Origin: a virus
IMG/VR virus record: IMGVR_UViG_3300035698_019776
Span: 1 to 47,822 of that record
DNA: 47,822 nucleotides
Direction: 5' to 3' (one strand)
Shown here piece by piece: positions 1 through 47,822 of the stretch. Below the pieces are notes generated by a model. That model did no database searches and had not been told where the DNA came from. It saw only the letters and a list, made by a program, of their open reading frames with translations. The position numbers were made by a program, and so were the translations under genes. Position 1 is the first letter of the stretch. The number at the start of each line of letters is the position of its first letter.

Positions 1-410
1 TCATCGCACATGATGGAGTCGTGAATTCTTTCTATTTTGTATGCAGTCTTATAATCTTTATTTGCAGCAGCTACAGCTGCCATCATTTCAAGTTCTGCAA
101 GAAGCATCTCTTTTGCTTGCTCCTGCTCAGCCTTCTCTTCTTCTTCGGAAAGAACATAAGAGTCATCTTCTTCGGAATCTAGCTCTTCTTCGTCTTCGGC
201 CAAATTCTTTGCGGTATCTACAAGTTTAGTCATATTTGCATTAGCGTCCGCAGTGTCTTTGCTGACCTGCTGAACCTTTTGAGAAATCTGCCCAGCCTGT
301 TGAGCTTTTTTTGCCAACTGAATGGCGGTATATTCCATTTTTTTATGGAATTCATCGAGAGTAGATATCTGGGCCGCATCCCACTTTTCTTTATCAAATT
401 GTTTTTTCAT
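1..410 (-). CDS. Partial CDS, acidic coiled-coil-like protein of unknown function
   Basis: An open frame starts at ATG 410 and runs off the left edge, giving 136 codons with no stop. A strong Shine-Dalgarno (AAGGGG) lies six bases upstream of the ATG, which decides the start. The protein begins MKKQFDKEKWDAAQ, is rich in Q, K and A in its first half (heptad-like, probably helical), and has a run of D/E residues near residues 85-105. It follows a head-surface-type protein with only 24 bases between them, so it is probably cotranscribed with late virion genes. No family was recognised. It could be a scaffold-like or capsid-assembly protein, but that is a guess from position and composition only. 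Confidence 0.8.
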   Translation of the reverse strand, partial: MKKQFDKEKWDAAQISTLDEFHKKMEYTAIQLAKKAQQAGQISQKVQQVSKDTADANANMTKLVDTAKNLAEDEEELDSEEDDSYVLSEEEEKAEQEQAKEMLLAELEMMAAVAAANKDYKTAYKIERIHDSIMCD

Positions 411-434
411 AGAAACCCCTTTAAGTAAAAATTA

Positions 435-1127
435 TTATAGCCACATAAATTCTAGCGTTGAGCTAACCGAAGAAGGAGGGCCGGTAACAATGGCTACTCC
501 AGGGTGATTTGCCGTTGGCTGCCTGGATGTCAGCTTTCCATCAAGCCCTACATATAGCGTTATATTAAGGGCATATTGCTGTCTGGTATCAAACTGATCA
601 GTTGCGTAAAATCCACGATCATAGTGAATTGTTACCCTTCCGCTTCCGACGGTAGAGTCGTCACCCGGCATGTTTGGAACTCTATAGGTATAGTTTGACA
701 CTATTTTGAATCCATTTAGCTCGCCAGTATCTCCAACACTATGATTGAGCGGCGTACCAGCAGGAACTATAACTGCACCATTTTTATCATTTAAAATTAC
801 ATCGATTGTAGACGTAAAGCTTTCTTGAAAAATACTCGGATTATCCAGAAAGCCAAACTCATCATGGGAATTCACAATTCTACCATTTGTATCAATTTCC
901 GAATCAATAACTCTAATTTCGACTACTTCATCAATTTGAGCTCTAGAAAATGCGTTAGTTCTCACATCATCTATAATTCCTAGCGGAGCTGTTCCGTCAC
1001 TAATTCCGCAAGTTATATCATTGCCCATCAGTTTGAGCTGAGCGATCATCCCAGGCTCAAATTCGGCGGTAGGGTCTATCGGCCAGCTAGCTGGCAGAGA
1101 AGTACCTGCGTGGACTATTCTTAGCAT
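435..1127 (-). CDS. Putative head/virion structural protein
   Basis: 230 residues, starting MLRIVHAGTSLP at an ATG with GGAG seven bases upstream. The protein is beta-rich, with no signal peptide or membrane segment. The segments around residues 45-65 (CGISDGTAPLGIIDD) and the C-terminus (GPPSSVSSTLEFMWL) resemble, from memory, proteins found next to capsid genes in large myophages; this recollection was not checked. It is the first gene after an intrinsic terminator, which marks the start of a separate late unit running leftward towards genes outside the window, possibly including the major capsid protein. The structural role is inferred from context and composition. Confidence 0.7.
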   Translation of the reverse strand: MLRIVHAGTSLPASWPIDPTAEFEPGMIAQLKLMGNDITCGISDGTAPLGIIDDVRTNAFSRAQIDEVVEIRVIDSEIDTNGRIVNSHDEFGFLDNPSIFQESFTSTIDVILNDKNGAVIVPAGTPLNHSVGDTGELNGFKIVSNYTYRVPNMPGDDSTVGSGRVTIHYDRGFYATDQFDTRQQYALNITLYVGLDGKLTSRQPTANHPGVAIVTGPPSSVSSTLEFMWL

Positions 1128-1164
1128 ATAGTTTCTCCAACTAGTTCAAGACAACATTAATTAT

Positions 1165-1202
1165 TAATAAAAAGGGGCAGCAATTTATTTATGCTACCCC
1201 TT
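1165..1202 (-). terminator. Intrinsic terminator after the 1234-1842 gene
   Basis: On the minus strand an arm AAGGGGTAGC (1202-1193) pairs with GCTGCCCCTT (1181-1172), with one G-U pair and an 11-base AU-rich loop, followed directly by a T-rich run (TTTTTATTAATAA). This is a canonical Rho-independent terminator oriented to stop leftward transcription. It separates the protease/scaffold-like operon from the next head gene. Confidence 0.88.
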
Positions 1203-1233
1203 GTATTACTCAATATTCAAATTAAATATATAT

Positions 1234-1842
1234 TTATTTTGATTTTCCAGTAATCTTATTAACAGTAACCATTATTACGTCTCCGGTAATAACATCCCCC
1301 TTTAGGTATGACGCTTTAGCCATCTTCTTGAGACCATTAACTGCCGTAAGTTTTGTGGAAGCTTCTTTTAAAGCCCTATCCCTAATTTTAATTGCGGAAG
1401 CCTCGATTAAGTCTGCAGCCATTAGCTTATCAGACCTCTTCATTTCTCTCGCAATTTTTCCAAGCCTTCCCAATATAAATTGAGCATTGGAATCAATTAG
1501 GTAGGAAATATCTTCAGCATCCGATTCTTTATAGCTATCGGATGTACATCCATCTTCTGCGCTATGCTCCACCAAGCCGCATTTTGCACAAGACTCCAGA
1601 ACTTCTTTTTCAGAGTCTTCTGCATATGAAGATACTTGCTTAATTCGGCTAGTCAGCTCCTCATCATGAGCATCGACTTTTTCTGAGGAATCGACCAGAA
1701 AATCTTCAGCTTTGTACTCAGCTTTCTTAACGGAGGCTTTGGCTACTTTTTTTGAAGATTGGGCCTTCGATACTTCCATTTTTTTAATGGCATTCTGATA
1801 ATTTCTTGCTAGCTCTTCTGCTGCGTATTTATTGCCAAACAT
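1234..1842 (-). CDS. Hypothetical protein, lysine/alanine-rich, in the head operon
   Basis: 202 residues, start ATG at 1842 just three bases after the stop of the 1148-residue gene, so the two are translationally linked. The first half is highly charged (K/A/S-rich, then D/E-rich) and probably helical or disordered. A CAKCG motif at about residue 85 followed by a nearby cysteine (GCTSD) might bind metal. The last 30 residues (KGDVITGDVIMVTVNKITGKSK) look like a small beta structure. It is the last gene before an intrinsic terminator. A role in head assembly is inferred from position; no family was recognised. Confidence 0.75.
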   Translation of the reverse strand: MFGNKYAAEELARNYQNAIKKMEVSKAQSSKKVAKASVKKAEYKAEDFLVDSSEKVDAHDEELTSRIKQVSSYAEDSEKEVLESCAKCGLVEHSAEDGCTSDSYKESDAEDISYLIDSNAQFILGRLGKIAREMKRSDKLMAADLIEASAIKIRDRALKEASTKLTAVNGLKKMAKASYLKGDVITGDVIMVTVNKITGKSK

Positions 1843-1845
1843 TGG

Positions 1846-4800
1846 TTAGTCCCACAGCTTTGACAGCTTTTCGGAGGAAAGTCCGGAAGCTCTCTTATTG
1901 AGTGTAGAGTCTTCGTCCTCAGTGGTGTGGCCGATGTTGTACTCTCCAAGATCGGAAGCAACCTTAATATTGGTAATATTGGTTGTGTTCGCTACAGCCT
2001 TTTTGAATGCCTCAAAGGCCTTATCATCGAACTCTAGAATCTCGTCGACCTTGGCGTTTAAAGCTGGACGAGTTGTTCCGATCATTCCCTTCTTAGCCAT
2101 TTCCATAGCGACATCATATGCTCTGCGGACCTTAATCTTGTAAGCCTCAGCGCTCTCTTCGGCCTTCTTATCTAGGAACTTTCTATTTAGCTTAGCCTGA
2201 ACGGTGCTTGCATTAGACTTACCGTGCATTTCGTCCTCATGCTCATCGACTTCCTTTTCGGCAACTTCCTCTGCGACTTCCTTAACGTCATCGGCAAGAT
2301 TACGCTTTGCTGCAGGTGGACCCTTTTCAGCAACCATTCTTGAAGGAGTTCCGCTGTAGCTAGAGTGCTGCTCTGCATCCTGATTACCTCTGGATGGAGA
2401 GGCCTTGTGATCGCCACCAGTTGGTGCGCGAGTAGCAACATCATGAGCAGTGTCGGTTGTAACTCCGGAAACTCTTGCGTTTTCCTTCATTCCAACGCCA
2501 TCATGAGCCTTATTCTCCATCTCATCTTGAGCCATGCCCATATCCTGAGCCTTCTTGACCATCGCTAGTCTTCTCCGCCTTCTTAGCTCAAGAGCTGACT
2601 TCTCTAAATCGCTAACGGAAGTATTTCTGCTAACATCAGGTGCGGTCCCGCCTGATGCCTGCTTTCTGATTGCCTTAGAATTAACATTACTTGCTCTAAC
2701 TGCAGATGACTTCTTGACTAATGAATCAGAAACAGTTGCTGCGATTCTAACAAGAGTGCTTGACTGTCCAGATATTGTATCTGAATCCTTTAGCGCGGCG
2801 CGGGTAAGAGAAATCAGGTTTCTTCTTTGCGCAGTTGAAAGCTTTCTAAATCTCTCATAAGTTTCGGCAAGAAGTGCTAGCTCGTCTGCAGACTCTTTGG
2901 CATCAGCCAAAGCAACTTTTAGTTCGCCGCGAATTCTGCGTGATAGTGAAATTTTTTCATCTTCAGTTTTATCACCGGCTCCGCCAACATTGATATTTAC
3001 ATCAACATCCTCGCCACTGCCAAGCTCACCTAGTGCAGTTCTAATCTTCTCGATTGTGTCTTCCATTGCAATTAGCGAATTCTCAACGACAGTCTTCGGA
3101 CTCTCAGTGCCAGAATCATCTTCCATATCGCCCATGGTCTCATCGCCCATAAGCTCTTCGCCCATGCCCATCTCCAGCATTTCTGGCATTTCTGGCATCT
3201 CTGGCATCTCTGGTGCGGCAGGAATCTCCTGGGGTGCAGGAATCTCTGGGACTGCCTGAGCAACCTTAGTTAGATTTCTGGCGACATGGCTAAGGCCGTC
3301 ATTTCTAATTGCGGCAATAACAGACTTAGTGTAATCACGGCTGGTTAGAAAATCCCAGTTGTCTTCAAGCTTCTTGCCGAAGATGGTTCCAGCGGTTGTT
3401 GCGATAAGAACCTTATCACCGGCTAGAACTTCAAAAGCAGAAGCTGCCTTGTTAATTCTGCCATTAGAGTCTCTTTTGAGTCTAACTCTGGTTGATAGAG
3501 CTGGCCCATCGTACTTTGCGCGCTTCTGGTGTTGCTTAACAGCATCATCTCCGGGGAACATTCCCTTTTCTCCGCCCATGGTCTTAGTCTGGTGCATTTG
3601 CTTATCAGATTCCCAGTACTTGTGGTAATCCTCCGACTTAAATGTAGAAGGCTCAACGGACTCTCCGGAGCCGCCGAAGTGATAGGCGCGCTTTCTAGAA
3701 GCGAGGCTCTTATCCTCAGCGCGTAGAAGCTTCTCTTTTATTTCCTTATCGCCAGGAACCATTCCACTATCACCACCAAGATTTGTCGGGGTTGTCATGT
3801 GTCTGTCATCCTGCTCACGAATCTTCTTCTGTGCGGCCCCTTCATCCTTGTAAGTGCTTGGCTCAACATCGGGAGCAGAGCCACCCTGATGATATGCCAA
3901 ACTCCTGCGAAGTGCGGCTCTCTGTCTTAGTTTAGTCTCGTTCATAGTTTCCTCCATAATGGAACTCAATTTTATATTATCAATATCATTTGTTTTCGCA
4001 AATGCGTAACTTTCAGGACCGACGCCACCCGTATCAAAAGAATCAGGATTGGGCTCTGTGACGCCAGAGGTAAGGCTCGAAGAGCCTGTTCCGGTGAAAT
4101 CACTAACCCCATTATCATCTTTAGTAATTATAGTATCCGAACCAGTGGAGTTTTGTCCGCTAGTAAATGTTTCTACAAGCGATGCGTCATTATCGCTCAT
4201 ATCTGCTTCGTTTCCAAAAGACTTAATAAAGGCGTCTGGATTTTCAAAAAATTTCTTAAACGCAACAGGATTCTCAGACATAGTTTGCCCAGTAGCTGCA
4301 GCAAAGTCTGCCATAGCTTTCGCCACCTCAGATGCGTCAGCAGCCTCAGACTTTTTAAGTCCAGCCGACTTGGTAAAACCATTTGTCGACAGATACCCTC
4401 TAATTATCTTAGAACGTTGTTCCAAAGAGCAACCTTCTGGGCCACAAACTCTATTAAGAAGTAAGTCTAAATCATTAGCCATAGAGCCGTCTAGAGAGGT
4501 CTTAATAGAATTAATATCAAAACCATAAGATGCCAGCTCGTCTTCGTGCTTACTGATAGAAGCAAAACACCTTAGTAATATAGCTCCAGGCTCAGCAGGC
4601 TGGACAACAAGGCTATACTCAATTGGATTTAGGCCAACGTTTATTTCGCCCCAGGCTGCACGACTGGTTATATGTTCGCAATATTCTTTAGGTGAAGATG
4701 CCCTCTTACTGCATTCAGTGCAAATTGATGTGGCTACGGCAGTCCCCATGGATCCAAACCTAATAACTCCGGTTGCAACCTTTCTCGCTAGGTCCGGATA

Positions 4801-5292
4801 GTTTACCTTATCTAGTGCGCAAAGCCCAACAACCTGCTTAAGCTTCTCATCATAATGTGTGTCGAGAATTATTCCTCTAACGCCATCAACAGAGTCTGAC
4901 TTATGGTCAACGCAAAGCGGTCTCCCAATCCAGTTTCTAGAGGCCTTCTTTAATTCGGATTCAGGAAAGATATCAGAGTTTGAGTTTTTGTGGCAGTTGA
5001 CATTTCCATGCCACTTCCAGTTATCATCAAAGTAGCCCCAAGCATTTTCTTTACCGACTTTTAATAAGTTTCCTTCGGAATCAATTAGGCTTGATTCTGC
5101 GGCCTTCATAAATATAATACTAAAGTATAGAAAGTCGTCACTTCTCGGGGCAATAGCTCTAATGGTGCTGGCAAACTTATTAAGCCTATCCATCACAGAC
5201 TTGCTAGCTAATTTTGTTTCAAATTCGGAAGGCGCAATTTCGCGAACAACGCTTCCTGAATCAAATCCAACTTTTATAATTTGTTGTGACAT
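1846..5292 (-). CDS. Putative head maturation protease fused to a scaffold-like region
   Basis: 1148 residues. The N-terminal 240 residues resemble prohead-protease-like proteins of large phages: IGRPLCVDHKSD (residues 122-133, with H130), a VRGIILDTHYD strand, RKVATGVIRFGSMG (170-183, with S181), and a cysteine cluster (C191, C194, C205, H207). The remainder is low-complexity and charged: two imperfect copies of a roughly 60-residue repeat containing YHxGGS, VEPST and MxPGD motifs, then an M/E/P-rich tract of four PEM units, then helical K/E/A-rich sequence. Position downstream of the portal fits a protease-scaffold role, analogous to T4 gp21 and gp22 in one chain. Catalytic residues are only suggested. 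The start has an AAGGGAACCTT leader. Confidence 0.55.
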   Translation of the reverse strand: MSQQIIKVGFDSGSVVREIAPSEFETKLASKSVMDRLNKFASTIRAIAPRSDDFLYFSIIFMKAAESSLIDSEGNLLKVGKENAWGYFDDNWKWHGNVNCHKNSNSDIFPESELKKASRNWIGRPLCVDHKSDSVDGVRGIILDTHYDEKLKQVVGLCALDKVNYPDLARKVATGVIRFGSMGTAVATSICTECSKRASSPKEYCEHITSRAAWGEINVGLNPIEYSLVVQPAEPGAILLRCFASISKHEDELASYGFDINSIKTSLDGSMANDLDLLLNRVCGPEGCSLEQRSKIIRGYLSTNGFTKSAGLKKSEAADASEVAKAMADFAAATGQTMSENPVAFKKFFENPDAFIKSFGNEADMSDNDASLVETFTSGQNSTGSDTIITKDDNGVSDFTGTGSSSLTSGVTEPNPDSFDTGGVGPESYAFAKTNDIDNIKLSSIMEETMNETKLRQRAALRRSLAYHQGGSAPDVEPSTYKDEGAAQKKIREQDDRHMTTPTNLGGDSGMVPGDKEIKEKLLRAEDKSLASRKRAYHFGGSGESVEPSTFKSEDYHKYWESDKQMHQTKTMGGEKGMFPGDDAVKQHQKRAKYDGPALSTRVRLKRDSNGRINKAASAFEVLAGDKVLIATTAGTIFGKKLEDNWDFLTSRDYTKSVIAAIRNDGLSHVARNLTKVAQAVPEIPAPQEIPAAPEMPEMPEMPEMLEMGMGEELMGDETMGDMEDDSGTESPKTVVENSLIAMEDTIEKIRTALGELGSGEDVDVNINVGGAGDKTEDEKISLSRRIRGELKVALADAKESADELALLAETYERFRKLSTAQRRNLISLTRAALKDSDTISGQSSTLVRIAATVSDSLVKKSSAVRASNVNSKAIRKQASGGTAPDVSRNTSVSDLEKSALELRRRRRLAMVKKAQDMGMAQDEMENKAHDGVGMKENARVSGVTTDTAHDVATRAPTGGDHKASPSRGNQDAEQHSSYSGTPSRMVAEKGPPAAKRNLADDVKEVAEEVAEKEVDEHEDEMHGKSNASTVQAKLNRKFLDKKAEESAEAYKIKVRRAYDVAMEMAKKGMIGTTRPALNAKVDEILEFDDKAFEAFKKAVANTTNITNIKVASDLGEYNIGHTTEDEDSTLNKRASGLSSEKLSKLWD
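3172..3216 (-). repeat. 9-bp tandem repeat encoding PEM units
   Basis: Five consecutive 9-base units on the plus strand (ctccagcat, ttctggcat, ttctggcat, ctctggcat, ctctggtgc) encode repeated PEM tripeptides in the 1148-residue protein. Such short in-frame repeats change length readily by replication slippage, so copy number may vary between relatives. Confidence 0.8.
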
Positions 5293-5354
5293 AAGGTTCC
5301 CTTATTTTCAAGCTATGTGTATTTATTAGTTGTTTTAAATTTTTGTGTAAAAAA

Positions 5355-7178
5355 TTAATCAGAAAGTACTATCAGGCCTAATATATCAGAATTGATATAA
5401 GACATAGCTCTTTTTATTGTAGATTGAAGATCATTGATTATATTATCATACTCAAAAACCTTACTAGACAACATAGTGAAGAAATCAGGAGTTTCTATCT
5501 CGTTTATAAGATCAAATATTTCTTCGATAAAAGTGGAGGCATGCTTAGCAGATGTAGCTAATCCGTCTATCACCTCATAAGTGGTGGATATATCTTTGAC
5601 TTCATTAAATATTTTAATAGCATCTCTAATTTTAATCAGAAAACTCTTAACTACTCTTGTGTTACTTTTAACCGACTGGTTATACTGCCCCTTTGAATTT
5701 TTTATTGATTCGGTGTCTCCCTGAATCTTTGAGTATGCGGCTAAATTCTTATTCATATTTTCTAATGAAGTATCCGCATCATCAGACGCTGATTCAAGCA
5801 GCTTATAGGCCCTCTTTGCTTTGTCCTTAACATCGTTAGGAACGGGGCTTCCGGACCTCTTTATAATACTAGAGTCTGAGTATATTTTCGCAGAATTAAA
5901 CTTATAGATAGAATTAATTTTATCAGAAAGATCTTCATAATCATCATTTTTTGATAACCTTATTAGATCAACGTCGATTCTGACTCCTATCTTTTGGAAT
6001 ATTCTCTCAAGAACTAGACACTTTATAACTTCGGGGTTAGGCATTCTGGTTGCCATAATAATTTTATTTTTACGCCCTCTGGATATCTTTCTGATTTTTT
6101 CACACATCTTGGAAAAATCAAGGTCATCATCATTGATAAAACTATTCAAACTTCTTCCGCCGCTAATGACTATTGATTCTTCGTTATTAATTTTGATGCC
6201 CTTGGCTGAGTTTTCTACCCTGAAGGAATCAAGGTCTACGGAAACGTCAATTCCACCAATTTTTTGCAATACCCGGACAGTCTTTGAGGTGCCGGAAGAA
6301 TTTTTAAATATTTTTACTTCAGGGCTTCTTTCAATTAGCCCGTCAAAATCAAAGATATGAAGATCAACCATACAGGTATCGGCACTTATCTTCATTAACT
6401 CGGATATAAGATTTGACTTTGAAGCAGTTTTGCCAAAAGAGCTACCGATAGTATATACCGGAAATCCTTTCCAATTTTGAATGGAAGACTTACCTCTGTC
6501 AGAGTAGCTAACAACTATATTCTTTCTGATGCCCATATTTTTTGCAAATTTATTTAAATTTCTTATAGACTCAAGGTCAGAAGTTTTTCCGCCAGAAATT
6601 TTAATCTTATTACCAACCTTAATACCCAGCCTATCTGATAGACCTCCGCATATTTCCAGAACATTCTTGACACCAGAGCATCCGAAGGTGGCTAGCGTCC
6701 CTGGATTTATATTACTGTATATTCTTTTTATTGAATTATCGCCACCAACAAATAAAATGTCTATCGGAAACGAAACAGTCCCCATATGATAGATGACATC
6801 CTCATCTCTTCTATATGGGAAAAGTAATCCCGCAGTAGATTGTAATGCGGAGTAAGACTGAAGGCCGACCACTTTTTGGCTAGTATCTTTAGCTACGTCA
6901 CAAGAAAAGCTGGCAATTTCTCCTTCTTCATTAAGAATATCAACTGATACCTTATCGGAATCACCATCATCAGCCAGAGATACGCCCTCAACAGGGCTAA
7001 TTATACCGCCTTCATAGTGCATCGAGGGCTCTCTAGTTTCAACTAATGATTTCTCCGGAGATAGGCCGTCGGATGGAGCATGACTACCGGAGTCTACTTT
7101 TTTATATTCTTCGAGCTGGTTTCCGGAGCCCATTTCCATTTCGGTTGATCCAATCCAGGGCCAAGATTTTTTTTCCAT
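5355..7178 (-). CDS. DUF192-domain protein with a HAD-like motif, virion operon
   Basis: 607 residues. Residues about 102-196 match the DUF192 pattern (PF02643): a GLLFPYRRD segment, MGTVSFPIDILFVGGD (residues 132-147), then NVLEICGG (172-179) and LGIKVGNKIKI (184-194). Further on, LHIFDFDGLIERSP (273-286; D277, D279) looks like HAD-superfamily motif I and IIMATR (373-378) like motif II, although the usual T after DxDG is absent. The C-terminal 170 residues are helical and D/E/K/S-rich. It sits two genes after the portal and ends just before the protease/scaffold-like gene, so a virion or assembly role is likely. What a DUF192 domain does in a phage head operon is unknown. Confidence 0.7.
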   Translation of the reverse strand: MEKKSWPWIGSTEMEMGSGNQLEEYKKVDSGSHAPSDGLSPEKSLVETREPSMHYEGGIISPVEGVSLADDGDSDKVSVDILNEEGEIASFSCDVAKDTSQKVVGLQSYSALQSTAGLLFPYRRDEDVIYHMGTVSFPIDILFVGGDNSIKRIYSNINPGTLATFGCSGVKNVLEICGGLSDRLGIKVGNKIKISGGKTSDLESIRNLNKFAKNMGIRKNIVVSYSDRGKSSIQNWKGFPVYTIGSSFGKTASKSNLISELMKISADTCMVDLHIFDFDGLIERSPEVKIFKNSSGTSKTVRVLQKIGGIDVSVDLDSFRVENSAKGIKINNEESIVISGGRSLNSFINDDDLDFSKMCEKIRKISRGRKNKIIMATRMPNPEVIKCLVLERIFQKIGVRIDVDLIRLSKNDDYEDLSDKINSIYKFNSAKIYSDSSIIKRSGSPVPNDVKDKAKRAYKLLESASDDADTSLENMNKNLAAYSKIQGDTESIKNSKGQYNQSVKSNTRVVKSFLIKIRDAIKIFNEVKDISTTYEVIDGLATSAKHASTFIEEIFDLINEIETPDFFTMLSSKVFEYDNIINDLQSTIKRAMSYINSDILGLIVLSD

Positions 7179-8011
7179 TACAAGTTTCTCCCAAGATCTT
7201 CTATAACCATCTTAATAAAGTGCGGGTCCCTTCCATTTAAAATATTTTTGACTAAACTAATGCTACTTCCTATTGATGACCCGCCATAATGCTTCTTTTG
7301 TGACATTTCATGGGCATTAAAATTTGTAATCTTACCTCTAAGATTCGGATATGATTTTAGCCTAGATTCTGGAGACATTCTGCTTAGCATTATGTCTATG
7401 ATATTTTTAATCTGCTTCGACACAAACTTTGGGTCTTCTGGAAAGCCTATCGCCTCTTTTATAAACTCGACTTCCATCTGGCCCTCCGATAAATATTGCT
7501 CAGACCTGTGAAGTATCTTTTTATATGCAGATTCTTTAGATTTATCTAAATCTTGATTTTTTATATATTCAAGCACTATGGTCCTGCTATAAATTTTGGT
7601 AAGTTTTTTGATGATGTCATTTCTGTTAGATAAGTAATCAGCATTATTTATTTTCATTAATAACTGATTAAATAAGTCAGAGTGGCCTACGTCCTTGGCT
7701 TGGGCGAATTTAGTAATCAAGAAATCTGCAAAATTTGCCAAACTATTTTCCCCAGACTCAGCAAGCCCGTCGCCCAGCTCGACCAGAAGATTCATCACAT
7801 CTTGTCCAATTGGCCTTGAATCGATTCTCTCTTCCGACTCCAATTTGTATATATCTGGATCAGTTTCATCATAGAAATATGTCATCTCGGTGGTTCCGAA
7901 GCCGCGTCCACCAGTCTCAGTCGCTGTTTCTTTGCCAACTAAATCAGCAGAGGGGCCCTGAACCTCCCTGCTCGTATCTGGATTAGAAGATGTATAAGAT
8001 ACTTTATTCAA
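7178..8011 (-). CDS. Hypothetical protein of the portal-head operon
   Basis: 277 residues. Its stop shares one base with the start of the next gene (TAATG), which indicates translational coupling. The first 60 residues are polar and probably disordered; residues about 65-215 are helical (LANFADFLITKF, NIIDIMLSRM), and the C-terminus is basic and glycine/serine-containing. There is no signal peptide, membrane segment or recognisable motif. It sits between the portal gene and the DUF192-containing gene, so a connector or head-assembly role is possible by context only. Confidence 0.75.
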   Translation of the reverse strand: MNKVSYTSSNPDTSREVQGPSADLVGKETATETGGRGFGTTEMTYFYDETDPDIYKLESEERIDSRPIGQDVMNLLVELGDGLAESGENSLANFADFLITKFAQAKDVGHSDLFNQLLMKINNADYLSNRNDIIKKLTKIYSRTIVLEYIKNQDLDKSKESAYKKILHRSEQYLSEGQMEVEFIKEAIGFPEDPKFVSKQIKNIIDIMLSRMSPESRLKSYPNLRGKITNFNAHEMSQKKHYGGSSIGSSISLVKNILNGRDPHFIKMVIEDLGRNL

Positions 8012-8012
8012 A

Positions 8013-8198
8013 TTATTTTACCTTTCCGAAACTTTTGCTATTTACTCGCTCAGATAATGAATATAACTTATAAGGCTTCTTGGGCTTATATCCTGCTACA
8101 ATTTCTTGAGCCGAAAACTCTTTTCCGGATGAATCAATATATCTTGATTGAGTTCCGGAAGACTGCGCATACTTATTAAGCTCTTCCTTATCTTTCAT
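8013..8198 (-). CDS. Small hypothetical protein downstream of portal
   Basis: 61 residues starting MKDKEELNKYAQSSG at ATG 8198. A longer frame from GTG 8210 exists, but the sequence GGAGG used as the ribosome binding site lies between that GTG and the ATG (GGAGGCCTTTATG), so the ATG is preferred. The protein is polar and basic, includes YIDSSGKEF and YKPKKPYKLY segments, and has no recognisable domain. It sits between the portal gene and a 277-residue gene, one base upstream of the latter, and is clearly part of the operon. Confidence 0.72.
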   Translation of the reverse strand: MKDKEELNKYAQSSGTQSRYIDSSGKEFSAQEIVAGYKPKKPYKLYSLSERVNSKSFGKVK

Positions 8199-8237
8199 AA
8201 AGGCCTCCACTACTGATAATAAACTTAATTATTAGAA

Positions 8238-10001
8238 TTAGAAAGGTAATTCGGCCGGAGGAGTGGAATCTGGCGCTGGCTGGCCCAGGTCCAGCTCCAT
8301 CCCGCCGCCGACACCGCTCATGTCTGGCATACCCGGAAGGGCGGTTTCCATTCCGCCGGCGCCCATGTCACCCTCTGACGCAACCATTCCAGATGCGCCT
8401 CCTGGCGGCTCTGGGATAGCCCCAGCCCTATCGAGATTTTCCAGATCGCGAAGTCTGAGACTCTGAAGTGACTCAATTTCCTTAGCTCTAATAACTTCAT
8501 CAATTGCTTCCTCCTTAAGCCTCCTCTTCTCTTCTTCATAATTGAGTCCTAGGCTTCTATATAAAGTTTGAATAGAAACCTTCTTATCTGTAACGAAAGA
8601 GCTAACGCTTTGAATGTAGTCACCCATGTCATAAAGGTTCATATGATTAAAATCTACTGTCGGAACCATCAATACCTTTTCGCCATCCTTATATTCAAAG
8701 AAGTTCTGAAGTTCGCACATTGGAGCAAATATCTTTTGCTCCAGCCACTTTTTAATCATATTTCTAAAGATATCATATCTTTGGCGAAGAACCTCTAAGC
8801 CGACCGAAGAGCTGGCGTAAGTTGCGGACTCCTGATCCATTAATGATTTTGGAACCATGAGTCCAGTATATAGGTTGTTCATAATTAATTCAATATCAGA
8901 GCCTATATCAAGAACGGAACCGCTAAAGCCTATTCTCTCAATTGCAACACCATCATGAGTTACAATCTTAAAATCCTTATCGTACTGTGCGGCCTCCAGA
9001 GCCATCTTCATTTCTTCAATATCAGATTGAGTGGCTCTATATTCTGGTCCGTTTCCTAGCTTAACCAGGGTTAGAGGATTTACCATCCCATCGGCTTGCG
9101 CAAACTTGGATTCTCTGAGCTTATCATACAGCATTAAATCTTTGTAAATAGATACGATTATAGATGTGCCTCGGTGATCGTATGGCGAGCTTAATAATTT
9201 TAGGTGAGAAACATTCAGATTATCTAATGGAATTGATTGACCCTTTTTAACTGAGTTTATTAAGTTTGCAGGTAACCGCTTTTTAATCTGAATATCAGCA
9301 GGAGAATTAGAGTTAACGAGTCTGATCAGGGACGAGTCTGGCTTCATAGATATAATAACTTGATCGCCGATCGGGGCCTTCTTTACATTAACAAAGTCTG
9401 GATTTAAAATTGTAATTCTTTTCCATGTTCCAGTGCCTCTATCCAGCTCAGCATAGGGAAAGACTTCGCCCATCTTCCAGAATTCTAATGCCGCTCCATA
9501 AACTACGGAATATAAATCTACTCGGTCAGACCATTCATAAAAGAATTCCTGAACTTCCTTAACTGGGTGAGATATGTTGATCTTGCTTATAGGAAAAGAT
9601 GCATGAAGGTTTATTGCATTTCTAACAACTGGATGAGTATCATAGAATATTCTATTCCAGGCATTCATAGTTACCCGGTCTCTCGGAAGGTTAAGGTTGG
9701 CCAATTGAAATAATGGTGAATAAACTTCGGGCCCTAACATGTCACTTAGGCCGCGAGTTGACGGCAAAACTGGAGCGCCACCCATAGCTTGTTTCTTTAA
9801 AACTTCCCTGTAGGCATAGCTGTGTGATAACGCAGTATATCTAGGCTCTCCGCGAGCTTCTTCCTCTAGCTGTTTTTTTGATTCAACACTTTGAATATCA
9901 GCCCTACGAATATCGGAAAGCTTATCTAATCCGTTCTTAGTTAGATTGCTATCCATAGTGCTCTGCCGATTAGGTCTAGACGTTCTTCTGTTGCTGCTCA
10001 T
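8238..10001 (-). CDS. Portal protein
   Basis: 587 residues. The portal forms the twelve-subunit ring at the head vertex through which DNA is packaged. Support comes from the characteristic early segment (YSPLFQLANLNLPRDR, then NAWNRIFYDTHPVVRNAI), the central alpha/beta region, and the helical stem-like region around residues 390-430 (SLMDQESATYASSSVGLEVL), typical of portals of large myophages. The C-terminal 60 residues are G/P/M-rich and probably disordered. Its start has AGGA seven bases upstream, overlapping the end of the large terminase gene, which is the classic terminase-portal order. A shorter ATG start is not needed. Confidence 0.88.
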   Translation of the reverse strand: MSSNRRTSRPNRQSTMDSNLTKNGLDKLSDIRRADIQSVESKKQLEEEARGEPRYTALSHSYAYREVLKKQAMGGAPVLPSTRGLSDMLGPEVYSPLFQLANLNLPRDRVTMNAWNRIFYDTHPVVRNAINLHASFPISKINISHPVKEVQEFFYEWSDRVDLYSVVYGAALEFWKMGEVFPYAELDRGTGTWKRITILNPDFVNVKKAPIGDQVIISMKPDSSLIRLVNSNSPADIQIKKRLPANLINSVKKGQSIPLDNLNVSHLKLLSSPYDHRGTSIIVSIYKDLMLYDKLRESKFAQADGMVNPLTLVKLGNGPEYRATQSDIEEMKMALEAAQYDKDFKIVTHDGVAIERIGFSGSVLDIGSDIELIMNNLYTGLMVPKSLMDQESATYASSSVGLEVLRQRYDIFRNMIKKWLEQKIFAPMCELQNFFEYKDGEKVLMVPTVDFNHMNLYDMGDYIQSVSSFVTDKKVSIQTLYRSLGLNYEEEKRRLKEEAIDEVIRAKEIESLQSLRLRDLENLDRAGAIPEPPGGASGMVASEGDMGAGGMETALPGMPDMSGVGGGMELDLGQPAPDSTPPAELPF

Positions 10002-10003
10002 TT

Positions 10004-11788
10004 CTATGTCCTTAATTTTGGTGCAAATGCGAGGGATGGCTTTGGTAGATGATTTACCTTGGCAACTCCCGGCTTCGCCGTAAATCTACTGGTTGCGTCA
10101 AATTTCCAAGCCATATAAGCATACATCAAGGCCATTAAACCGTCGTTCGGAGTAGAACCCTTTACGTATACCTTGACCTGCTGACCTCCGCCCTTGGTTT
10201 TTATGGATGTACCCATAGAAGTGCAGTGATCAATTAACCATTCAACATACTCATAGCTCTTCCACGGAAATCTAATTTTACCCTTCAATAACTTATCTAA
10301 TATTTCTTCAATCATTAGATCTTTATTATACGTTATCATGAGCTCATCTTCACGATATTTTATTGGATTTAATAGAGCTCCACTACCCTGGGCTCCAAGA
10401 AATTTATCTCCGACCACAGACTGAATATCTCTAACGACATCCTGCCCGAAGAAGAAGTCGGATACACCCTGCTTTATGCCAAATCTTCGATACATCTCAT
10501 TGATCGTAGATTTTTTATAATCGAAATGCCTCTCTCTTAATTTATGGGCATGTTCAATAAGGAGTGTGCCATCACCAGCATCAGAAAGTACAACAACGCA
10601 TGAAAAAGACTGACCTCTATTATCCTCACCTTCGGCTTTGTCACCCCAGTCTGCGCCAAGATAGGTTTTCTTATCTCTTGACGAAATTTGTTTAGAAAAC
10701 GCTCTATCAGGATCGCGACAATACATCTCGATATGCTGCCGTGTTATAGGCATACCAACACCGGCATAAAATTCCCCAATAACTTCGTTATTCCATACCC
10801 TTTCTGATTGATTGGGATTATTCTCTGGCATCAAATCATCAATATATTCCCTGGTAAGGTTTGGAATATACAGCTGATTTATATGAAATCCGACATATTT
10901 GCAATCATCATATTCCCTGGAAGCATCCCATTCTCCAAGCTCAACGGCCTCGGCCTTCTTCGTTATAACGCCACAATGAGGGCACTTCATATCGTACCCG
11001 CCAATCCAAATATCTTTCCATCTGTTATCATTGGGTCTATAAAATGGGTACTTAGCCTTACATCCAGAACACCCGAGATTATAATATCTTTGGTCAGACA
11101 TTTCCCATGTTGTATCGAACCAGGAACCTTTTTCTTTTGGCGTTCCAAAGTAAACCTGAACGCCCTTACCGATCTGACCGTACTTAGCTGCGGTTAAAAT
11201 CTTGGTCGAGTTTCCTATAGCAAGCGATGCCATATCCTGGCACTCATCATAGAATGCTACGTCGAGGGTCATACCTCTAACTCTGTCACCATCAGCTCCG
11301 ACACTTTCGACCCACAGAGTGCCGGTCTTAAACTGCTTCATGGTAAGGTTATCTACTGCGTTATTTGAGCTTAGCTTATTCTTATTGATAAAGTCATCTT
11401 TGGCATCTTTAATCAGTCCTTCAAGCTTATCCTGAGTGAATCTTTTAACTAGGGCCAGGGCGGGAAATAAATGCGCAACCCTAATCGGAGGAGAGTTAAA
11501 CAGACCACCATTAGTAAAGTAAAGATCTAGAGCTCCCGCCATCATAGTTGCTCCGACCTGACGACCCTTTTTAATAACCACAGGCTTACCGCTTTTTTTG
11601 GTAGCCTGAAGGGCTATATAGCGGTAGATGTCAGCCATAAATTTCCATCCATTCCCCATAACCCTAAAAGGCTCACCGTCCAGCATTAAATTATTCTGGA
11701 TGAAGTGAGCTGGGTCATAGTCTAGAAAGCTATTTTTAATATCAGAAAATAATTTTTTATGCTCGTCTTTGGCTGCAATTTTTGACAT
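10004..11788 (-). CDS. terL: Large terminase subunit (ATPase-nuclease)
   Basis: 594 residues from ATG 11788, chosen because AGGA lies six bases upstream; an in-frame ATG 30 bases earlier has no ribosome binding site and overlaps the preceding gene. It is the DNA-packaging motor. Visible features: Walker-A-like KKGRQVGATMMAG (about residues 73-85), Walker B VAFYDECQD (167-175, with D171-E172), a four-cysteine zinc-type insertion (C230, C233, C259, C262) as in GpA-like terminases, and an RNase H-type nuclease start YLGADWGDK (D370). Length fits TerL. It is followed immediately by the portal and preceded by genes that include a putative small subunit. Confidence 0.93.
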   Translation of the reverse strand: MSKIAAKDEHKKLFSDIKNSFLDYDPAHFIQNNLMLDGEPFRVMGNGWKFMADIYRYIALQATKKSGKPVVIKKGRQVGATMMAGALDLYFTNGGLFNSPPIRVAHLFPALALVKRFTQDKLEGLIKDAKDDFINKNKLSSNNAVDNLTMKQFKTGTLWVESVGADGDRVRGMTLDVAFYDECQDMASLAIGNSTKILTAAKYGQIGKGVQVYFGTPKEKGSWFDTTWEMSDQRYYNLGCSGCKAKYPFYRPNDNRWKDIWIGGYDMKCPHCGVITKKAEAVELGEWDASREYDDCKYVGFHINQLYIPNLTREYIDDLMPENNPNQSERVWNNEVIGEFYAGVGMPITRQHIEMYCRDPDRAFSKQISSRDKKTYLGADWGDKAEGEDNRGQSFSCVVVLSDAGDGTLLIEHAHKLRERHFDYKKSTINEMYRRFGIKQGVSDFFFGQDVVRDIQSVVGDKFLGAQGSGALLNPIKYREDELMITYNKDLMIEEILDKLLKGKIRFPWKSYEYVEWLIDHCTSMGTSIKTKGGGQQVKVYVKGSTPNDGLMALMYAYMAWKFDATSRFTAKPGVAKVNHLPKPSLAFAPKLRT

Positions 11789-11795
11789 TCTTTTC

Positions 11796-12422
11796 CTAGC
11801 GAGATTCTGGCTCCGCATGATTATAGTAATCAGCTACCGAATCTTTATATTTATCTTCTAAACTTGTATCAATAGATTCTGGTTTGTAGCTTATAAGCTC
11901 TACTTCTGTTTTTGAATCGGTTAGGTCTTTTATATAGCTTATTAGCTTGTCTCTGTCTATCTTCTTTTCCATCTCATTAAAAAGAAGGCCATCCTCTCTC
12001 TTACATCTTGATATAACTGTAATTATATCTAAGCCTGGTTCATGCCCAACCATGTCCTTGATGTATTTTAAAATATTATTCATAATCTTAACATCTCTGT
12101 CTGAATGTGCCGAGGCACTCTTTACGGAGCACTCACATGAGTCAATCTTGGTATGGCAACCACAACCGGCCTCAACTATATTACCTCCAGACTTCTCCAT
12201 TTCATTTACTATTTTTTGAGCTAAATCGAAGCCAATTCTTTCTCTAAAGTCGGCAAGTTTTTCATCTATAGAATCAAACTTCTTATTTTTGTTTTTAGAA
12301 TTGATATAATCCTTAAGGTAATCTATGTTCTGAGCGTTCTTTTCTAAATCATAAGCAAACTCATACAGCCACATTGCTGTAATTTTGTTTTTTTCTTCTG
12401 AGTTGTGCCTATTAATTTTCAT
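11796..12422 (-). CDS. Hypothetical protein with a cysteine cluster, upstream of terL
   Basis: 208 residues with a good start (AAGGA eight bases upstream of ATG 12422). The protein is helical and charged, except for a cysteine-rich knot near residues 88-101 (AGCGCHTKIDSCECS), which could bind zinc or an Fe-S centre; this is inference. Its stop codon TAG lies inside the ribosome binding region of the terminase gene (CTAGGAAAAGAATG), so the two are coupled. No family was recognised. Position between acidic virion-operon proteins and terL suggests a packaging or assembly accessory role. Confidence 0.75.
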   Translation of the reverse strand: MKINRHNSEEKNKITAMWLYEFAYDLEKNAQNIDYLKDYINSKNKNKKFDSIDEKLADFRERIGFDLAQKIVNEMEKSGGNIVEAGCGCHTKIDSCECSVKSASAHSDRDVKIMNNILKYIKDMVGHEPGLDIITVISRCKREDGLLFNEMEKKIDRDKLISYIKDLTDSKTEVELISYKPESIDTSLEDKYKDSVADYYNHAEPESR

Positions 12423-12439
12423 AATAAATTTCCTTTATT

Positions 12440-13498
12440 TTATGCGAAGTAGTTCTTAACAAAATCTGTACCATGGCCCTCGCGGTCCTTGGATGATTCA
12501 CCTACTGTTCCACGGTCTTTGAAGATCGGATGGCCCATATCCATAAGTATTTGAAGAATAGACAGCTCTTCTCTGTCAGTAAACTTATACTTTTCTTTCA
12601 AGAAGTCATAAACACTCTCAAACGGCTTACCCGCAGAAACAACAGAATTAACTAATATTCCGGTTATGGCTCTTTCAAATGGGGTCATAATAAGCTGAAT
12701 CTTTGGAGTTGTAGCTTCCTTGACGATTGCATCTTCCCTAAAAGACTCCTTAACGAGCTCCTGCTCGTCAGATGCAGTCTTTAACTTCTTATTCAACTTT
12801 TTAGCATGCTCTTTTAACTTTGCAACATCCTTAATTATGCTGACACGCATTCGTTCTAGCGCAGATAGATCGAGAACATCATCCTTGTCCGCCCTTAGAG
12901 CTTCTGAGATTTCTTTGTTAATACCAACCAAATACATAACCGCTCTTTCACACCCAAGAGTGGAGGTTCCGTCATGAGATGGGATTCCGCCAGGATAGCA
13001 TTTGGTTACATACTTCATAAAGCAGCTTGGGTCTCTGTCCTTCTCCCATGTTTTCGGCTCTTCCTCCTCAGGCTCTTCTTCTTCGCCGTCGTCAACATAC
13101 CCGGAGGCACCTGGAAGTGCGAACTGAGACTCGTGAGAAATAGCCTCATCCTGGTCATACATTGGTTTGTCATGGCCATGAGAATGATCGCGGAAATCTT
13201 CTTCATCAGGATCAAAATCATCAAGCCCTAGTTCTTCGATTAGCCTCCTAATCTCTTCATCATCATAGCTATCATCATCTTCTGATGTTTGAACACCATC
13301 ATCTTCGAAGTCGATATCCATATCTTCGAATTCTATAGTAGACCCTAGGTCTTCGAGTTCACTAAAATCTTCGCCGTCTTCCTCGAAAATTATTAGATCG
13401 TCATATCTTGAGTCACTCCTATCCAAATTGAGCATAGTTTTATCATCAAAGTACGCGGTTTTTGCATTTAGGCCTGTGCTTTTTGTAGCCTTTTTCAT
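12440..13498 (-). CDS. Very acidic hypothetical protein
   Basis: 352 residues with GGAG seven bases upstream of the ATG. Residues about 15-160 are extraordinarily rich in D and E (for example EDGEDFSELEDLGS and EEEEPEEEEPKTW) with a short His-rich DHSHGHDKP patch. The second half (residues 160-345) appears folded: a cysteine-containing MKYVTKCYPGGIPSHDG segment, then a helical K-rich region and a C-terminal FERAITGILVNSVVSAG segment. Extreme acidity could mimic DNA or keep the protein disordered. It lies between two other acidic proteins and the terminase gene. Function unknown. Confidence 0.75.
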   Translation of the reverse strand: MKKATKSTGLNAKTAYFDDKTMLNLDRSDSRYDDLIIFEEDGEDFSELEDLGSTIEFEDMDIDFEDDGVQTSEDDDSYDDEEIRRLIEELGLDDFDPDEEDFRDHSHGHDKPMYDQDEAISHESQFALPGASGYVDDGEEEEPEEEEPKTWEKDRDPSCFMKYVTKCYPGGIPSHDGTSTLGCERAVMYLVGINKEISEALRADKDDVLDLSALERMRVSIIKDVAKLKEHAKKLNKKLKTASDEQELVKESFREDAIVKEATTPKIQLIMTPFERAITGILVNSVVSAGKPFESVYDFLKEKYKFTDREELSILQILMDMGHPIFKDRGTVGESSKDREGHGTDFVKNYFA

Positions 13499-13507
13499 TG
13501 ATATCTC

Positions 13508-13759
13508 CTATCCATAAAAACTGGTTAATAGCCCAGTCCAAGTTCTGCTAATGTTATCATCGACATATTCTGATTCGTTAAACTGGTTTTGAAGAGGCTT
13601 TGATGAATCACCAATAAATATTCTTGGATATACCGGACTTCCGCCCAGCGGCATATTTATTGACTCCTCTAGGTTATCGTCCTCTATATCGTCAATACTG
13701 TCATCTTCATCGAAGAAAACAATATCGTCTACATGATTTTTAATTTGTGCTTTGTTCAT
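13508..13759 (-). CDS. Small acidic hypothetical protein
   Basis: 83 residues, starting MNKAQIKNHVDDIVFF, with AGAG as a modest ribosome binding site. It is D/E-rich through residues 11-32 and ends with WTGLLTSFYG. Like its larger downstream neighbour it is strongly acidic, and the two genes are nine bases apart. It shares the pattern of an acidic N-terminal tract followed by a short folded-looking tail. No domain recognised; function unknown. Confidence 0.7.
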   Translation of the reverse strand: MNKAQIKNHVDDIVFFDEDDSIDDIEDDNLEESINMPLGGSPVYPRIFIGDSSKPLQNQFNESEYVDDNISRTWTGLLTSFYG

Positions 13760-13774
13760 AATATTCTCTAACCA

Positions 13775-15463
13775 TCAATCATTATTAGTAGTTGAAATCT
13801 TAAGTATTCTTGCCCTTCTATCAATCGCGCTTGAAGCGAAGGTTCTCATGCCTAAGACGGTTACGTGGTAGTGGGGACCTGCAGTCTTACTCTCATCTAC
13901 AATTTTAATATCAAATTTGCCTTCTGCATTTACAGTATCAAGCAAGTGTTTTATACCATTAGTAATTGCGAAGTCAACCGCCTGCCCAGGGTTGGTAATG
14001 TGATGACTTCCAACTGGGCGGCTCTTTATAATCTCGATAGCCATAGATATCGCCCGAGGTTCGGTTCCATAATTTTCAAATATGTAAGAAATATCGCCAC
14101 CAAATTTATTGCCGTACAGCCATGTCAAGTACCTTCTTCCGCTATCTTTGCCACCATTGGATTTCCAATTTTTGGCCATAATCGTAGCTTGAGATTTTAA
14201 AGATCTCCACCCACTAGTTATAACTGGAGTTTTTACACCCATCTCGGAAGCCTTGAATGCAACCTCTCGAATGAATGCTTTAACATCGGGTGTTACATTT
14301 TCAATATTAACCCCAGGTTTTATTACAATGTTTAAAAACTTTGGCTGAACCTTTGATAAGTCTTCATCCGGCTCTAAATGTATATTACCGTCTGGCGATA
14401 TTAAGTTCAGTAATTTTTTTCTTCTTTTTTCAAAGTTACCCGATATGGGTGGCTCGATAATTTCTGTAGGATTATCTATCAAATTTTTCATAACTTCGAG
14501 TGTTTCTAGGGGACTTTTATGAACTCCCCATACCGAATTCATATTCTGCATATACCAGGAAGCCCACGAGTGATAACTACTGCTTGTTATTCCGGGAATC
14601 TTATAGTAATTAGAGTGCCACCAATCACTCAATTTTTGATGGTCTTCCCCCCTAGATTCGTACTGCGACCAGCTGTTGGCAATCGAGGCAGTCTTGTGAT
14701 CAAGCGCGTTGCTCTCTAAGTATTCAGATAGTAACTTGTTGCGGATAAGAACCTCCTTGAAGTGTCCAGATAGAGGTATGTTCTTAAATAAGTTCATTTC
14801 CTTAAGAAGTTTTATAGTTAGAAGTTCGTTCTCTTTCAAAGCCTTATTAATCTTAACTGTTATATACTTATCTTTAACCGATGAGCCAATGAAAATTTCT
14901 GGATTGTCAATTACAAAATTTTTAATTTCATCGTCTATTTTAAAATCATATCTGGCCGCAAGATTAACTGCTCTATAAATTCTTCTCGGATCATCAGTTA
15001 GTGTTATTTCTGCGGGTACCGGGGTTCTTATAATTTTGCTATCAAGATCTTTGATGGCCATCCCGGTGGGATCAAAGAATTCTCTAGTTACGAGGTCTTG
15101 ATGGAGGGTGTTTATTGTGAAATCTCTGCTGAAGGCTTCATGGAATTTTTTATGATCGGTGCCAAGGTAAGATGAAACCTTATCCGAAATAAAGTTACTA
15201 GAAAAGTCTAGATCAAAATAGTCTGTAAAGACTGTAGTATGGCCGTCATCGGATAATTCAAACGGAACATTGAAATTATCAGAGACCAAAATAGCTAGCC
15301 TTAAAACTTCTGAAGAATTAGTTGTAAGGTCTACATCCGGAGTCTTAACATCTTTTCCGGATAGATAAATATCTCTAGGAAGCCCCCCAACAGTATATGG
15401 AGTATCGATCATATACTGTTGCGATATTTTCTTAACTATTTCTAGTGTGTTCCAGAATTCCAT
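13775..15463 (-). CDS. CCA/poly(A)-polymerase-type nucleotidyltransferase fused to M15-like peptidase
   Basis: 562 residues. The N-terminal part is the head of the class II CCA-adding enzyme/poly(A) polymerase family: TPYTVGGLPRD (21-31), TPDVDLTT (41-48, acidic pair D43/D45), SRDFTINTL (112-120), FDPTGMAIKDL (130-140) and TDDPRRIYRAV (156-166). The C-terminal part from about 375 looks like an M15 (VanY-type) zinc peptidase: VITSGWRSLKSQ (414-425), SHHITNPGQAVDF (486-498, ligands H487 or H488 and D497) and AGPHYHV (528-534, H531/H533). The first activity would add nucleotides to RNA; the second would cleave peptidoglycan peptides. Both key residue sets look intact. The gene lies in the terminase region. 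Start: GGAG seven bases upstream. Confidence 0.82.
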   Translation of the reverse strand: MEFWNTLEIVKKISQQYMIDTPYTVGGLPRDIYLSGKDVKTPDVDLTTNSSEVLRLAILVSDNFNVPFELSDDGHTTVFTDYFDLDFSSNFISDKVSSYLGTDHKKFHEAFSRDFTINTLHQDLVTREFFDPTGMAIKDLDSKIIRTPVPAEITLTDDPRRIYRAVNLAARYDFKIDDEIKNFVIDNPEIFIGSSVKDKYITVKINKALKENELLTIKLLKEMNLFKNIPLSGHFKEVLIRNKLLSEYLESNALDHKTASIANSWSQYESRGEDHQKLSDWWHSNYYKIPGITSSSYHSWASWYMQNMNSVWGVHKSPLETLEVMKNLIDNPTEIIEPPISGNFEKRRKKLLNLISPDGNIHLEPDEDLSKVQPKFLNIVIKPGVNIENVTPDVKAFIREVAFKASEMGVKTPVITSGWRSLKSQATIMAKNWKSNGGKDSGRRYLTWLYGNKFGGDISYIFENYGTEPRAISMAIEIIKSRPVGSHHITNPGQAVDFAITNGIKHLLDTVNAEGKFDIKIVDESKTAGPHYHVTVLGMRTFASSAIDRRARILKISTTNND

Positions 15464-15467
15464 TTAG

Positions 15468-17024
15468 CTACTCCAAAGGCCTCTCGGGTTCCAGTGTAGG
15501 TGCCGGAGTTGGCAAAATATCCGACTCTGCATCTTCAGATATGCCCTGCTGAATAGATTCAGCACCTCTAGATGGTTCTTGAGCATTACTTTCATCAAAG
15601 ACCTTGTTCACCTCTCTCAAGGTTCTTCCCTCTATCTCACTCTTCTTCGCATCAGATATTTCTGAAATATTTTTTCCTGATGATAACATACCGAGCATTT
15701 TGGTAACTCTAGTTAGCGCGTAAGAATAGCCATCAATAAGCTTACTTTGAGCCTCGGCCAGCTCAGGAAACATTGCAGCTATGCCAATCTTATCAAGCAT
15801 GATATCGAACTCTGCAAGTAATCGAATAGTTCTCCTATCAGACAGTCTCCCTGCAATTTCCTCTAGCTTGCTTACCGCATTTCCAATGTCGATCGGACCA
15901 GCTAGTTCCTCATATTCTCCATAGCTAGCTCCAGAGCCACCAGATAGAGCCCTAGTTAGCGGGGAGTTTCCGCCGGACTCATAATCGGTATAAATACTTT
16001 TTCCTCGCTCAACGGCACCTGGAGCCGCTTGAGACTGCGGCGGAGCTGACTGGGGCTGCGGCGGAGCTGACTGGGGCGGTACAGCAAGCTCTTCGTCGAT
16101 CTCGGACATAGCCATCGGATCTGGTGACATCTCCTGAGCATACTTTCTAAATGTAGAGTAACCTTCATCAAATCCAATCTTCTTAAACTTATTTGAATAT
16201 TTAAAAGCCAGATCAGATGCCGTAACCTGATGCCTTAGACCCCTGACCTCTTGATCGAAGCTATGAAGAAGATCTGCCAGCTCCCTATGGGTATCTCTAT
16301 CAATAAATGCATCACTGGTTCTTAGAAGCTTGTCAATTCTTCTAATTGCAGAATACAGTTTATTCTTCCAGTCGTTATATTCATTCTGAGGATTTTCGTT
16401 TGGTAACTTCCCTGATTTACTATTTCCTAGCAGGTTCAGCTTGTTTTCAATTTCTTCGGATAAGTAACCTGATCCGCCAGGATAATTACCTATTCCGGTT
16501 AATGGAAATTGGTATGCGCTCTTCTTTATTTCCGAATCCTCAGCGCTGTACTTTAAATGTTCGCCAGTAGAAAAGTACTTAACCCATCTTTTGAACTTCT
16601 CGTCTTCCATTGTTTCTGAGTCTAGGGTGCCGGCGTAGTAGTCTATCGCTGCAGTAAGATTCATATCACCATTAGATACTGCATCGTATATCTTATAGAC
16701 CAGGCCCGACCACTTCTCTATATCATGCTCTGCCTGGATATCCTCATTGCTATGCATATGAGGGTACGCAACCTTCTTTATTTCTTTTAAATTTGCTGCG
16801 GTTTTGAAAACTAAATGATAATAATCGTTAGCATTCGAAAGTTTTTGCTCTGCGCCATCAAGGTATGCCTTAATAACAATGCCCCTGTTCTTATCAGATT
16901 CCGTTCCTATAGTTGCATCAACTATATTATGAATATTGACCAGCCTATTCATATCTTGGCCAGAAAATGTTTCCACCTCTGGATAGAGAATCATAACTCT
17001 TTTAAGATCTTTCTGGTACGTCAT
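15468..17024 (-). CDS. Hypothetical protein with proline/glutamine linker
   Basis: 518 residues, helical for much of its length. A P/Q/S-rich linker at about residues 315-338, built from APPQ and SAPPQ units, separates an N-terminal region (residues 1-300) from a C-terminal helical domain (about 370-470). No catalytic motif or membrane segment is visible. The start overlaps the end of the upstream gene by 23 bases, and the next gene (the nucleotidyltransferase/peptidase fusion) starts four bases after its stop, indicating tight co-expression. Virion or assembly role by context; function unknown. Confidence 0.75.
   Translation of the reverse strand: MTYQKDLKRVMILYPEVETFSGQDMNRLVNIHNIVDATIGTESDKNRGIVIKAYLDGAEQKLSNANDYYHLVFKTAANLKEIKKVAYPHMHSNEDIQAEHDIEKWSGLVYKIYDAVSNGDMNLTAAIDYYAGTLDSETMEDEKFKRWVKYFSTGEHLKYSAEDSEIKKSAYQFPLTGIGNYPGGSGYLSEEIENKLNLLGNSKSGKLPNENPQNEYNDWKNKLYSAIRRIDKLLRTSDAFIDRDTHRELADLLHSFDQEVRGLRHQVTASDLAFKYSNKFKKIGFDEGYSTFRKYAQEMSPDPMAMSEIDEELAVPPQSAPPQPQSAPPQSQAAPGAVERGKSIYTDYESGGNSPLTRALSGGSGASYGEYEELAGPIDIGNAVSKLEEIAGRLSDRRTIRLLAEFDIMLDKIGIAAMFPELAEAQSKLIDGYSYALTRVTKMLGMLSSGKNISEISDAKKSEIEGRTLREVNKVFDESNAQEPSRGAESIQQGISEDAESDILPTPAPTLEPERPLE
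16035..16076 (-). repeat. 21-bp tandem repeat in Pro/Gln linker
   Basis: Two exact copies of a 21-base unit beginning ctgcggcggagctgac lie at 16035-16055 and 16056-16076. They encode the repeated PQ/SAPPQ linker of the 518-residue protein and are more GC-rich than the surroundings. In-frame repeat length keeps the reading frame open if copies are gained or lost. Confidence 0.85.
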
Positions 17025-17274
17025 ATTCTTCCCACTTTAAAAGTTTTTCCACAGTTAGCTGAAGCTTAGTAAGAGATCTGGACCAGCAAGGAACATCTAT
17101 CTCTTCTGTTTTTTTTAAATTTGATTTAAGATAATCAAGATAAATCAACAGGTGGTCATTAGAAACTTCATTATTCATATATATATTTTCTAAATTTTTC
17201 TTTATCCAATTTCTTAATGATTCGGGACTTTCTATATCTGAAAGCTTTAACTCTCTGAGGTCTTTATTCTGCAT
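17002..17274 (-). CDS. Small hypothetical protein next to putative small terminase
   Basis: 90 residues starting MQNKDLRELKLSD, with AGGTG six bases before the ATG. It overlaps the upstream gene by 11 bases and the downstream gene by 23 bases. Predicted all-helical, with WIKKNLENIY and YLDYLKSNLKK segments and a C-terminal VEKLLKWEEYDVP. No motif identified. The overlaps suggest coupled translation in the same operon as the putative small terminase; function unknown. Confidence 0.72.
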   Translation of the reverse strand: MQNKDLRELKLSDIESPESLRNWIKKNLENIYMNNEVSNDHLLIYLDYLKSNLKKTEEIDVPCWSRSLTKLQLTVEKLLKWEEYDVPERS

Positions 17275-17977
17275 CTATTACACCTATAATATTCTGATTA
17301 TAGCCTTTATATTCTGATGATTCAAAGCTAGTATTATTTAGTTTTTGATTAACTTTTTCAACAAATATGGGTATCAGTGCTGGCTCCATATCTTGAAGAA
17401 CATCAAATACTATATTTTTAAGCACGGTAACCTGTTCATTTACAACCGTAACATTTATATTGTGCTCTATCTTTTGATCGGCTACGCCTTCAACATACTT
17501 CTTCCAGTCTTGCACTAAGCCCTTCTGCGTATTAATAAGATCCATCAGCATTTTATCATCTCTAATATCCTTACCGTTACTGGAAACAACTGAGTTGAAA
17601 TAAAATTCAATTCTTGAGCTAACAACTGCAAGCATCTCTAATATTTTCCTATCTGCGTCTAGTTTATTGGATGCTATTTGATCAATCTTTTGCTGATAGG
17701 CTGATGAAGAGTTTACTATATTCTTAATGGCCATCTCTTCTTCGTCAGAGTCATTTTCTCTTCTTTTTGCCTTTATATCCTCAAGAACCTCGCCTTCCAA
17801 TCCGAGATGGTCTTTCCTGAACTTCTGAAGCGTAGCATATGAAATCTGGAGACTTCTCTTTTTTGGGTGCTTCTTCTTCAGCCATGACTCGATACTTTTT
17901 ACAGATTCTCCATTAAGAATTTTTTCTATAATCTGCTCTCGCTCTGGATGATTTATAACCTTATTATTAACTTCCAT
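17264..17977 (-). CDS. HTH protein, candidate small terminase subunit
   Basis: 237 residues. The N-terminus (residues about 10-55: HPEREQIIEKILNGES, then SYATLQKFRKDHL) has the look of a helix-turn-helix DNA-binding domain such as those of phage small terminase subunits, which recognise the packaging site. The middle (75-165) is helical and suited to oligomerisation, and the C-terminal third (NINVTVVNEQVTVLKNIVFDV) has a beta-helix mix. It is the first gene after a terminator in the unit that runs to terL and portal, which fits TerS. Assignment rests on the HTH and position; a transcription regulator is the alternative. AAGGA six bases upstream supports the start. Confidence 0.5.
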   Translation of the reverse strand: MEVNNKVINHPEREQIIEKILNGESVKSIESWLKKKHPKKRSLQISYATLQKFRKDHLGLEGEVLEDIKAKRRENDSDEEEMAIKNIVNSSSAYQQKIDQIASNKLDADRKILEMLAVVSSRIEFYFNSVVSSNGKDIRDDKMLMDLINTQKGLVQDWKKYVEGVADQKIEHNINVTVVNEQVTVLKNIVFDVLQDMEPALIPIFVEKVNQKLNNTSFESSEYKGYNQNIIGVIDAE

Positions 17978-17991
17978 GTTTATTCCTTAAA

Positions 17992-18020
17992 TAGAAAAGC
18001 CCGCTAATTTGGTAGCAGGC
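17992..18020 (-). terminator. Intrinsic terminator between virion operon segments
   Basis: Minus-strand arm GCCTGCT (18020-18014) pairs with AGCGGGC (18005-17999), including one U-G pair, around an eight-base loop, and is followed by TTTTCTATTT. It lies between the 153-residue gene and the putative small terminase gene and would end leftward transcripts from the upstream unit, possibly only partially since no obvious promoter follows it. Confidence 0.82.
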
Positions 18021-18052
18021 AGTATTTAGAGCAATTATACTTCTTAAAAATA

Positions 18053-18514
18053 TTATTCTCTATACATAATATCTGTTTGAAGAGAAACTCCTCCTCCAGA
18101 AAATACATCCCCATCTTCAGTTTTGAATCCCTCATTCCAGTCATATATCTTGTTTGTGATGGGGTCTTGAAATACTCCATCGGATATTCTTTTAGCTTGA
18201 ACGCCAACACGGTCTGGTGAGTACCTGGTCGACAGAGACCTGCTGAATGTATCCGTAGTCAAATCAGACTTGGGATGCTTTGGCAGGCCTACGCCGTATT
18301 CAACCTTTGGGTCGAAGGTGCCGCCGCGTTGAGCTATATAATTCTCTCTGGTTTCAAACTTAGCCGGGGAGCCGGTAGGGCTATCAAAATAGCCTTCTTC
18401 GGCGGTCTTAATCATAGATGTAAGTACGGAAACTCTTATGTCTCTAGCTAACTTTTTGTTAGATAGGGCTGAAGCCTCTTTTATCATATTTGATACATAG
18501 TCTGAGTTTTTCAT
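18053..18514 (-). CDS. Hypothetical virion-operon protein
   Basis: 153 residues starting MKNSDYVSNMIKEASALS, with AAGGAAA before the ATG. The first 40 residues are helical; the rest is polar and G/S/T/D-rich with no recognised domain (SPTGSPAKFETREN, RYSPDRVGVQAKR). It is the last gene before an intrinsic terminator. An overlapping 68-residue frame in another register is a shadow of this gene. Structural role possible; function unknown. Confidence 0.75.
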   Translation of the reverse strand: MKNSDYVSNMIKEASALSNKKLARDIRVSVLTSMIKTAEEGYFDSPTGSPAKFETRENYIAQRGGTFDPKVEYGVGLPKHPKSDLTTDTFSRSLSTRYSPDRVGVQAKRISDGVFQDPITNKIYDWNEGFKTEDGDVFSGGGVSLQTDIMYRE

Positions 18515-18524
18515 TAAGCTTTCC

Positions 18525-20105
18525 TTAGGTTAAGATTATTCTACTTGTATTAATTTGAGTATCCCGAACCTGATTTTCGGACTTGCTTCTTCTTCCCTTG
18601 GCAATGACTCTTCCTCTTTCATCAAACTCGACCTTGCTAACCGGAAGGCCTAGTTTTGGACAGTAAAGATCAACAGAAGTAGATACCTTGATTAAGTCTC
18701 CTCTCTCAAATGCGGCCTTGATTAGCTCGCCTCTTGATGAGGAGGAATCTGACGAGTGCTTGAGCAGCTGAGAAAACTTATCAAAGGCTACAATATATTG
18801 CTGGCCACCAAATCTGGCCTGAATTGTCTGAAGAGAATCCTCAGCGAGCCTGTAGTCTTTAGATGCTACGCCATCAATCATCTGATCCATTAGCTGATGA
18901 TATGACATGGAGAGCATTGGTCCATTTTCGCGGTAAGCACTTAGACTTGCGCTTCTATTATCAAGTCCGCCCATGAAGCTTCTAAAGCCACCTTCTGAGA
19001 AGTCAAATGTGGTAATATCCGCAGATGATGTTTTTGCCGCAAACTTTCTTGGCATTAATGGTGTTCCCTGATTTATTTCAACCGGAACCTGAAGGGCTAC
19101 TTTCCCAAGCTTAGTCGGAACGTAAACATCAAACAATATTTCACCATTGCCAGCGCCCGCTAATTTAACTTCAGGATTAAATGCTCCGAATGATGCAAAT
19201 TCCGCACCGAGCATGGTTGTTGCTAAATTAATATCTCTGATATCAAACTTTGATGCAACAGCAACTAAGGTATTTTCTAGATCAGCAAACTGCTCTAGGC
19301 TGGATGGAACGACATACTTCCGAACCTGAACTGGATCGTCGACGCTATCCCTGGATGATGCAACCTTGCGAGCCTGTCCCTTCTTGGCATAATTTTCCTG
19401 CTCTTTAATTGCAAGATAAAGATTCTTACCATCAAGATTGACGGCCTCATCACCGAGTATAATATGCTTAGGCTCCTGAGTTACGCCGCTAGATATCTGA
19501 ACCGGAATTAGCGTAGTTACTCTTCTGGAACTTGCAGTCTTATGAGTTGCTGCGGCAAGAGCAAAATGCTCATTTGTTTCTATAATATCTACGCCGTCTG
19601 GGCAATAACCAAGTCCGCTGAGCTTTGCGATGACGGCTTTCTCCACGCTCTTATCTTTTCCAGGCTTAAAGGATGAAAAAGCATTACTCTCCCCAATAGA
19701 GAAAAGAACAGAGAAGGCATTTGATAGCTCAGAATCGCTATGAATTGGAGCTAGAGGTCTTTCTTCCATTTGGCGAGTCTTGGAGCCGTTGTAAGCAACT
19801 TTTGCAATCTGTCTATTATCGGGAAGTAGATCGCCCAAGGCGTCTCTAAAGGCTGTATGCCCACCGGAGAGCCCATACATCTTATCGAAAAGGTTTCCTA
19901 TCTGCTTCTGCTCAATCATATCTTGACGTGAAGACATTTTTACCAGAACATCCCTCATGTTTCCGATAAGTTGGTCACCAGAATTTTCAGAAGCCGCCTT
20001 CTCAAATCGGTTAACAACATAATTCATAGGATATGTCTTTCCGGACTCAAGTAGGGATAGTACTTCTTGGGCCTCTCTTAATATTTTCTTTAATTCGTTG
20101 CTCAT
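18525..20105 (-). CDS. Large hypothetical virion-type protein
   Basis: 526 residues with AAGGAA upstream of the ATG. The N-terminal 100 residues are helical; the centre (about 190-350) is beta-rich with ITKTAS-like and NGEILFDVYVPTKLGKVAL segments; the C-terminus is basic (KGRRSKSENQVRD). There is no signal peptide, membrane segment or catalytic motif. Its neighbours on both sides are also unrecognised, and it lies upstream of the packaging genes. Size and composition fit a structural protein, but this was not shown by any motif. Confidence 0.75.
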   Translation of the reverse strand: MSNELKKILREAQEVLSLLESGKTYPMNYVVNRFEKAASENSGDQLIGNMRDVLVKMSSRQDMIEQKQIGNLFDKMYGLSGGHTAFRDALGDLLPDNRQIAKVAYNGSKTRQMEERPLAPIHSDSELSNAFSVLFSIGESNAFSSFKPGKDKSVEKAVIAKLSGLGYCPDGVDIIETNEHFALAAATHKTASSRRVTTLIPVQISSGVTQEPKHIILGDEAVNLDGKNLYLAIKEQENYAKKGQARKVASSRDSVDDPVQVRKYVVPSSLEQFADLENTLVAVASKFDIRDINLATTMLGAEFASFGAFNPEVKLAGAGNGEILFDVYVPTKLGKVALQVPVEINQGTPLMPRKFAAKTSSADITTFDFSEGGFRSFMGGLDNRSASLSAYRENGPMLSMSYHQLMDQMIDGVASKDYRLAEDSLQTIQARFGGQQYIVAFDKFSQLLKHSSDSSSSRGELIKAAFERGDLIKVSTSVDLYCPKLGLPVSKVEFDERGRVIAKGRRSKSENQVRDTQINTSRIILT

Positions 20106-20114
20106 ATTAGTTCC

Positions 20115-20627
20115 TTATACAAACTTTTTGAATTCTGGAAAGGCCCTGACGAGTGCCTGCCTTTTTGATTCAGGCTGCTCAAGTAAAAGATCCTTAACAA
20201 AGGTTTCGTCGTTTTTAATGTTATCTAGAAGTGCAGATTTAAAAGTGGATATATCATCTATAGAGAAGTTATAATCTTCAGAAGAGAAAGCTGCAATTGG
20301 AAACTTATTATAGGAAAGAGTTATGTTGTCTCTGTTATTATTACTAACGGCAGACCAATTGCCATCTTTTCTTTCCTCGTAGTCAGCCGGATCATCAGAG
20401 GCTCTAACGAGGAATGGCTTACCATCTACATCCTGAACTAGCCAGAGCCCATCATATGGATCGTTGTCGACCCTATAAACATCAAAAGCTACCTTCCTGA
20501 TAGCTCCCGATCTCTCCATATCACAAGAGTATTCTATTCTATTCTGATCAGCAATACTCTTAGAGTTCTTCATAACAACATCGCTTAAAACTCTATCTAT
20601 ATTAGCAAGGTACTTTTCTTTAGACAT
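20115..20627 (-). CDS. Hypothetical protein with a DUF-like fold
   Basis: 170 residues, start ATG with AGAGGATTAGAA upstream. Contains a DGLWLVQDVDGKPFLVRAS segment (residues about 59-77) that looks like a small beta domain, followed by NWSAVSNNNRDNITLSYN and a helical C-terminal end rich in charged residues. Such a short WLVxDxDGxxxLVR strand pair recurs in uncharacterised phage proteins, but no named family can be claimed. It precedes the 526-residue gene by nine bases and is part of the same unit. Confidence 0.7.
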   Translation of the reverse strand: MSKEKYLANIDRVLSDVVMKNSKSIADQNRIEYSCDMERSGAIRKVAFDVYRVDNDPYDGLWLVQDVDGKPFLVRASDDPADYEERKDGNWSAVSNNNRDNITLSYNKFPIAAFSSEDYNFSIDDISTFKSALLDNIKNDETFVKDLLLEQPESKRQALVRAFPEFKKFV

Positions 20628-20646
20628 TTCTAATCCTCTATCTATT

Positions 20647-20668
20647 TTTCTATTGTTATTAATAGAAA
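20647..20668 (-). other. AT-only hairpin between the HTH gene and the 170-residue gene
   Basis: A perfect eight-base inverted repeat (tttctatt / aatagaaa) with a six-base loop lies just before the 170-residue gene. It contains only one G-C pair per arm and is followed by AATAGATAG, not a U run, so it is a weak candidate terminator or attenuator and may be incidental. Confidence 0.3.
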
Positions 20669-20672
20669 CTAG

Positions 20673-21107
20673 TTACTCAATTTCTTCATTTTTAACATCG
20701 CTAATCTTTGAAAGAATGATTTGAATATCGGGGTTAGTCTTGCATATCTTTTTAAGCTTCTTTATGATTCCACCATATCTTTTCTTATTATTTCTATAAT
20801 CGATATTACCATGCATTGCTTTATGAACGGCAGACTGTGTTATCCCGAGATGATCAGCTATCTCATTCTGGGTCTTCCCCATTAATCTCATAAGTAGTAT
20901 TTTTCTCTGATGTTCCGTTAGATAATCACCATAAACTACTTCATAAATCTGATCCATTAACTCATTCTTTAGTATTACTATATCCTCATGTATCTCATTC
21001 TCAGCTAAAATATAGCCTATGCCTCGCTCCGAGGAAAAATTATTCAACTTAGCCTGATCGAATGATACTTCAACAATTTTATGTTGATACAGCTTGCTTT
21101 TATTCAT
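20673..21107 (-). CDS. Sigma-region-4/HTH transcription regulator
   Basis: 144 residues from ATG 21107, chosen for AGGGG seven bases upstream; a longer in-frame start at 21167 lacks such a site. Residues about 62-98 (LTEHQRKILLMRLMGK, then QNEIADHLGITQSAVHKAM) match sigma-70 region 4 or a LuxR-type helix-turn-helix, with the GITQSAVHKAM recognition helix. No region 2 is present, so it is not a full sigma factor. The C-terminus is basic (KKRYGGIIKKLKKI). It opens the structural-gene unit after a terminator, a fitting place for a late or middle regulator; target promoters are unknown. Confidence 0.78.
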   Translation of the reverse strand: MNKSKLYQHKIVEVSFDQAKLNNFSSERGIGYILAENEIHEDIVILKNELMDQIYEVVYGDYLTEHQRKILLMRLMGKTQNEIADHLGITQSAVHKAMHGNIDYRNNKKRYGGIIKKLKKICKTNPDIQIILSKISDVKNEEIE

Positions 21108-21169
21108 TAATACGCCCCTAATTGTTTTCTCATAAGCAATCTTTTTATTGCAAAAAGAATTACACAACT

Positions 21170-21197
21170 ATAATATACCGTATATAGTGCGGCTCAA
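21170..21197 (-). promoter_or_regulatory. Candidate sigma-70 promoter upstream of HTH regulator gene
   Basis: In the non-coding stretch between the terminator and the HTH gene the minus strand has TTGAGC (21197-21192), a 16-base spacer and TATTAT (21175-21170). The TSS would lie about 57 bases upstream of the ATG. The boxes differ from consensus (TTGACA, TATAAT) and the region is AT-rich, so chance cannot be excluded; position after a terminator and before a regulator supports it. Confidence 0.35.
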
Positions 21198-21261
21198 TAA
21201 GATAAATATATCGAATGATATATTATTTTCGGATTATAGAAGTTTATTAGTATATAATTTT

Positions 21262-21296
21262 CAAAAAAAAAGCTGCTTCATTACGAAGCAGCTTTT
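21262..21296 (-). terminator. Intrinsic terminator after the primase catalytic gene
   Basis: A perfect 12-base-pair stem (aaaagctgcttc at 21268-21279 with gaagcagctttt at 21285-21296, five-base loop) is followed on the minus strand by eight T residues. It is a textbook Rho-independent terminator for leftward transcription. On the plus strand the hairpin is followed by TAATG and not a U run, so it acts one way. Confidence 0.92.
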
Positions 21297-21316
21297 AATG
21301 TAGGACTATTTTATGT

Positions 21317-22102
21317 TTATTGCCAGCCGAATACAAACTCCTTCAAGTCATTCTTCAGATCATCCTTGCTATTTCCATCTAGAAAATATTCGTCAATATC
21401 TTTATATTTATTAGGTATCGACATGAATTCAAGATCAACTCCATGTCCGATATATTTATCCTTAATTCTCTCCATCGCTGATATACCCGCACTGTCCGTA
21501 TCTAAAATAAATGTTAATTTATTTGTGTACCTAGAAAGTTTGAGTAAGTGGTTCTTAGAAAAGGACGTTCCGCATATAGCTACAGAATTTGAGACACCAT
21601 TGGCTGTTAGAGATATCTGGTCAAAATACCCCTCAACCACATAAGCATTTTGAGATTTGAATATTGCCGATCTAGAGTTATTAAGCCCGTATAGATAGTT
21701 TGACTTCTTATAGCTGCTATTTTTATACTTTGGAATGTTTAAAATTTCTCGACTATCTTCAGATATAAGAGCCCGGCCTCCTATCCCAACCGGGTCATTA
21801 TATTCCGAGAATATAGGAAATATCAGATAGAAGTACTCTGAAAATTTTGAAGATCCCGAGTACTCAACAATACTTAGTCTTTGGAGTAGTGTGTCTGATA
21901 CGTAATTAGACAAAACCGACGGGCTTCTTGGAAAGTACCCTAGCTTATATTTTGAAATTATAGAATCACTAAGCCCCCTTCTTTTGAGATAGCTGATACA
22001 CTCTTTAGAGTTAGAAAGGTTATGATGACATATGTCAACTAGCTTCTTTAATTCTAAGGTATCCGAATTTGAAAAATCATCAACTGGTTTTAAATTTACC
22101 AA
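21317..22102 (-). CDS. dnaG: DnaG-type primase catalytic core (TOPRIM), zinc domain absent
   Basis: 261 residues from a TTG start at 22102 with AAGGGG five bases upstream. It synthesises RNA primers. Matches to the DnaG catalytic core include YLKRRGLSDSIISKYKLGY (residues 39-57), VGIGGRAL (105-112), KYKNSSYKKSNYLYGLN (125-141), VVEGYFDQISL (155-165, catalytic Glu157) and FILDTDSAG (198-206, acidic pair D201/D203). The N-terminal zinc-binding domain of normal DnaG is missing; a separate gene near 46.5 kb supplies one. A helicase-binding C-terminal domain is not evident. It ends just before an intrinsic terminator and follows the zinc-ribbon gene by 12 bases. Confidence 0.88.
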   Translation of the reverse strand: MVNLKPVDDFSNSDTLELKKLVDICHHNLSNSKECISYLKRRGLSDSIISKYKLGYFPRSPSVLSNYVSDTLLQRLSIVEYSGSSKFSEYFYLIFPIFSEYNDPVGIGGRALISEDSREILNIPKYKNSSYKKSNYLYGLNNSRSAIFKSQNAYVVEGYFDQISLTANGVSNSVAICGTSFSKNHLLKLSRYTNKLTFILDTDSAGISAMERIKDKYIGHGVDLEFMSIPNKYKDIDEYFLDGNSKDDLKNDLKEFVFGWQ

Positions 22103-22114
22103 GCATTCCCCTTC

Positions 22115-22459
22115 TTACTTGTCATCAGAGATTTTAGAAGATGAGGTGTGCTGCATGGCAATTAGTGCAAATTTAGATATATTAAATTTGCACTTCTTTT
22201 CACATCCAGCTCCACGAGGCTCACCGTCTACTAACTCTGCCGCAACATTTTTACTGCATGTTTCGCAATCAAACTGGAATGGCTTCTTTTTTGTATTTCT
22301 AAAAAAATCACCCATTTGCTTCATTCCACTCTTGGTGAATGGGCTTACAGCAATTTCTTCTCCGCAAGACTCGCAGATAACCTGGTCTGTCTCTAAATCT
22401 ATAAGAGCATTAGTGCTACCTTTCTTGCCGGAACAACCCTGCTTACAACTTACTAACAT
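22115..22459 (-). CDS. Small protein with eight cysteines in four pairs (zinc-ribbon type)
   Basis: 114 residues. Cysteine pairs C5/C9, C29/C32, C65/C68 and C86/C90 suggest two zinc-binding ribbons. The start ATG abuts the RecA stop (GATGAATAAATG), and GAGG just upstream serves as ribosome binding site. A late segment CKFNISKFAL echoes CKFNVTEAMKFAL in the zinc protein at 27846-28412. Role unknown; DNA- or RNA-binding is plausible for such ribbons, especially between RecA and primase genes. Confidence 0.75.
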   Translation of the reverse strand: MLVSCKQGCSGKKGSTNALIDLETDQVICESCGEEIAVSPFTKSGMKQMGDFFRNTKKKPFQFDCETCSKNVAAELVDGEPRGAGCEKKCKFNISKFALIAMQHTSSSKISDDK

Positions 22460-23644
22460 TTATTCATCCTCGTCTTCTGAAATTACAAATAATTCATCAG
22501 AGCTGTCCGGAAACTCTGAGGTATCCTCATCTGATAAGGTAACCTGCTTTCCCGATAAGTAACATTCTCTGACGGCATCCTCAATCTTATCTTTATGCTC
22601 AGCAACGTAATCTAAGGCTAGCGCTCTAGAGGTTAAGGTTTTCTCACCGATAATATACGATCTACTATTCGGCCTCTGAATGACATCATACATGCATCCC
22701 AAGTCGAGGAGCTGTTCTTCGACTTTGGTAACCCCGGATGTAAAATCGATAAAGAATTCGGCCTTCTTATAGGGCGGACCTAGCTTATTCTTCTCGACCT
22801 TTATTCTAATCTTGTGACCAAATTTTTCCTCATTGGAGTCTGATAGTTGGTTATCTGAACCGCTAATTGGGGCTACCATAAGCATAACACTGCATGCGTG
22901 CTTCCAGGCTGCACCACCGGGGGTTGTCTCCGGGTTTCCATAAAGAACCCCAATCGCAGTCTTGACATGATTGATTGCGATAAAACAAACATTAGCATGA
23001 GCTACTGCCGGAGTCAAGCTCTTTAACTCTACAGTTAAGAACCTAGACAGTGGTGAAACGTTAATCTTACCAACCGCTGACTCGGCTTCAGCCGGAGATT
23101 GAACTGCCGCAACCGAATCTAGAATTATTACGCCCATCTTACCTAGGTTTAAATTTACAGCCTTATCGCCAACTTTATGAGCTATCCTACTGCCATCTCT
23201 AATCATATCTAGAAGACCGGGAATCTTGGTTACTTTGCCAGTAGCCTTATTCTTCTTCGGAGTCCCTACTAACCCGGTAAAAATCTTTTCACCATCATTG
23301 GTTTTGATAAGCATAACCCTATTGTTATCAACGCCGAGTGATGCAGCCCATATCGGGTCATAAGTAAACTCGGCATCAATAAAGGCGCAACAATTTTCAG
23401 GGTCTAGAGATTGCCATTCGGCCATAGCGACTAAGGACATAAAAGTCTTTCCGGAGCTAGGCTTTCCAGCCATCTGATAGACCCTTCCTCTTGCCCATCC
23501 GCCAACCTGAAGCGCCCTATCTAGAGACGGGCTTCTTGTTGTGAATGTGGAGACTTTCTCTAATTCATCTGGGTGACGAAGATCCCCTCCAAACATCTGG
23601 TTGATATGCTTCCATGCTTCAGCTTCGCTAATTTCTTTATTCAA
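22460..23644 (-). CDS. recA: RecA/UvsX-type recombinase
   Basis: 394 residues. It drives strand exchange and homologous recombination. Motifs: Walker A AGKPSSGKTF (59-68), catalytic-glutamate region FIDAEFTYDP (88-97), Walker B GVIILDSVAAV (171-181), loop L2 GNPETTPGGAAWKHA (236-250, close to bacterial RecA) and KNKLGPPYKKAEFFID near residue 290. The C-terminus is very acidic, as in RecA, and may regulate DNA access. The start is TTG with AAGGAG seven bases upstream, so translation may be modest. It sits between groEL and the primase core gene and works with the SSB and possible UvsY-like protein. Confidence 0.94.
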   Translation of the reverse strand: MNKEISEAEAWKHINQMFGGDLRHPDELEKVSTFTTRSPSLDRALQVGGWARGRVYQMAGKPSSGKTFMSLVAMAEWQSLDPENCCAFIDAEFTYDPIWAASLGVDNNRVMLIKTNDGEKIFTGLVGTPKKNKATGKVTKIPGLLDMIRDGSRIAHKVGDKAVNLNLGKMGVIILDSVAAVQSPAEAESAVGKINVSPLSRFLTVELKSLTPAVAHANVCFIAINHVKTAIGVLYGNPETTPGGAAWKHACSVMLMVAPISGSDNQLSDSNEEKFGHKIRIKVEKNKLGPPYKKAEFFIDFTSGVTKVEEQLLDLGCMYDVIQRPNSRSYIIGEKTLTSRALALDYVAEHKDKIEDAVRECYLSGKQVTLSDEDTSEFPDSSDELFVISEDEDE

Positions 23645-23653
23645 AGTATCTCC

Positions 23654-25324
23654 TTAGTGCTTATGATTCAAGCCGTTATCCTTGGGTAGCCTATATCCAG
23701 CTGGCGGCTGCCAGCCGGACTGATTATTAGGGTTATCAGCTATAACAGCGTCTGTTGTAATCAATAACTGAGCAATACTGACTGCATTTTCTAGCGCAGT
23801 TCTGGTTACCTTCCTGGGATCGATTACACCCATAGATACCATATCGCCGTAATTACCGGTAGCTGTATTGTACCCCGTATTTGGATTTTCTAGTAACATT
23901 TCTAGGAAGCCTTTATTAGAGAGCACAGCTTCGGGGTCTAGTTGTCCGTTGCGGATAATCTGTCTTGCCGGCTCTCGACAGGCCTCTAGGAGCACCTCTG
24001 CGGCCTGCCGCCATTCTTTCCGCACTCCGGGCAGGGATTTGGTCTCGACGCCCTGAGCGGCGCGCCAGAGGGCAAAGCCGCCGCCAACAACAAACCCTTC
24101 ATCTATGGCGGCCCTAACAGCAAACATAGCATCTTCAACTCTATCTCCGAGCTCTCTTAGTTCGAGTTCGGTTGAGTACCCTACTGTAATTACGGCAACC
24201 TTACTTCTTAAAAATCCGAGCCTAGACAGTGTTAATTCGCGATCTGAGTCGCTTAGAAGGATTGTTAGGGCTTCTTCGCAGATACTAATTCTATTGGCAA
24301 CCATCTTTTCATTCTTATTGGGGCTAACTATTTTAGTCTGATATGAGTCAACAACTACGCTCTTGGCTAAACCCAGGTGGCTAATCTTAAAGTTTTCCCA
24401 CGGTACTCCAAAGTCTCCGCCAATAACTGTAGCTCCAGTTAATGCAGCTAAGTCTTCAATCCACGTATGTTGCAAGCTTCCAAACTTCGGAGTTCTGATA
24501 ACACAAGCTCTTAATCTTCCCGCTTGAAAATTCTGAATCAAGAACGACAGCCCTTCTTTCTTTGCATCCTTACATATAATTAGAACATCTTTCTTCAGCT
24601 GAGCTATGGACTCGATCGCTTTGGATATTCCAGTATCCGCCAATGTGGTTATTTCCTCATCGCAGAAAAGAATAACACAGTTTTCCATCTCCCTCTTCGT
24701 CTCACCCTTATCTAAGAATCCGGAAGATATATATCCTGACTTTAGCTCGATTCCGTCAACAACACGAAAAGAGTGGCTTACTCCCGGATGAGCCTCTGCC
24801 GTAACTGATCCATCACGATCTACGGCTATATAAGCTCCCGCAACTACCTGGCCGAGAGCCGAATCATTATTAACTGAAATCGTTGCTACATCTATCAGGG
24901 TCTGGTCATCATCTACGGGTTTTGATAATAATGACAGCTCATTCACGATAGCGCTCTTAGCCCAGGCGATTCCATCTCGAAAATCAAGTGGACTATAGCC
25001 AGAATTTATTAGGTCAATGCCGCCTTTGAAAATTGAATAAGTCAATACGGTGGCCGTGGTGGTTCCATCTCCAGCTAAGGCAGCAGTTCTTCCGGCAGCC
25101 TCTTTAACCAGCTGGCATCCAAGCTCTTCAATCGGGTCGTCAAGAACGACTTCTCTAGCTACGGATACTCCATCCTTAGTGATGGTCGGGGCACCGATAG
25201 ATCTACCTATAATTACATTTCTTCCCCTAGGACCCATAGTAACTCTTACCGTTCTAGCTAGCTTTTCAACTCCGGCCAGAACCCTTAGTCTGGCGTCATC
25301 GCCATATTCCATAATCTTTCCCAT
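23654..25324 (-). CDS. groEL: GroEL-type chaperonin
   Basis: 556 residues, a near full-length Hsp60 subunit. Equatorial features include ARTVRVTMGPRGRNV (23-37), ITKDGVSVAREV (48-59, D51) and the nucleotide site AGDGTTTATVL (84-94, D86); the intermediate/equatorial C-terminal pattern VEDAMFAVRAAIDEGFVVGGG is intact. The apical domain has YISSGFLDKGE. The usual Gly-Met tail of GroEL is missing and replaced by KDNGLNHKH. No GroES-like gene is visible in the window, so the chaperonin may use host GroES, a co-chaperonin encoded elsewhere, or work alone as in phage EL. GAGG lies four bases upstream of the ATG. Some internal stretches are more GC-rich than neighbours. Confidence 0.95.
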   Translation of the reverse strand: MGKIMEYGDDARLRVLAGVEKLARTVRVTMGPRGRNVIIGRSIGAPTITKDGVSVAREVVLDDPIEELGCQLVKEAAGRTAALAGDGTTTATVLTYSIFKGGIDLINSGYSPLDFRDGIAWAKSAIVNELSLLSKPVDDDQTLIDVATISVNNDSALGQVVAGAYIAVDRDGSVTAEAHPGVSHSFRVVDGIELKSGYISSGFLDKGETKREMENCVILFCDEEITTLADTGISKAIESIAQLKKDVLIICKDAKKEGLSFLIQNFQAGRLRACVIRTPKFGSLQHTWIEDLAALTGATVIGGDFGVPWENFKISHLGLAKSVVVDSYQTKIVSPNKNEKMVANRISICEEALTILLSDSDRELTLSRLGFLRSKVAVITVGYSTELELRELGDRVEDAMFAVRAAIDEGFVVGGGFALWRAAQGVETKSLPGVRKEWRQAAEVLLEACREPARQIIRNGQLDPEAVLSNKGFLEMLLENPNTGYNTATGNYGDMVSMGVIDPRKVTRTALENAVSIAQLLITTDAVIADNPNNQSGWQPPAGYRLPKDNGLNHKH

Positions 25325-25330
25325 AAAACC

Positions 25331-25621
25331 TCACAATGTCGAAAATATATCGATGTTAAAAAGAATTGTTTCTTGCTCTGGTGATTCTAATATACCAAGT
25401 ATTTCAAAAAAATCTTTAGGATGATATAATGCTTCCCTTATTTTTCCATCTAGCATGGGCAGCCTTTCGTCAGGGTACCTGCAGATGGACCACACCCCAT
25501 CCGCTCTCAGTAGAGATAGGCCAGAATTAAATACAATCTGAGTCTGAAAGCTCCTAGAGATACTATTCTTCGTGATTACTGTTACGTAGATTTTAAAATC
25601 CACAACAAATATTTCCTTCAT
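25331..25621 (-). CDS. Small hypothetical protein between ruvC and groEL
   Basis: 96 residues. Its ATG overlaps the stop of the ruvC gene (ATGA), so it is translated by coupling. It begins with a beta-like segment MKEIFVVDFKIYVTVITK, continues with VWSICRYPDERLPMLD and ends with FDFFEIL-type helical and strand elements. It is not a GroES homologue: the length is similar (about 95) but the mobile-loop and dome features are not recognisable. It precedes groEL by six bases. Function unknown; a structural comparison with GroES or gp31 is worth making. Confidence 0.65.
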   Translation of the reverse strand: MKEIFVVDFKIYVTVITKNSISRSFQTQIVFNSGLSLLRADGVWSICRYPDERLPMLDGKIREALYHPKDFFEILGILESPEQETILFNIDIFSTL

Positions 25622-26166
25622 GCCGATTTATTCTTTTCAGTAATAAAGTATCCCACAGCAACAATAATTGCGTCAGCTTCATCATAGCACTCAATCTTTA
25701 TATTACCCGCTCGGTTAAGTTTGGTATTAAAGTTTGTAAATATTTTTTTACAAAACTTTAGCACCTCCTCTTTGCCCCCTATGGACTCTCCAAACTTTTT
25801 TTCAACCACAGATCTTAGTGAATTGACTGAGATTCTAACAGGCTCTTTATTCATCGCCCTATAACATGATAGACCGGAGGCTTCGTTAAACGCCGCCAGA
25901 AGCAATATTGTATTTATATTACTTTTACCCCTAGAAAACTTCTTCGCGTAATCTTCTATCGCAACTGTATCTGGATTGTGAATGTCAATTAATTTCTTTA
26001 CTTCATTAAATGCAAAATCTATCCTAGACGTTGGATTTGCTCCGGCATCCTTCTTGTTCGGCGGCTTTAAATGACCGTAGCTAATCAGCGATATATTTGA
26101 GTCTATTTCGGATAATAAAGCCCACCCTATAGTAGCCGAACTGATATCCAACCCAAGCGTCAGCAT
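25618..26166 (-). CDS. ruvC: RuvC-like Holliday-junction resolvase
   Basis: 182 residues from ATG 26166, which has GGGAG five bases upstream; a longer frame begins at TTG 26184 and is less likely. It would cut four-way junctions made during recombination and packaging. RNase H-like catalytic pattern: LTLGLDISSATIGWAL (3-18, D7), TVAIEDYA (67-74, E71) and YDEADAIIVAVG (161-172; D162/E163 and D165). Four acidic residues as in RuvC are present. It lies between a terminator and groEL, in the same unit as recombination genes. Confidence 0.83.
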   Translation of the reverse strand: MLTLGLDISSATIGWALLSEIDSNISLISYGHLKPPNKKDAGANPTSRIDFAFNEVKKLIDIHNPDTVAIEDYAKKFSRGKSNINTILLLAAFNEASGLSCYRAMNKEPVRISVNSLRSVVEKKFGESIGGKEEVLKFCKKIFTNFNTKLNRAGNIKIECYDEADAIIVAVGYFITEKNKSA

Positions 26167-26214
26167 AAGTACTCCCATTAACAATTAAATAAAAAATTGT
26201 CAATGCTAATACTA

Positions 26215-26257
26215 TTTAAAATAAAAACACCTCAGTAAATTAATACTGAGGTGTTTT
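26215..26257 (-). terminator. Intrinsic terminator after the SSB gene
   Basis: A perfect 14-base-pair stem (aaaacacctcagta at 26224-26237 and tactgaggtgtttt at 26244-26257) with a six-base loop is followed on the minus strand by TATTTTAAATAG. It would end the leftward transcript of the SSB gene. The stem is self-complementary, and on the plus strand it is followed by GATAATC, so it is a weaker terminator in that direction. Confidence 0.9.
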
Positions 26258-26273
26258 GATAATCTATTTATCC

Positions 26274-26897
26274 TTAGTCTTCGTCTGGAGAACTAAAGGC
26301 AAACATATCATCATCGACAAGGCTCGAAGTATCCTTAGCTGAGGATGAAGCTCCCCAGCCGAGCATCTTGCGAACATCATCCGGCTCAGAAGGTTGAATC
26401 AATTTTGTTAAGTCAACACGGCTAGAAAACTCCTTGAATGATTCGGCTAACTCAGATGAAAGCGGAGCCTTTGGACGAGGAGTAACTCTATACAAAGGTT
26501 GAGTACCTGGGGTGCCGCGCTCAATGGTTAGGTCGTATCTTCCAACAGGTCCCCAATCTTCATCAACATAAAGATTCTTGATGGAGTTGTAAATCTGACT
26601 TCCGATCTCTAGAAGCTTGAATGTATCATCGCTTCTATCGAGAACCGTAACGATCCAGGTTGCCTTCCGCTTAAAGCCAGCATCCTCAAGTCGCTTGACT
26701 AGAGCGGGATCGCTTACGGGGGAGTTAACCTTCTTCTTCTTTCCGTCTGGTGACTCAACCCAGTGAACGTAAAATTGAGTGGGGTTGCCCATAACTCGAA
26801 CCTTGGTTTTACCCTGTTCAAGCCGCATAAAGTCCGACTTTATGCTCCCAACGTCACCGGAATTCCAATCAACTTCGCCGAATACTACTTTTGACAT
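26274..26897 (-). CDS. Single-stranded DNA-binding protein (gp32-like)
   Basis: 207 residues. The core contains KTKVRVMGNPTQFYVHWVES (31-50) and KATWIVTVLDRSDDTFKLLEIGSQIY, typical of an OB-fold SSB as in T4-like phages, and the C-terminus is very acidic (SLVDDDMFAFSSPDED), as expected for protein-protein contacts. It coats single-stranded DNA and loads or recruits replication and recombination partners. The start has GGAG upstream. Downstream is a strong terminator, upstream the possible UvsY-like gene. Low similarity means this rests on pattern and neighbourhood. Confidence 0.82.
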   Translation of the reverse strand: MSKVVFGEVDWNSGDVGSIKSDFMRLEQGKTKVRVMGNPTQFYVHWVESPDGKKKKVNSPVSDPALVKRLEDAGFKRKATWIVTVLDRSDDTFKLLEIGSQIYNSIKNLYVDEDWGPVGRYDLTIERGTPGTQPLYRVTPRPKAPLSSELAESFKEFSSRVDLTKLIQPSEPDDVRKMLGWGASSSAKDTSSLVDDDMFAFSSPDED

Positions 26898-26981
26898 TAT
26901 TTTCTCCTAACTGGGCCCTGTTTTTGTACTTTTATTTTTGGGCACGATTGTTTTTGTTTTTTTATCTGCCAAATGGACTAA

Positions 26982-27542
26982 CTATTCGCTCCACTTAACT
27001 TCCTCGCTTTCATTATTCACCTCAAAATCCGAGCTCCTTTTGCGAGATCCAGAACTCGGCTCACTATTATACCCTCCCTGCTGAAAGTTTCCCAACCTTT
27101 CTAGGTCGTAATCTCTTTTTAGGAAAGTTTTAAAGGCATAGTGCCATCCTTTAAAATGATCAGCTTTGTTTTCAAGCCACTTCTTAGCCGCCTTGGCCAG
27201 AGCCACTTCATTACACGCTTCAATATAGTCTGGGTCAGCCTGAGCAAACCACTCTTTATCTTTCGCAGTTTTATGTCCGGCACTTGGGGCTCCAGTGAGG
27301 GCGGCTTCCGCCCAGGCCACGTCCCTCTTGCCGTCCATAATACTTATAATTCTATCAACCCTCGATATATATTCCTGACACGCATTTTGAGCGCTCAATG
27401 TCTTAACAAGACCTTGCTCTGCAATATTGACATCCATAACTTCATTAGTTGGAAGCCATGAATCAATCTCTTCGATGGCCGACACATCGATGTCTTCGAG
27501 AGAAAAATTTTCCGAAGAAATCTTATCTAAAATTGTAGCCAT
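26982..27542 (-). CDS. Possible UvsY-like recombination mediator
   Basis: 186 residues with GAGG five bases upstream. A helical N-terminal part leads to RISIMDGKRD-type sequence and then a segment (about residues 90-150) that parallels T4 UvsY: KDKEWFAQADPDYIEA, then a helix ending WLENKADHFKGWHYAF and KTFLKRDYDLERLGNF, like the UvsY run from the K-rich linker to a C-terminal amphipathic helix. The tail is polar and disordered. UvsY loads the recombinase onto SSB-coated DNA, and this gene lies directly upstream of the SSB gene with recA nearby. The match is by pattern, not by conserved motif, so the label is tentative. Confidence 0.42.
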   Translation of the reverse strand: MATILDKISSENFSLEDIDVSAIEEIDSWLPTNEVMDVNIAEQGLVKTLSAQNACQEYISRVDRIISIMDGKRDVAWAEAALTGAPSAGHKTAKDKEWFAQADPDYIEACNEVALAKAAKKWLENKADHFKGWHYAFKTFLKRDYDLERLGNFQQGGYNSEPSSGSRKRSSDFEVNNESEEVKWSE

Positions 27543-27549
27543 AAATACC

Positions 27550-27846
27550 TCACATTCCTAATCTCTTTTCTATTTGCTCTATTCTAAACTTAATAGATTC
27601 TTGCTCGTTTATCCACTTTTCAAAACTTCTCAACCTCTGGTTGAACATGAGGTTCTGAAAGAATAGTATTAAAACTACAGGAACCGTGCTTGATATGGGT
27701 GGAAGTATTGACGTAATATGACCTTTATCATTTGTCTTAATTAGACCTGAAAATGAATCTTTCCCAAATACCTTCTCTAATTCTAGGTAGTAGTCATATT
27801 CGTCTTTACTTACATCTACCTTCTGATTAGATATTACCTTAAACAT
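27550..27846 (-). CDS. Small putative membrane-anchored protein with C-terminal coiled coil
   Basis: 98 residues. It has one hydrophobic stretch at about residues 50-68 (PISSTVPVVLILFFQNLMF) flanked by a K/D/E-rich N-terminus and a basic C-terminal helix with heptad character (EKWINEQESIKFRIEQIEKRL). The stop/start overlap TAATG joins it to the zinc-ribbon gene upstream. Either a membrane anchor or a hydrophobic oligomerisation helix is possible. No family recognised. It precedes the possible UvsY-like gene. Confidence 0.68.
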   Translation of the reverse strand: MFKVISNQKVDVSKDEYDYYLELEKVFGKDSFSGLIKTNDKGHITSILPPISSTVPVVLILFFQNLMFNQRLRSFEKWINEQESIKFRIEQIEKRLGM

Positions 27847-28412
27847 TATCCTAGCCTTGATACACCTTTAAAGGAATGACCCGGACTTTTTAACTTGCTG
27901 TTTACGCCTTCCTTAATCTTTCTGGACTGATGAATTCTTTTTAGCCTATCTGCCTTATTATCTATATCATAATCAGAGTTACCAAATGCTGATTCTCTGA
28001 TATCCTCTTCATCATCTTCTGGAAGATATTCATTCTCATCCATAAGTTCAGAAAGATATTCTTCCTCTATTTCTTTCTTTATATCCTCTAATGCGATGTC
28101 TTCGGTATCAACACTTTCGGAGCCAGCAGATGCAGAAGATGATTTTTTCTGTGCAGATATCATATCTTGAAGAACGATCGCTCCGACTCCATTTTTAATT
28201 TCATTAAAAACAAATAATGACACATCATATATTTGCTCTTCGTTCATAGAGTCGGAAAATCTATGAGAGGCAACTCTGGACTGAATTGTCGCAATTAGAT
28301 TATTATCTTTTTGAGTAAATAGAGGAGATCCGCAGGATGGGCAAACATTTTTCATTAAAGCAAATTTCATTGCTTCGGTCACATTAAATTTGCAAGAATT
28401 ACAAGATTTCAT
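27846..28412 (-). CDS. Zinc-ribbon protein with acidic linker
   Basis: 188 residues. Two cysteine pairs at the N-terminus (C4/C7 and C24/C27, CNSC and CPSC) make a typical zinc ribbon of about 30 residues. Residues 34-80 look folded, the centre (100-160) is D/E-rich and probably disordered, and the C-terminus is basic (KLKSPGHSFKGVSRLG). The shared motif CKFN ... KFAL links it to the small zinc protein at 22115-22459. It begins just after the C-terminal half of DnaE. Role unknown; a replication or transcription accessory is plausible by context. Confidence 0.75.
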   Translation of the reverse strand: MKSCNSCKFNVTEAMKFALMKNVCPSCGSPLFTQKDNNLIATIQSRVASHRFSDSMNEEQIYDVSLFVFNEIKNGVGAIVLQDMISAQKKSSSASAGSESVDTEDIALEDIKKEIEEEYLSELMDENEYLPEDDEEDIRESAFGNSDYDIDNKADRLKRIHQSRKIKEGVNSKLKSPGHSFKGVSRLG

Positions 28413-28414
28413 TT

Positions 28415-29452
28415 TTACTTACCCAATGCCTTTTCTAATGTCGTTAAGGATAATCCCTTCTGTTCCATATATTCGTCGACCTTGCATATTGCCCGAATTG
28501 GTGTACCATCAATCAATACGCTGTTGTATATTTCATAATCTGATTGCCAAACTGTAAGCTCCGCAGTAGAACCTTGCGCGTCTTCAATTAAGTATTTGGC
28601 AAATTTCTTACCAACATTTTTACCATTTTTAATCTTAAATTCTTTAATTTTAGAATTAATAATTACTTCGATTTTAACTCTCTCTCCGGAGTCAATGGAG
28701 GCTATTTTTCGAAGCGGAGTGACATTAGAACCGCGAGTAAAAAAGCCTTCAAAAACTTCGTGTAAGGAGCCGCTGATAACTCTTCCCAGAGCTTCTCTTT
28801 CGGCCATCAGGAAGTCCTTCCTGTTCCACTCCTCATTATACGTCGGAAGTATAATATCTTCTAACTTTTTTTCTTTTTTTATTTCTAAAGATACCTTTGC
28901 TCGGTATTTTGCGAAGTTATCAAAGATATCTTTTCTCTTCCGATTAAAGCAACTAAAGGCTCCGCATTTGGCCATAGCCTCCATAACTCTCTTATTTACG
29001 ACACGAGCATTTGTTCTATAAAAGAAATCTTCGAGACTTGAAAATGGCTGTAGAGATATGATTTCATCTATAGCTTTCTGACCCACACCCTTTATCGCCG
29101 ACAATCCGGTTGCGATCTCTTTTTCGCCAGTAATAACATAATTTCCCTTGCTTGTATTAACATTTGGAGGCGTAATTACTATGCCCATATTAGAGCATTC
29201 ATTGATGTACTCCAAACTCTTATCACTGTTTGGATCTTCGCTATTTAGCAGCGCGCACATGAATTGAGTTGGATAATTGCATCTAAGCCAAGCTGTATAA
29301 TAGGATATATGAGAATAAGCGATCGAATGAGAGTTGGATGTCAGAACTCCATTGGCTAGATAAAACTGATGGTCCTTATGGTTGACTTCTATGTCGTGTG
29401 TGTTACCTGATTCGATTTCTTTTATAGATTTTATTTTAGCTGCTAGATGCAT
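28415..29452 (-). CDS. dnaE: DNA polymerase III alpha (DnaE), C-terminal half with split intein C-domain
   Basis: 345 residues. Residues 1-40 are an intein C-terminal fragment: block F THDIEVNHKDHQFYLANG (18-35) and block G VLTSN (36-40), ending in Asn with penultimate Ser. Residue 41 is the +1 Ser of the C-extein SHSIAYSHISYYTAWL (41-56), which continues the conserved GFNK/SHS motif of the DnaE finger domain. The rest holds the helix-hairpin-helix region (ATGLSAIKGVGQKAID) and an OB-fold-like part. After trans-splicing with the N-half product the mature subunit would be about 1088 residues. The start ATG has GGAG upstream. It is separated from the N-half gene by a 114-residue ORF. Confidence 0.92.
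   Translation of the reverse strand: MHLAAKIKSIKEIESGNTHDIEVNHKDHQFYLANGVLTSNSHSIAYSHISYYTAWLRCNYPTQFMCALLNSEDPNSDKSLEYINECSNMGIVITPPNVNTSKGNYVITGEKEIATGLSAIKGVGQKAIDEIISLQPFSSLEDFFYRTNARVVNKRVMEAMAKCGAFSCFNRKRKDIFDNFAKYRAKVSLEIKKEKKLEDIILPTYNEEWNRKDFLMAEREALGRVISGSLHEVFEGFFTRGSNVTPLRKIASIDSGERVKIEVIINSKIKEFKIKNGKNVGKKFAKYLIEDAQGSTAELTVWQSDYEIYNSVLIDGTPIRAICKVDEYMEQKGLSLTTLEKALGK
29333..29452 (-). other. Split-intein C-fragment (IntC)
   Basis: Forty codons from the ATG encode IntC, from MHLAAKIKSIKEIES to the terminal VLTSN, a length normal for split inteins. The +1 residue is Ser (first of SHS). The SN ending parallels cyanobacterial DnaE inteins, where the penultimate residue is Ser rather than the more common His. 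Confidence 0.88.
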
Positions 29453-29475
29453 GTGCTCTCCGTTGCCTTCCTGAT

Positions 29476-29481
29476 ATTATA
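29476..29481 (-). promoter_or_regulatory. Candidate -10 box upstream of the DnaE C-half
   Basis: A perfect TATAAT occurs on the minus strand at 29481-29476 in the 78-base gap before the DnaE C-half gene. A start site would lie near 29469, about 17 bases before the ATG. No convincing -35 box is seen at the standard distance, so it would need the phage sigma factor or an extended -10. AT-rich sequence makes chance matches common. Confidence 0.3.
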
Positions 29482-29530
29482 TAGTACGTTGAACGCAGAA
29501 TATAGTCTAATAAGTTTTAAATAATTTGAA

Positions 29531-29875
29531 TTAAAGTTTACTTCTCGCTATTGAGTCATAGTAATCATATAATGAGCTGAACATAAAGGACTCCAGCGTA
29601 ACTCCCTGAGGAGGTCCCCAAACAAAACTATCAAATGCGATTGTTCCCGAATCTTTAAAAATTAAACCTTGCTGATCGATAATCGAAGTATTGTCCCCAC
29701 AGCGGTAATAATTTTTATAAAATTGGCTGGCATTATTAGCCAAATCCATTTCATTAACTTCGAGCTCTATAACTATATATGCAATGAGATTTTCAAGAAC
29801 CCTCTGGCTGCTCAGGTTGAGTATTCTACAGGTTGTGAAATACTCCCAGTTATAAATATACGGTAAGGATTTCAT
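29531..29875 (-). CDS. Unknown protein encoded between the two split-intein halves
   Basis: 114 residues starting MKSLPYIYNWEYF at ATG 29875, overlapping the stop of the N-half DnaE by an ATGA. The frame is open further upstream but would then lie inside dnaE; the ATGA start implies coupled translation. The protein has a helical, hydrophobic centre (RVLENLIAYIVIELEV), an NYYRCGDNTSIID segment, and an aromatic C-terminus (WGPPQGVTLESFMF). No homing-endonuclease motif (LAGLIDADG, GIY-YIG, HNH, PD-ExK) was recognised. Its position is exactly where other fractured genes carry a nuclease ORF, but function is unknown. Confidence 0.75.
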   Translation of the reverse strand: MKSLPYIYNWEYFTTCRILNLSSQRVLENLIAYIVIELEVNEMDLANNASQFYKNYYRCGDNTSIIDQQGLIFKDSGTIAFDSFVWGPPQGVTLESFMFSSLYDYYDSIARSKL

Positions 29876-32538
29876 GAATGGTTCCATGAGCCAATACATA
29901 CTTCTAGATCTTCTCCGGCTATCTTCCATAGCGGCTCCATTCTTCCACAAGATGTTCTAAACTTATGGTCGATGGTACATCTCGTAATAGAGCCGTCTTC
30001 TAGCTCTACTTCGTACAGGACCTTGGCTCCATTATTATGATTGTTTAAAACTTCAACCATTATATTCTCTCCGGTCTCCTCATCTCTAGATGGGACAAAG
30101 CATCCTGGAGCTACGTCTTTAATCATTGTGAGAGTTCCGGACGAGCCTATGGAATCAAAAACTACTAGCTCTGTAGTATCGGCAAGGCACTTATTGAAGC
30201 CATAGAGTCCAAATGGAAGTATTTCATTATCCCATATATCCTTGGCATCCTTGGGCTTCATTTTGGAATGACTAATGCAGTCATTAATGAAGCTGATTTC
30301 AGTTCTAGAAACCATAGCCGGGTCTTTACCTTTCAATTTTGTGATCTTCCTTAGGGAGTCGGCCTGGTTGAAGTTCCAGCCGGCACAGTCCTTGGCTATC
30401 CTCATCATTCCCTCTTCATAAAGGCTTACTCCATGAGTTGCTTTTAGGGCTGATGATAGATTTTCATGACGATACTTCGTCTTTTCTCGTCCAGACTTTC
30501 TATTTATATAAGACTCTCTCTGCTGAGAAGAACATGATGGTCTACCGAGAGCATTTATGTCTGATATCTCTCCAATGTTTTCAGGCTTGATCTTTATGCA
30601 AAGCGGCGTTAAGGATGATTCCAGCTGAAACACTCCCGAGGTGCCGCCGTCGCCAAGCATCTCAAAAGTCTTGTCATCATCAAGAGGAATATCTTCTATG
30701 GATATGTCCTTGCCCAGCGTTCTTCTGATAAGTTCAAATGACATCTCAATTACATTTAATGTATTTAAGCCTAAAAGGTCCATTTTAACTAGTCCATTCT
30801 CCTCACACCTTGACTTCTCCCACTGAGTAACTACAAGGCCAGTCTCATCATCAATTCTGAGTGGAACCGTTTCATAAAGAGGTCTATCAGAAATGACGAC
30901 GCCTGCCGCGTGAACGCTCCAGTTTCTAGTTAGTCCCTGAAGCTTTACCGAATTTTTATATAACTCGGGGTACTTCTTCATGTATCCGCTAAACTCTGCA
31001 CTCTGCCTGCACGCCTCTTCGATGGTTGGTGCATCCGGCATTATTGATGTTAGATGATTTGCTATCTTAAACGCTGCCGACCTATCCCCCCCTATCTCCA
31101 AGCTTCTGGCTACATCCTTAACAATAACCTTAGGTGATAGGGTTGACCAGTTGCTTATGGATGCAACTTTATCTTCACCATACTTATTCCTAAGATATTC
31201 TTTAACTGCAGCTGGATTTGAAAAGTCGGAATCAATATCTGGAAAGCTTTTCTTCTCTGAGTTATGAAATCTCTCAAAGATGAGATCGTATTCTATGGGA
31301 TTAACATTTGTTATTCCGGTTAGGTAAGCCACAAGCGATCCGGCCGCCGAGCCTCTTCCCGGTCCGGCGTAAACACCGTTTTTCTTTGCCCAAGTTGTAT
31401 AGTCAGAAACGATAAGCATATATGACGAGAAGTCTTTTTCTTCGAGAACGGACAGCTCATTTTGAACTCGTGACCAGTATTGCTTATGAGTTTCTTTATC
31501 CATATCCTTAAACTTGCCCTTAAACCCCTCAATGCACTTATACCTAAGATATGATTTATCCTCAGATACTGGGTCTTTCTGCTTTCCGTGCCACTTCTTG
31601 AATTCAGGATAATCATCGGAACTCTTAACGGGAAACTTTGGAAGAACTGGGCCCTTCGGCTCTATGTAATGGGGCATCTCGCACATATTATTTATAAGCA
31701 TGGAATTTGCCATTCCCTTCTCGGCTATCTCTTTACCGAAGAAGTCTTCGATTTCCTCATGCGTCTTCAGGTACATATCCTGAACCCCGTACCGAAATCT
31801 ATCGGGATCGTTGACCGGCTTCTTATCTTTGATTGCCAACATAAAGTCGTGATACTTCGCGTGATCCTTATCTCTATAATGAGAGTCACAGGTTATTACG
31901 TATGGAATTTTCATATCAGAAGACAGCCTAACCAGGCTTTCGTTTAGCTTCTTCTGGTTTACTTCGCCAGACTTATTAACCGCATAAAGGTTATGCGGCT
32001 GAATCTCTAAGTAAAAGTTATCCCTGAAGATTGAATTTAATCTATTGATATATTCTTTAGCCCTCTCCTCATCATTATCTGTGATTAGAGTTTTAGCTAT
32101 CAAGCCGTTGGAGCAGGCTGTGAGGGCAATAACGCCCTCATTGAAATTCTCTATATGCTCCCAGGTTAACCTGGGAGTTTTCTTTCCCATATATCCTGAC
32201 GCCTGATTCTTATATGCCTCGTAGTTAAGCCTAAGAATATTTCTATATCCGGCTTCATTTTTCGCCAATAAAACCATATGATTGCTTTTCTTGGATGTTA
32301 AATCCGCAGAAAAGTAAGCTTCAATGCCCGGAATTAGCTTAACTCCAGTCTTCTTGCTTGCCTTCCACGCATCATATATTGCCGTCATTGTTCCGTGATC
32401 GGTTACCGCAACAGCGGGATGATCGACTTCTTTGGCTCTAATAAATAGATCCTCAACGTCGTTCATTCCATCTAGCGGGCTTCCCATTTCAGTATGGTTG
32501 TGAAGAGATACAAATTTTCCAGTGGATTTATTTGACAT
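29872..32538 (-). CDS. dnaE: DNA polymerase III alpha (DnaE), N-terminal half with split intein N-domain
   Basis: 888 residues: 783 of DnaE then 105 of intein. The replicative polymerase starts with a PHP domain (SLHNHTEM 11-18, TDHG 46-49, PGIEAYF 70-76, CDSHYRDKDHA 217-227), whose metal ligands look intact. The palm has GPGRGSAAGSL (392-402) and FPDIDSDF (432-439, catalytic D436 and D438); the third acid is D587 in VKMDLLGL. The sequence then runs GLYGFNK (777-783) directly into intein Cys784. The intein N-domain shows block A CLADTTELVV and block B EDGSITRCTIDHKF. The stop overlaps the next ORF's ATG. A 13-codon upstream ORF ends on the dnaE start. Confidence 0.95.
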   Translation of the reverse strand: MSNKSTGKFVSLHNHTEMGSPLDGMNDVEDLFIRAKEVDHPAVAVTDHGTMTAIYDAWKASKKTGVKLIPGIEAYFSADLTSKKSNHMVLLAKNEAGYRNILRLNYEAYKNQASGYMGKKTPRLTWEHIENFNEGVIALTACSNGLIAKTLITDNDEERAKEYINRLNSIFRDNFYLEIQPHNLYAVNKSGEVNQKKLNESLVRLSSDMKIPYVITCDSHYRDKDHAKYHDFMLAIKDKKPVNDPDRFRYGVQDMYLKTHEEIEDFFGKEIAEKGMANSMLINNMCEMPHYIEPKGPVLPKFPVKSSDDYPEFKKWHGKQKDPVSEDKSYLRYKCIEGFKGKFKDMDKETHKQYWSRVQNELSVLEEKDFSSYMLIVSDYTTWAKKNGVYAGPGRGSAAGSLVAYLTGITNVNPIEYDLIFERFHNSEKKSFPDIDSDFSNPAAVKEYLRNKYGEDKVASISNWSTLSPKVIVKDVARSLEIGGDRSAAFKIANHLTSIMPDAPTIEEACRQSAEFSGYMKKYPELYKNSVKLQGLTRNWSVHAAGVVISDRPLYETVPLRIDDETGLVVTQWEKSRCEENGLVKMDLLGLNTLNVIEMSFELIRRTLGKDISIEDIPLDDDKTFEMLGDGGTSGVFQLESSLTPLCIKIKPENIGEISDINALGRPSCSSQQRESYINRKSGREKTKYRHENLSSALKATHGVSLYEEGMMRIAKDCAGWNFNQADSLRKITKLKGKDPAMVSRTEISFINDCISHSKMKPKDAKDIWDNEILPFGLYGFNKCLADTTELVVFDSIGSSGTLTMIKDVAPGCFVPSRDEETGENIMVEVLNNHNNGAKVLYEVELEDGSITRCTIDHKFRTSCGRMEPLWKIAGEDLEVCIGSWNHS
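29875..30189 (-). other. Split-intein N-fragment (IntN)
   Basis: Codons 784-888 of the N-half ORF. Starts with catalytic Cys1 in CLADTTELVV and has block B with the His of CTIDHKF. At 105 residues it is close to the roughly 102-residue IntN of cyanobacterial DnaE, and it shares the pattern LEDGSxxRxTxDHKF with it. There is no endonuclease domain within the fragment. Confidence 0.88.
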
Positions 32539-32579
32539 TACTTCACCAACCTTATTTCCATGAAAGAGCTTTTAGCCAT
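32538..32579 (-). CDS. Possible 13-codon leader peptide overlapping the dnaE start
   Basis: ATG 32579 has GGGAG five bases upstream, the strongest ribosome site in this gap. It encodes MAKSSFMEIRLVK and stops with a TAA whose last A is the first base of the dnaE ATG (TAATG). Translation would end on the dnaE start, so the leader could feed ribosomes into dnaE. Peptide-level function is doubtful. Confidence 0.45.
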   Translation of the reverse strand: MAKSSFMEIRLVK

Positions 32580-32645
32580 GTTTTCTCCCTTTCCATAATA
32601 TGGTTTTTATTGGTGTTTGTATTTTTGAAACCGACCGGCCTCGAA

Positions 32646-33062
32646 CTAGCCTACAAGATCGGCTATACTAGAGTATACCTCCGTAGATACTGCCATATCT
32701 ATATCCTGCTTTAAGGCCTTGATAGCTAGGCCGATTTCTTTTCTAGGAACTCCGTCTTGCTTTGCATCGTAAATTAATTGCTTCTTTTCTTCGATGCATT
32801 CTTCGACAATTTCCTTATAAGACTTAATGACAGGACTTTCGCTGATAATCTCTTTTCTGCGCTCTCGAAGCTTCTTAATTTCATCATCAATTGTCTCTAT
32901 CTCATCATTTGACGAGATAGCTTCCTTGAGATCATCTCTAGCCTCTTTTATCTTTTCACTGACTTCATCTAAATTTCTAACGAATGCCCTGATTGTATTT
33001 CTGTCTGCTACCTGCGGCGGCCCTGCCAGTGGATTTATTGAAACGTCTGCGCTCTTAGTCAT
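32646..33062 (-). CDS. Coiled-coil hypothetical protein upstream of dnaE
   Basis: 138 residues. Nearly all helical with heptad-like charge patterns from residue 30 to 90 (VSEKIKEARDDLKEAIS, DDEIKKLRERRKEIIS), followed by EECIEEKKQLIYDAKQDGVPRKEIGLAIKALKQDID. The latter half resembles GapR-like or DUF2312 sequences (an ExKxxIxxDAKxxG pattern and a C-terminal helix), though this could not be checked. GapR-type proteins bind overtwisted AT-rich DNA; if so, it would suit replication. Start supported by GAGGAAC ten bases upstream. It is separated from dnaE by about 100 bases. Confidence 0.62.
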   Translation of the reverse strand: MTKSADVSINPLAGPPQVADRNTIRAFVRNLDEVSEKIKEARDDLKEAISSNDEIETIDDEIKKLRERRKEIISESPVIKSYKEIVEECIEEKKQLIYDAKQDGVPRKEIGLAIKALKQDIDMAVSTEVYSSIADLVG

Positions 33063-33086
33063 TTTTAATGTTCCTCGTTTTTAATT

Positions 33087-36000
33087 TTAGAAGTTTGGCA
33101 ACCTGACCTCCGACTCATCGAATACGCCAAGTGATAGTATAATACCTTCGACCTTACTTTTTCTTTGTTTTATCTTATTAGAATATTCTGAAGATTCATC
33201 ATCTGAGTTCTTGTCGTGGGCTGGATTTTCTCTTTTGTTTGATGTTCTTTGCCTGATGTATTGCAGAGCCTCTGATTCTATTTTATCAGCAAATGATGGT
33301 TCATCTTGATTCCCTGAGTTAAATAGCGTATTGAAGCCAATTGATTTATCGATATTTGCCGCTGAAATTAAATCAGATATAACGGGGTGCTTTCTGCGCG
33401 GACTGCTGGAAAAAGAGTATGGCTTAATATACTGAAGATAACTTCCGGCCCTACCGATTTCGCTTTTACCGGACTCATCGGGTATAACATCATAGAATCT
33501 ACCAAAAGCTCCAGAATAGACCTCCATCAACTCTTTTGAAGTAGAGCTATTTACTGATACTCGGAACTTTTCCGGCTCAGATATGATGTCTTCTGGCGTG
33601 ACCTCCTTGCCCTTTGCTTTTGATATTACGGAAGCAACTACGTCTAACTTATAAACACTTACGACAAAAGCTTTGTACATATGCTTCTTTTTTGCAGATA
33701 GAGTAACCCCTCTGGTCTCCGGGTTTTCAATAATCCTATAAGCGGAAACGGGATCTAGCAAGCTGACTGATAGCATTCTAGATGCCGAACCCGTTCTTGC
33801 GTTATAATGATTGGTTCCGGAAAATACACTTAAATTTTTAGAATTTATCTGCCTGAGAAAGGGCTTAGACTCTTCTATTATTTGCCTGCTGAGATCTCTC
33901 ATTAGACGTTGCAGCTCTTTAATTCCGGCCTTAAAGTCTTCCTTTAACTCTTTATCATCGAGTGAAGACATTCCTATTGCCAGCTTAGTCTGATTTGTTA
34001 CATAATCTTCCATTTGCTTTTCATACGTCTTTTTAATAGCTATAATCTGGTCTTCATTATACTTTAGGTCTGTAATTCCAGAAATCTCTTCCTGTAACGC
34101 GGAGTTAGATGTATCACTCTTTGAGTCAACTCTCATCAAGAATGATATATCGAGCGGCTCACCATCAAAGTCTATAACAAACTTGTAGGATGGTATAGCT
34201 ACCCTTGAGGCAAGACTCATTTTAGATTCAGAACCTCCAGCTGGATCGAATGGTAAAATTATATTTACAAAGTTAAATTGGTCTTCGCTCGGAGGCCATG
34301 ACATATCTTTTGCATTTTTCTGGTCAAACATACCTATTTGGAGTTTGCTTGAGTTAAAGTTATACCGCGGATTCTTATAATATGAAGCCTCAAATACTTC
34401 GTGATCATTGTGAGCTAGTGAGTTTGCAAAATTAACGGCCTCTTCTTCTGTGGCAAATGATTTAAACCTCTGATCGGATTCTTCATTCTCGTTTGTAAAC
34501 ATCTCTCTAACTATCCAGCCTTCTTGCACAACCCGCATTCCAGGTTTTGACAGGAAGTTTAGACCTTTCTTTTCATCTTTTTTGCTCAGCCTTGGAAGCC
34601 TATCTACCGTAAGATGCCTACCACCAGACTCGGGGCTGTCTATAGTTCCGGAAAACGACATTGTTGAGGTTGGAGAGGCATTGCTGACTTCTTTTAAAAT
34701 AGCCCCCAATCTTATGGAATTCGAGCGAACATTCTGATTCAAAGAGCCCTCAGAATTAGATATCAATAGCTCCAGCCTATCAGCAAGATACTGATTTGAC
34801 AGGCCGGAAACTCTTGGTGATGCCGCAAAAACCTTGGCAGAAGCTAGACTTATATTGATACGAGACCAAGCTTTATCAATATTACCAATGCTCACTAGAT
34901 CTTCCATAGCTCCCTCGCTATTCATCATTCCGGACAAGCCCATCAGTTGACCATTCTTGTTGGCCTCTTTGACGGTGGAAACAATAGAGTCTACTTCGTT
35001 TTTACCATAGCCGGCAACCCACCCAGAACTACCTGGGTATCCCATAATTTTCTTTGAATTGCTCAAGTCTATACCGATATCATATCCTATGTAATCTGGG
35101 GATTTCTCATCAGCGCAGAATTCGGCATACATAGAGCTTAGTGAGTCGGAAACATGCTGAGCGTAGTTTATCAAAGCGATCTTTGCAAACCCTCTAGACC
35201 TGTATATATTCTTGCTTATCCTAGACCTAGATATCAAAGTTAATTCTTTGTAAAATTCAGAATTTTCATCAATAATATCAGAAGATAGTTTCTTTATAAA
35301 TTCTTCTATATCCTTCGCCTTACCGGATGGCGGAACTAGGTATCCGGTATGGGTTGGTGTTATCTGCCACTCATTGGATACATCCTTTAGGGATGCGGAT
35401 ATGATCTTTTTCGCAACGCCCTTTGCGAAATCCTCATCATCATATATCGTGTATATATTACTTCTTGTCCAATCATAAAGCTTTGCGCATTTATCAGACA
35501 AAGACTCTTCAAATTTCCTCATAAAAGCAGATATCAGGCCGGAAACTATTTCTGGCTCTTCCTTGCGAACTTCTATATCTGGATCTTCGGAATTATAAAA
35601 ATCGATATGTCCTGATATTTTTGACTTTAAGTAAAAGCTATACTTCTTCACATCAACTTTGGCATCGTCAAGGATGGAGTTAATCATTGCGTCGTCAATT
35701 ACTCCGTCTGTCCATGTTCTAATTAGTCGAATTGAGGATTCTATTAACCTTGCAAATGATTTCATTTTAGCTTCGGCTATTTCAGCTCCAGAGCTTTCGT
35801 TAGTTAATCTTACAGATATTGGTATATCCGCAAGTCCGCTGCTAAAGAAGTCGCCCTCTCTTTCGTCGGCCTCTCCCTGCTCGAAAAGATCGACGGCGTG
35901 TTTGTCCTCTGCTACAGCAGACTCTTCTCCAGAATATTTTATAGACGATGTTTCGAGATAATATTCGGAAATAATTCCTCCAGTTCCAGTGGAAGAACCG

Positions 36001-39000
36001 TTAGCATTCCAGATATTTACCGAGTTGCCCTTATTTGAAAACCCTTTAATGAAAACAAAATCCTCATATACGGCATTTGTTTCGTCGATAGGCAGCGTAA
36101 ACGAAAGAACCGGTCTTTCAGGGTTTTTTGCATCGGGAAATAACACTCCATCATCTAGTTTAGACCATTCGGCATAGGGGAGTATGGTAAAGGATACTAG
36201 CCTCGGATCACTAGCTGGGACCAAAACCTCCATAGAATCAGAGACGCCACGCATCCCGTCGGGGTTGATAGTTCCATAGTCAAGCCGATCAAAAGTGCGC
36301 AAGATTTTCTTGATATTATCTTTACCGTAAGAATTAAGAAGGTCCACCATATAGTTGCCACTCACCCCAGCTTTTGCCGAAACTGGAGAATACTTCGACT
36401 GAGAGCTGACGATGTTTAATCCTGCGTTAGCTTTTGCGAATTTCATGCTGTGGCCGATGTTAAATGTATGACCAAGCGGGCAAACTAAATTCAGGCCGGA
36501 TATAAGCTCTCTTTCTAGATCGTTATTGATGGTAACTAATGCGGAAACCGAAGAGCTCTTAATCATACCAAGTATCTTATTAACCCTGGAAGAAATCTTA
36601 TTTAAATCTATTTCATCATCCTGCGATGTATATTGATCAAGACTTTGATCAATTAGCATCATGTCATCTACGCCTATTCCATACCTGATTAGTATATTTA
36701 CCATGGCGGCATATTTCTCAACCGAACCTCTTCTAATATCTCTCAAGTATTTGAGTATATATCCGTTGCTTGACTCTCTTCTATCAAACATCGATATAGA
36801 GGCTGGTGCCCCGCAAACAGAGAATAGCAAGGTTCCTTCCGGAAGTACCTTTTCTTTACCCGTATGGTCGGTTGGATTAACGAAGCCCTTGGTACCTGAT
36901 GGGCCAACCTTGGATAAAGCTGCGACACCACTCGAATACTTATTTACAGATTGAAAATCTTCTATATGGCATGTGCAAGAAAAACTGACTCTTGAAAACT
37001 TAGGTCCGGGTTTCGACATTTTATCTGCAATATTTTTCTCAGGAGATTTGCTTGCTGATATAGAGTTGGTATACTCAGAATTTCTAACTTTTTTGTCCTT
37101 TGTTCTGATAGCGTTCCATTCCGGCTGTAAAGATAATTCTGGAGGTAGAGTCGTATTAACCTTTTTTAGTTCTATTCCGCAACCACCATACTCCTCGGTG
37201 GGGCAAGAGAATTTCAAAGAATCAACTGATATGGACGGAGAAATTATTGCCCCTCCGGCTGCAAAAAGTGCGCCAGCCCTTCTGTGTATACCCTCCTCAT
37301 ATTCTTTAGGAACTGAGCTGCTAATAAGATCAGATATCTGGTCCCAAGTCTTTTCGCCAGAATATTTAGATATAATCTCTCTCTCTCTCTGGTCGCGATA
37401 TAGTTTTAGAGGCGGAAGTGGCCAAGGCCTAGACTTCAAATAGTCTAGAGTTATCTTATATGTTCCGTCAATTTCCCGACCTCTGTAGAAAGAAACCAGA
37501 GGGAATGTTATCTTTACCTTTGAGTACTTTTCGCCGGAGTACGGTATATACTTAAAGCAAACGGGACATGGAGCGAGCCTTAGAGTAACAGAAGTTCTAT
37601 CTCCATTCAAATCCTGTTTAGATTGAAGATAGATCGTATCAAGACTCAAACTGATAGTGCTTAAAAAGTTTTTAGAACTTAGCATGGTTCTAAGATCAAA
37701 GTATTCTTTAATCTTTCTATCAGTTGTATCGCTAGAATTCCTCTCAATTATTGATAGCACCTCTTGCTGGCGAGATTCGTCAAGTTCTCCGGCAGTAATC
37801 ATCTTCTTCTTAACAAATGCCTCACGATGCCTTGCCGAATGAACAACCGATGTTACGGCGGGCGATGATAGGTACATTGATGACAGCAAGAATTGTCCAC
37901 GAATTTCTGAAGCCTGAAAGCTATTAATCAAGATCTTGGTTGGAAGAAAGTTATTTAACTTTTTCTCAACCGCCTCATACTTCGGAATGAGTTCCTTCGG
38001 TATAGAGCTGTCTTTTTTATATTTCATAAATTCTGACATAGCTTCATAATCAGTCTTTTTAGCCGCATACATTAAGTCATTAAGCTCTCGCTTAGTGTTA
38101 AAGTCCGGACCCTCACCTTTCTCGATAAGCTGCGTTACTTTTTTTGATATTTCCTGGATCTTGCCGCTTATTGTAAAAAATACGTCCTGAGCCTTTCTGT
38201 CTAAAAATACTGGACCATCATCAGTGTAGTCAACATATGGATTTACAGACCATGCACCAATCCCCAGATTATCGTTAACCTCGTCTTCATCGATAATAGA
38301 TTTTGTGTGGTGAACGTCTAACCTCTTATTAATATTTTTCCTGCTGACATTTAACTTTGACCTTCCTGAATCATAATGATGGTCTTCCGGATTCTGCCGC
38401 TCTTCTTCTTCTTCTTTCTTTTTACGGTTATTCTCACCCCTATCGAAGATAGAGCTGAGCGGTAATATCGCAGTTGCTGCCTCTTCCTCATCCAAACCGT
38501 TATTATGATCTTCGATTATTTTAAATAGCGTTAAGATACCATCAAGCATGTTATTTCTGAATTTATACTTTTTGTTATCAGGCGTTCTATTTGATGATAA
38601 TATGTTGCTGTTTAGTTCTATATTTTTATAGAGAAAGGTAGCCTTATTTTTAGAAATTGGGTTAAGGCTAGCTGGGATAAGTTCCTTCATTTTCATAACT
38701 TCGGATGCTCTATCCTCATCATTCATATTGACAATATCCGATGGATCTGGAGGGCCATCGACCTTGAGATCTCCGGGAGAAGGTGACAGGGGCGTTACCG
38801 GATTAGCAACAAGAGGAACGGGTAACTTACCAGTTGCCTCAGAGTGAATCTTTTTAATGCTTTCAGATATGTCCGAAAATTCAGATGAGGAGAAGTTAGA
38901 TTCACCTATCGCAGAAATTATAGACTTAAGCTGAGATGCCCCATATTTATTATCTGCAACGCTTGCTATAGAATCTTCTAAGCTCTTCTCATAAACCAAA

Positions 39001-39125
39001 TTTTCATGAACCTGGCTTAGATCCTGGATGTATATGTCGATTTCGTTTGATTTGATTCTGGATAAAATCGTTAAAAGTGCTGACTCGTTTGTGAATATAA
39101 CCTGGGCAACTTTATTTATTTTCAT
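33087..39125 (-). CDS. Giant (2012-residue) unknown protein with four cysteine clusters
   Basis: 2012 residues, the longest gene in the window. Only local features are visible: cysteine pairs CPVC (about residue 519), CPTEEYGGCG (about 641), CTCHIE (about 715) and CPLGHTF (about 880), which may form zinc sites; a charged linker with a D/E/K-rich low-complexity patch around 230-260 (NRKKKEEEEERQNPEDHH); and a beta-rich section near residue 1630 (FNFVNIILPFDPAGG). No signal peptide, transmembrane helix or catalytic motif was recognised. It sits between an unknown 470-residue gene and the dnaE unit. Possibilities include a virion protein ejected with DNA, or a nucleic-acid-binding assembly factor; neither is supported. 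Confidence 0.8.
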   Translation of the reverse strand: MKINKVAQVIFTNESALLTILSRIKSNEIDIYIQDLSQVHENLVYEKSLEDSIASVADNKYGASQLKSIISAIGESNFSSSEFSDISESIKKIHSEATGKLPVPLVANPVTPLSPSPGDLKVDGPPDPSDIVNMNDEDRASEVMKMKELIPASLNPISKNKATFLYKNIELNSNILSSNRTPDNKKYKFRNNMLDGILTLFKIIEDHNNGLDEEEAATAILPLSSIFDRGENNRKKKEEEEERQNPEDHHYDSGRSKLNVSRKNINKRLDVHHTKSIIDEDEVNDNLGIGAWSVNPYVDYTDDGPVFLDRKAQDVFFTISGKIQEISKKVTQLIEKGEGPDFNTKRELNDLMYAAKKTDYEAMSEFMKYKKDSSIPKELIPKYEAVEKKLNNFLPTKILINSFQASEIRGQFLLSSMYLSSPAVTSVVHSARHREAFVKKKMITAGELDESRQQEVLSIIERNSSDTTDRKIKEYFDLRTMLSSKNFLSTISLSLDTIYLQSKQDLNGDRTSVTLRLAPCPVCFKYIPYSGEKYSKVKITFPLVSFYRGREIDGTYKITLDYLKSRPWPLPPLKLYRDQREREIISKYSGEKTWDQISDLISSSVPKEYEEGIHRRAGALFAAGGAIISPSISVDSLKFSCPTEEYGGCGIELKKVNTTLPPELSLQPEWNAIRTKDKKVRNSEYTNSISASKSPEKNIADKMSKPGPKFSRVSFSCTCHIEDFQSVNKYSSGVAALSKVGPSGTKGFVNPTDHTGKEKVLPEGTLLFSVCGAPASISMFDRRESSNGYILKYLRDIRRGSVEKYAAMVNILIRYGIGVDDMMLIDQSLDQYTSQDDEIDLNKISSRVNKILGMIKSSSVSALVTINNDLERELISGLNLVCPLGHTFNIGHSMKFAKANAGLNIVSSQSKYSPVSAKAGVSGNYMVDLLNSYGKDNIKKILRTFDRLDYGTINPDGMRGVSDSMEVLVPASDPRLVSFTILPYAEWSKLDDGVLFPDAKNPERPVLSFTLPIDETNAVYEDFVFIKGFSNKGNSVNIWNANGSSTGTGGIISEYYLETSSIKYSGEESAVAEDKHAVDLFEQGEADEREGDFFSSGLADIPISVRLTNESSGAEIAEAKMKSFARLIESSIRLIRTWTDGVIDDAMINSILDDAKVDVKKYSFYLKSKISGHIDFYNSEDPDIEVRKEEPEIVSGLISAFMRKFEESLSDKCAKLYDWTRSNIYTIYDDEDFAKGVAKKIISASLKDVSNEWQITPTHTGYLVPPSGKAKDIEEFIKKLSSDIIDENSEFYKELTLISRSRISKNIYRSRGFAKIALINYAQHVSDSLSSMYAEFCADEKSPDYIGYDIGIDLSNSKKIMGYPGSSGWVAGYGKNEVDSIVSTVKEANKNGQLMGLSGMMNSEGAMEDLVSIGNIDKAWSRINISLASAKVFAASPRVSGLSNQYLADRLELLISNSEGSLNQNVRSNSIRLGAILKEVSNASPTSTMSFSGTIDSPESGGRHLTVDRLPRLSKKDEKKGLNFLSKPGMRVVQEGWIVREMFTNENEESDQRFKSFATEEEAVNFANSLAHNDHEVFEASYYKNPRYNFNSSKLQIGMFDQKNAKDMSWPPSEDQFNFVNIILPFDPAGGSESKMSLASRVAIPSYKFVIDFDGEPLDISFLMRVDSKSDTSNSALQEEISGITDLKYNEDQIIAIKKTYEKQMEDYVTNQTKLAIGMSSLDDKELKEDFKAGIKELQRLMRDLSRQIIEESKPFLRQINSKNLSVFSGTNHYNARTGSASRMLSVSLLDPVSAYRIIENPETRGVTLSAKKKHMYKAFVVSVYKLDVVASVISKAKGKEVTPEDIISEPEKFRVSVNSSTSKELMEVYSGAFGRFYDVIPDESGKSEIGRAGSYLQYIKPYSFSSSPRRKHPVISDLISAANIDKSIGFNTLFNSGNQDEPSFADKIESEALQYIRQRTSNKRENPAHDKNSDDESSEYSNKIKQRKSKVEGIILSLGVFDESEVRLPNF

Positions 39126-39145
39126 TCTTGAAGCATCCTTATAGT

Positions 39146-40564
39146 CTAAAAGATTTCATTAGTAGTAACTATTTTACTATAATCTTCTTTAATTTTAGAA
39201 ACTCTGTAGTTTACTATCTCACCGATATCGGCAATGCCTTCTTCCTCAGACCTAGTTTTTGCCGCTAAAACTTTTGAGTCCTGTGATACATCGATGAATA
39301 AGTTAAAATTATCATTAATCTTGTTAATCATGTATTGACTATTAAAATTAATATTTTCAAAATTATTATAATCAAAAGAAGCAATTTTAGATAAAATTAC
39401 ACGAGATGGCAAATCTGTAGAAGACATCTTAATCAAGTGCCATATCGGCATCATCATTATGGCCTTGTAGTATATGCTTTTGTTATTCTTAATGGCAATT
39501 ATATTCGAAAAAGAATCAGAAAATAAATGACTTATATTGACGCCATCAACATATATTTCTCTATGCAGAACGGTCATCTTCTCGTTGCCTTTTCTTGGAA
39601 TCGGAAGAAGAATTCCAAAGACTTTATTTTTGATATTTCTATCAGAGTCTGTTTTCGGATTCGATATGACTGCATTTTTAAGACCATACAATACATTGCC
39701 AATTACCGGCCTGGTTTTGCAAAATGAAGTAGATTTTGAATTAGGCTCTGGCATGGAAGAATTAGAAAAAGATGATCTTTTTAAAACATTACCGAGGCTA
39801 TGAAGCTTTGGAATGTATTCGTTATCACCAATAGTCCCAGATATAGAACTAGGAAGAAGCTCTATAGAATTATTATAATTCTTATAAATATTATTATCTA
39901 AATTTTCAATAATTGAATCTATATCATCACTTATGGATTGAAACCCTTCGTATGTTTTTGGCATATCAAAGTTTTTAATTCTATCAACCTCGTTACTCAG
40001 GTATAAGCCTATCGAGTGAGTTGCGACCTGAGCCCTCGCCCTCTTTTTCATTAGGGTGAGCGGTTCCATTTTAAATAATTCATTAAACCCTAGCTTTTTA
40101 AACTTTTCAGACTCGTCTTTGATCGAGGAACTATTTCTGATTGAGTGTTTTATTAAAAGCTCACTATACAGATCTGAATCTTCAGCTAAGTTTAATTTTT
40201 GCGTGTGCCTGTGCGTGCATGCGTGCGCCTGCGTCTCTAAAAATTCAACCCTCTTCTTTATGTTGTAAATAAGGGCATCTCTATCAAAGGCCGTAGGCTC
40301 ATCTACGGAGATTTTATATGTCTTATAAAATAAACCTCTAGAGGTTCTATAAATCTTAATAGCGGTAGCTGCATCAGCTAGGCTGGCAAAACCCATATCC
40401 TCTAGTTGTAAATTTATAAATTCTTTCTCTATCGCAATTAATCTATTTCTAGCTGCCGAATCTGACTTGGAGCCGAGTGTTGATAGCTTATACTTTGATA
40501 TATCTTTCTCTTCAGAGATGTACTTGAGTATTTTAAGATTTTCCTTCTCCGCTTCTTCCTTCAT
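39146..40564 (-). CDS. Hypothetical protein downstream of sigma factor
   Basis: 472 residues from ATG 40564 (MKEEAEKENLKIL), chosen because GGGGATTACG precedes it; a longer frame reaches back to 40618 and overlaps the end of the sigma gene more. N-terminal 200 residues helical and charged; the segment TQAHACTHRHTQ sits in a GC/TG microsatellite. The central and C-terminal parts contain FGILLPIPRKGNEKMTVLHREIYVDGVNISHLFSD and AIMMMPIWHLI, which look like a folded beta/alpha domain. No family recognised. The start overlaps the sigma gene by 32 bases, suggesting coupled expression with transcription control. Confidence 0.72.
   Translation of the reverse strand: MKEEAEKENLKILKYISEEKDISKYKLSTLGSKSDSAARNRLIAIEKEFINLQLEDMGFASLADAATAIKIYRTSRGLFYKTYKISVDEPTAFDRDALIYNIKKRVEFLETQAHACTHRHTQKLNLAEDSDLYSELLIKHSIRNSSSIKDESEKFKKLGFNELFKMEPLTLMKKRARAQVATHSIGLYLSNEVDRIKNFDMPKTYEGFQSISDDIDSIIENLDNNIYKNYNNSIELLPSSISGTIGDNEYIPKLHSLGNVLKRSSFSNSSMPEPNSKSTSFCKTRPVIGNVLYGLKNAVISNPKTDSDRNIKNKVFGILLPIPRKGNEKMTVLHREIYVDGVNISHLFSDSFSNIIAIKNNKSIYYKAIMMMPIWHLIKMSSTDLPSRVILSKIASFDYNNFENINFNSQYMINKINDNFNLFIDVSQDSKVLAAKTRSEEEGIADIGEIVNYRVSKIKEDYSKIVTTNEIF
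40200..40235 (-). repeat. TG/GC alternating low-complexity tract
   Basis: A stretch of alternating purine-pyrimidine bases (tgcgtgtgcctgtgcgtgca and onward) that stands out from the AT-rich surroundings. It encodes QAHACTHRHTQ in the 472-residue protein. Such tracts can adopt Z-DNA and are prone to slippage. Confidence 0.7.
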
Positions 40565-41327
40565 CGTAATCCCCATAATCTTCGTAATCTTCAGAATCTT
40601 CAGAATCTTCCGAGACAAAAACAGAAGACTTTATATCATTGGTTAGGCCAAAAATACTTCTCATATTTCCATTTCTAGCTAACTTCTTTAGTTTGGCGGT
40701 TACCTTCCATTCTGTTGTGCCCATAGCTCTAGCTACATCGCGAGTATCATAATCCTTAAAATACATCATCTCTACTATTTTTTTAGTGCTTGGGTCGAAA
40801 TTTTTAATTACGCTTCTTAGGGAAAGAGAGAAGTCTATGTGTTTTTGGTCAGTAAGAACTCCGTTATAAAGATCATTCTTTGCCAAACCTCCCAGTATGT
40901 CATCAGGGCTTCTGTCACCGATCGCATCCCTGCCGCCCATTAAGTCGCTAATGGTTAGTTCTGCTGGCGCAACATTATACCCGCGCTCGTCTTTTAGTTC
41001 TAATTTATTTATAGTAGAGGCACATCTTTTTTGACGATTGGCTCTCATAATTGCCGATATATTCTTATTGTTTACATGAAACTGTAAGAATGTACTTAGC
41101 TTTACATTCCTGGTTGGATCGAACTTCTTAATGCCCTCTATTGCTATAACTCTGAGCTCACCAAATATATCGTCCTGAGACATACCATTTATAAATGTAC
41201 TGCTTGAGTATTTATTTAGTAATGGCTCTATGGTCTTAATTACGCTATCAAACCCCTCCCCTGTAAATGTATCAACGTAAAATGTTTCATCATAAACTTC
41301 AACATAAGATCTGTAGCCCTTTTGCAT
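40533..41327 (-). CDS. Phage sigma-70-family RNA polymerase sigma factor
   Basis: 264 residues from ATG 41327, which is just after the stop of the upstream nuclease gene and has AGGA upstream; a longer frame to 41393 overlaps that gene. Region 2 is seen at FDPTRNVKLSTFLQFHVN (approximately 71-88), continuing NISAIMRANRQKRCAS. Region 4 with a helix-turn-helix is FDPSTKKIVEMMYFKDYDTR followed by VARAMGTTEWKVTAKLKKL. The C-terminus is a D/E/S-rich repeat tail (SEDSEDSEDYED). It would redirect host RNA polymerase to phage (late or middle) promoters, as gp55 does in T4. Confidence 0.85.
   Translation of the reverse strand: MQKGYRSYVEVYDETFYVDTFTGEGFDSVIKTIEPLLNKYSSSTFINGMSQDDIFGELRVIAIEGIKKFDPTRNVKLSTFLQFHVNNKNISAIMRANRQKRCASTINKLELKDERGYNVAPAELTISDLMGGRDAIGDRSPDDILGGLAKNDLYNGVLTDQKHIDFSLSLRSVIKNFDPSTKKIVEMMYFKDYDTRDVARAMGTTEWKVTAKLKKLARNGNMRSIFGLTNDIKSSVFVSEDSEDSEDYEDYGDYDEGRSGEGKS
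40580..40615 (-). repeat. 9-bp tandem repeat encoding the acidic tail of the sigma factor
   Basis: Four 9-base units (cttcgtaat, cttcagaat, cttcagaat, cttccgaga) encode SED/YED triplets at the sigma C-terminus. The tract sits immediately upstream of the start codon of the next gene, so changes in copy number would also alter the region around that gene's ribosome site. Confidence 0.72.
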
Positions 41328-41341
41328 ATTGTATTTTATCC

Positions 41342-42073
41342 TTATTCCGCCCAAGCGTCTTGGCATATAGTTTTGAAATCGCACCAGTTGCATAATTTTG
41401 TGGGCCTCTTTTCCCAGGTATCTCTAGTTTCTATTGAGTCCCCAACCTTCAGAATCTTAGCTGTTGTTTCGTCAATCTGCTTATCCGTGAAGTCCCATCC
41501 TATGGTTTCACAATTTTGCTTGAGAAGAACATATTCTCCAGATATTTTTTTTGCGTCTGGAAATTCCTTTCTGATAACTATCGCATAAAGCAAAAGCTGG
41601 AAATTTGTTAGATATTTTGGATTTTTATTTGTCTTGTAGTCAACAACTTTGTAATGACCTGGCTCTACCAAGTCTATTCTATCAATATACCCTCTGATCT
41701 TATGGTTACCTAGCTCAGTATCAAAACTCATTTCATTGGAAATAACCTGAGGTATTCCTTCTTTGATCATCTTATTTAAATAAACGGTTAGAATCTCTTT
41801 TAGATCGGGTAGCTCATCTAGAAGATACTCGGCATTGAATTCGCACAGACCGCTTTTAAAAGATCTAGACATGATAGCCGGATATTCTTCCGGGGTGACA
41901 ACCTTGTTAAGAAGTTCTTCATGGAATAGCTCAAGAACACGGTGAGCCAGCTTACCAAATTCAAGGTGCGTCCAATCCTGAGCCGGAACATCAGGCTTTT
42001 CTATGTACCTATAGTGATATTGTTTTGGACACTTATCAAAAGTTCCAATTGAAGATGCTGATAATTTTATCAT
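41342..42073 (-). CDS. RecB/Cas4-type PD-(D/E)XK nuclease
   Basis: 243 residues. Motifs of the RecB-family nuclease (PF12705/Cas4-like): SIGTFDKCPKQYHYRYIE (8-25), FGKLAHRVLELF (39-50), core RGYIDRIDLVEPGHYKVVDYKTNK (127-150; D134, D145, K147), QLLLYAI (159-165). Cysteines C15, C228, C231 and C237 (LCNWCDFKTIC at the end) would hold the Fe-S cluster of Cas4/AddB proteins. It would degrade or trim DNA ends in recombination or replication. It lies between a structural protein gene and the sigma gene; no CRISPR array is near. Confidence 0.88.
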   Translation of the reverse strand: MIKLSASSIGTFDKCPKQYHYRYIEKPDVPAQDWTHLEFGKLAHRVLELFHEELLNKVVTPEEYPAIMSRSFKSGLCEFNAEYLLDELPDLKEILTVYLNKMIKEGIPQVISNEMSFDTELGNHKIRGYIDRIDLVEPGHYKVVDYKTNKNPKYLTNFQLLLYAIVIRKEFPDAKKISGEYVLLKQNCETIGWDFTDKQIDETTAKILKVGDSIETRDTWEKRPTKLCNWCDFKTICQDAWAE

Positions 42074-42085
42074 TTTTTTCTCTCT

Positions 42086-42964
42086 TTAGTAAATTTTAGA
42101 TTGCGCTCTTTCTTCTATCCATCTAAATACAAAGCTTGACGGCCTTGATTCTATATTTGATAAGTTTAGAGATTTTCCTTCTATTTTTTGTGTTGATTTA
42201 AGCCACCGGTTATCTCTCGAATCTCTATAATAGAATGTAATTTTACCGGTTATTGGATTTATCATATACCTAACGAAACCTGAAGTTGATAATTGATAGT
42301 CCTCCATTTTGTTCTGGCCTGGGGAAGGGTTTAATTCCATAGTGTTGTGAGGTCTATTAATTATTTTAACCGATTGATTATTTCTATCTTCATCTGTGAA
42401 CCCATCAATTATTATATACAAAGCCTTGGGATCAAAATTGATATTGTTATTCGGAGATGATATTGTGGCCGGCCCGAAGGACGGCTGCCTTTTTGCGAAG
42501 TTAATAAAATCTATGGTTGAGCCATCAGGTATTCCCTCTCCGATTTTGGTTCTAGTGGATGCCTTTACCTCCAAGTCAATAAACGGTATCGAAGTTTCTC
42601 TGGCCAACTCACCATTAGGTCCGAATGCCAGGCTGTCCACCGTAGGCTCGCCAAACGGCAGCGTCCTGATGCCCTTCTCGCCAGTGTTGCGACTTCTGCC
42701 GAGCATGCTGTGGTTAGTGAAGTAGGGCTGCTCTATGACTGCCGTGCGCACGCTCGCGTGCTCGGCGAATGCTTTTAGAATCATCCCTACACCGTCCGTG
42801 GGCATTCTTATTCTCTCTATAAAAATACTAGACTCTTCTGTCGGGTCACTTCCATCCAGCGTGTAAAAAATAGTCGAAGGTATGTTAGTTTTTAATACAA
42901 CATATGTTGGGAAGCCATCAATCGATTGCTCTTTGCTCTCTTCTATTGTCAAGAATATATTCAT
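42086..42964 (-). CDS. Virion-like protein with chitobiase/FN3-type domain
   Basis: 292 residues. N-terminal residues about 18-75 contain IFYTLDGSDPTEESSIF (32-48), the signature of the chitobiase/beta-hexosaminidase C-terminal-like (FN3_7, CHB_HEX_C) fold found in phage structural proteins. The centre has a G/P/N-rich segment; the C-terminus contains ITGKITFYYRDSRDN and ends RWIEERAQ. It is separated from the structural operons and sits among recombination genes, and its upstream gap holds a TATAAATC sequence like a T4 late promoter. Residues 65-110 are encoded by unusually GC-rich DNA. Likely a virion surface or baseplate-linked protein; role inferred. Confidence 0.65.
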   Translation of the reverse strand: MNIFLTIEESKEQSIDGFPTYVVLKTNIPSTIFYTLDGSDPTEESSIFIERIRMPTDGVGMILKAFAEHASVRTAVIEQPYFTNHSMLGRSRNTGEKGIRTLPFGEPTVDSLAFGPNGELARETSIPFIDLEVKASTRTKIGEGIPDGSTIDFINFAKRQPSFGPATISSPNNNINFDPKALYIIIDGFTDEDRNNQSVKIINRPHNTMELNPSPGQNKMEDYQLSTSGFVRYMINPITGKITFYYRDSRDNRWLKSTQKIEGKSLNLSNIESRPSSFVFRWIEERAQSKIY

Positions 42965-43000
42965 ACTGACTCCCGCTCGCTATAACTATGATAATTATTA

Positions 43001-43008
43001 GATTTATA
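43001..43008 (-). promoter_or_regulatory. Candidate late-type promoter box upstream of the virion-like gene
   Basis: The minus strand has TATAAATC at 43008-43001, seven of eight bases of the T4 late promoter TATAAATA, located 36 bases before the ATG of a virion-like gene and directly after sbcC. Presence of a phage sigma factor makes a gp55-type element possible. Single-site match in AT-rich DNA, so weak. Confidence 0.3.
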
Positions 43009-43010
43009 GT

Positions 43011-45116
43011 CTAAACGGATATATAGTTTAGCGAACTTTCACCATTATTTTTTGTTACATCTATGATGTCTGAAAACTTTTCTTTAAGTGAATCATTATG
43101 AGTTATAACCAGTATCTTATATTTCTTCTCTAGAGACTTTATTACGTTAACAAACAAAGACTCAGTTCCTTGCTTGTCTAACGGAGAGTTGATCTCATCC
43201 AGCAAAAGAAAGTCTAATGATGAGCCACCGTGCCGACTCGATATTTCGCTTAACGCTATTCTAAGCGCAATAGATATTCTAAATTGCTCTCCACCGCTAA
43301 GGGATTTGAAATTTTGAATAAATCCATCTTTTCTCACTCTTAAGTCTAGAGTATCAACTATTGACACGCCATCAGCCCCGGTTCTCTGCGTATCGAGGTA
43401 GATGATAAAAGGTTCATTGCAAATTGAAGATAGTATTGAGTTTGCTGTTTTCTCAAGATCTTCGATTACTGCATTGAGCAAAATAGTTTGTACCCCATTC
43501 TTGCCTAGCATCTTGACTAATCTTTCCAAAACCACACACTCGTTTAGCTTGTCCCGATACTCCGCGTTGATTACCTTATACTCGCCTATCTTTAATTTTA
43601 GTGAGCTAATTTTTTCAGTAGTGACCCCAACCTCCCTATTTAAAGATTCAGACTCTTTGTCTAGATTAGATATGATGCCCCTTTCATTCACTATATCTTT
43701 ATAGAGAGATTTGAAATCATCGTTCTTGAGAGAATCTAAGATCTTAGTACATGATTCTATCTCTACCATTAGAGACTCAATTGAGTCTGCGGCCTCCTTA
43801 AGTCCGGGGGCCGTTTCCTCCATTCTATTCTCCGCACCCTTTATGTTCAGCTTAAGGCTTTCAATCTTCTCTTCGCCTCGCACCTTGAGTAAATTATTGT
43901 GCTCAATCTTTTTAAGCAGAGATATCTTTGAATCTATCTCCAAAAGTTTATTCTTGCAATAAATAATTATTCTTTCATTTTCTCGAATTCTATCTTCGTG
44001 ATCAGTTTTTAGCTTATTATAAAGCTCTTCGTCTATATCCTGACTGCAAGTATAGCACTGCCCCTGCTGTATGTTGTGGTCTTTTAGCTCGGAAAGCTTA
44101 GACTTAGCTATGCTCAAGTTAGTCTTGAACTCCATAGACTCGGTCTCAAGCTTGGGTATCTTTTCGAAAACAGACTGGTCAAAATCCAGACCTTCCAGGT
44201 CAGAATTTATCTTAGCGATAGCTTCCCTATAAGACTCGATATTCCGAGTAAGCTCTTCAGAAATATCGGCTCGATTCTTTAATTTAATTCTGCTCTCGGA
44301 CAAGCTAGTTTTAAACCTACTTAGGTCTTGAGTAACCTTATCCCAACTGTCCGTGTCTAAAGTATTTTTGAGCGCATAGTATTTTACTTCTAGATTCTGG
44401 AGATACTCCTTTTTATTCTTTCGCTCTGCCTCAAGCCTAGATAGCCTTTCGGAAACCGAGTCTAAGTTCTCTGTATTGGATTTAAGGTCTTCTTCGACAT
44501 TTTTATATTCTTCAATCTTAGATTGAAGAAGTCTCGACTCCATTCTAGTTTCCTTCAGCTTGTCCTTCGCTATTCTTTCATAGTCGTCCCACTTTGAAAG
44601 ATCTATAATCGACTTAAGAATACTTTTCCTGCCAGATGGATCAGACTCTGCAAATTCAGAAATGTCATTCTGTCTAAAGTACGAAGAATTTACAAATGTG
44701 TTGTAATCAATCTTTATGATCTTAACTATCTCTTCATTTGTTAGGCTTGAAGTAGAACCCGATATATCAACCCAGACATCATTCTTATCTTTCTTAAAGA
44801 AAGTAACCAAAGATGCAGAAGTTACTCGGCTTCTTTTTCTGTCTATTTTAAATTCATCATCTCCGTGACGAAAGATCATGATCACGTTGCAAACATTTTC
44901 GCCCCAAAAAATTATATCATCCATAGACGCGGCTCTTGATTTATTAAACAGCGCCCATAGTACGGCCTCAAAGATTGCGCTTTTTCCAGATCCATTTGAG
45001 ACGTTATAATCTCCATCAACATTGCCAATTAGTAATGCAGAATCGAACGTGGTAAAGTCTATAAAGCTGTCTCTATGTGAAAAGAAGTTTTTAATATCAA
45101 TGCTAACTGGAATCAT
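43011..45116 (-). CDS. sbcC: SbcC/Rad50-type recombination ATPase (gp46-like)
   Basis: 701 residues. Works with the nuclease from the next gene upstream to process double-strand ends for recombination-dependent replication. Walker A at NGSGKSAIFEAVLWALF (41-57), Q-loop-like SYFRQNDISEF (145-155), long coiled coils at about 180-340 and 370-540, zinc hook CYTC (354-357) between them, signature SLSGGEQFRISIALRIALSE (605-624), and Walker B FLLLDEI (636-642). Smaller than E. coli SbcC and near T4 gp46 size. The start has AGGA upstream, nine bases after the sbcD stop, indicating a two-gene unit. Confidence 0.93.
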   Translation of the reverse strand: MIPVSIDIKNFFSHRDSFIDFTTFDSALLIGNVDGDYNVSNGSGKSAIFEAVLWALFNKSRAASMDDIIFWGENVCNVIMIFRHGDDEFKIDRKRSRVTSASLVTFFKKDKNDVWVDISGSTSSLTNEEIVKIIKIDYNTFVNSSYFRQNDISEFAESDPSGRKSILKSIIDLSKWDDYERIAKDKLKETRMESRLLQSKIEEYKNVEEDLKSNTENLDSVSERLSRLEAERKNKKEYLQNLEVKYYALKNTLDTDSWDKVTQDLSRFKTSLSESRIKLKNRADISEELTRNIESYREAIAKINSDLEGLDFDQSVFEKIPKLETESMEFKTNLSIAKSKLSELKDHNIQQGQCYTCSQDIDEELYNKLKTDHEDRIRENERIIIYCKNKLLEIDSKISLLKKIEHNNLLKVRGEEKIESLKLNIKGAENRMEETAPGLKEAADSIESLMVEIESCTKILDSLKNDDFKSLYKDIVNERGIISNLDKESESLNREVGVTTEKISSLKLKIGEYKVINAEYRDKLNECVVLERLVKMLGKNGVQTILLNAVIEDLEKTANSILSSICNEPFIIYLDTQRTGADGVSIVDTLDLRVRKDGFIQNFKSLSGGEQFRISIALRIALSEISSRHGGSSLDFLLLDEINSPLDKQGTESLFVNVIKSLEKKYKILVITHNDSLKEKFSDIIDVTKNNGESSLNYISV

Positions 45117-45125
45117 GCGACTTTC

Positions 45126-46289
45126 CTATGTTATAATTTTTTTAGCTTCAGACATAATATCTAGCTTTTCATCTTCTGGCATGTCTTGGCTATCAACAAA
45201 TGCTTTTAATATAGAAAAATTATCTTTCTGATTCAATATATTTTCGTCCTTCACTACCCTGACGAACACAGCTTCGATTGTAACTCTTGAAACGTAAAAA
45301 GATCCGGAAGCGTACATTATCTTTTCTATATCGCTCTTCCTGACGAATGGCAGCATCCTGTCTTTTATGATAAGCTTCATCCTAGTTATCTTGTCTTTGA
45401 GGTCTAGCTTTTCGATTTCTTTTTCTATGTCGTTCATTACTGATGTATAATCGCTTTCTGTCAGGTCAATAGAGACATCTAGTAGTTGCCTTGATGGTAC
45501 TTTTATCGCCGCAGCCTTCTTTGTTGTCGTGTCATATTCAACAAAAAACTTATCTATGCTCTCATCTCCAAAGTTTATTTTCTCCATAGACCCAGTATAG
45601 ATAGCTACGGGGTTAGTATGCCTAACTCTTTTGAATTGGTGATAATGACCCATTACAACTAAATCACAACCAGAGAACGCTTCTGGATTGGCCAGTATTT
45701 CTGTTCCACCGTAGTCACCGTAACTTCCGGTGAAGAAAAAATTATGACCAACCGCTACCGTGGGGATGCCGTCATCACACCGGCTTAGTAAAGTTTTTAG
45801 CCCCAACTCGTAAAATTCAGAATCTTCCTTAGTAGTTTTTCCGGGATACATTCTTCTATCTCGATATGGTAGCAGAACCACATTTGCAGCCCCTCCGGTT
45901 CTGTTGTCAAACTTAATAACATCTGGCTCAGTCAGTAGCCTAACGTTAGGGTAGTCTTTTGCAGCAAGAGTGGTTATCGCACTTGTAAATCCATCACTGT
46001 TTCTAATATAATCATGATTTCCCATGATTATAACAGAAGTTATATTTGCCATGGAGAGCTTCTTGATTGCCCGACTCATGATGTCCATATGCTCTGGAGC
46101 GGGGTTTCTCGTCTCGAAAGCATCTCCAGTCTGAATAAACATATCTACTTTTTTATTTATTGAATAGTCAACGATATAATTAAGTGTTTTCTCATAGTCA
46201 TCGACTCTCGTATTTCCACCTTTCTTATTTGATCCTCCTAGGCCAAATACTGCTCCAATATGAGTATCTCCACAAATTACAACTTTCAT
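45126..46289 (-). CDS. sbcD: SbcD/Mre11-type nuclease (gp47-like)
   Basis: 387 residues. Metallophosphoesterase with MKVVICGDTHIGA (1-13), QTGDAFETRNP (53-63), IMGNHDYIRN (88-97), VAVGHNFF (178-185) and VVMGHYHQFKR (211-221), covering all the metal-ligand blocks. It cuts DNA ends together with SbcC. Its ATG overlaps the stop of the primase zinc-finger gene (ATGA), showing coupled translation. The C-terminal part (SRQLLDVSIDLTESDY) may form the capping domain. Family size is in line with T4 gp47. Confidence 0.94.
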   Translation of the reverse strand: MKVVICGDTHIGAVFGLGGSNKKGGNTRVDDYEKTLNYIVDYSINKKVDMFIQTGDAFETRNPAPEHMDIMSRAIKKLSMANITSVIIMGNHDYIRNSDGFTSAITTLAAKDYPNVRLLTEPDVIKFDNRTGGAANVVLLPYRDRRMYPGKTTKEDSEFYELGLKTLLSRCDDGIPTVAVGHNFFFTGSYGDYGGTEILANPEAFSGCDLVVMGHYHQFKRVRHTNPVAIYTGSMEKINFGDESIDKFFVEYDTTTKKAAAIKVPSRQLLDVSIDLTESDYTSVMNDIEKEIEKLDLKDKITRMKLIIKDRMLPFVRKSDIEKIMYASGSFYVSRVTIEAVFVRVVKDENILNQKDNFSILKAFVDSQDMPEDEKLDIMSEAKKIIT

Positions 46290-46822
46290 TTTTGGTAACG
46301 TCTCCTAATCTGCTCTTGAATATTTGAAAGCAATCTCTTAGCACCATCTTCGTTAGTATGGTGTATAGACAATATAAAGCGGTCAGAGTACTTCATTAAA
46401 TCATTAATCCATTTGAGGTCTTCTTTGTGATTTAACATTGTTTCCCTAAACAGAAACGATATCTTAAGCAGTGTGTTAAAATTATTTCCCTCTAAAACTA
46501 CCCGGCTATCTGCACATCCTGGCTCAACCCTCTCTCTCAGGGCTGATATGGCGTCTACGAATGAATCGCCCGAGCAGGCCATATAGAAGTCAATCGAGTT
46601 ACTGGATGCTGAACATCCGAAGCAGTAAAAGTTATTGTTTGCCGCATCAATAAAAAGAGAAGGTGTTCTTTCCGCACCATTCTTGTGATTCGGCGAAGGG
46701 CAGCTACAGCGATGAGTGAAGTTTCCAGATGATGCCTCCTCAACTATTATACCAAATTCTTCAGCAATATCCAGTATTTTTACGCAAATCAGGATATCTT
46801 CTTTGGAGGCAAAGCTTCTCAT
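46286..46822 (-). CDS. Stand-alone DnaG-type primase zinc-binding domain
   Basis: 178 residues. Residues about 35-75 match the CHC2 zinc domain of bacterial primases: RCSCPSPNHKNGAERTPSLF (38-57) with C41 and H46, and FYCFGCSASSNSIDFYM (65-81) with C67 and C70. The rest is helical; a TOPRIM core is lacking and no acidic catalytic pair is seen. It would recognise primer start sites and must act with the separate catalytic core encoded near 21.3-22.1 kb. The stop overlaps the sbcD start, so it is co-translated with the recombination nuclease. It follows a 61-residue gene by ten bases. Confidence 0.85.
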   Translation of the reverse strand: MRSFASKEDILICVKILDIAEEFGIIVEEASSGNFTHRCSCPSPNHKNGAERTPSLFIDAANNNFYCFGCSASSNSIDFYMACSGDSFVDAISALRERVEPGCADSRVVLEGNNFNTLLKISFLFRETMLNHKEDLKWINDLMKYSDRFILSIHHTNEDGAKRLLSNIQEQIRRRYQK

Positions 46823-46832
46823 TAGTAACCAC

Positions 46833-47018
46833 CTATGGCTTTATATTTAAAATCTCTTTGATTATTTTCTTCTGTGATAGCGCGGCTAAGTATATATAAT
46901 CATTTGTGTAATCTACTGAATATTGCTTTCCAAAGTCTTCTATGCCTCTAATGAATTCGTTTAAAAATCGAAGCTTTTCAGCTAGGACTTTCCTGATATC
47001 ATCAGGTGTCTCATTCAT
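46833..47018 (-). CDS. Small hypothetical protein
   Basis: 61 residues, starting MNETPDDIRKVLAEKL, ending in KKIIKEILNIKP. All-helical, no motif. Its ATG overlaps the upstream gene's stop (ATGA, 47015-47018). It lies ten bases before the primase zinc-finger gene and is probably cotranscribed with the recombination genes. Function unknown. Confidence 0.7.
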   Translation of the reverse strand: MNETPDDIRKVLAEKLRFLNEFIRGIEDFGKQYSVDYTNDYIYLAALSQKKIIKEILNIKP

Positions 47019-47338
47019 TTCTTTTCCATTCTTTTGATAGATCTTTCAAGATCTCTAACTCTGACCTCTAGCTCGATATTTTTATCCTTTAGAGCCATGC
47101 CGGTTCTTAGGGCTAGAATTATCAGTCCAAATACTCCAGCACCGGGGTTTTCATTATCCAGGGTATCAGCTGCGTCCATCAGCCTATTAAGAACTGATTT
47201 TAAATTCTCATCATAAGCGGCTGTTCTATTTTTTGGATGAACCTTATCCTTAAGAACGGACTTGTATTCATCAACTGCAGCTTCGTACTTTTGTATTGGG
47301 CTAACCTGAGACGCTCTTGGCATCAACTTTCTATCCAT
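47015..47338 (-). CDS. Small helical hypothetical protein with C-terminal coiled coil
   Basis: 107 residues starting MDRKLMPRASQV. The N-terminal half is charged and helical (YEAAVDEYKSVLKDK, LKSVLNRLMDAADTLD), residues 66-80 (GAGVFGLIILALRTG) form a short apolar helix, and the C-terminus is a basic coiled coil (ELEVRVRDLERSIKRMEKK). One base separates it from the upstream gene's stop. No family recognised. Coupled by ATGA to the 61-residue gene. Confidence 0.75.
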   Translation of the reverse strand: MDRKLMPRASQVSPIQKYEAAVDEYKSVLKDKVHPKNRTAAYDENLKSVLNRLMDAADTLDNENPGAGVFGLIILALRTGMALKDKNIELEVRVRDLERSIKRMEKK

Positions 47339-47339
47339 A

Positions 47340-47666
47340 TTATAAGTCCTCTTTTAAGGTTAAAACTATCCATAGTCCGCAGTCTCTATGGTTCTTCATG
47401 AAGCTTTGAACATTTATAAGCATAGAATCATTGTATGCTGAAAACTGCTTGTATAGAAGGTTCATTGTATTGCTGCATTTATTTTTATCTGTCATGGCTC
47501 TATCGAATAGATCACAGGCATCATCTAGAAATGTAATAATCTCATTATAGTTACTTACTTCCTCTAGGTCGATTATTGAATTTTCACAACCGGGGCATAA
47601 TGTAAATCCATCGGGGGTGATGCTTCCATTACACCCGAGAACGAGACAGGCTTTGAGTCTTTCCAA
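47340..47666 (-). CDS. Zinc-ribbon hypothetical protein
   Basis: 108 residues from TTG 47666, with GGAG five bases upstream. C7, C12, C24 and C27 (CLVLGC then CPGC) suggest a small zinc ribbon; the remainder is helical (YNEIITFLDDACDLFD). The frame stays open back to an in-frame stop at 47721-47723 without an ATG, so a start at an ATT codon is conceivable but less likely. It is the first gene of the run leading to the recombination unit. Function unknown. Confidence 0.65.
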   Translation of the reverse strand: MERLKACLVLGCNGSITPDGFTLCPGCENSIIDLEEVSNYNEIITFLDDACDLFDRAMTDKNKCSNTMNLLYKQFSAYNDSMLINVQSFMKNHRDCGLWIVLTLKEDL

Positions 47667-47720
47667 ATTGGCTCCATGCCGAGCTCTATCGGGCCACGCA
47701 ATATATATAGCCCTATAATT

Positions 47721-47822
47721 TTATTTAGCATTATATTTCTGATGAACGATTATTAATTTAGTATAACTTGAGTCCATGAAACTTTGGCCGAAATTCTTAC
47801 CGGCAAAACAGGCGGAAGCGGA
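47721..47822 (-). CDS. Possible 3' end of a gene entering from the right edge
   Basis: An open minus-strand frame runs from the right edge (47822) to a stop at 47721, 33 codons, ending in FMDSSYTKLIIVHQKYNAK. Third codon positions look like those of the other genes, but another frame is also open for 23 codons, so this is only a candidate tail of a larger gene. If real, about 54 bases separate it from the next gene. Confidence 0.4.
   Translation of the reverse strand, partial: SASACFAGKNFGQSFMDSSYTKLIIVHQKYNAK

What the first reader, a model, noticed from the sequence alone, without database searches (positions are those of the whole stretch)
28415..32538. Phage replicative polymerase DnaE broken into two genes by a split intein
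The DnaE frame stops after a 105-residue intein N-fragment (Cys784 in CLADTTELVV, block B CTIDHKF). It resumes in a second gene that begins with a 40-residue intein C-fragment (ANGVLTSN) and continues at +1 Ser in SHSIAYSHISYY. The exteins join as GLYGFNK/SHS, the conserved DnaE finger motif. Mature DnaE would total about 1088 residues. Split inteins in cyanobacterial DnaE and in fractured phage and metagenome genes are known; a replicative phage DnaE arranged this way is unusual and a potential source of an efficient trans-splicing pair.
Basis: partly seen in the sequence, partly recalled or inferred. Interest (0 to 1): 0.85.

Follow-up and report, generated by a model that had tools for sequence, protein, structure and literature searches.

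The report
Phage DNA polymerase in two spliced pieces
This virus of bacteria encodes its DNA-copying enzyme as two separate genes whose protein products almost certainly stitch themselves together through a split self-splicing element; many uncultured phages carry the same element, in states that trace how a parasitic DNA-cutting gene broke the enzyme gene and was then lost.

Summary
dnaE-N (window 29872-32538, minus, 888 aa) ends in a 105-residue N-intein starting at Cys784. dnaE-C (28415-29452, 345 aa) starts with a 40-residue C-intein and resumes at Ser+1. All splicing residues are present. The joined halves match the solved Npu DnaE split intein (E=2e-10). The exteins join without a residue gained or lost against uninterrupted dnaE of related phages (783+305=1088 aa).

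I found the same intein, always in DnaE at FNK/SHS, in 45 other uncultivated-phage loci; 43 are split and 2 continuous. In 31, a free-standing Vsr-like homing endonuclease gene sits between the halves. In others it is reduced to a tail, gone, or replaced by other genes. The window is an endonuclease-less state: only an orphan 114-aa ORF lies in the gap. Three-gene DnaE (two split inteins) occurs in two relatives.

This is a member of the known 'fractured gene'/split-intein kind, in a variant lacking the endonuclease, at a site distinct from the cyanobacterial DnaE intein (that site from memory). Splicing itself is inferred, not shown. 'Efficient pair' is untested.

The parts
29872..32538 (-). 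dnaE-N gene (888 aa + stop): PHP, palm/thumb (DNA_pol3_alpha), finger domain, then N-intein
30190..32538 (-). N-extein coding part, residues 1-783, ending GLYGFNK
   Evidence: co-linear with uninterrupted relatives up to residue 783
29875..30189 (-). N-intein, 105 residues, Cys1 (CLADTTELVV), motif N3/block B CTIDHKF
29531..29875 (-). orphan 114-aa ORF in the gap, ATGA overlap with the dnaE-N stop; not a recognisable endonuclease; weak coding signal
   Evidence: no relative; z 2.8; pLDDT 37; no endonuclease match or tail
29458..29461 (-). probable ribosome-binding site GGAG, 5 nt before the dnaE-C ATG
   Evidence: read directly
28415..29452 (-). dnaE-C gene (345 aa + stop): C-intein, rest of the fingers, HHH_6, weak OB-fold match
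29333..29452 (-). C-intein, 40 residues; motif C2/block F HDIEVNHKDHQFYL, block G NGVLTSN, terminal Asn40
28418..29332 (-). C-extein coding part, 305 residues, Ser+1 (SHSIAYS)
27846..28412 (-). conserved downstream neighbour (o27846), same order in relatives with and without the intein
32646..33062 (-). conserved upstream neighbour (o32646)

Best explanation
The phage's only dnaE on this contig is fractured at its conserved finger motif (FNK/SHS). The two products associate through their intein halves, fold into one HINT domain, and splice in trans: Cys1 attacks the Lys783-Cys1 bond, Ser+1 takes over the N-extein, Asn40 cyclises, and a native peptide bond joins Lys783 to Ser+1, giving a 1088-residue replicative polymerase. 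The split arose when a Vsr-like homing endonuclease gene entered an intein at the usual endonuclease position between blocks B and F; in the window's lineage that gene is gone and an unrelated short ORF occupies the gap. The split persists because splicing is now needed to make the polymerase. Shown: gene structure, motifs, seamless junction, homology, fold of a continuous relative, and the series of states in relatives. Inferred: splicing itself, the order of events, and what keeps the split.
For: Motifs: Cys1, TxxH, Asp/His of block F, terminal SN, Ser+1 are all present. Joined halves match Npu DnaE 2keq E=2e-10 and gp41-1 E=2.5e-5; the profile of relatives matches DnaE intein 7qil E=2.4e-19. 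AlphaFold2 model of the continuous homologue L045 (pLDDT 81): best PDB matches NpuDnaE 4kl5, E=1e-10, TM 0.78/0.86. Seamless junction against many uninterrupted relatives with the same neighbours. Purifying selection: window vs L079 dN 0.50 and 0.30 in the intein halves with dS high or saturated; closer pairs dN/dS about 0.03-0.26 where measurable. One dnaE in the window and in 178-kb and 232-kb relatives. Of 44 split loci incl. the window, 31 hold the endonuclease gene, 4 only remnants, 9 none (L196 and others keep its PGIHFIG tail). Mobility: at least 8 gain/loss changes on the extein tree; L038/L044 intein dS 0.33-0.51 while exteins are near or beyond saturation.
Against: No experiment. No endonuclease trace in the window gap, so its former presence there is inferred from relatives. 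Cis-first against split-first is not settled (only 2 cis/split changes; L045 has an internal Met where split C-halves start and could be a re-fusion). The window intein is on a long branch; whether it came vertically with L034/L079 is unresolved (p-AU 0.357). No charge complementarity in most relatives. Pfam Intein_splicing matches only at 0.011, below its cut-off. Phages can carry plain dnaE fissions without an intein (L102).
Confidence: 0.85

Rival explanations
1. The intein halves are dead or slow and the two DnaE pieces work as a non-covalent complex.
For: A related large phage (L102) has dnaE cut a second time with no intein at the cut, so a broken DnaE can apparently be tolerated. No charge complementarity between halves in most relatives.
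Against: All splicing residues kept, purifying selection on both halves in closer relatives, seamless junction, and an unspliced C-half would leave an intein fragment inside the finger domain.
Confidence: 0.08
2. Assembly or sequencing artefact: dnaE is really continuous, with or without an intein.
For: The window is a single metagenomic contig; no reads were available.
Against: 419 bp, a separate start with ribosome-binding site and an ORF between the halves; no simple indel gives this. The closest relatives L002/L003 (from two metagenomes) and L079 are split at the same site, and dozens of other contigs too.
Confidence: 0.02
3. The whole dnaE is decaying; another polymerase (host or phage) replicates this genome.
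For: The record is probably a fragment (no end repeats; relatives reach 178 kb), so another polymerase elsewhere cannot be excluded.
Against: Intact domains and PDID motif, native codon usage in dnaE-C and the end of dnaE-N, constraint, and only one dnaE in much longer relatives.
Confidence: 0.04
4. The gap ORF is a functional successor of the endonuclease (a new homing or regulatory gene) that keeps the element mobile; an addition to, not a replacement of, the splicing explanation.
For: It sits exactly where the endonuclease sits in relatives, overlaps the dnaE-N stop (ATGA) and has a weak coding signal.
Against: No relative, no family, no confident fold; no endonuclease signature found.
Confidence: 0.1

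Closest known systems
'Fractured genes' with split inteins and free-standing endonucleases (Dassa et al. 2009, NAR 37:2560; not held here, known from memory and from citations in PMC6892783 and PMC7090010)
   Same: Phage-type replication gene cut in two by a split intein at the endonuclease position; in 31 relatives a Vsr-like endonuclease gene sits between the halves.
   Different: The window has no endonuclease, only an orphan ORF. Whether DnaE was among the eight enzyme types of that paper could not be checked.
Cyanobacterial DnaE split intein (Npu, Ssp DnaE)
   Same: Closest solved relatives in sequence and fold; same host protein; same split position within the intein; penultimate Ser before Asn.
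   Different: Insertion site three residues downstream (FNK/SHS against Y/CFN, the latter from memory); Ser+1 instead of Cys+1 (from memory); phage, mobile and patchy instead of stably inherited.
Split inteins in phage PolB polymerases (Aes123, CP21, LCGC14: PMC12707363; MIJ3 with an HNH gene between: PMC6892783)
   Same: Replicative phage polymerase split by an intein, in MIJ3 with an endonuclease gene between the halves.
   Different: Unrelated polymerase family (PolB, not the C-family DnaE). These are Ser1 inteins; the window has Cys1 (most of its relatives have Ser1).
Continuous DnaE inteins of Rhodococcus phages (Dorin, NiceHouse, Weasels2, Grayson)
   Same: Same gene and same FNK/SHS site, Cys1.
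   Different: One reading frame across the intein; low sequence identity to the window intein (22-24%).

Membership tests
Class 1 intein (HINT) | Nucleophile at residue 1, TxxH (N3), Asp in C2, terminal Asn, Ser/Thr/Cys at +1 | tested here: met
   Cys1, CTIDH, HDIEV, TSN/S; alignment with 14 relatives
Class 1 intein (HINT) | HINT fold / homology to known inteins | tested here: met
   phmmer 2keq E=2e-10; model of the continuous homologue L045 matches 4kl5 E=1e-10
Split intein | Two separately translated halves, each fused to its own extein | tested here: met
   Two ORFs, 419 bp apart, own start and ribosome-binding site
Split intein | Trans-splicing activity | not testable with these tools
   needs expression and mass spectrometry
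Fractured gene (Dassa 2009 type) | Free-standing endonuclease gene between the split-intein halves | tested here: not met
   No Pfam/PHROG hit, no match to an HMM of the relatives' endonucleases, no C-terminal tail. Met in 31 of 44 split loci (the window counted among the 44)
Cyanobacterial DnaE split intein | Same insertion site (Y/CFN) as Npu/Ssp DnaE | tested here: inconclusive
   Window site is FNK/SHS, read directly; the cyanobacterial site is from memory, three residues upstream
Cysteine-less (Ser1) split intein | Ser or Thr at residue 1 and +1 | tested here: not met
   Window has Cys1; 36 of 46 members of the family have Ser/Thr1
DnaE (C-family) polymerase | PHP, pol III alpha, finger and HhH domains in order across the spliced product | tested here: met
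   Pfam E-values 8.8e-36, 1e-73, 1.3e-36 and 8.2e-23

The most novel reading that the evidence does not exclude
The window is one late step of a ratchet visible in living phages: an intein in the replicative polymerase is invaded by an endonuclease gene and splits; the endonuclease decays to a tail, then vanishes or is replaced by unrelated genes; the split stays because it cannot easily be undone, and can be repeated at other sites, giving polymerases assembled from three separately encoded pieces by two split inteins. In the same intein allele the catalytic nucleophile switches between Ser/Thr1 with His53 and Cys1 with Asn53, the window being Cys1/Asn53.
Probability: 0.5. Interest if true: 0.68.

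Novelty: new variant of a known kind. Interest (0 to 1): 0.55.

Why it matters
How stable split inteins such as those of cyanobacterial DnaE arise is an old question, argued mainly from end states; a series of neutral steps ending in dependence on splicing has been proposed for DnaE (PMC3403396). This one intein allele in one polymerase shows empty, continuous, split with endonuclease, split with endonuclease remnant, split without it, and split with foreign cargo, in phages with the same gene order, so each step can be tested in the laboratory. The family also offers about 45 natural split pairs, most with Ser1 and Ser+1, a class useful for protein labelling and still rare among characterised inteins (PMC12707363).

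Tried and rejected
RNA-level explanation (group I/II intron): no Rfam match in the window. tRNA: none. Gap ORF as degraded endonuclease: no HMM match with filters off, no tail motif. Gap ORF relatives: none in viral contigs; AlphaFold2 single-sequence model useless (pLDDT 37). Second intact dnaE elsewhere: none in the window or in 15 related records. Host assignment through bacterial genomes: one distant match only (30% identity, a Bacilli MAG contig), so the host stays unknown. Charge complementarity of the halves: not found in most. NX-motif histidine of Ser1 inteins (PMC10189870): the family's His53 behaves like it but is not preceded by Arg/Lys as that paper requires, and its column could not be aligned to PolB16, so equivalence is not claimed; the residue-1/position-53 association is strong (Fisher p 1.5e-6) but not significant on phylogenetically independent pairs. 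Closer relative of the window intein: none. Dassa 2009 full text: not held. Searches of the paper library for phage DnaE split inteins found none, but most subscription papers are not held.

Full report
OBSERVATION. The window is a whole IMG/VR record (47,822 bp). On the minus strand, dnaE-N (29872-32538) encodes 888 aa; residue 784 is Cys, the start of a 105-residue N-intein. dnaE-C (28415-29452) encodes 345 aa: 40 residues of C-intein ending LTSN, then SHS. Between them lie 419 bp with stops in all three frames of the coding strand and a 114-aa ORF (29531-29875) whose ATG overlaps the dnaE-N stop. dnaE-C has its own ATG with GGAG 5 nt upstream.

WHAT IT IS. Pfam gives PHP, DNA_pol3_alpha and finger domains in dnaE-N and HHH_6 in dnaE-C; one PHROG polymerase profile continues from residue 783 of the first into residue 40 of the second at position 793. 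Joined, the intein halves match Npu DnaE over residues 30-145, E=2e-10, and gp41-1 at 2.5e-5. Catalytic residues Cys1, Thr and His of CTIDH, Asp and His of HDIEV..DHQ, terminal SN and Ser+1 are present. A model of the continuous homologue L045 matches NpuDnaE, E=1e-10. The sequence of the spliced product aligns through the junction with uninterrupted dnaE of about 30 related contigs, the N-extein ending at one base and the C-extein starting at the next in most of them.

NEIGHBOURHOOD. The block o32646-dnaE-o27846-o27550-o26982-o26274-o25618-GroEL-UvsX is largely kept in the relatives compared, so the gap contents are insertions inside dnaE, not rearranged operons.

RELATIVES. A search with the C-intein alone found 51 loci, all DnaE at FN[x]/SH[S/A]. 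After removing repeats and adding the window, 46 remain: 44 split, 2 continuous. In 31 split loci the gap holds an ORF (one of them frameshifted) matching the relatives' endonuclease HMM; these ORFs hit phrog_9084 'homing endonuclease' (2.4e-11) and, below the cut-off, DUF559, with motif KQxD..IIExDGPxHF..LIRVS; 'Vsr-like' is my inference from these motifs. Four short-gap loci keep only remnants including the endonuclease's tail next to the C-half (L183, L196, L177, L222: 'PGIHFIG'). Nine, the window included, have no recognisable Vsr-like gene: some have nearly nothing in the gap, others unrelated genes, such as 3.5 kb in L079 and 4.6 kb in L002 (TnpB, methyltransferase, TadG-like; names from reading the sequence), a different endonuclease-like ORF in L205 and a long ORF in L181. 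The window's nearest DnaE relatives (L034=L002 and L079; about 72% identity) are of this class.

MOBILITY AND CONSTRAINT. On the extein tree (quick method), intein presence/absence needs at least 8 changes. L044 (split, endonuclease) and L056 (empty) are close relatives on that tree and their junctions match exactly. For L038/L044 the intein halves have dS 0.33-0.51 while flanking exteins are near or beyond saturation: the element moved recently between older alleles. The window has no close relative; its intein is under constraint relative to saturated dS, but on a long branch.

A RESIDUE PATTERN. Ser/Thr1 alleles carry His at window position 53 in 35 of 36; Cys1 alleles carry Asn in 8 of 10, the window among them (Cys/Asn). 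It is the most strongly associated column (p 1.5e-6), but not significant on phylogenetically independent pairs. Ser1 inteins are known to need an extra histidine (motif NX, PMC10189870); whether this is the same position is open.

MORE THAN TWO PIECES. L004 has dnaE in three genes with split inteins at GPARG/SSAGS and FNK/SHS, each gap with its own endonuclease-like gene and each downstream piece with its own start. L162 (250-kb contig) has split inteins at GPGRG/SAAGS and PDID/CDFEP. L102 has one split intein and one plain fission. These were read from contigs, not verified by reads.

MECHANISM. Trans-splicing of two independently translated precursors is the best explanation (0.85 with the evolutionary part; above 0.9 for the splicing function alone). 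Steps shown: structure, homology, junction, conservation. Steps inferred: splicing, endonuclease loss in the window's own lineage, and retention by dependence.

KNOWN OR NEW. Split inteins in phage PolB genes are known (PMC12707363, PMC6892783), as are cyanobacterial DnaE split inteins and fractured genes (Dassa 2009, from memory). I found no report of a phage DnaE of this kind in the held library, which lacks many papers. I therefore file it as a new variant of a known kind.

Noticed in passing
L004 (=L038) 1005-7146: dnaE in three genes with two split inteins (GPARG/SSAGS and FNK/SHS), each gap holding a different endonuclease-like gene.
   Followed up: partly
L162 2-11819: dnaE in three genes; the first gap is over 5 kb; the second intein (PDID/CDFEP) seems split after block F, leaving a C-half of only about 20 residues.
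   Followed up: partly
L102 5969-12432: dnaE cut twice: once by a split intein, once by a plain gene fission without an intein, with UDG-like and other genes in between.
   Followed up: partly
L100, L102, L103, L104, L107, L037: Split inteins at a second DnaE site (G.[GA]RG/S..GS), most with a PDDEXK-looking endonuclease gene or remnant between the halves; in L037 a D12 methyltransferase as well.
   Followed up: partly
L044 12471-14000: The UvsX gene also appears interrupted (two tblastn pieces about 1 kb apart); possibly another intein.
   Followed up: no
L045 6950-7010: Continuous intein with an internal Met exactly where split C-halves start and a linker like the split N-half tail: possible re-fusion of a split intein.
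   Followed up: partly
window 23654-25324: Phage-encoded GroEL (PHROG chaperonin, E=2e-126), conserved next to UvsX in relatives.
   Followed up: no
window 13775-15463: tRNA nucleotidyltransferase-like gene although no tRNA gene is found in the window.
   Followed up: no
window 33087-39125: 2012-aa protein upstream of dnaE with no Pfam match; diverged relatives (about 25-30% identity) lie at the same place in related phages.
   Followed up: no
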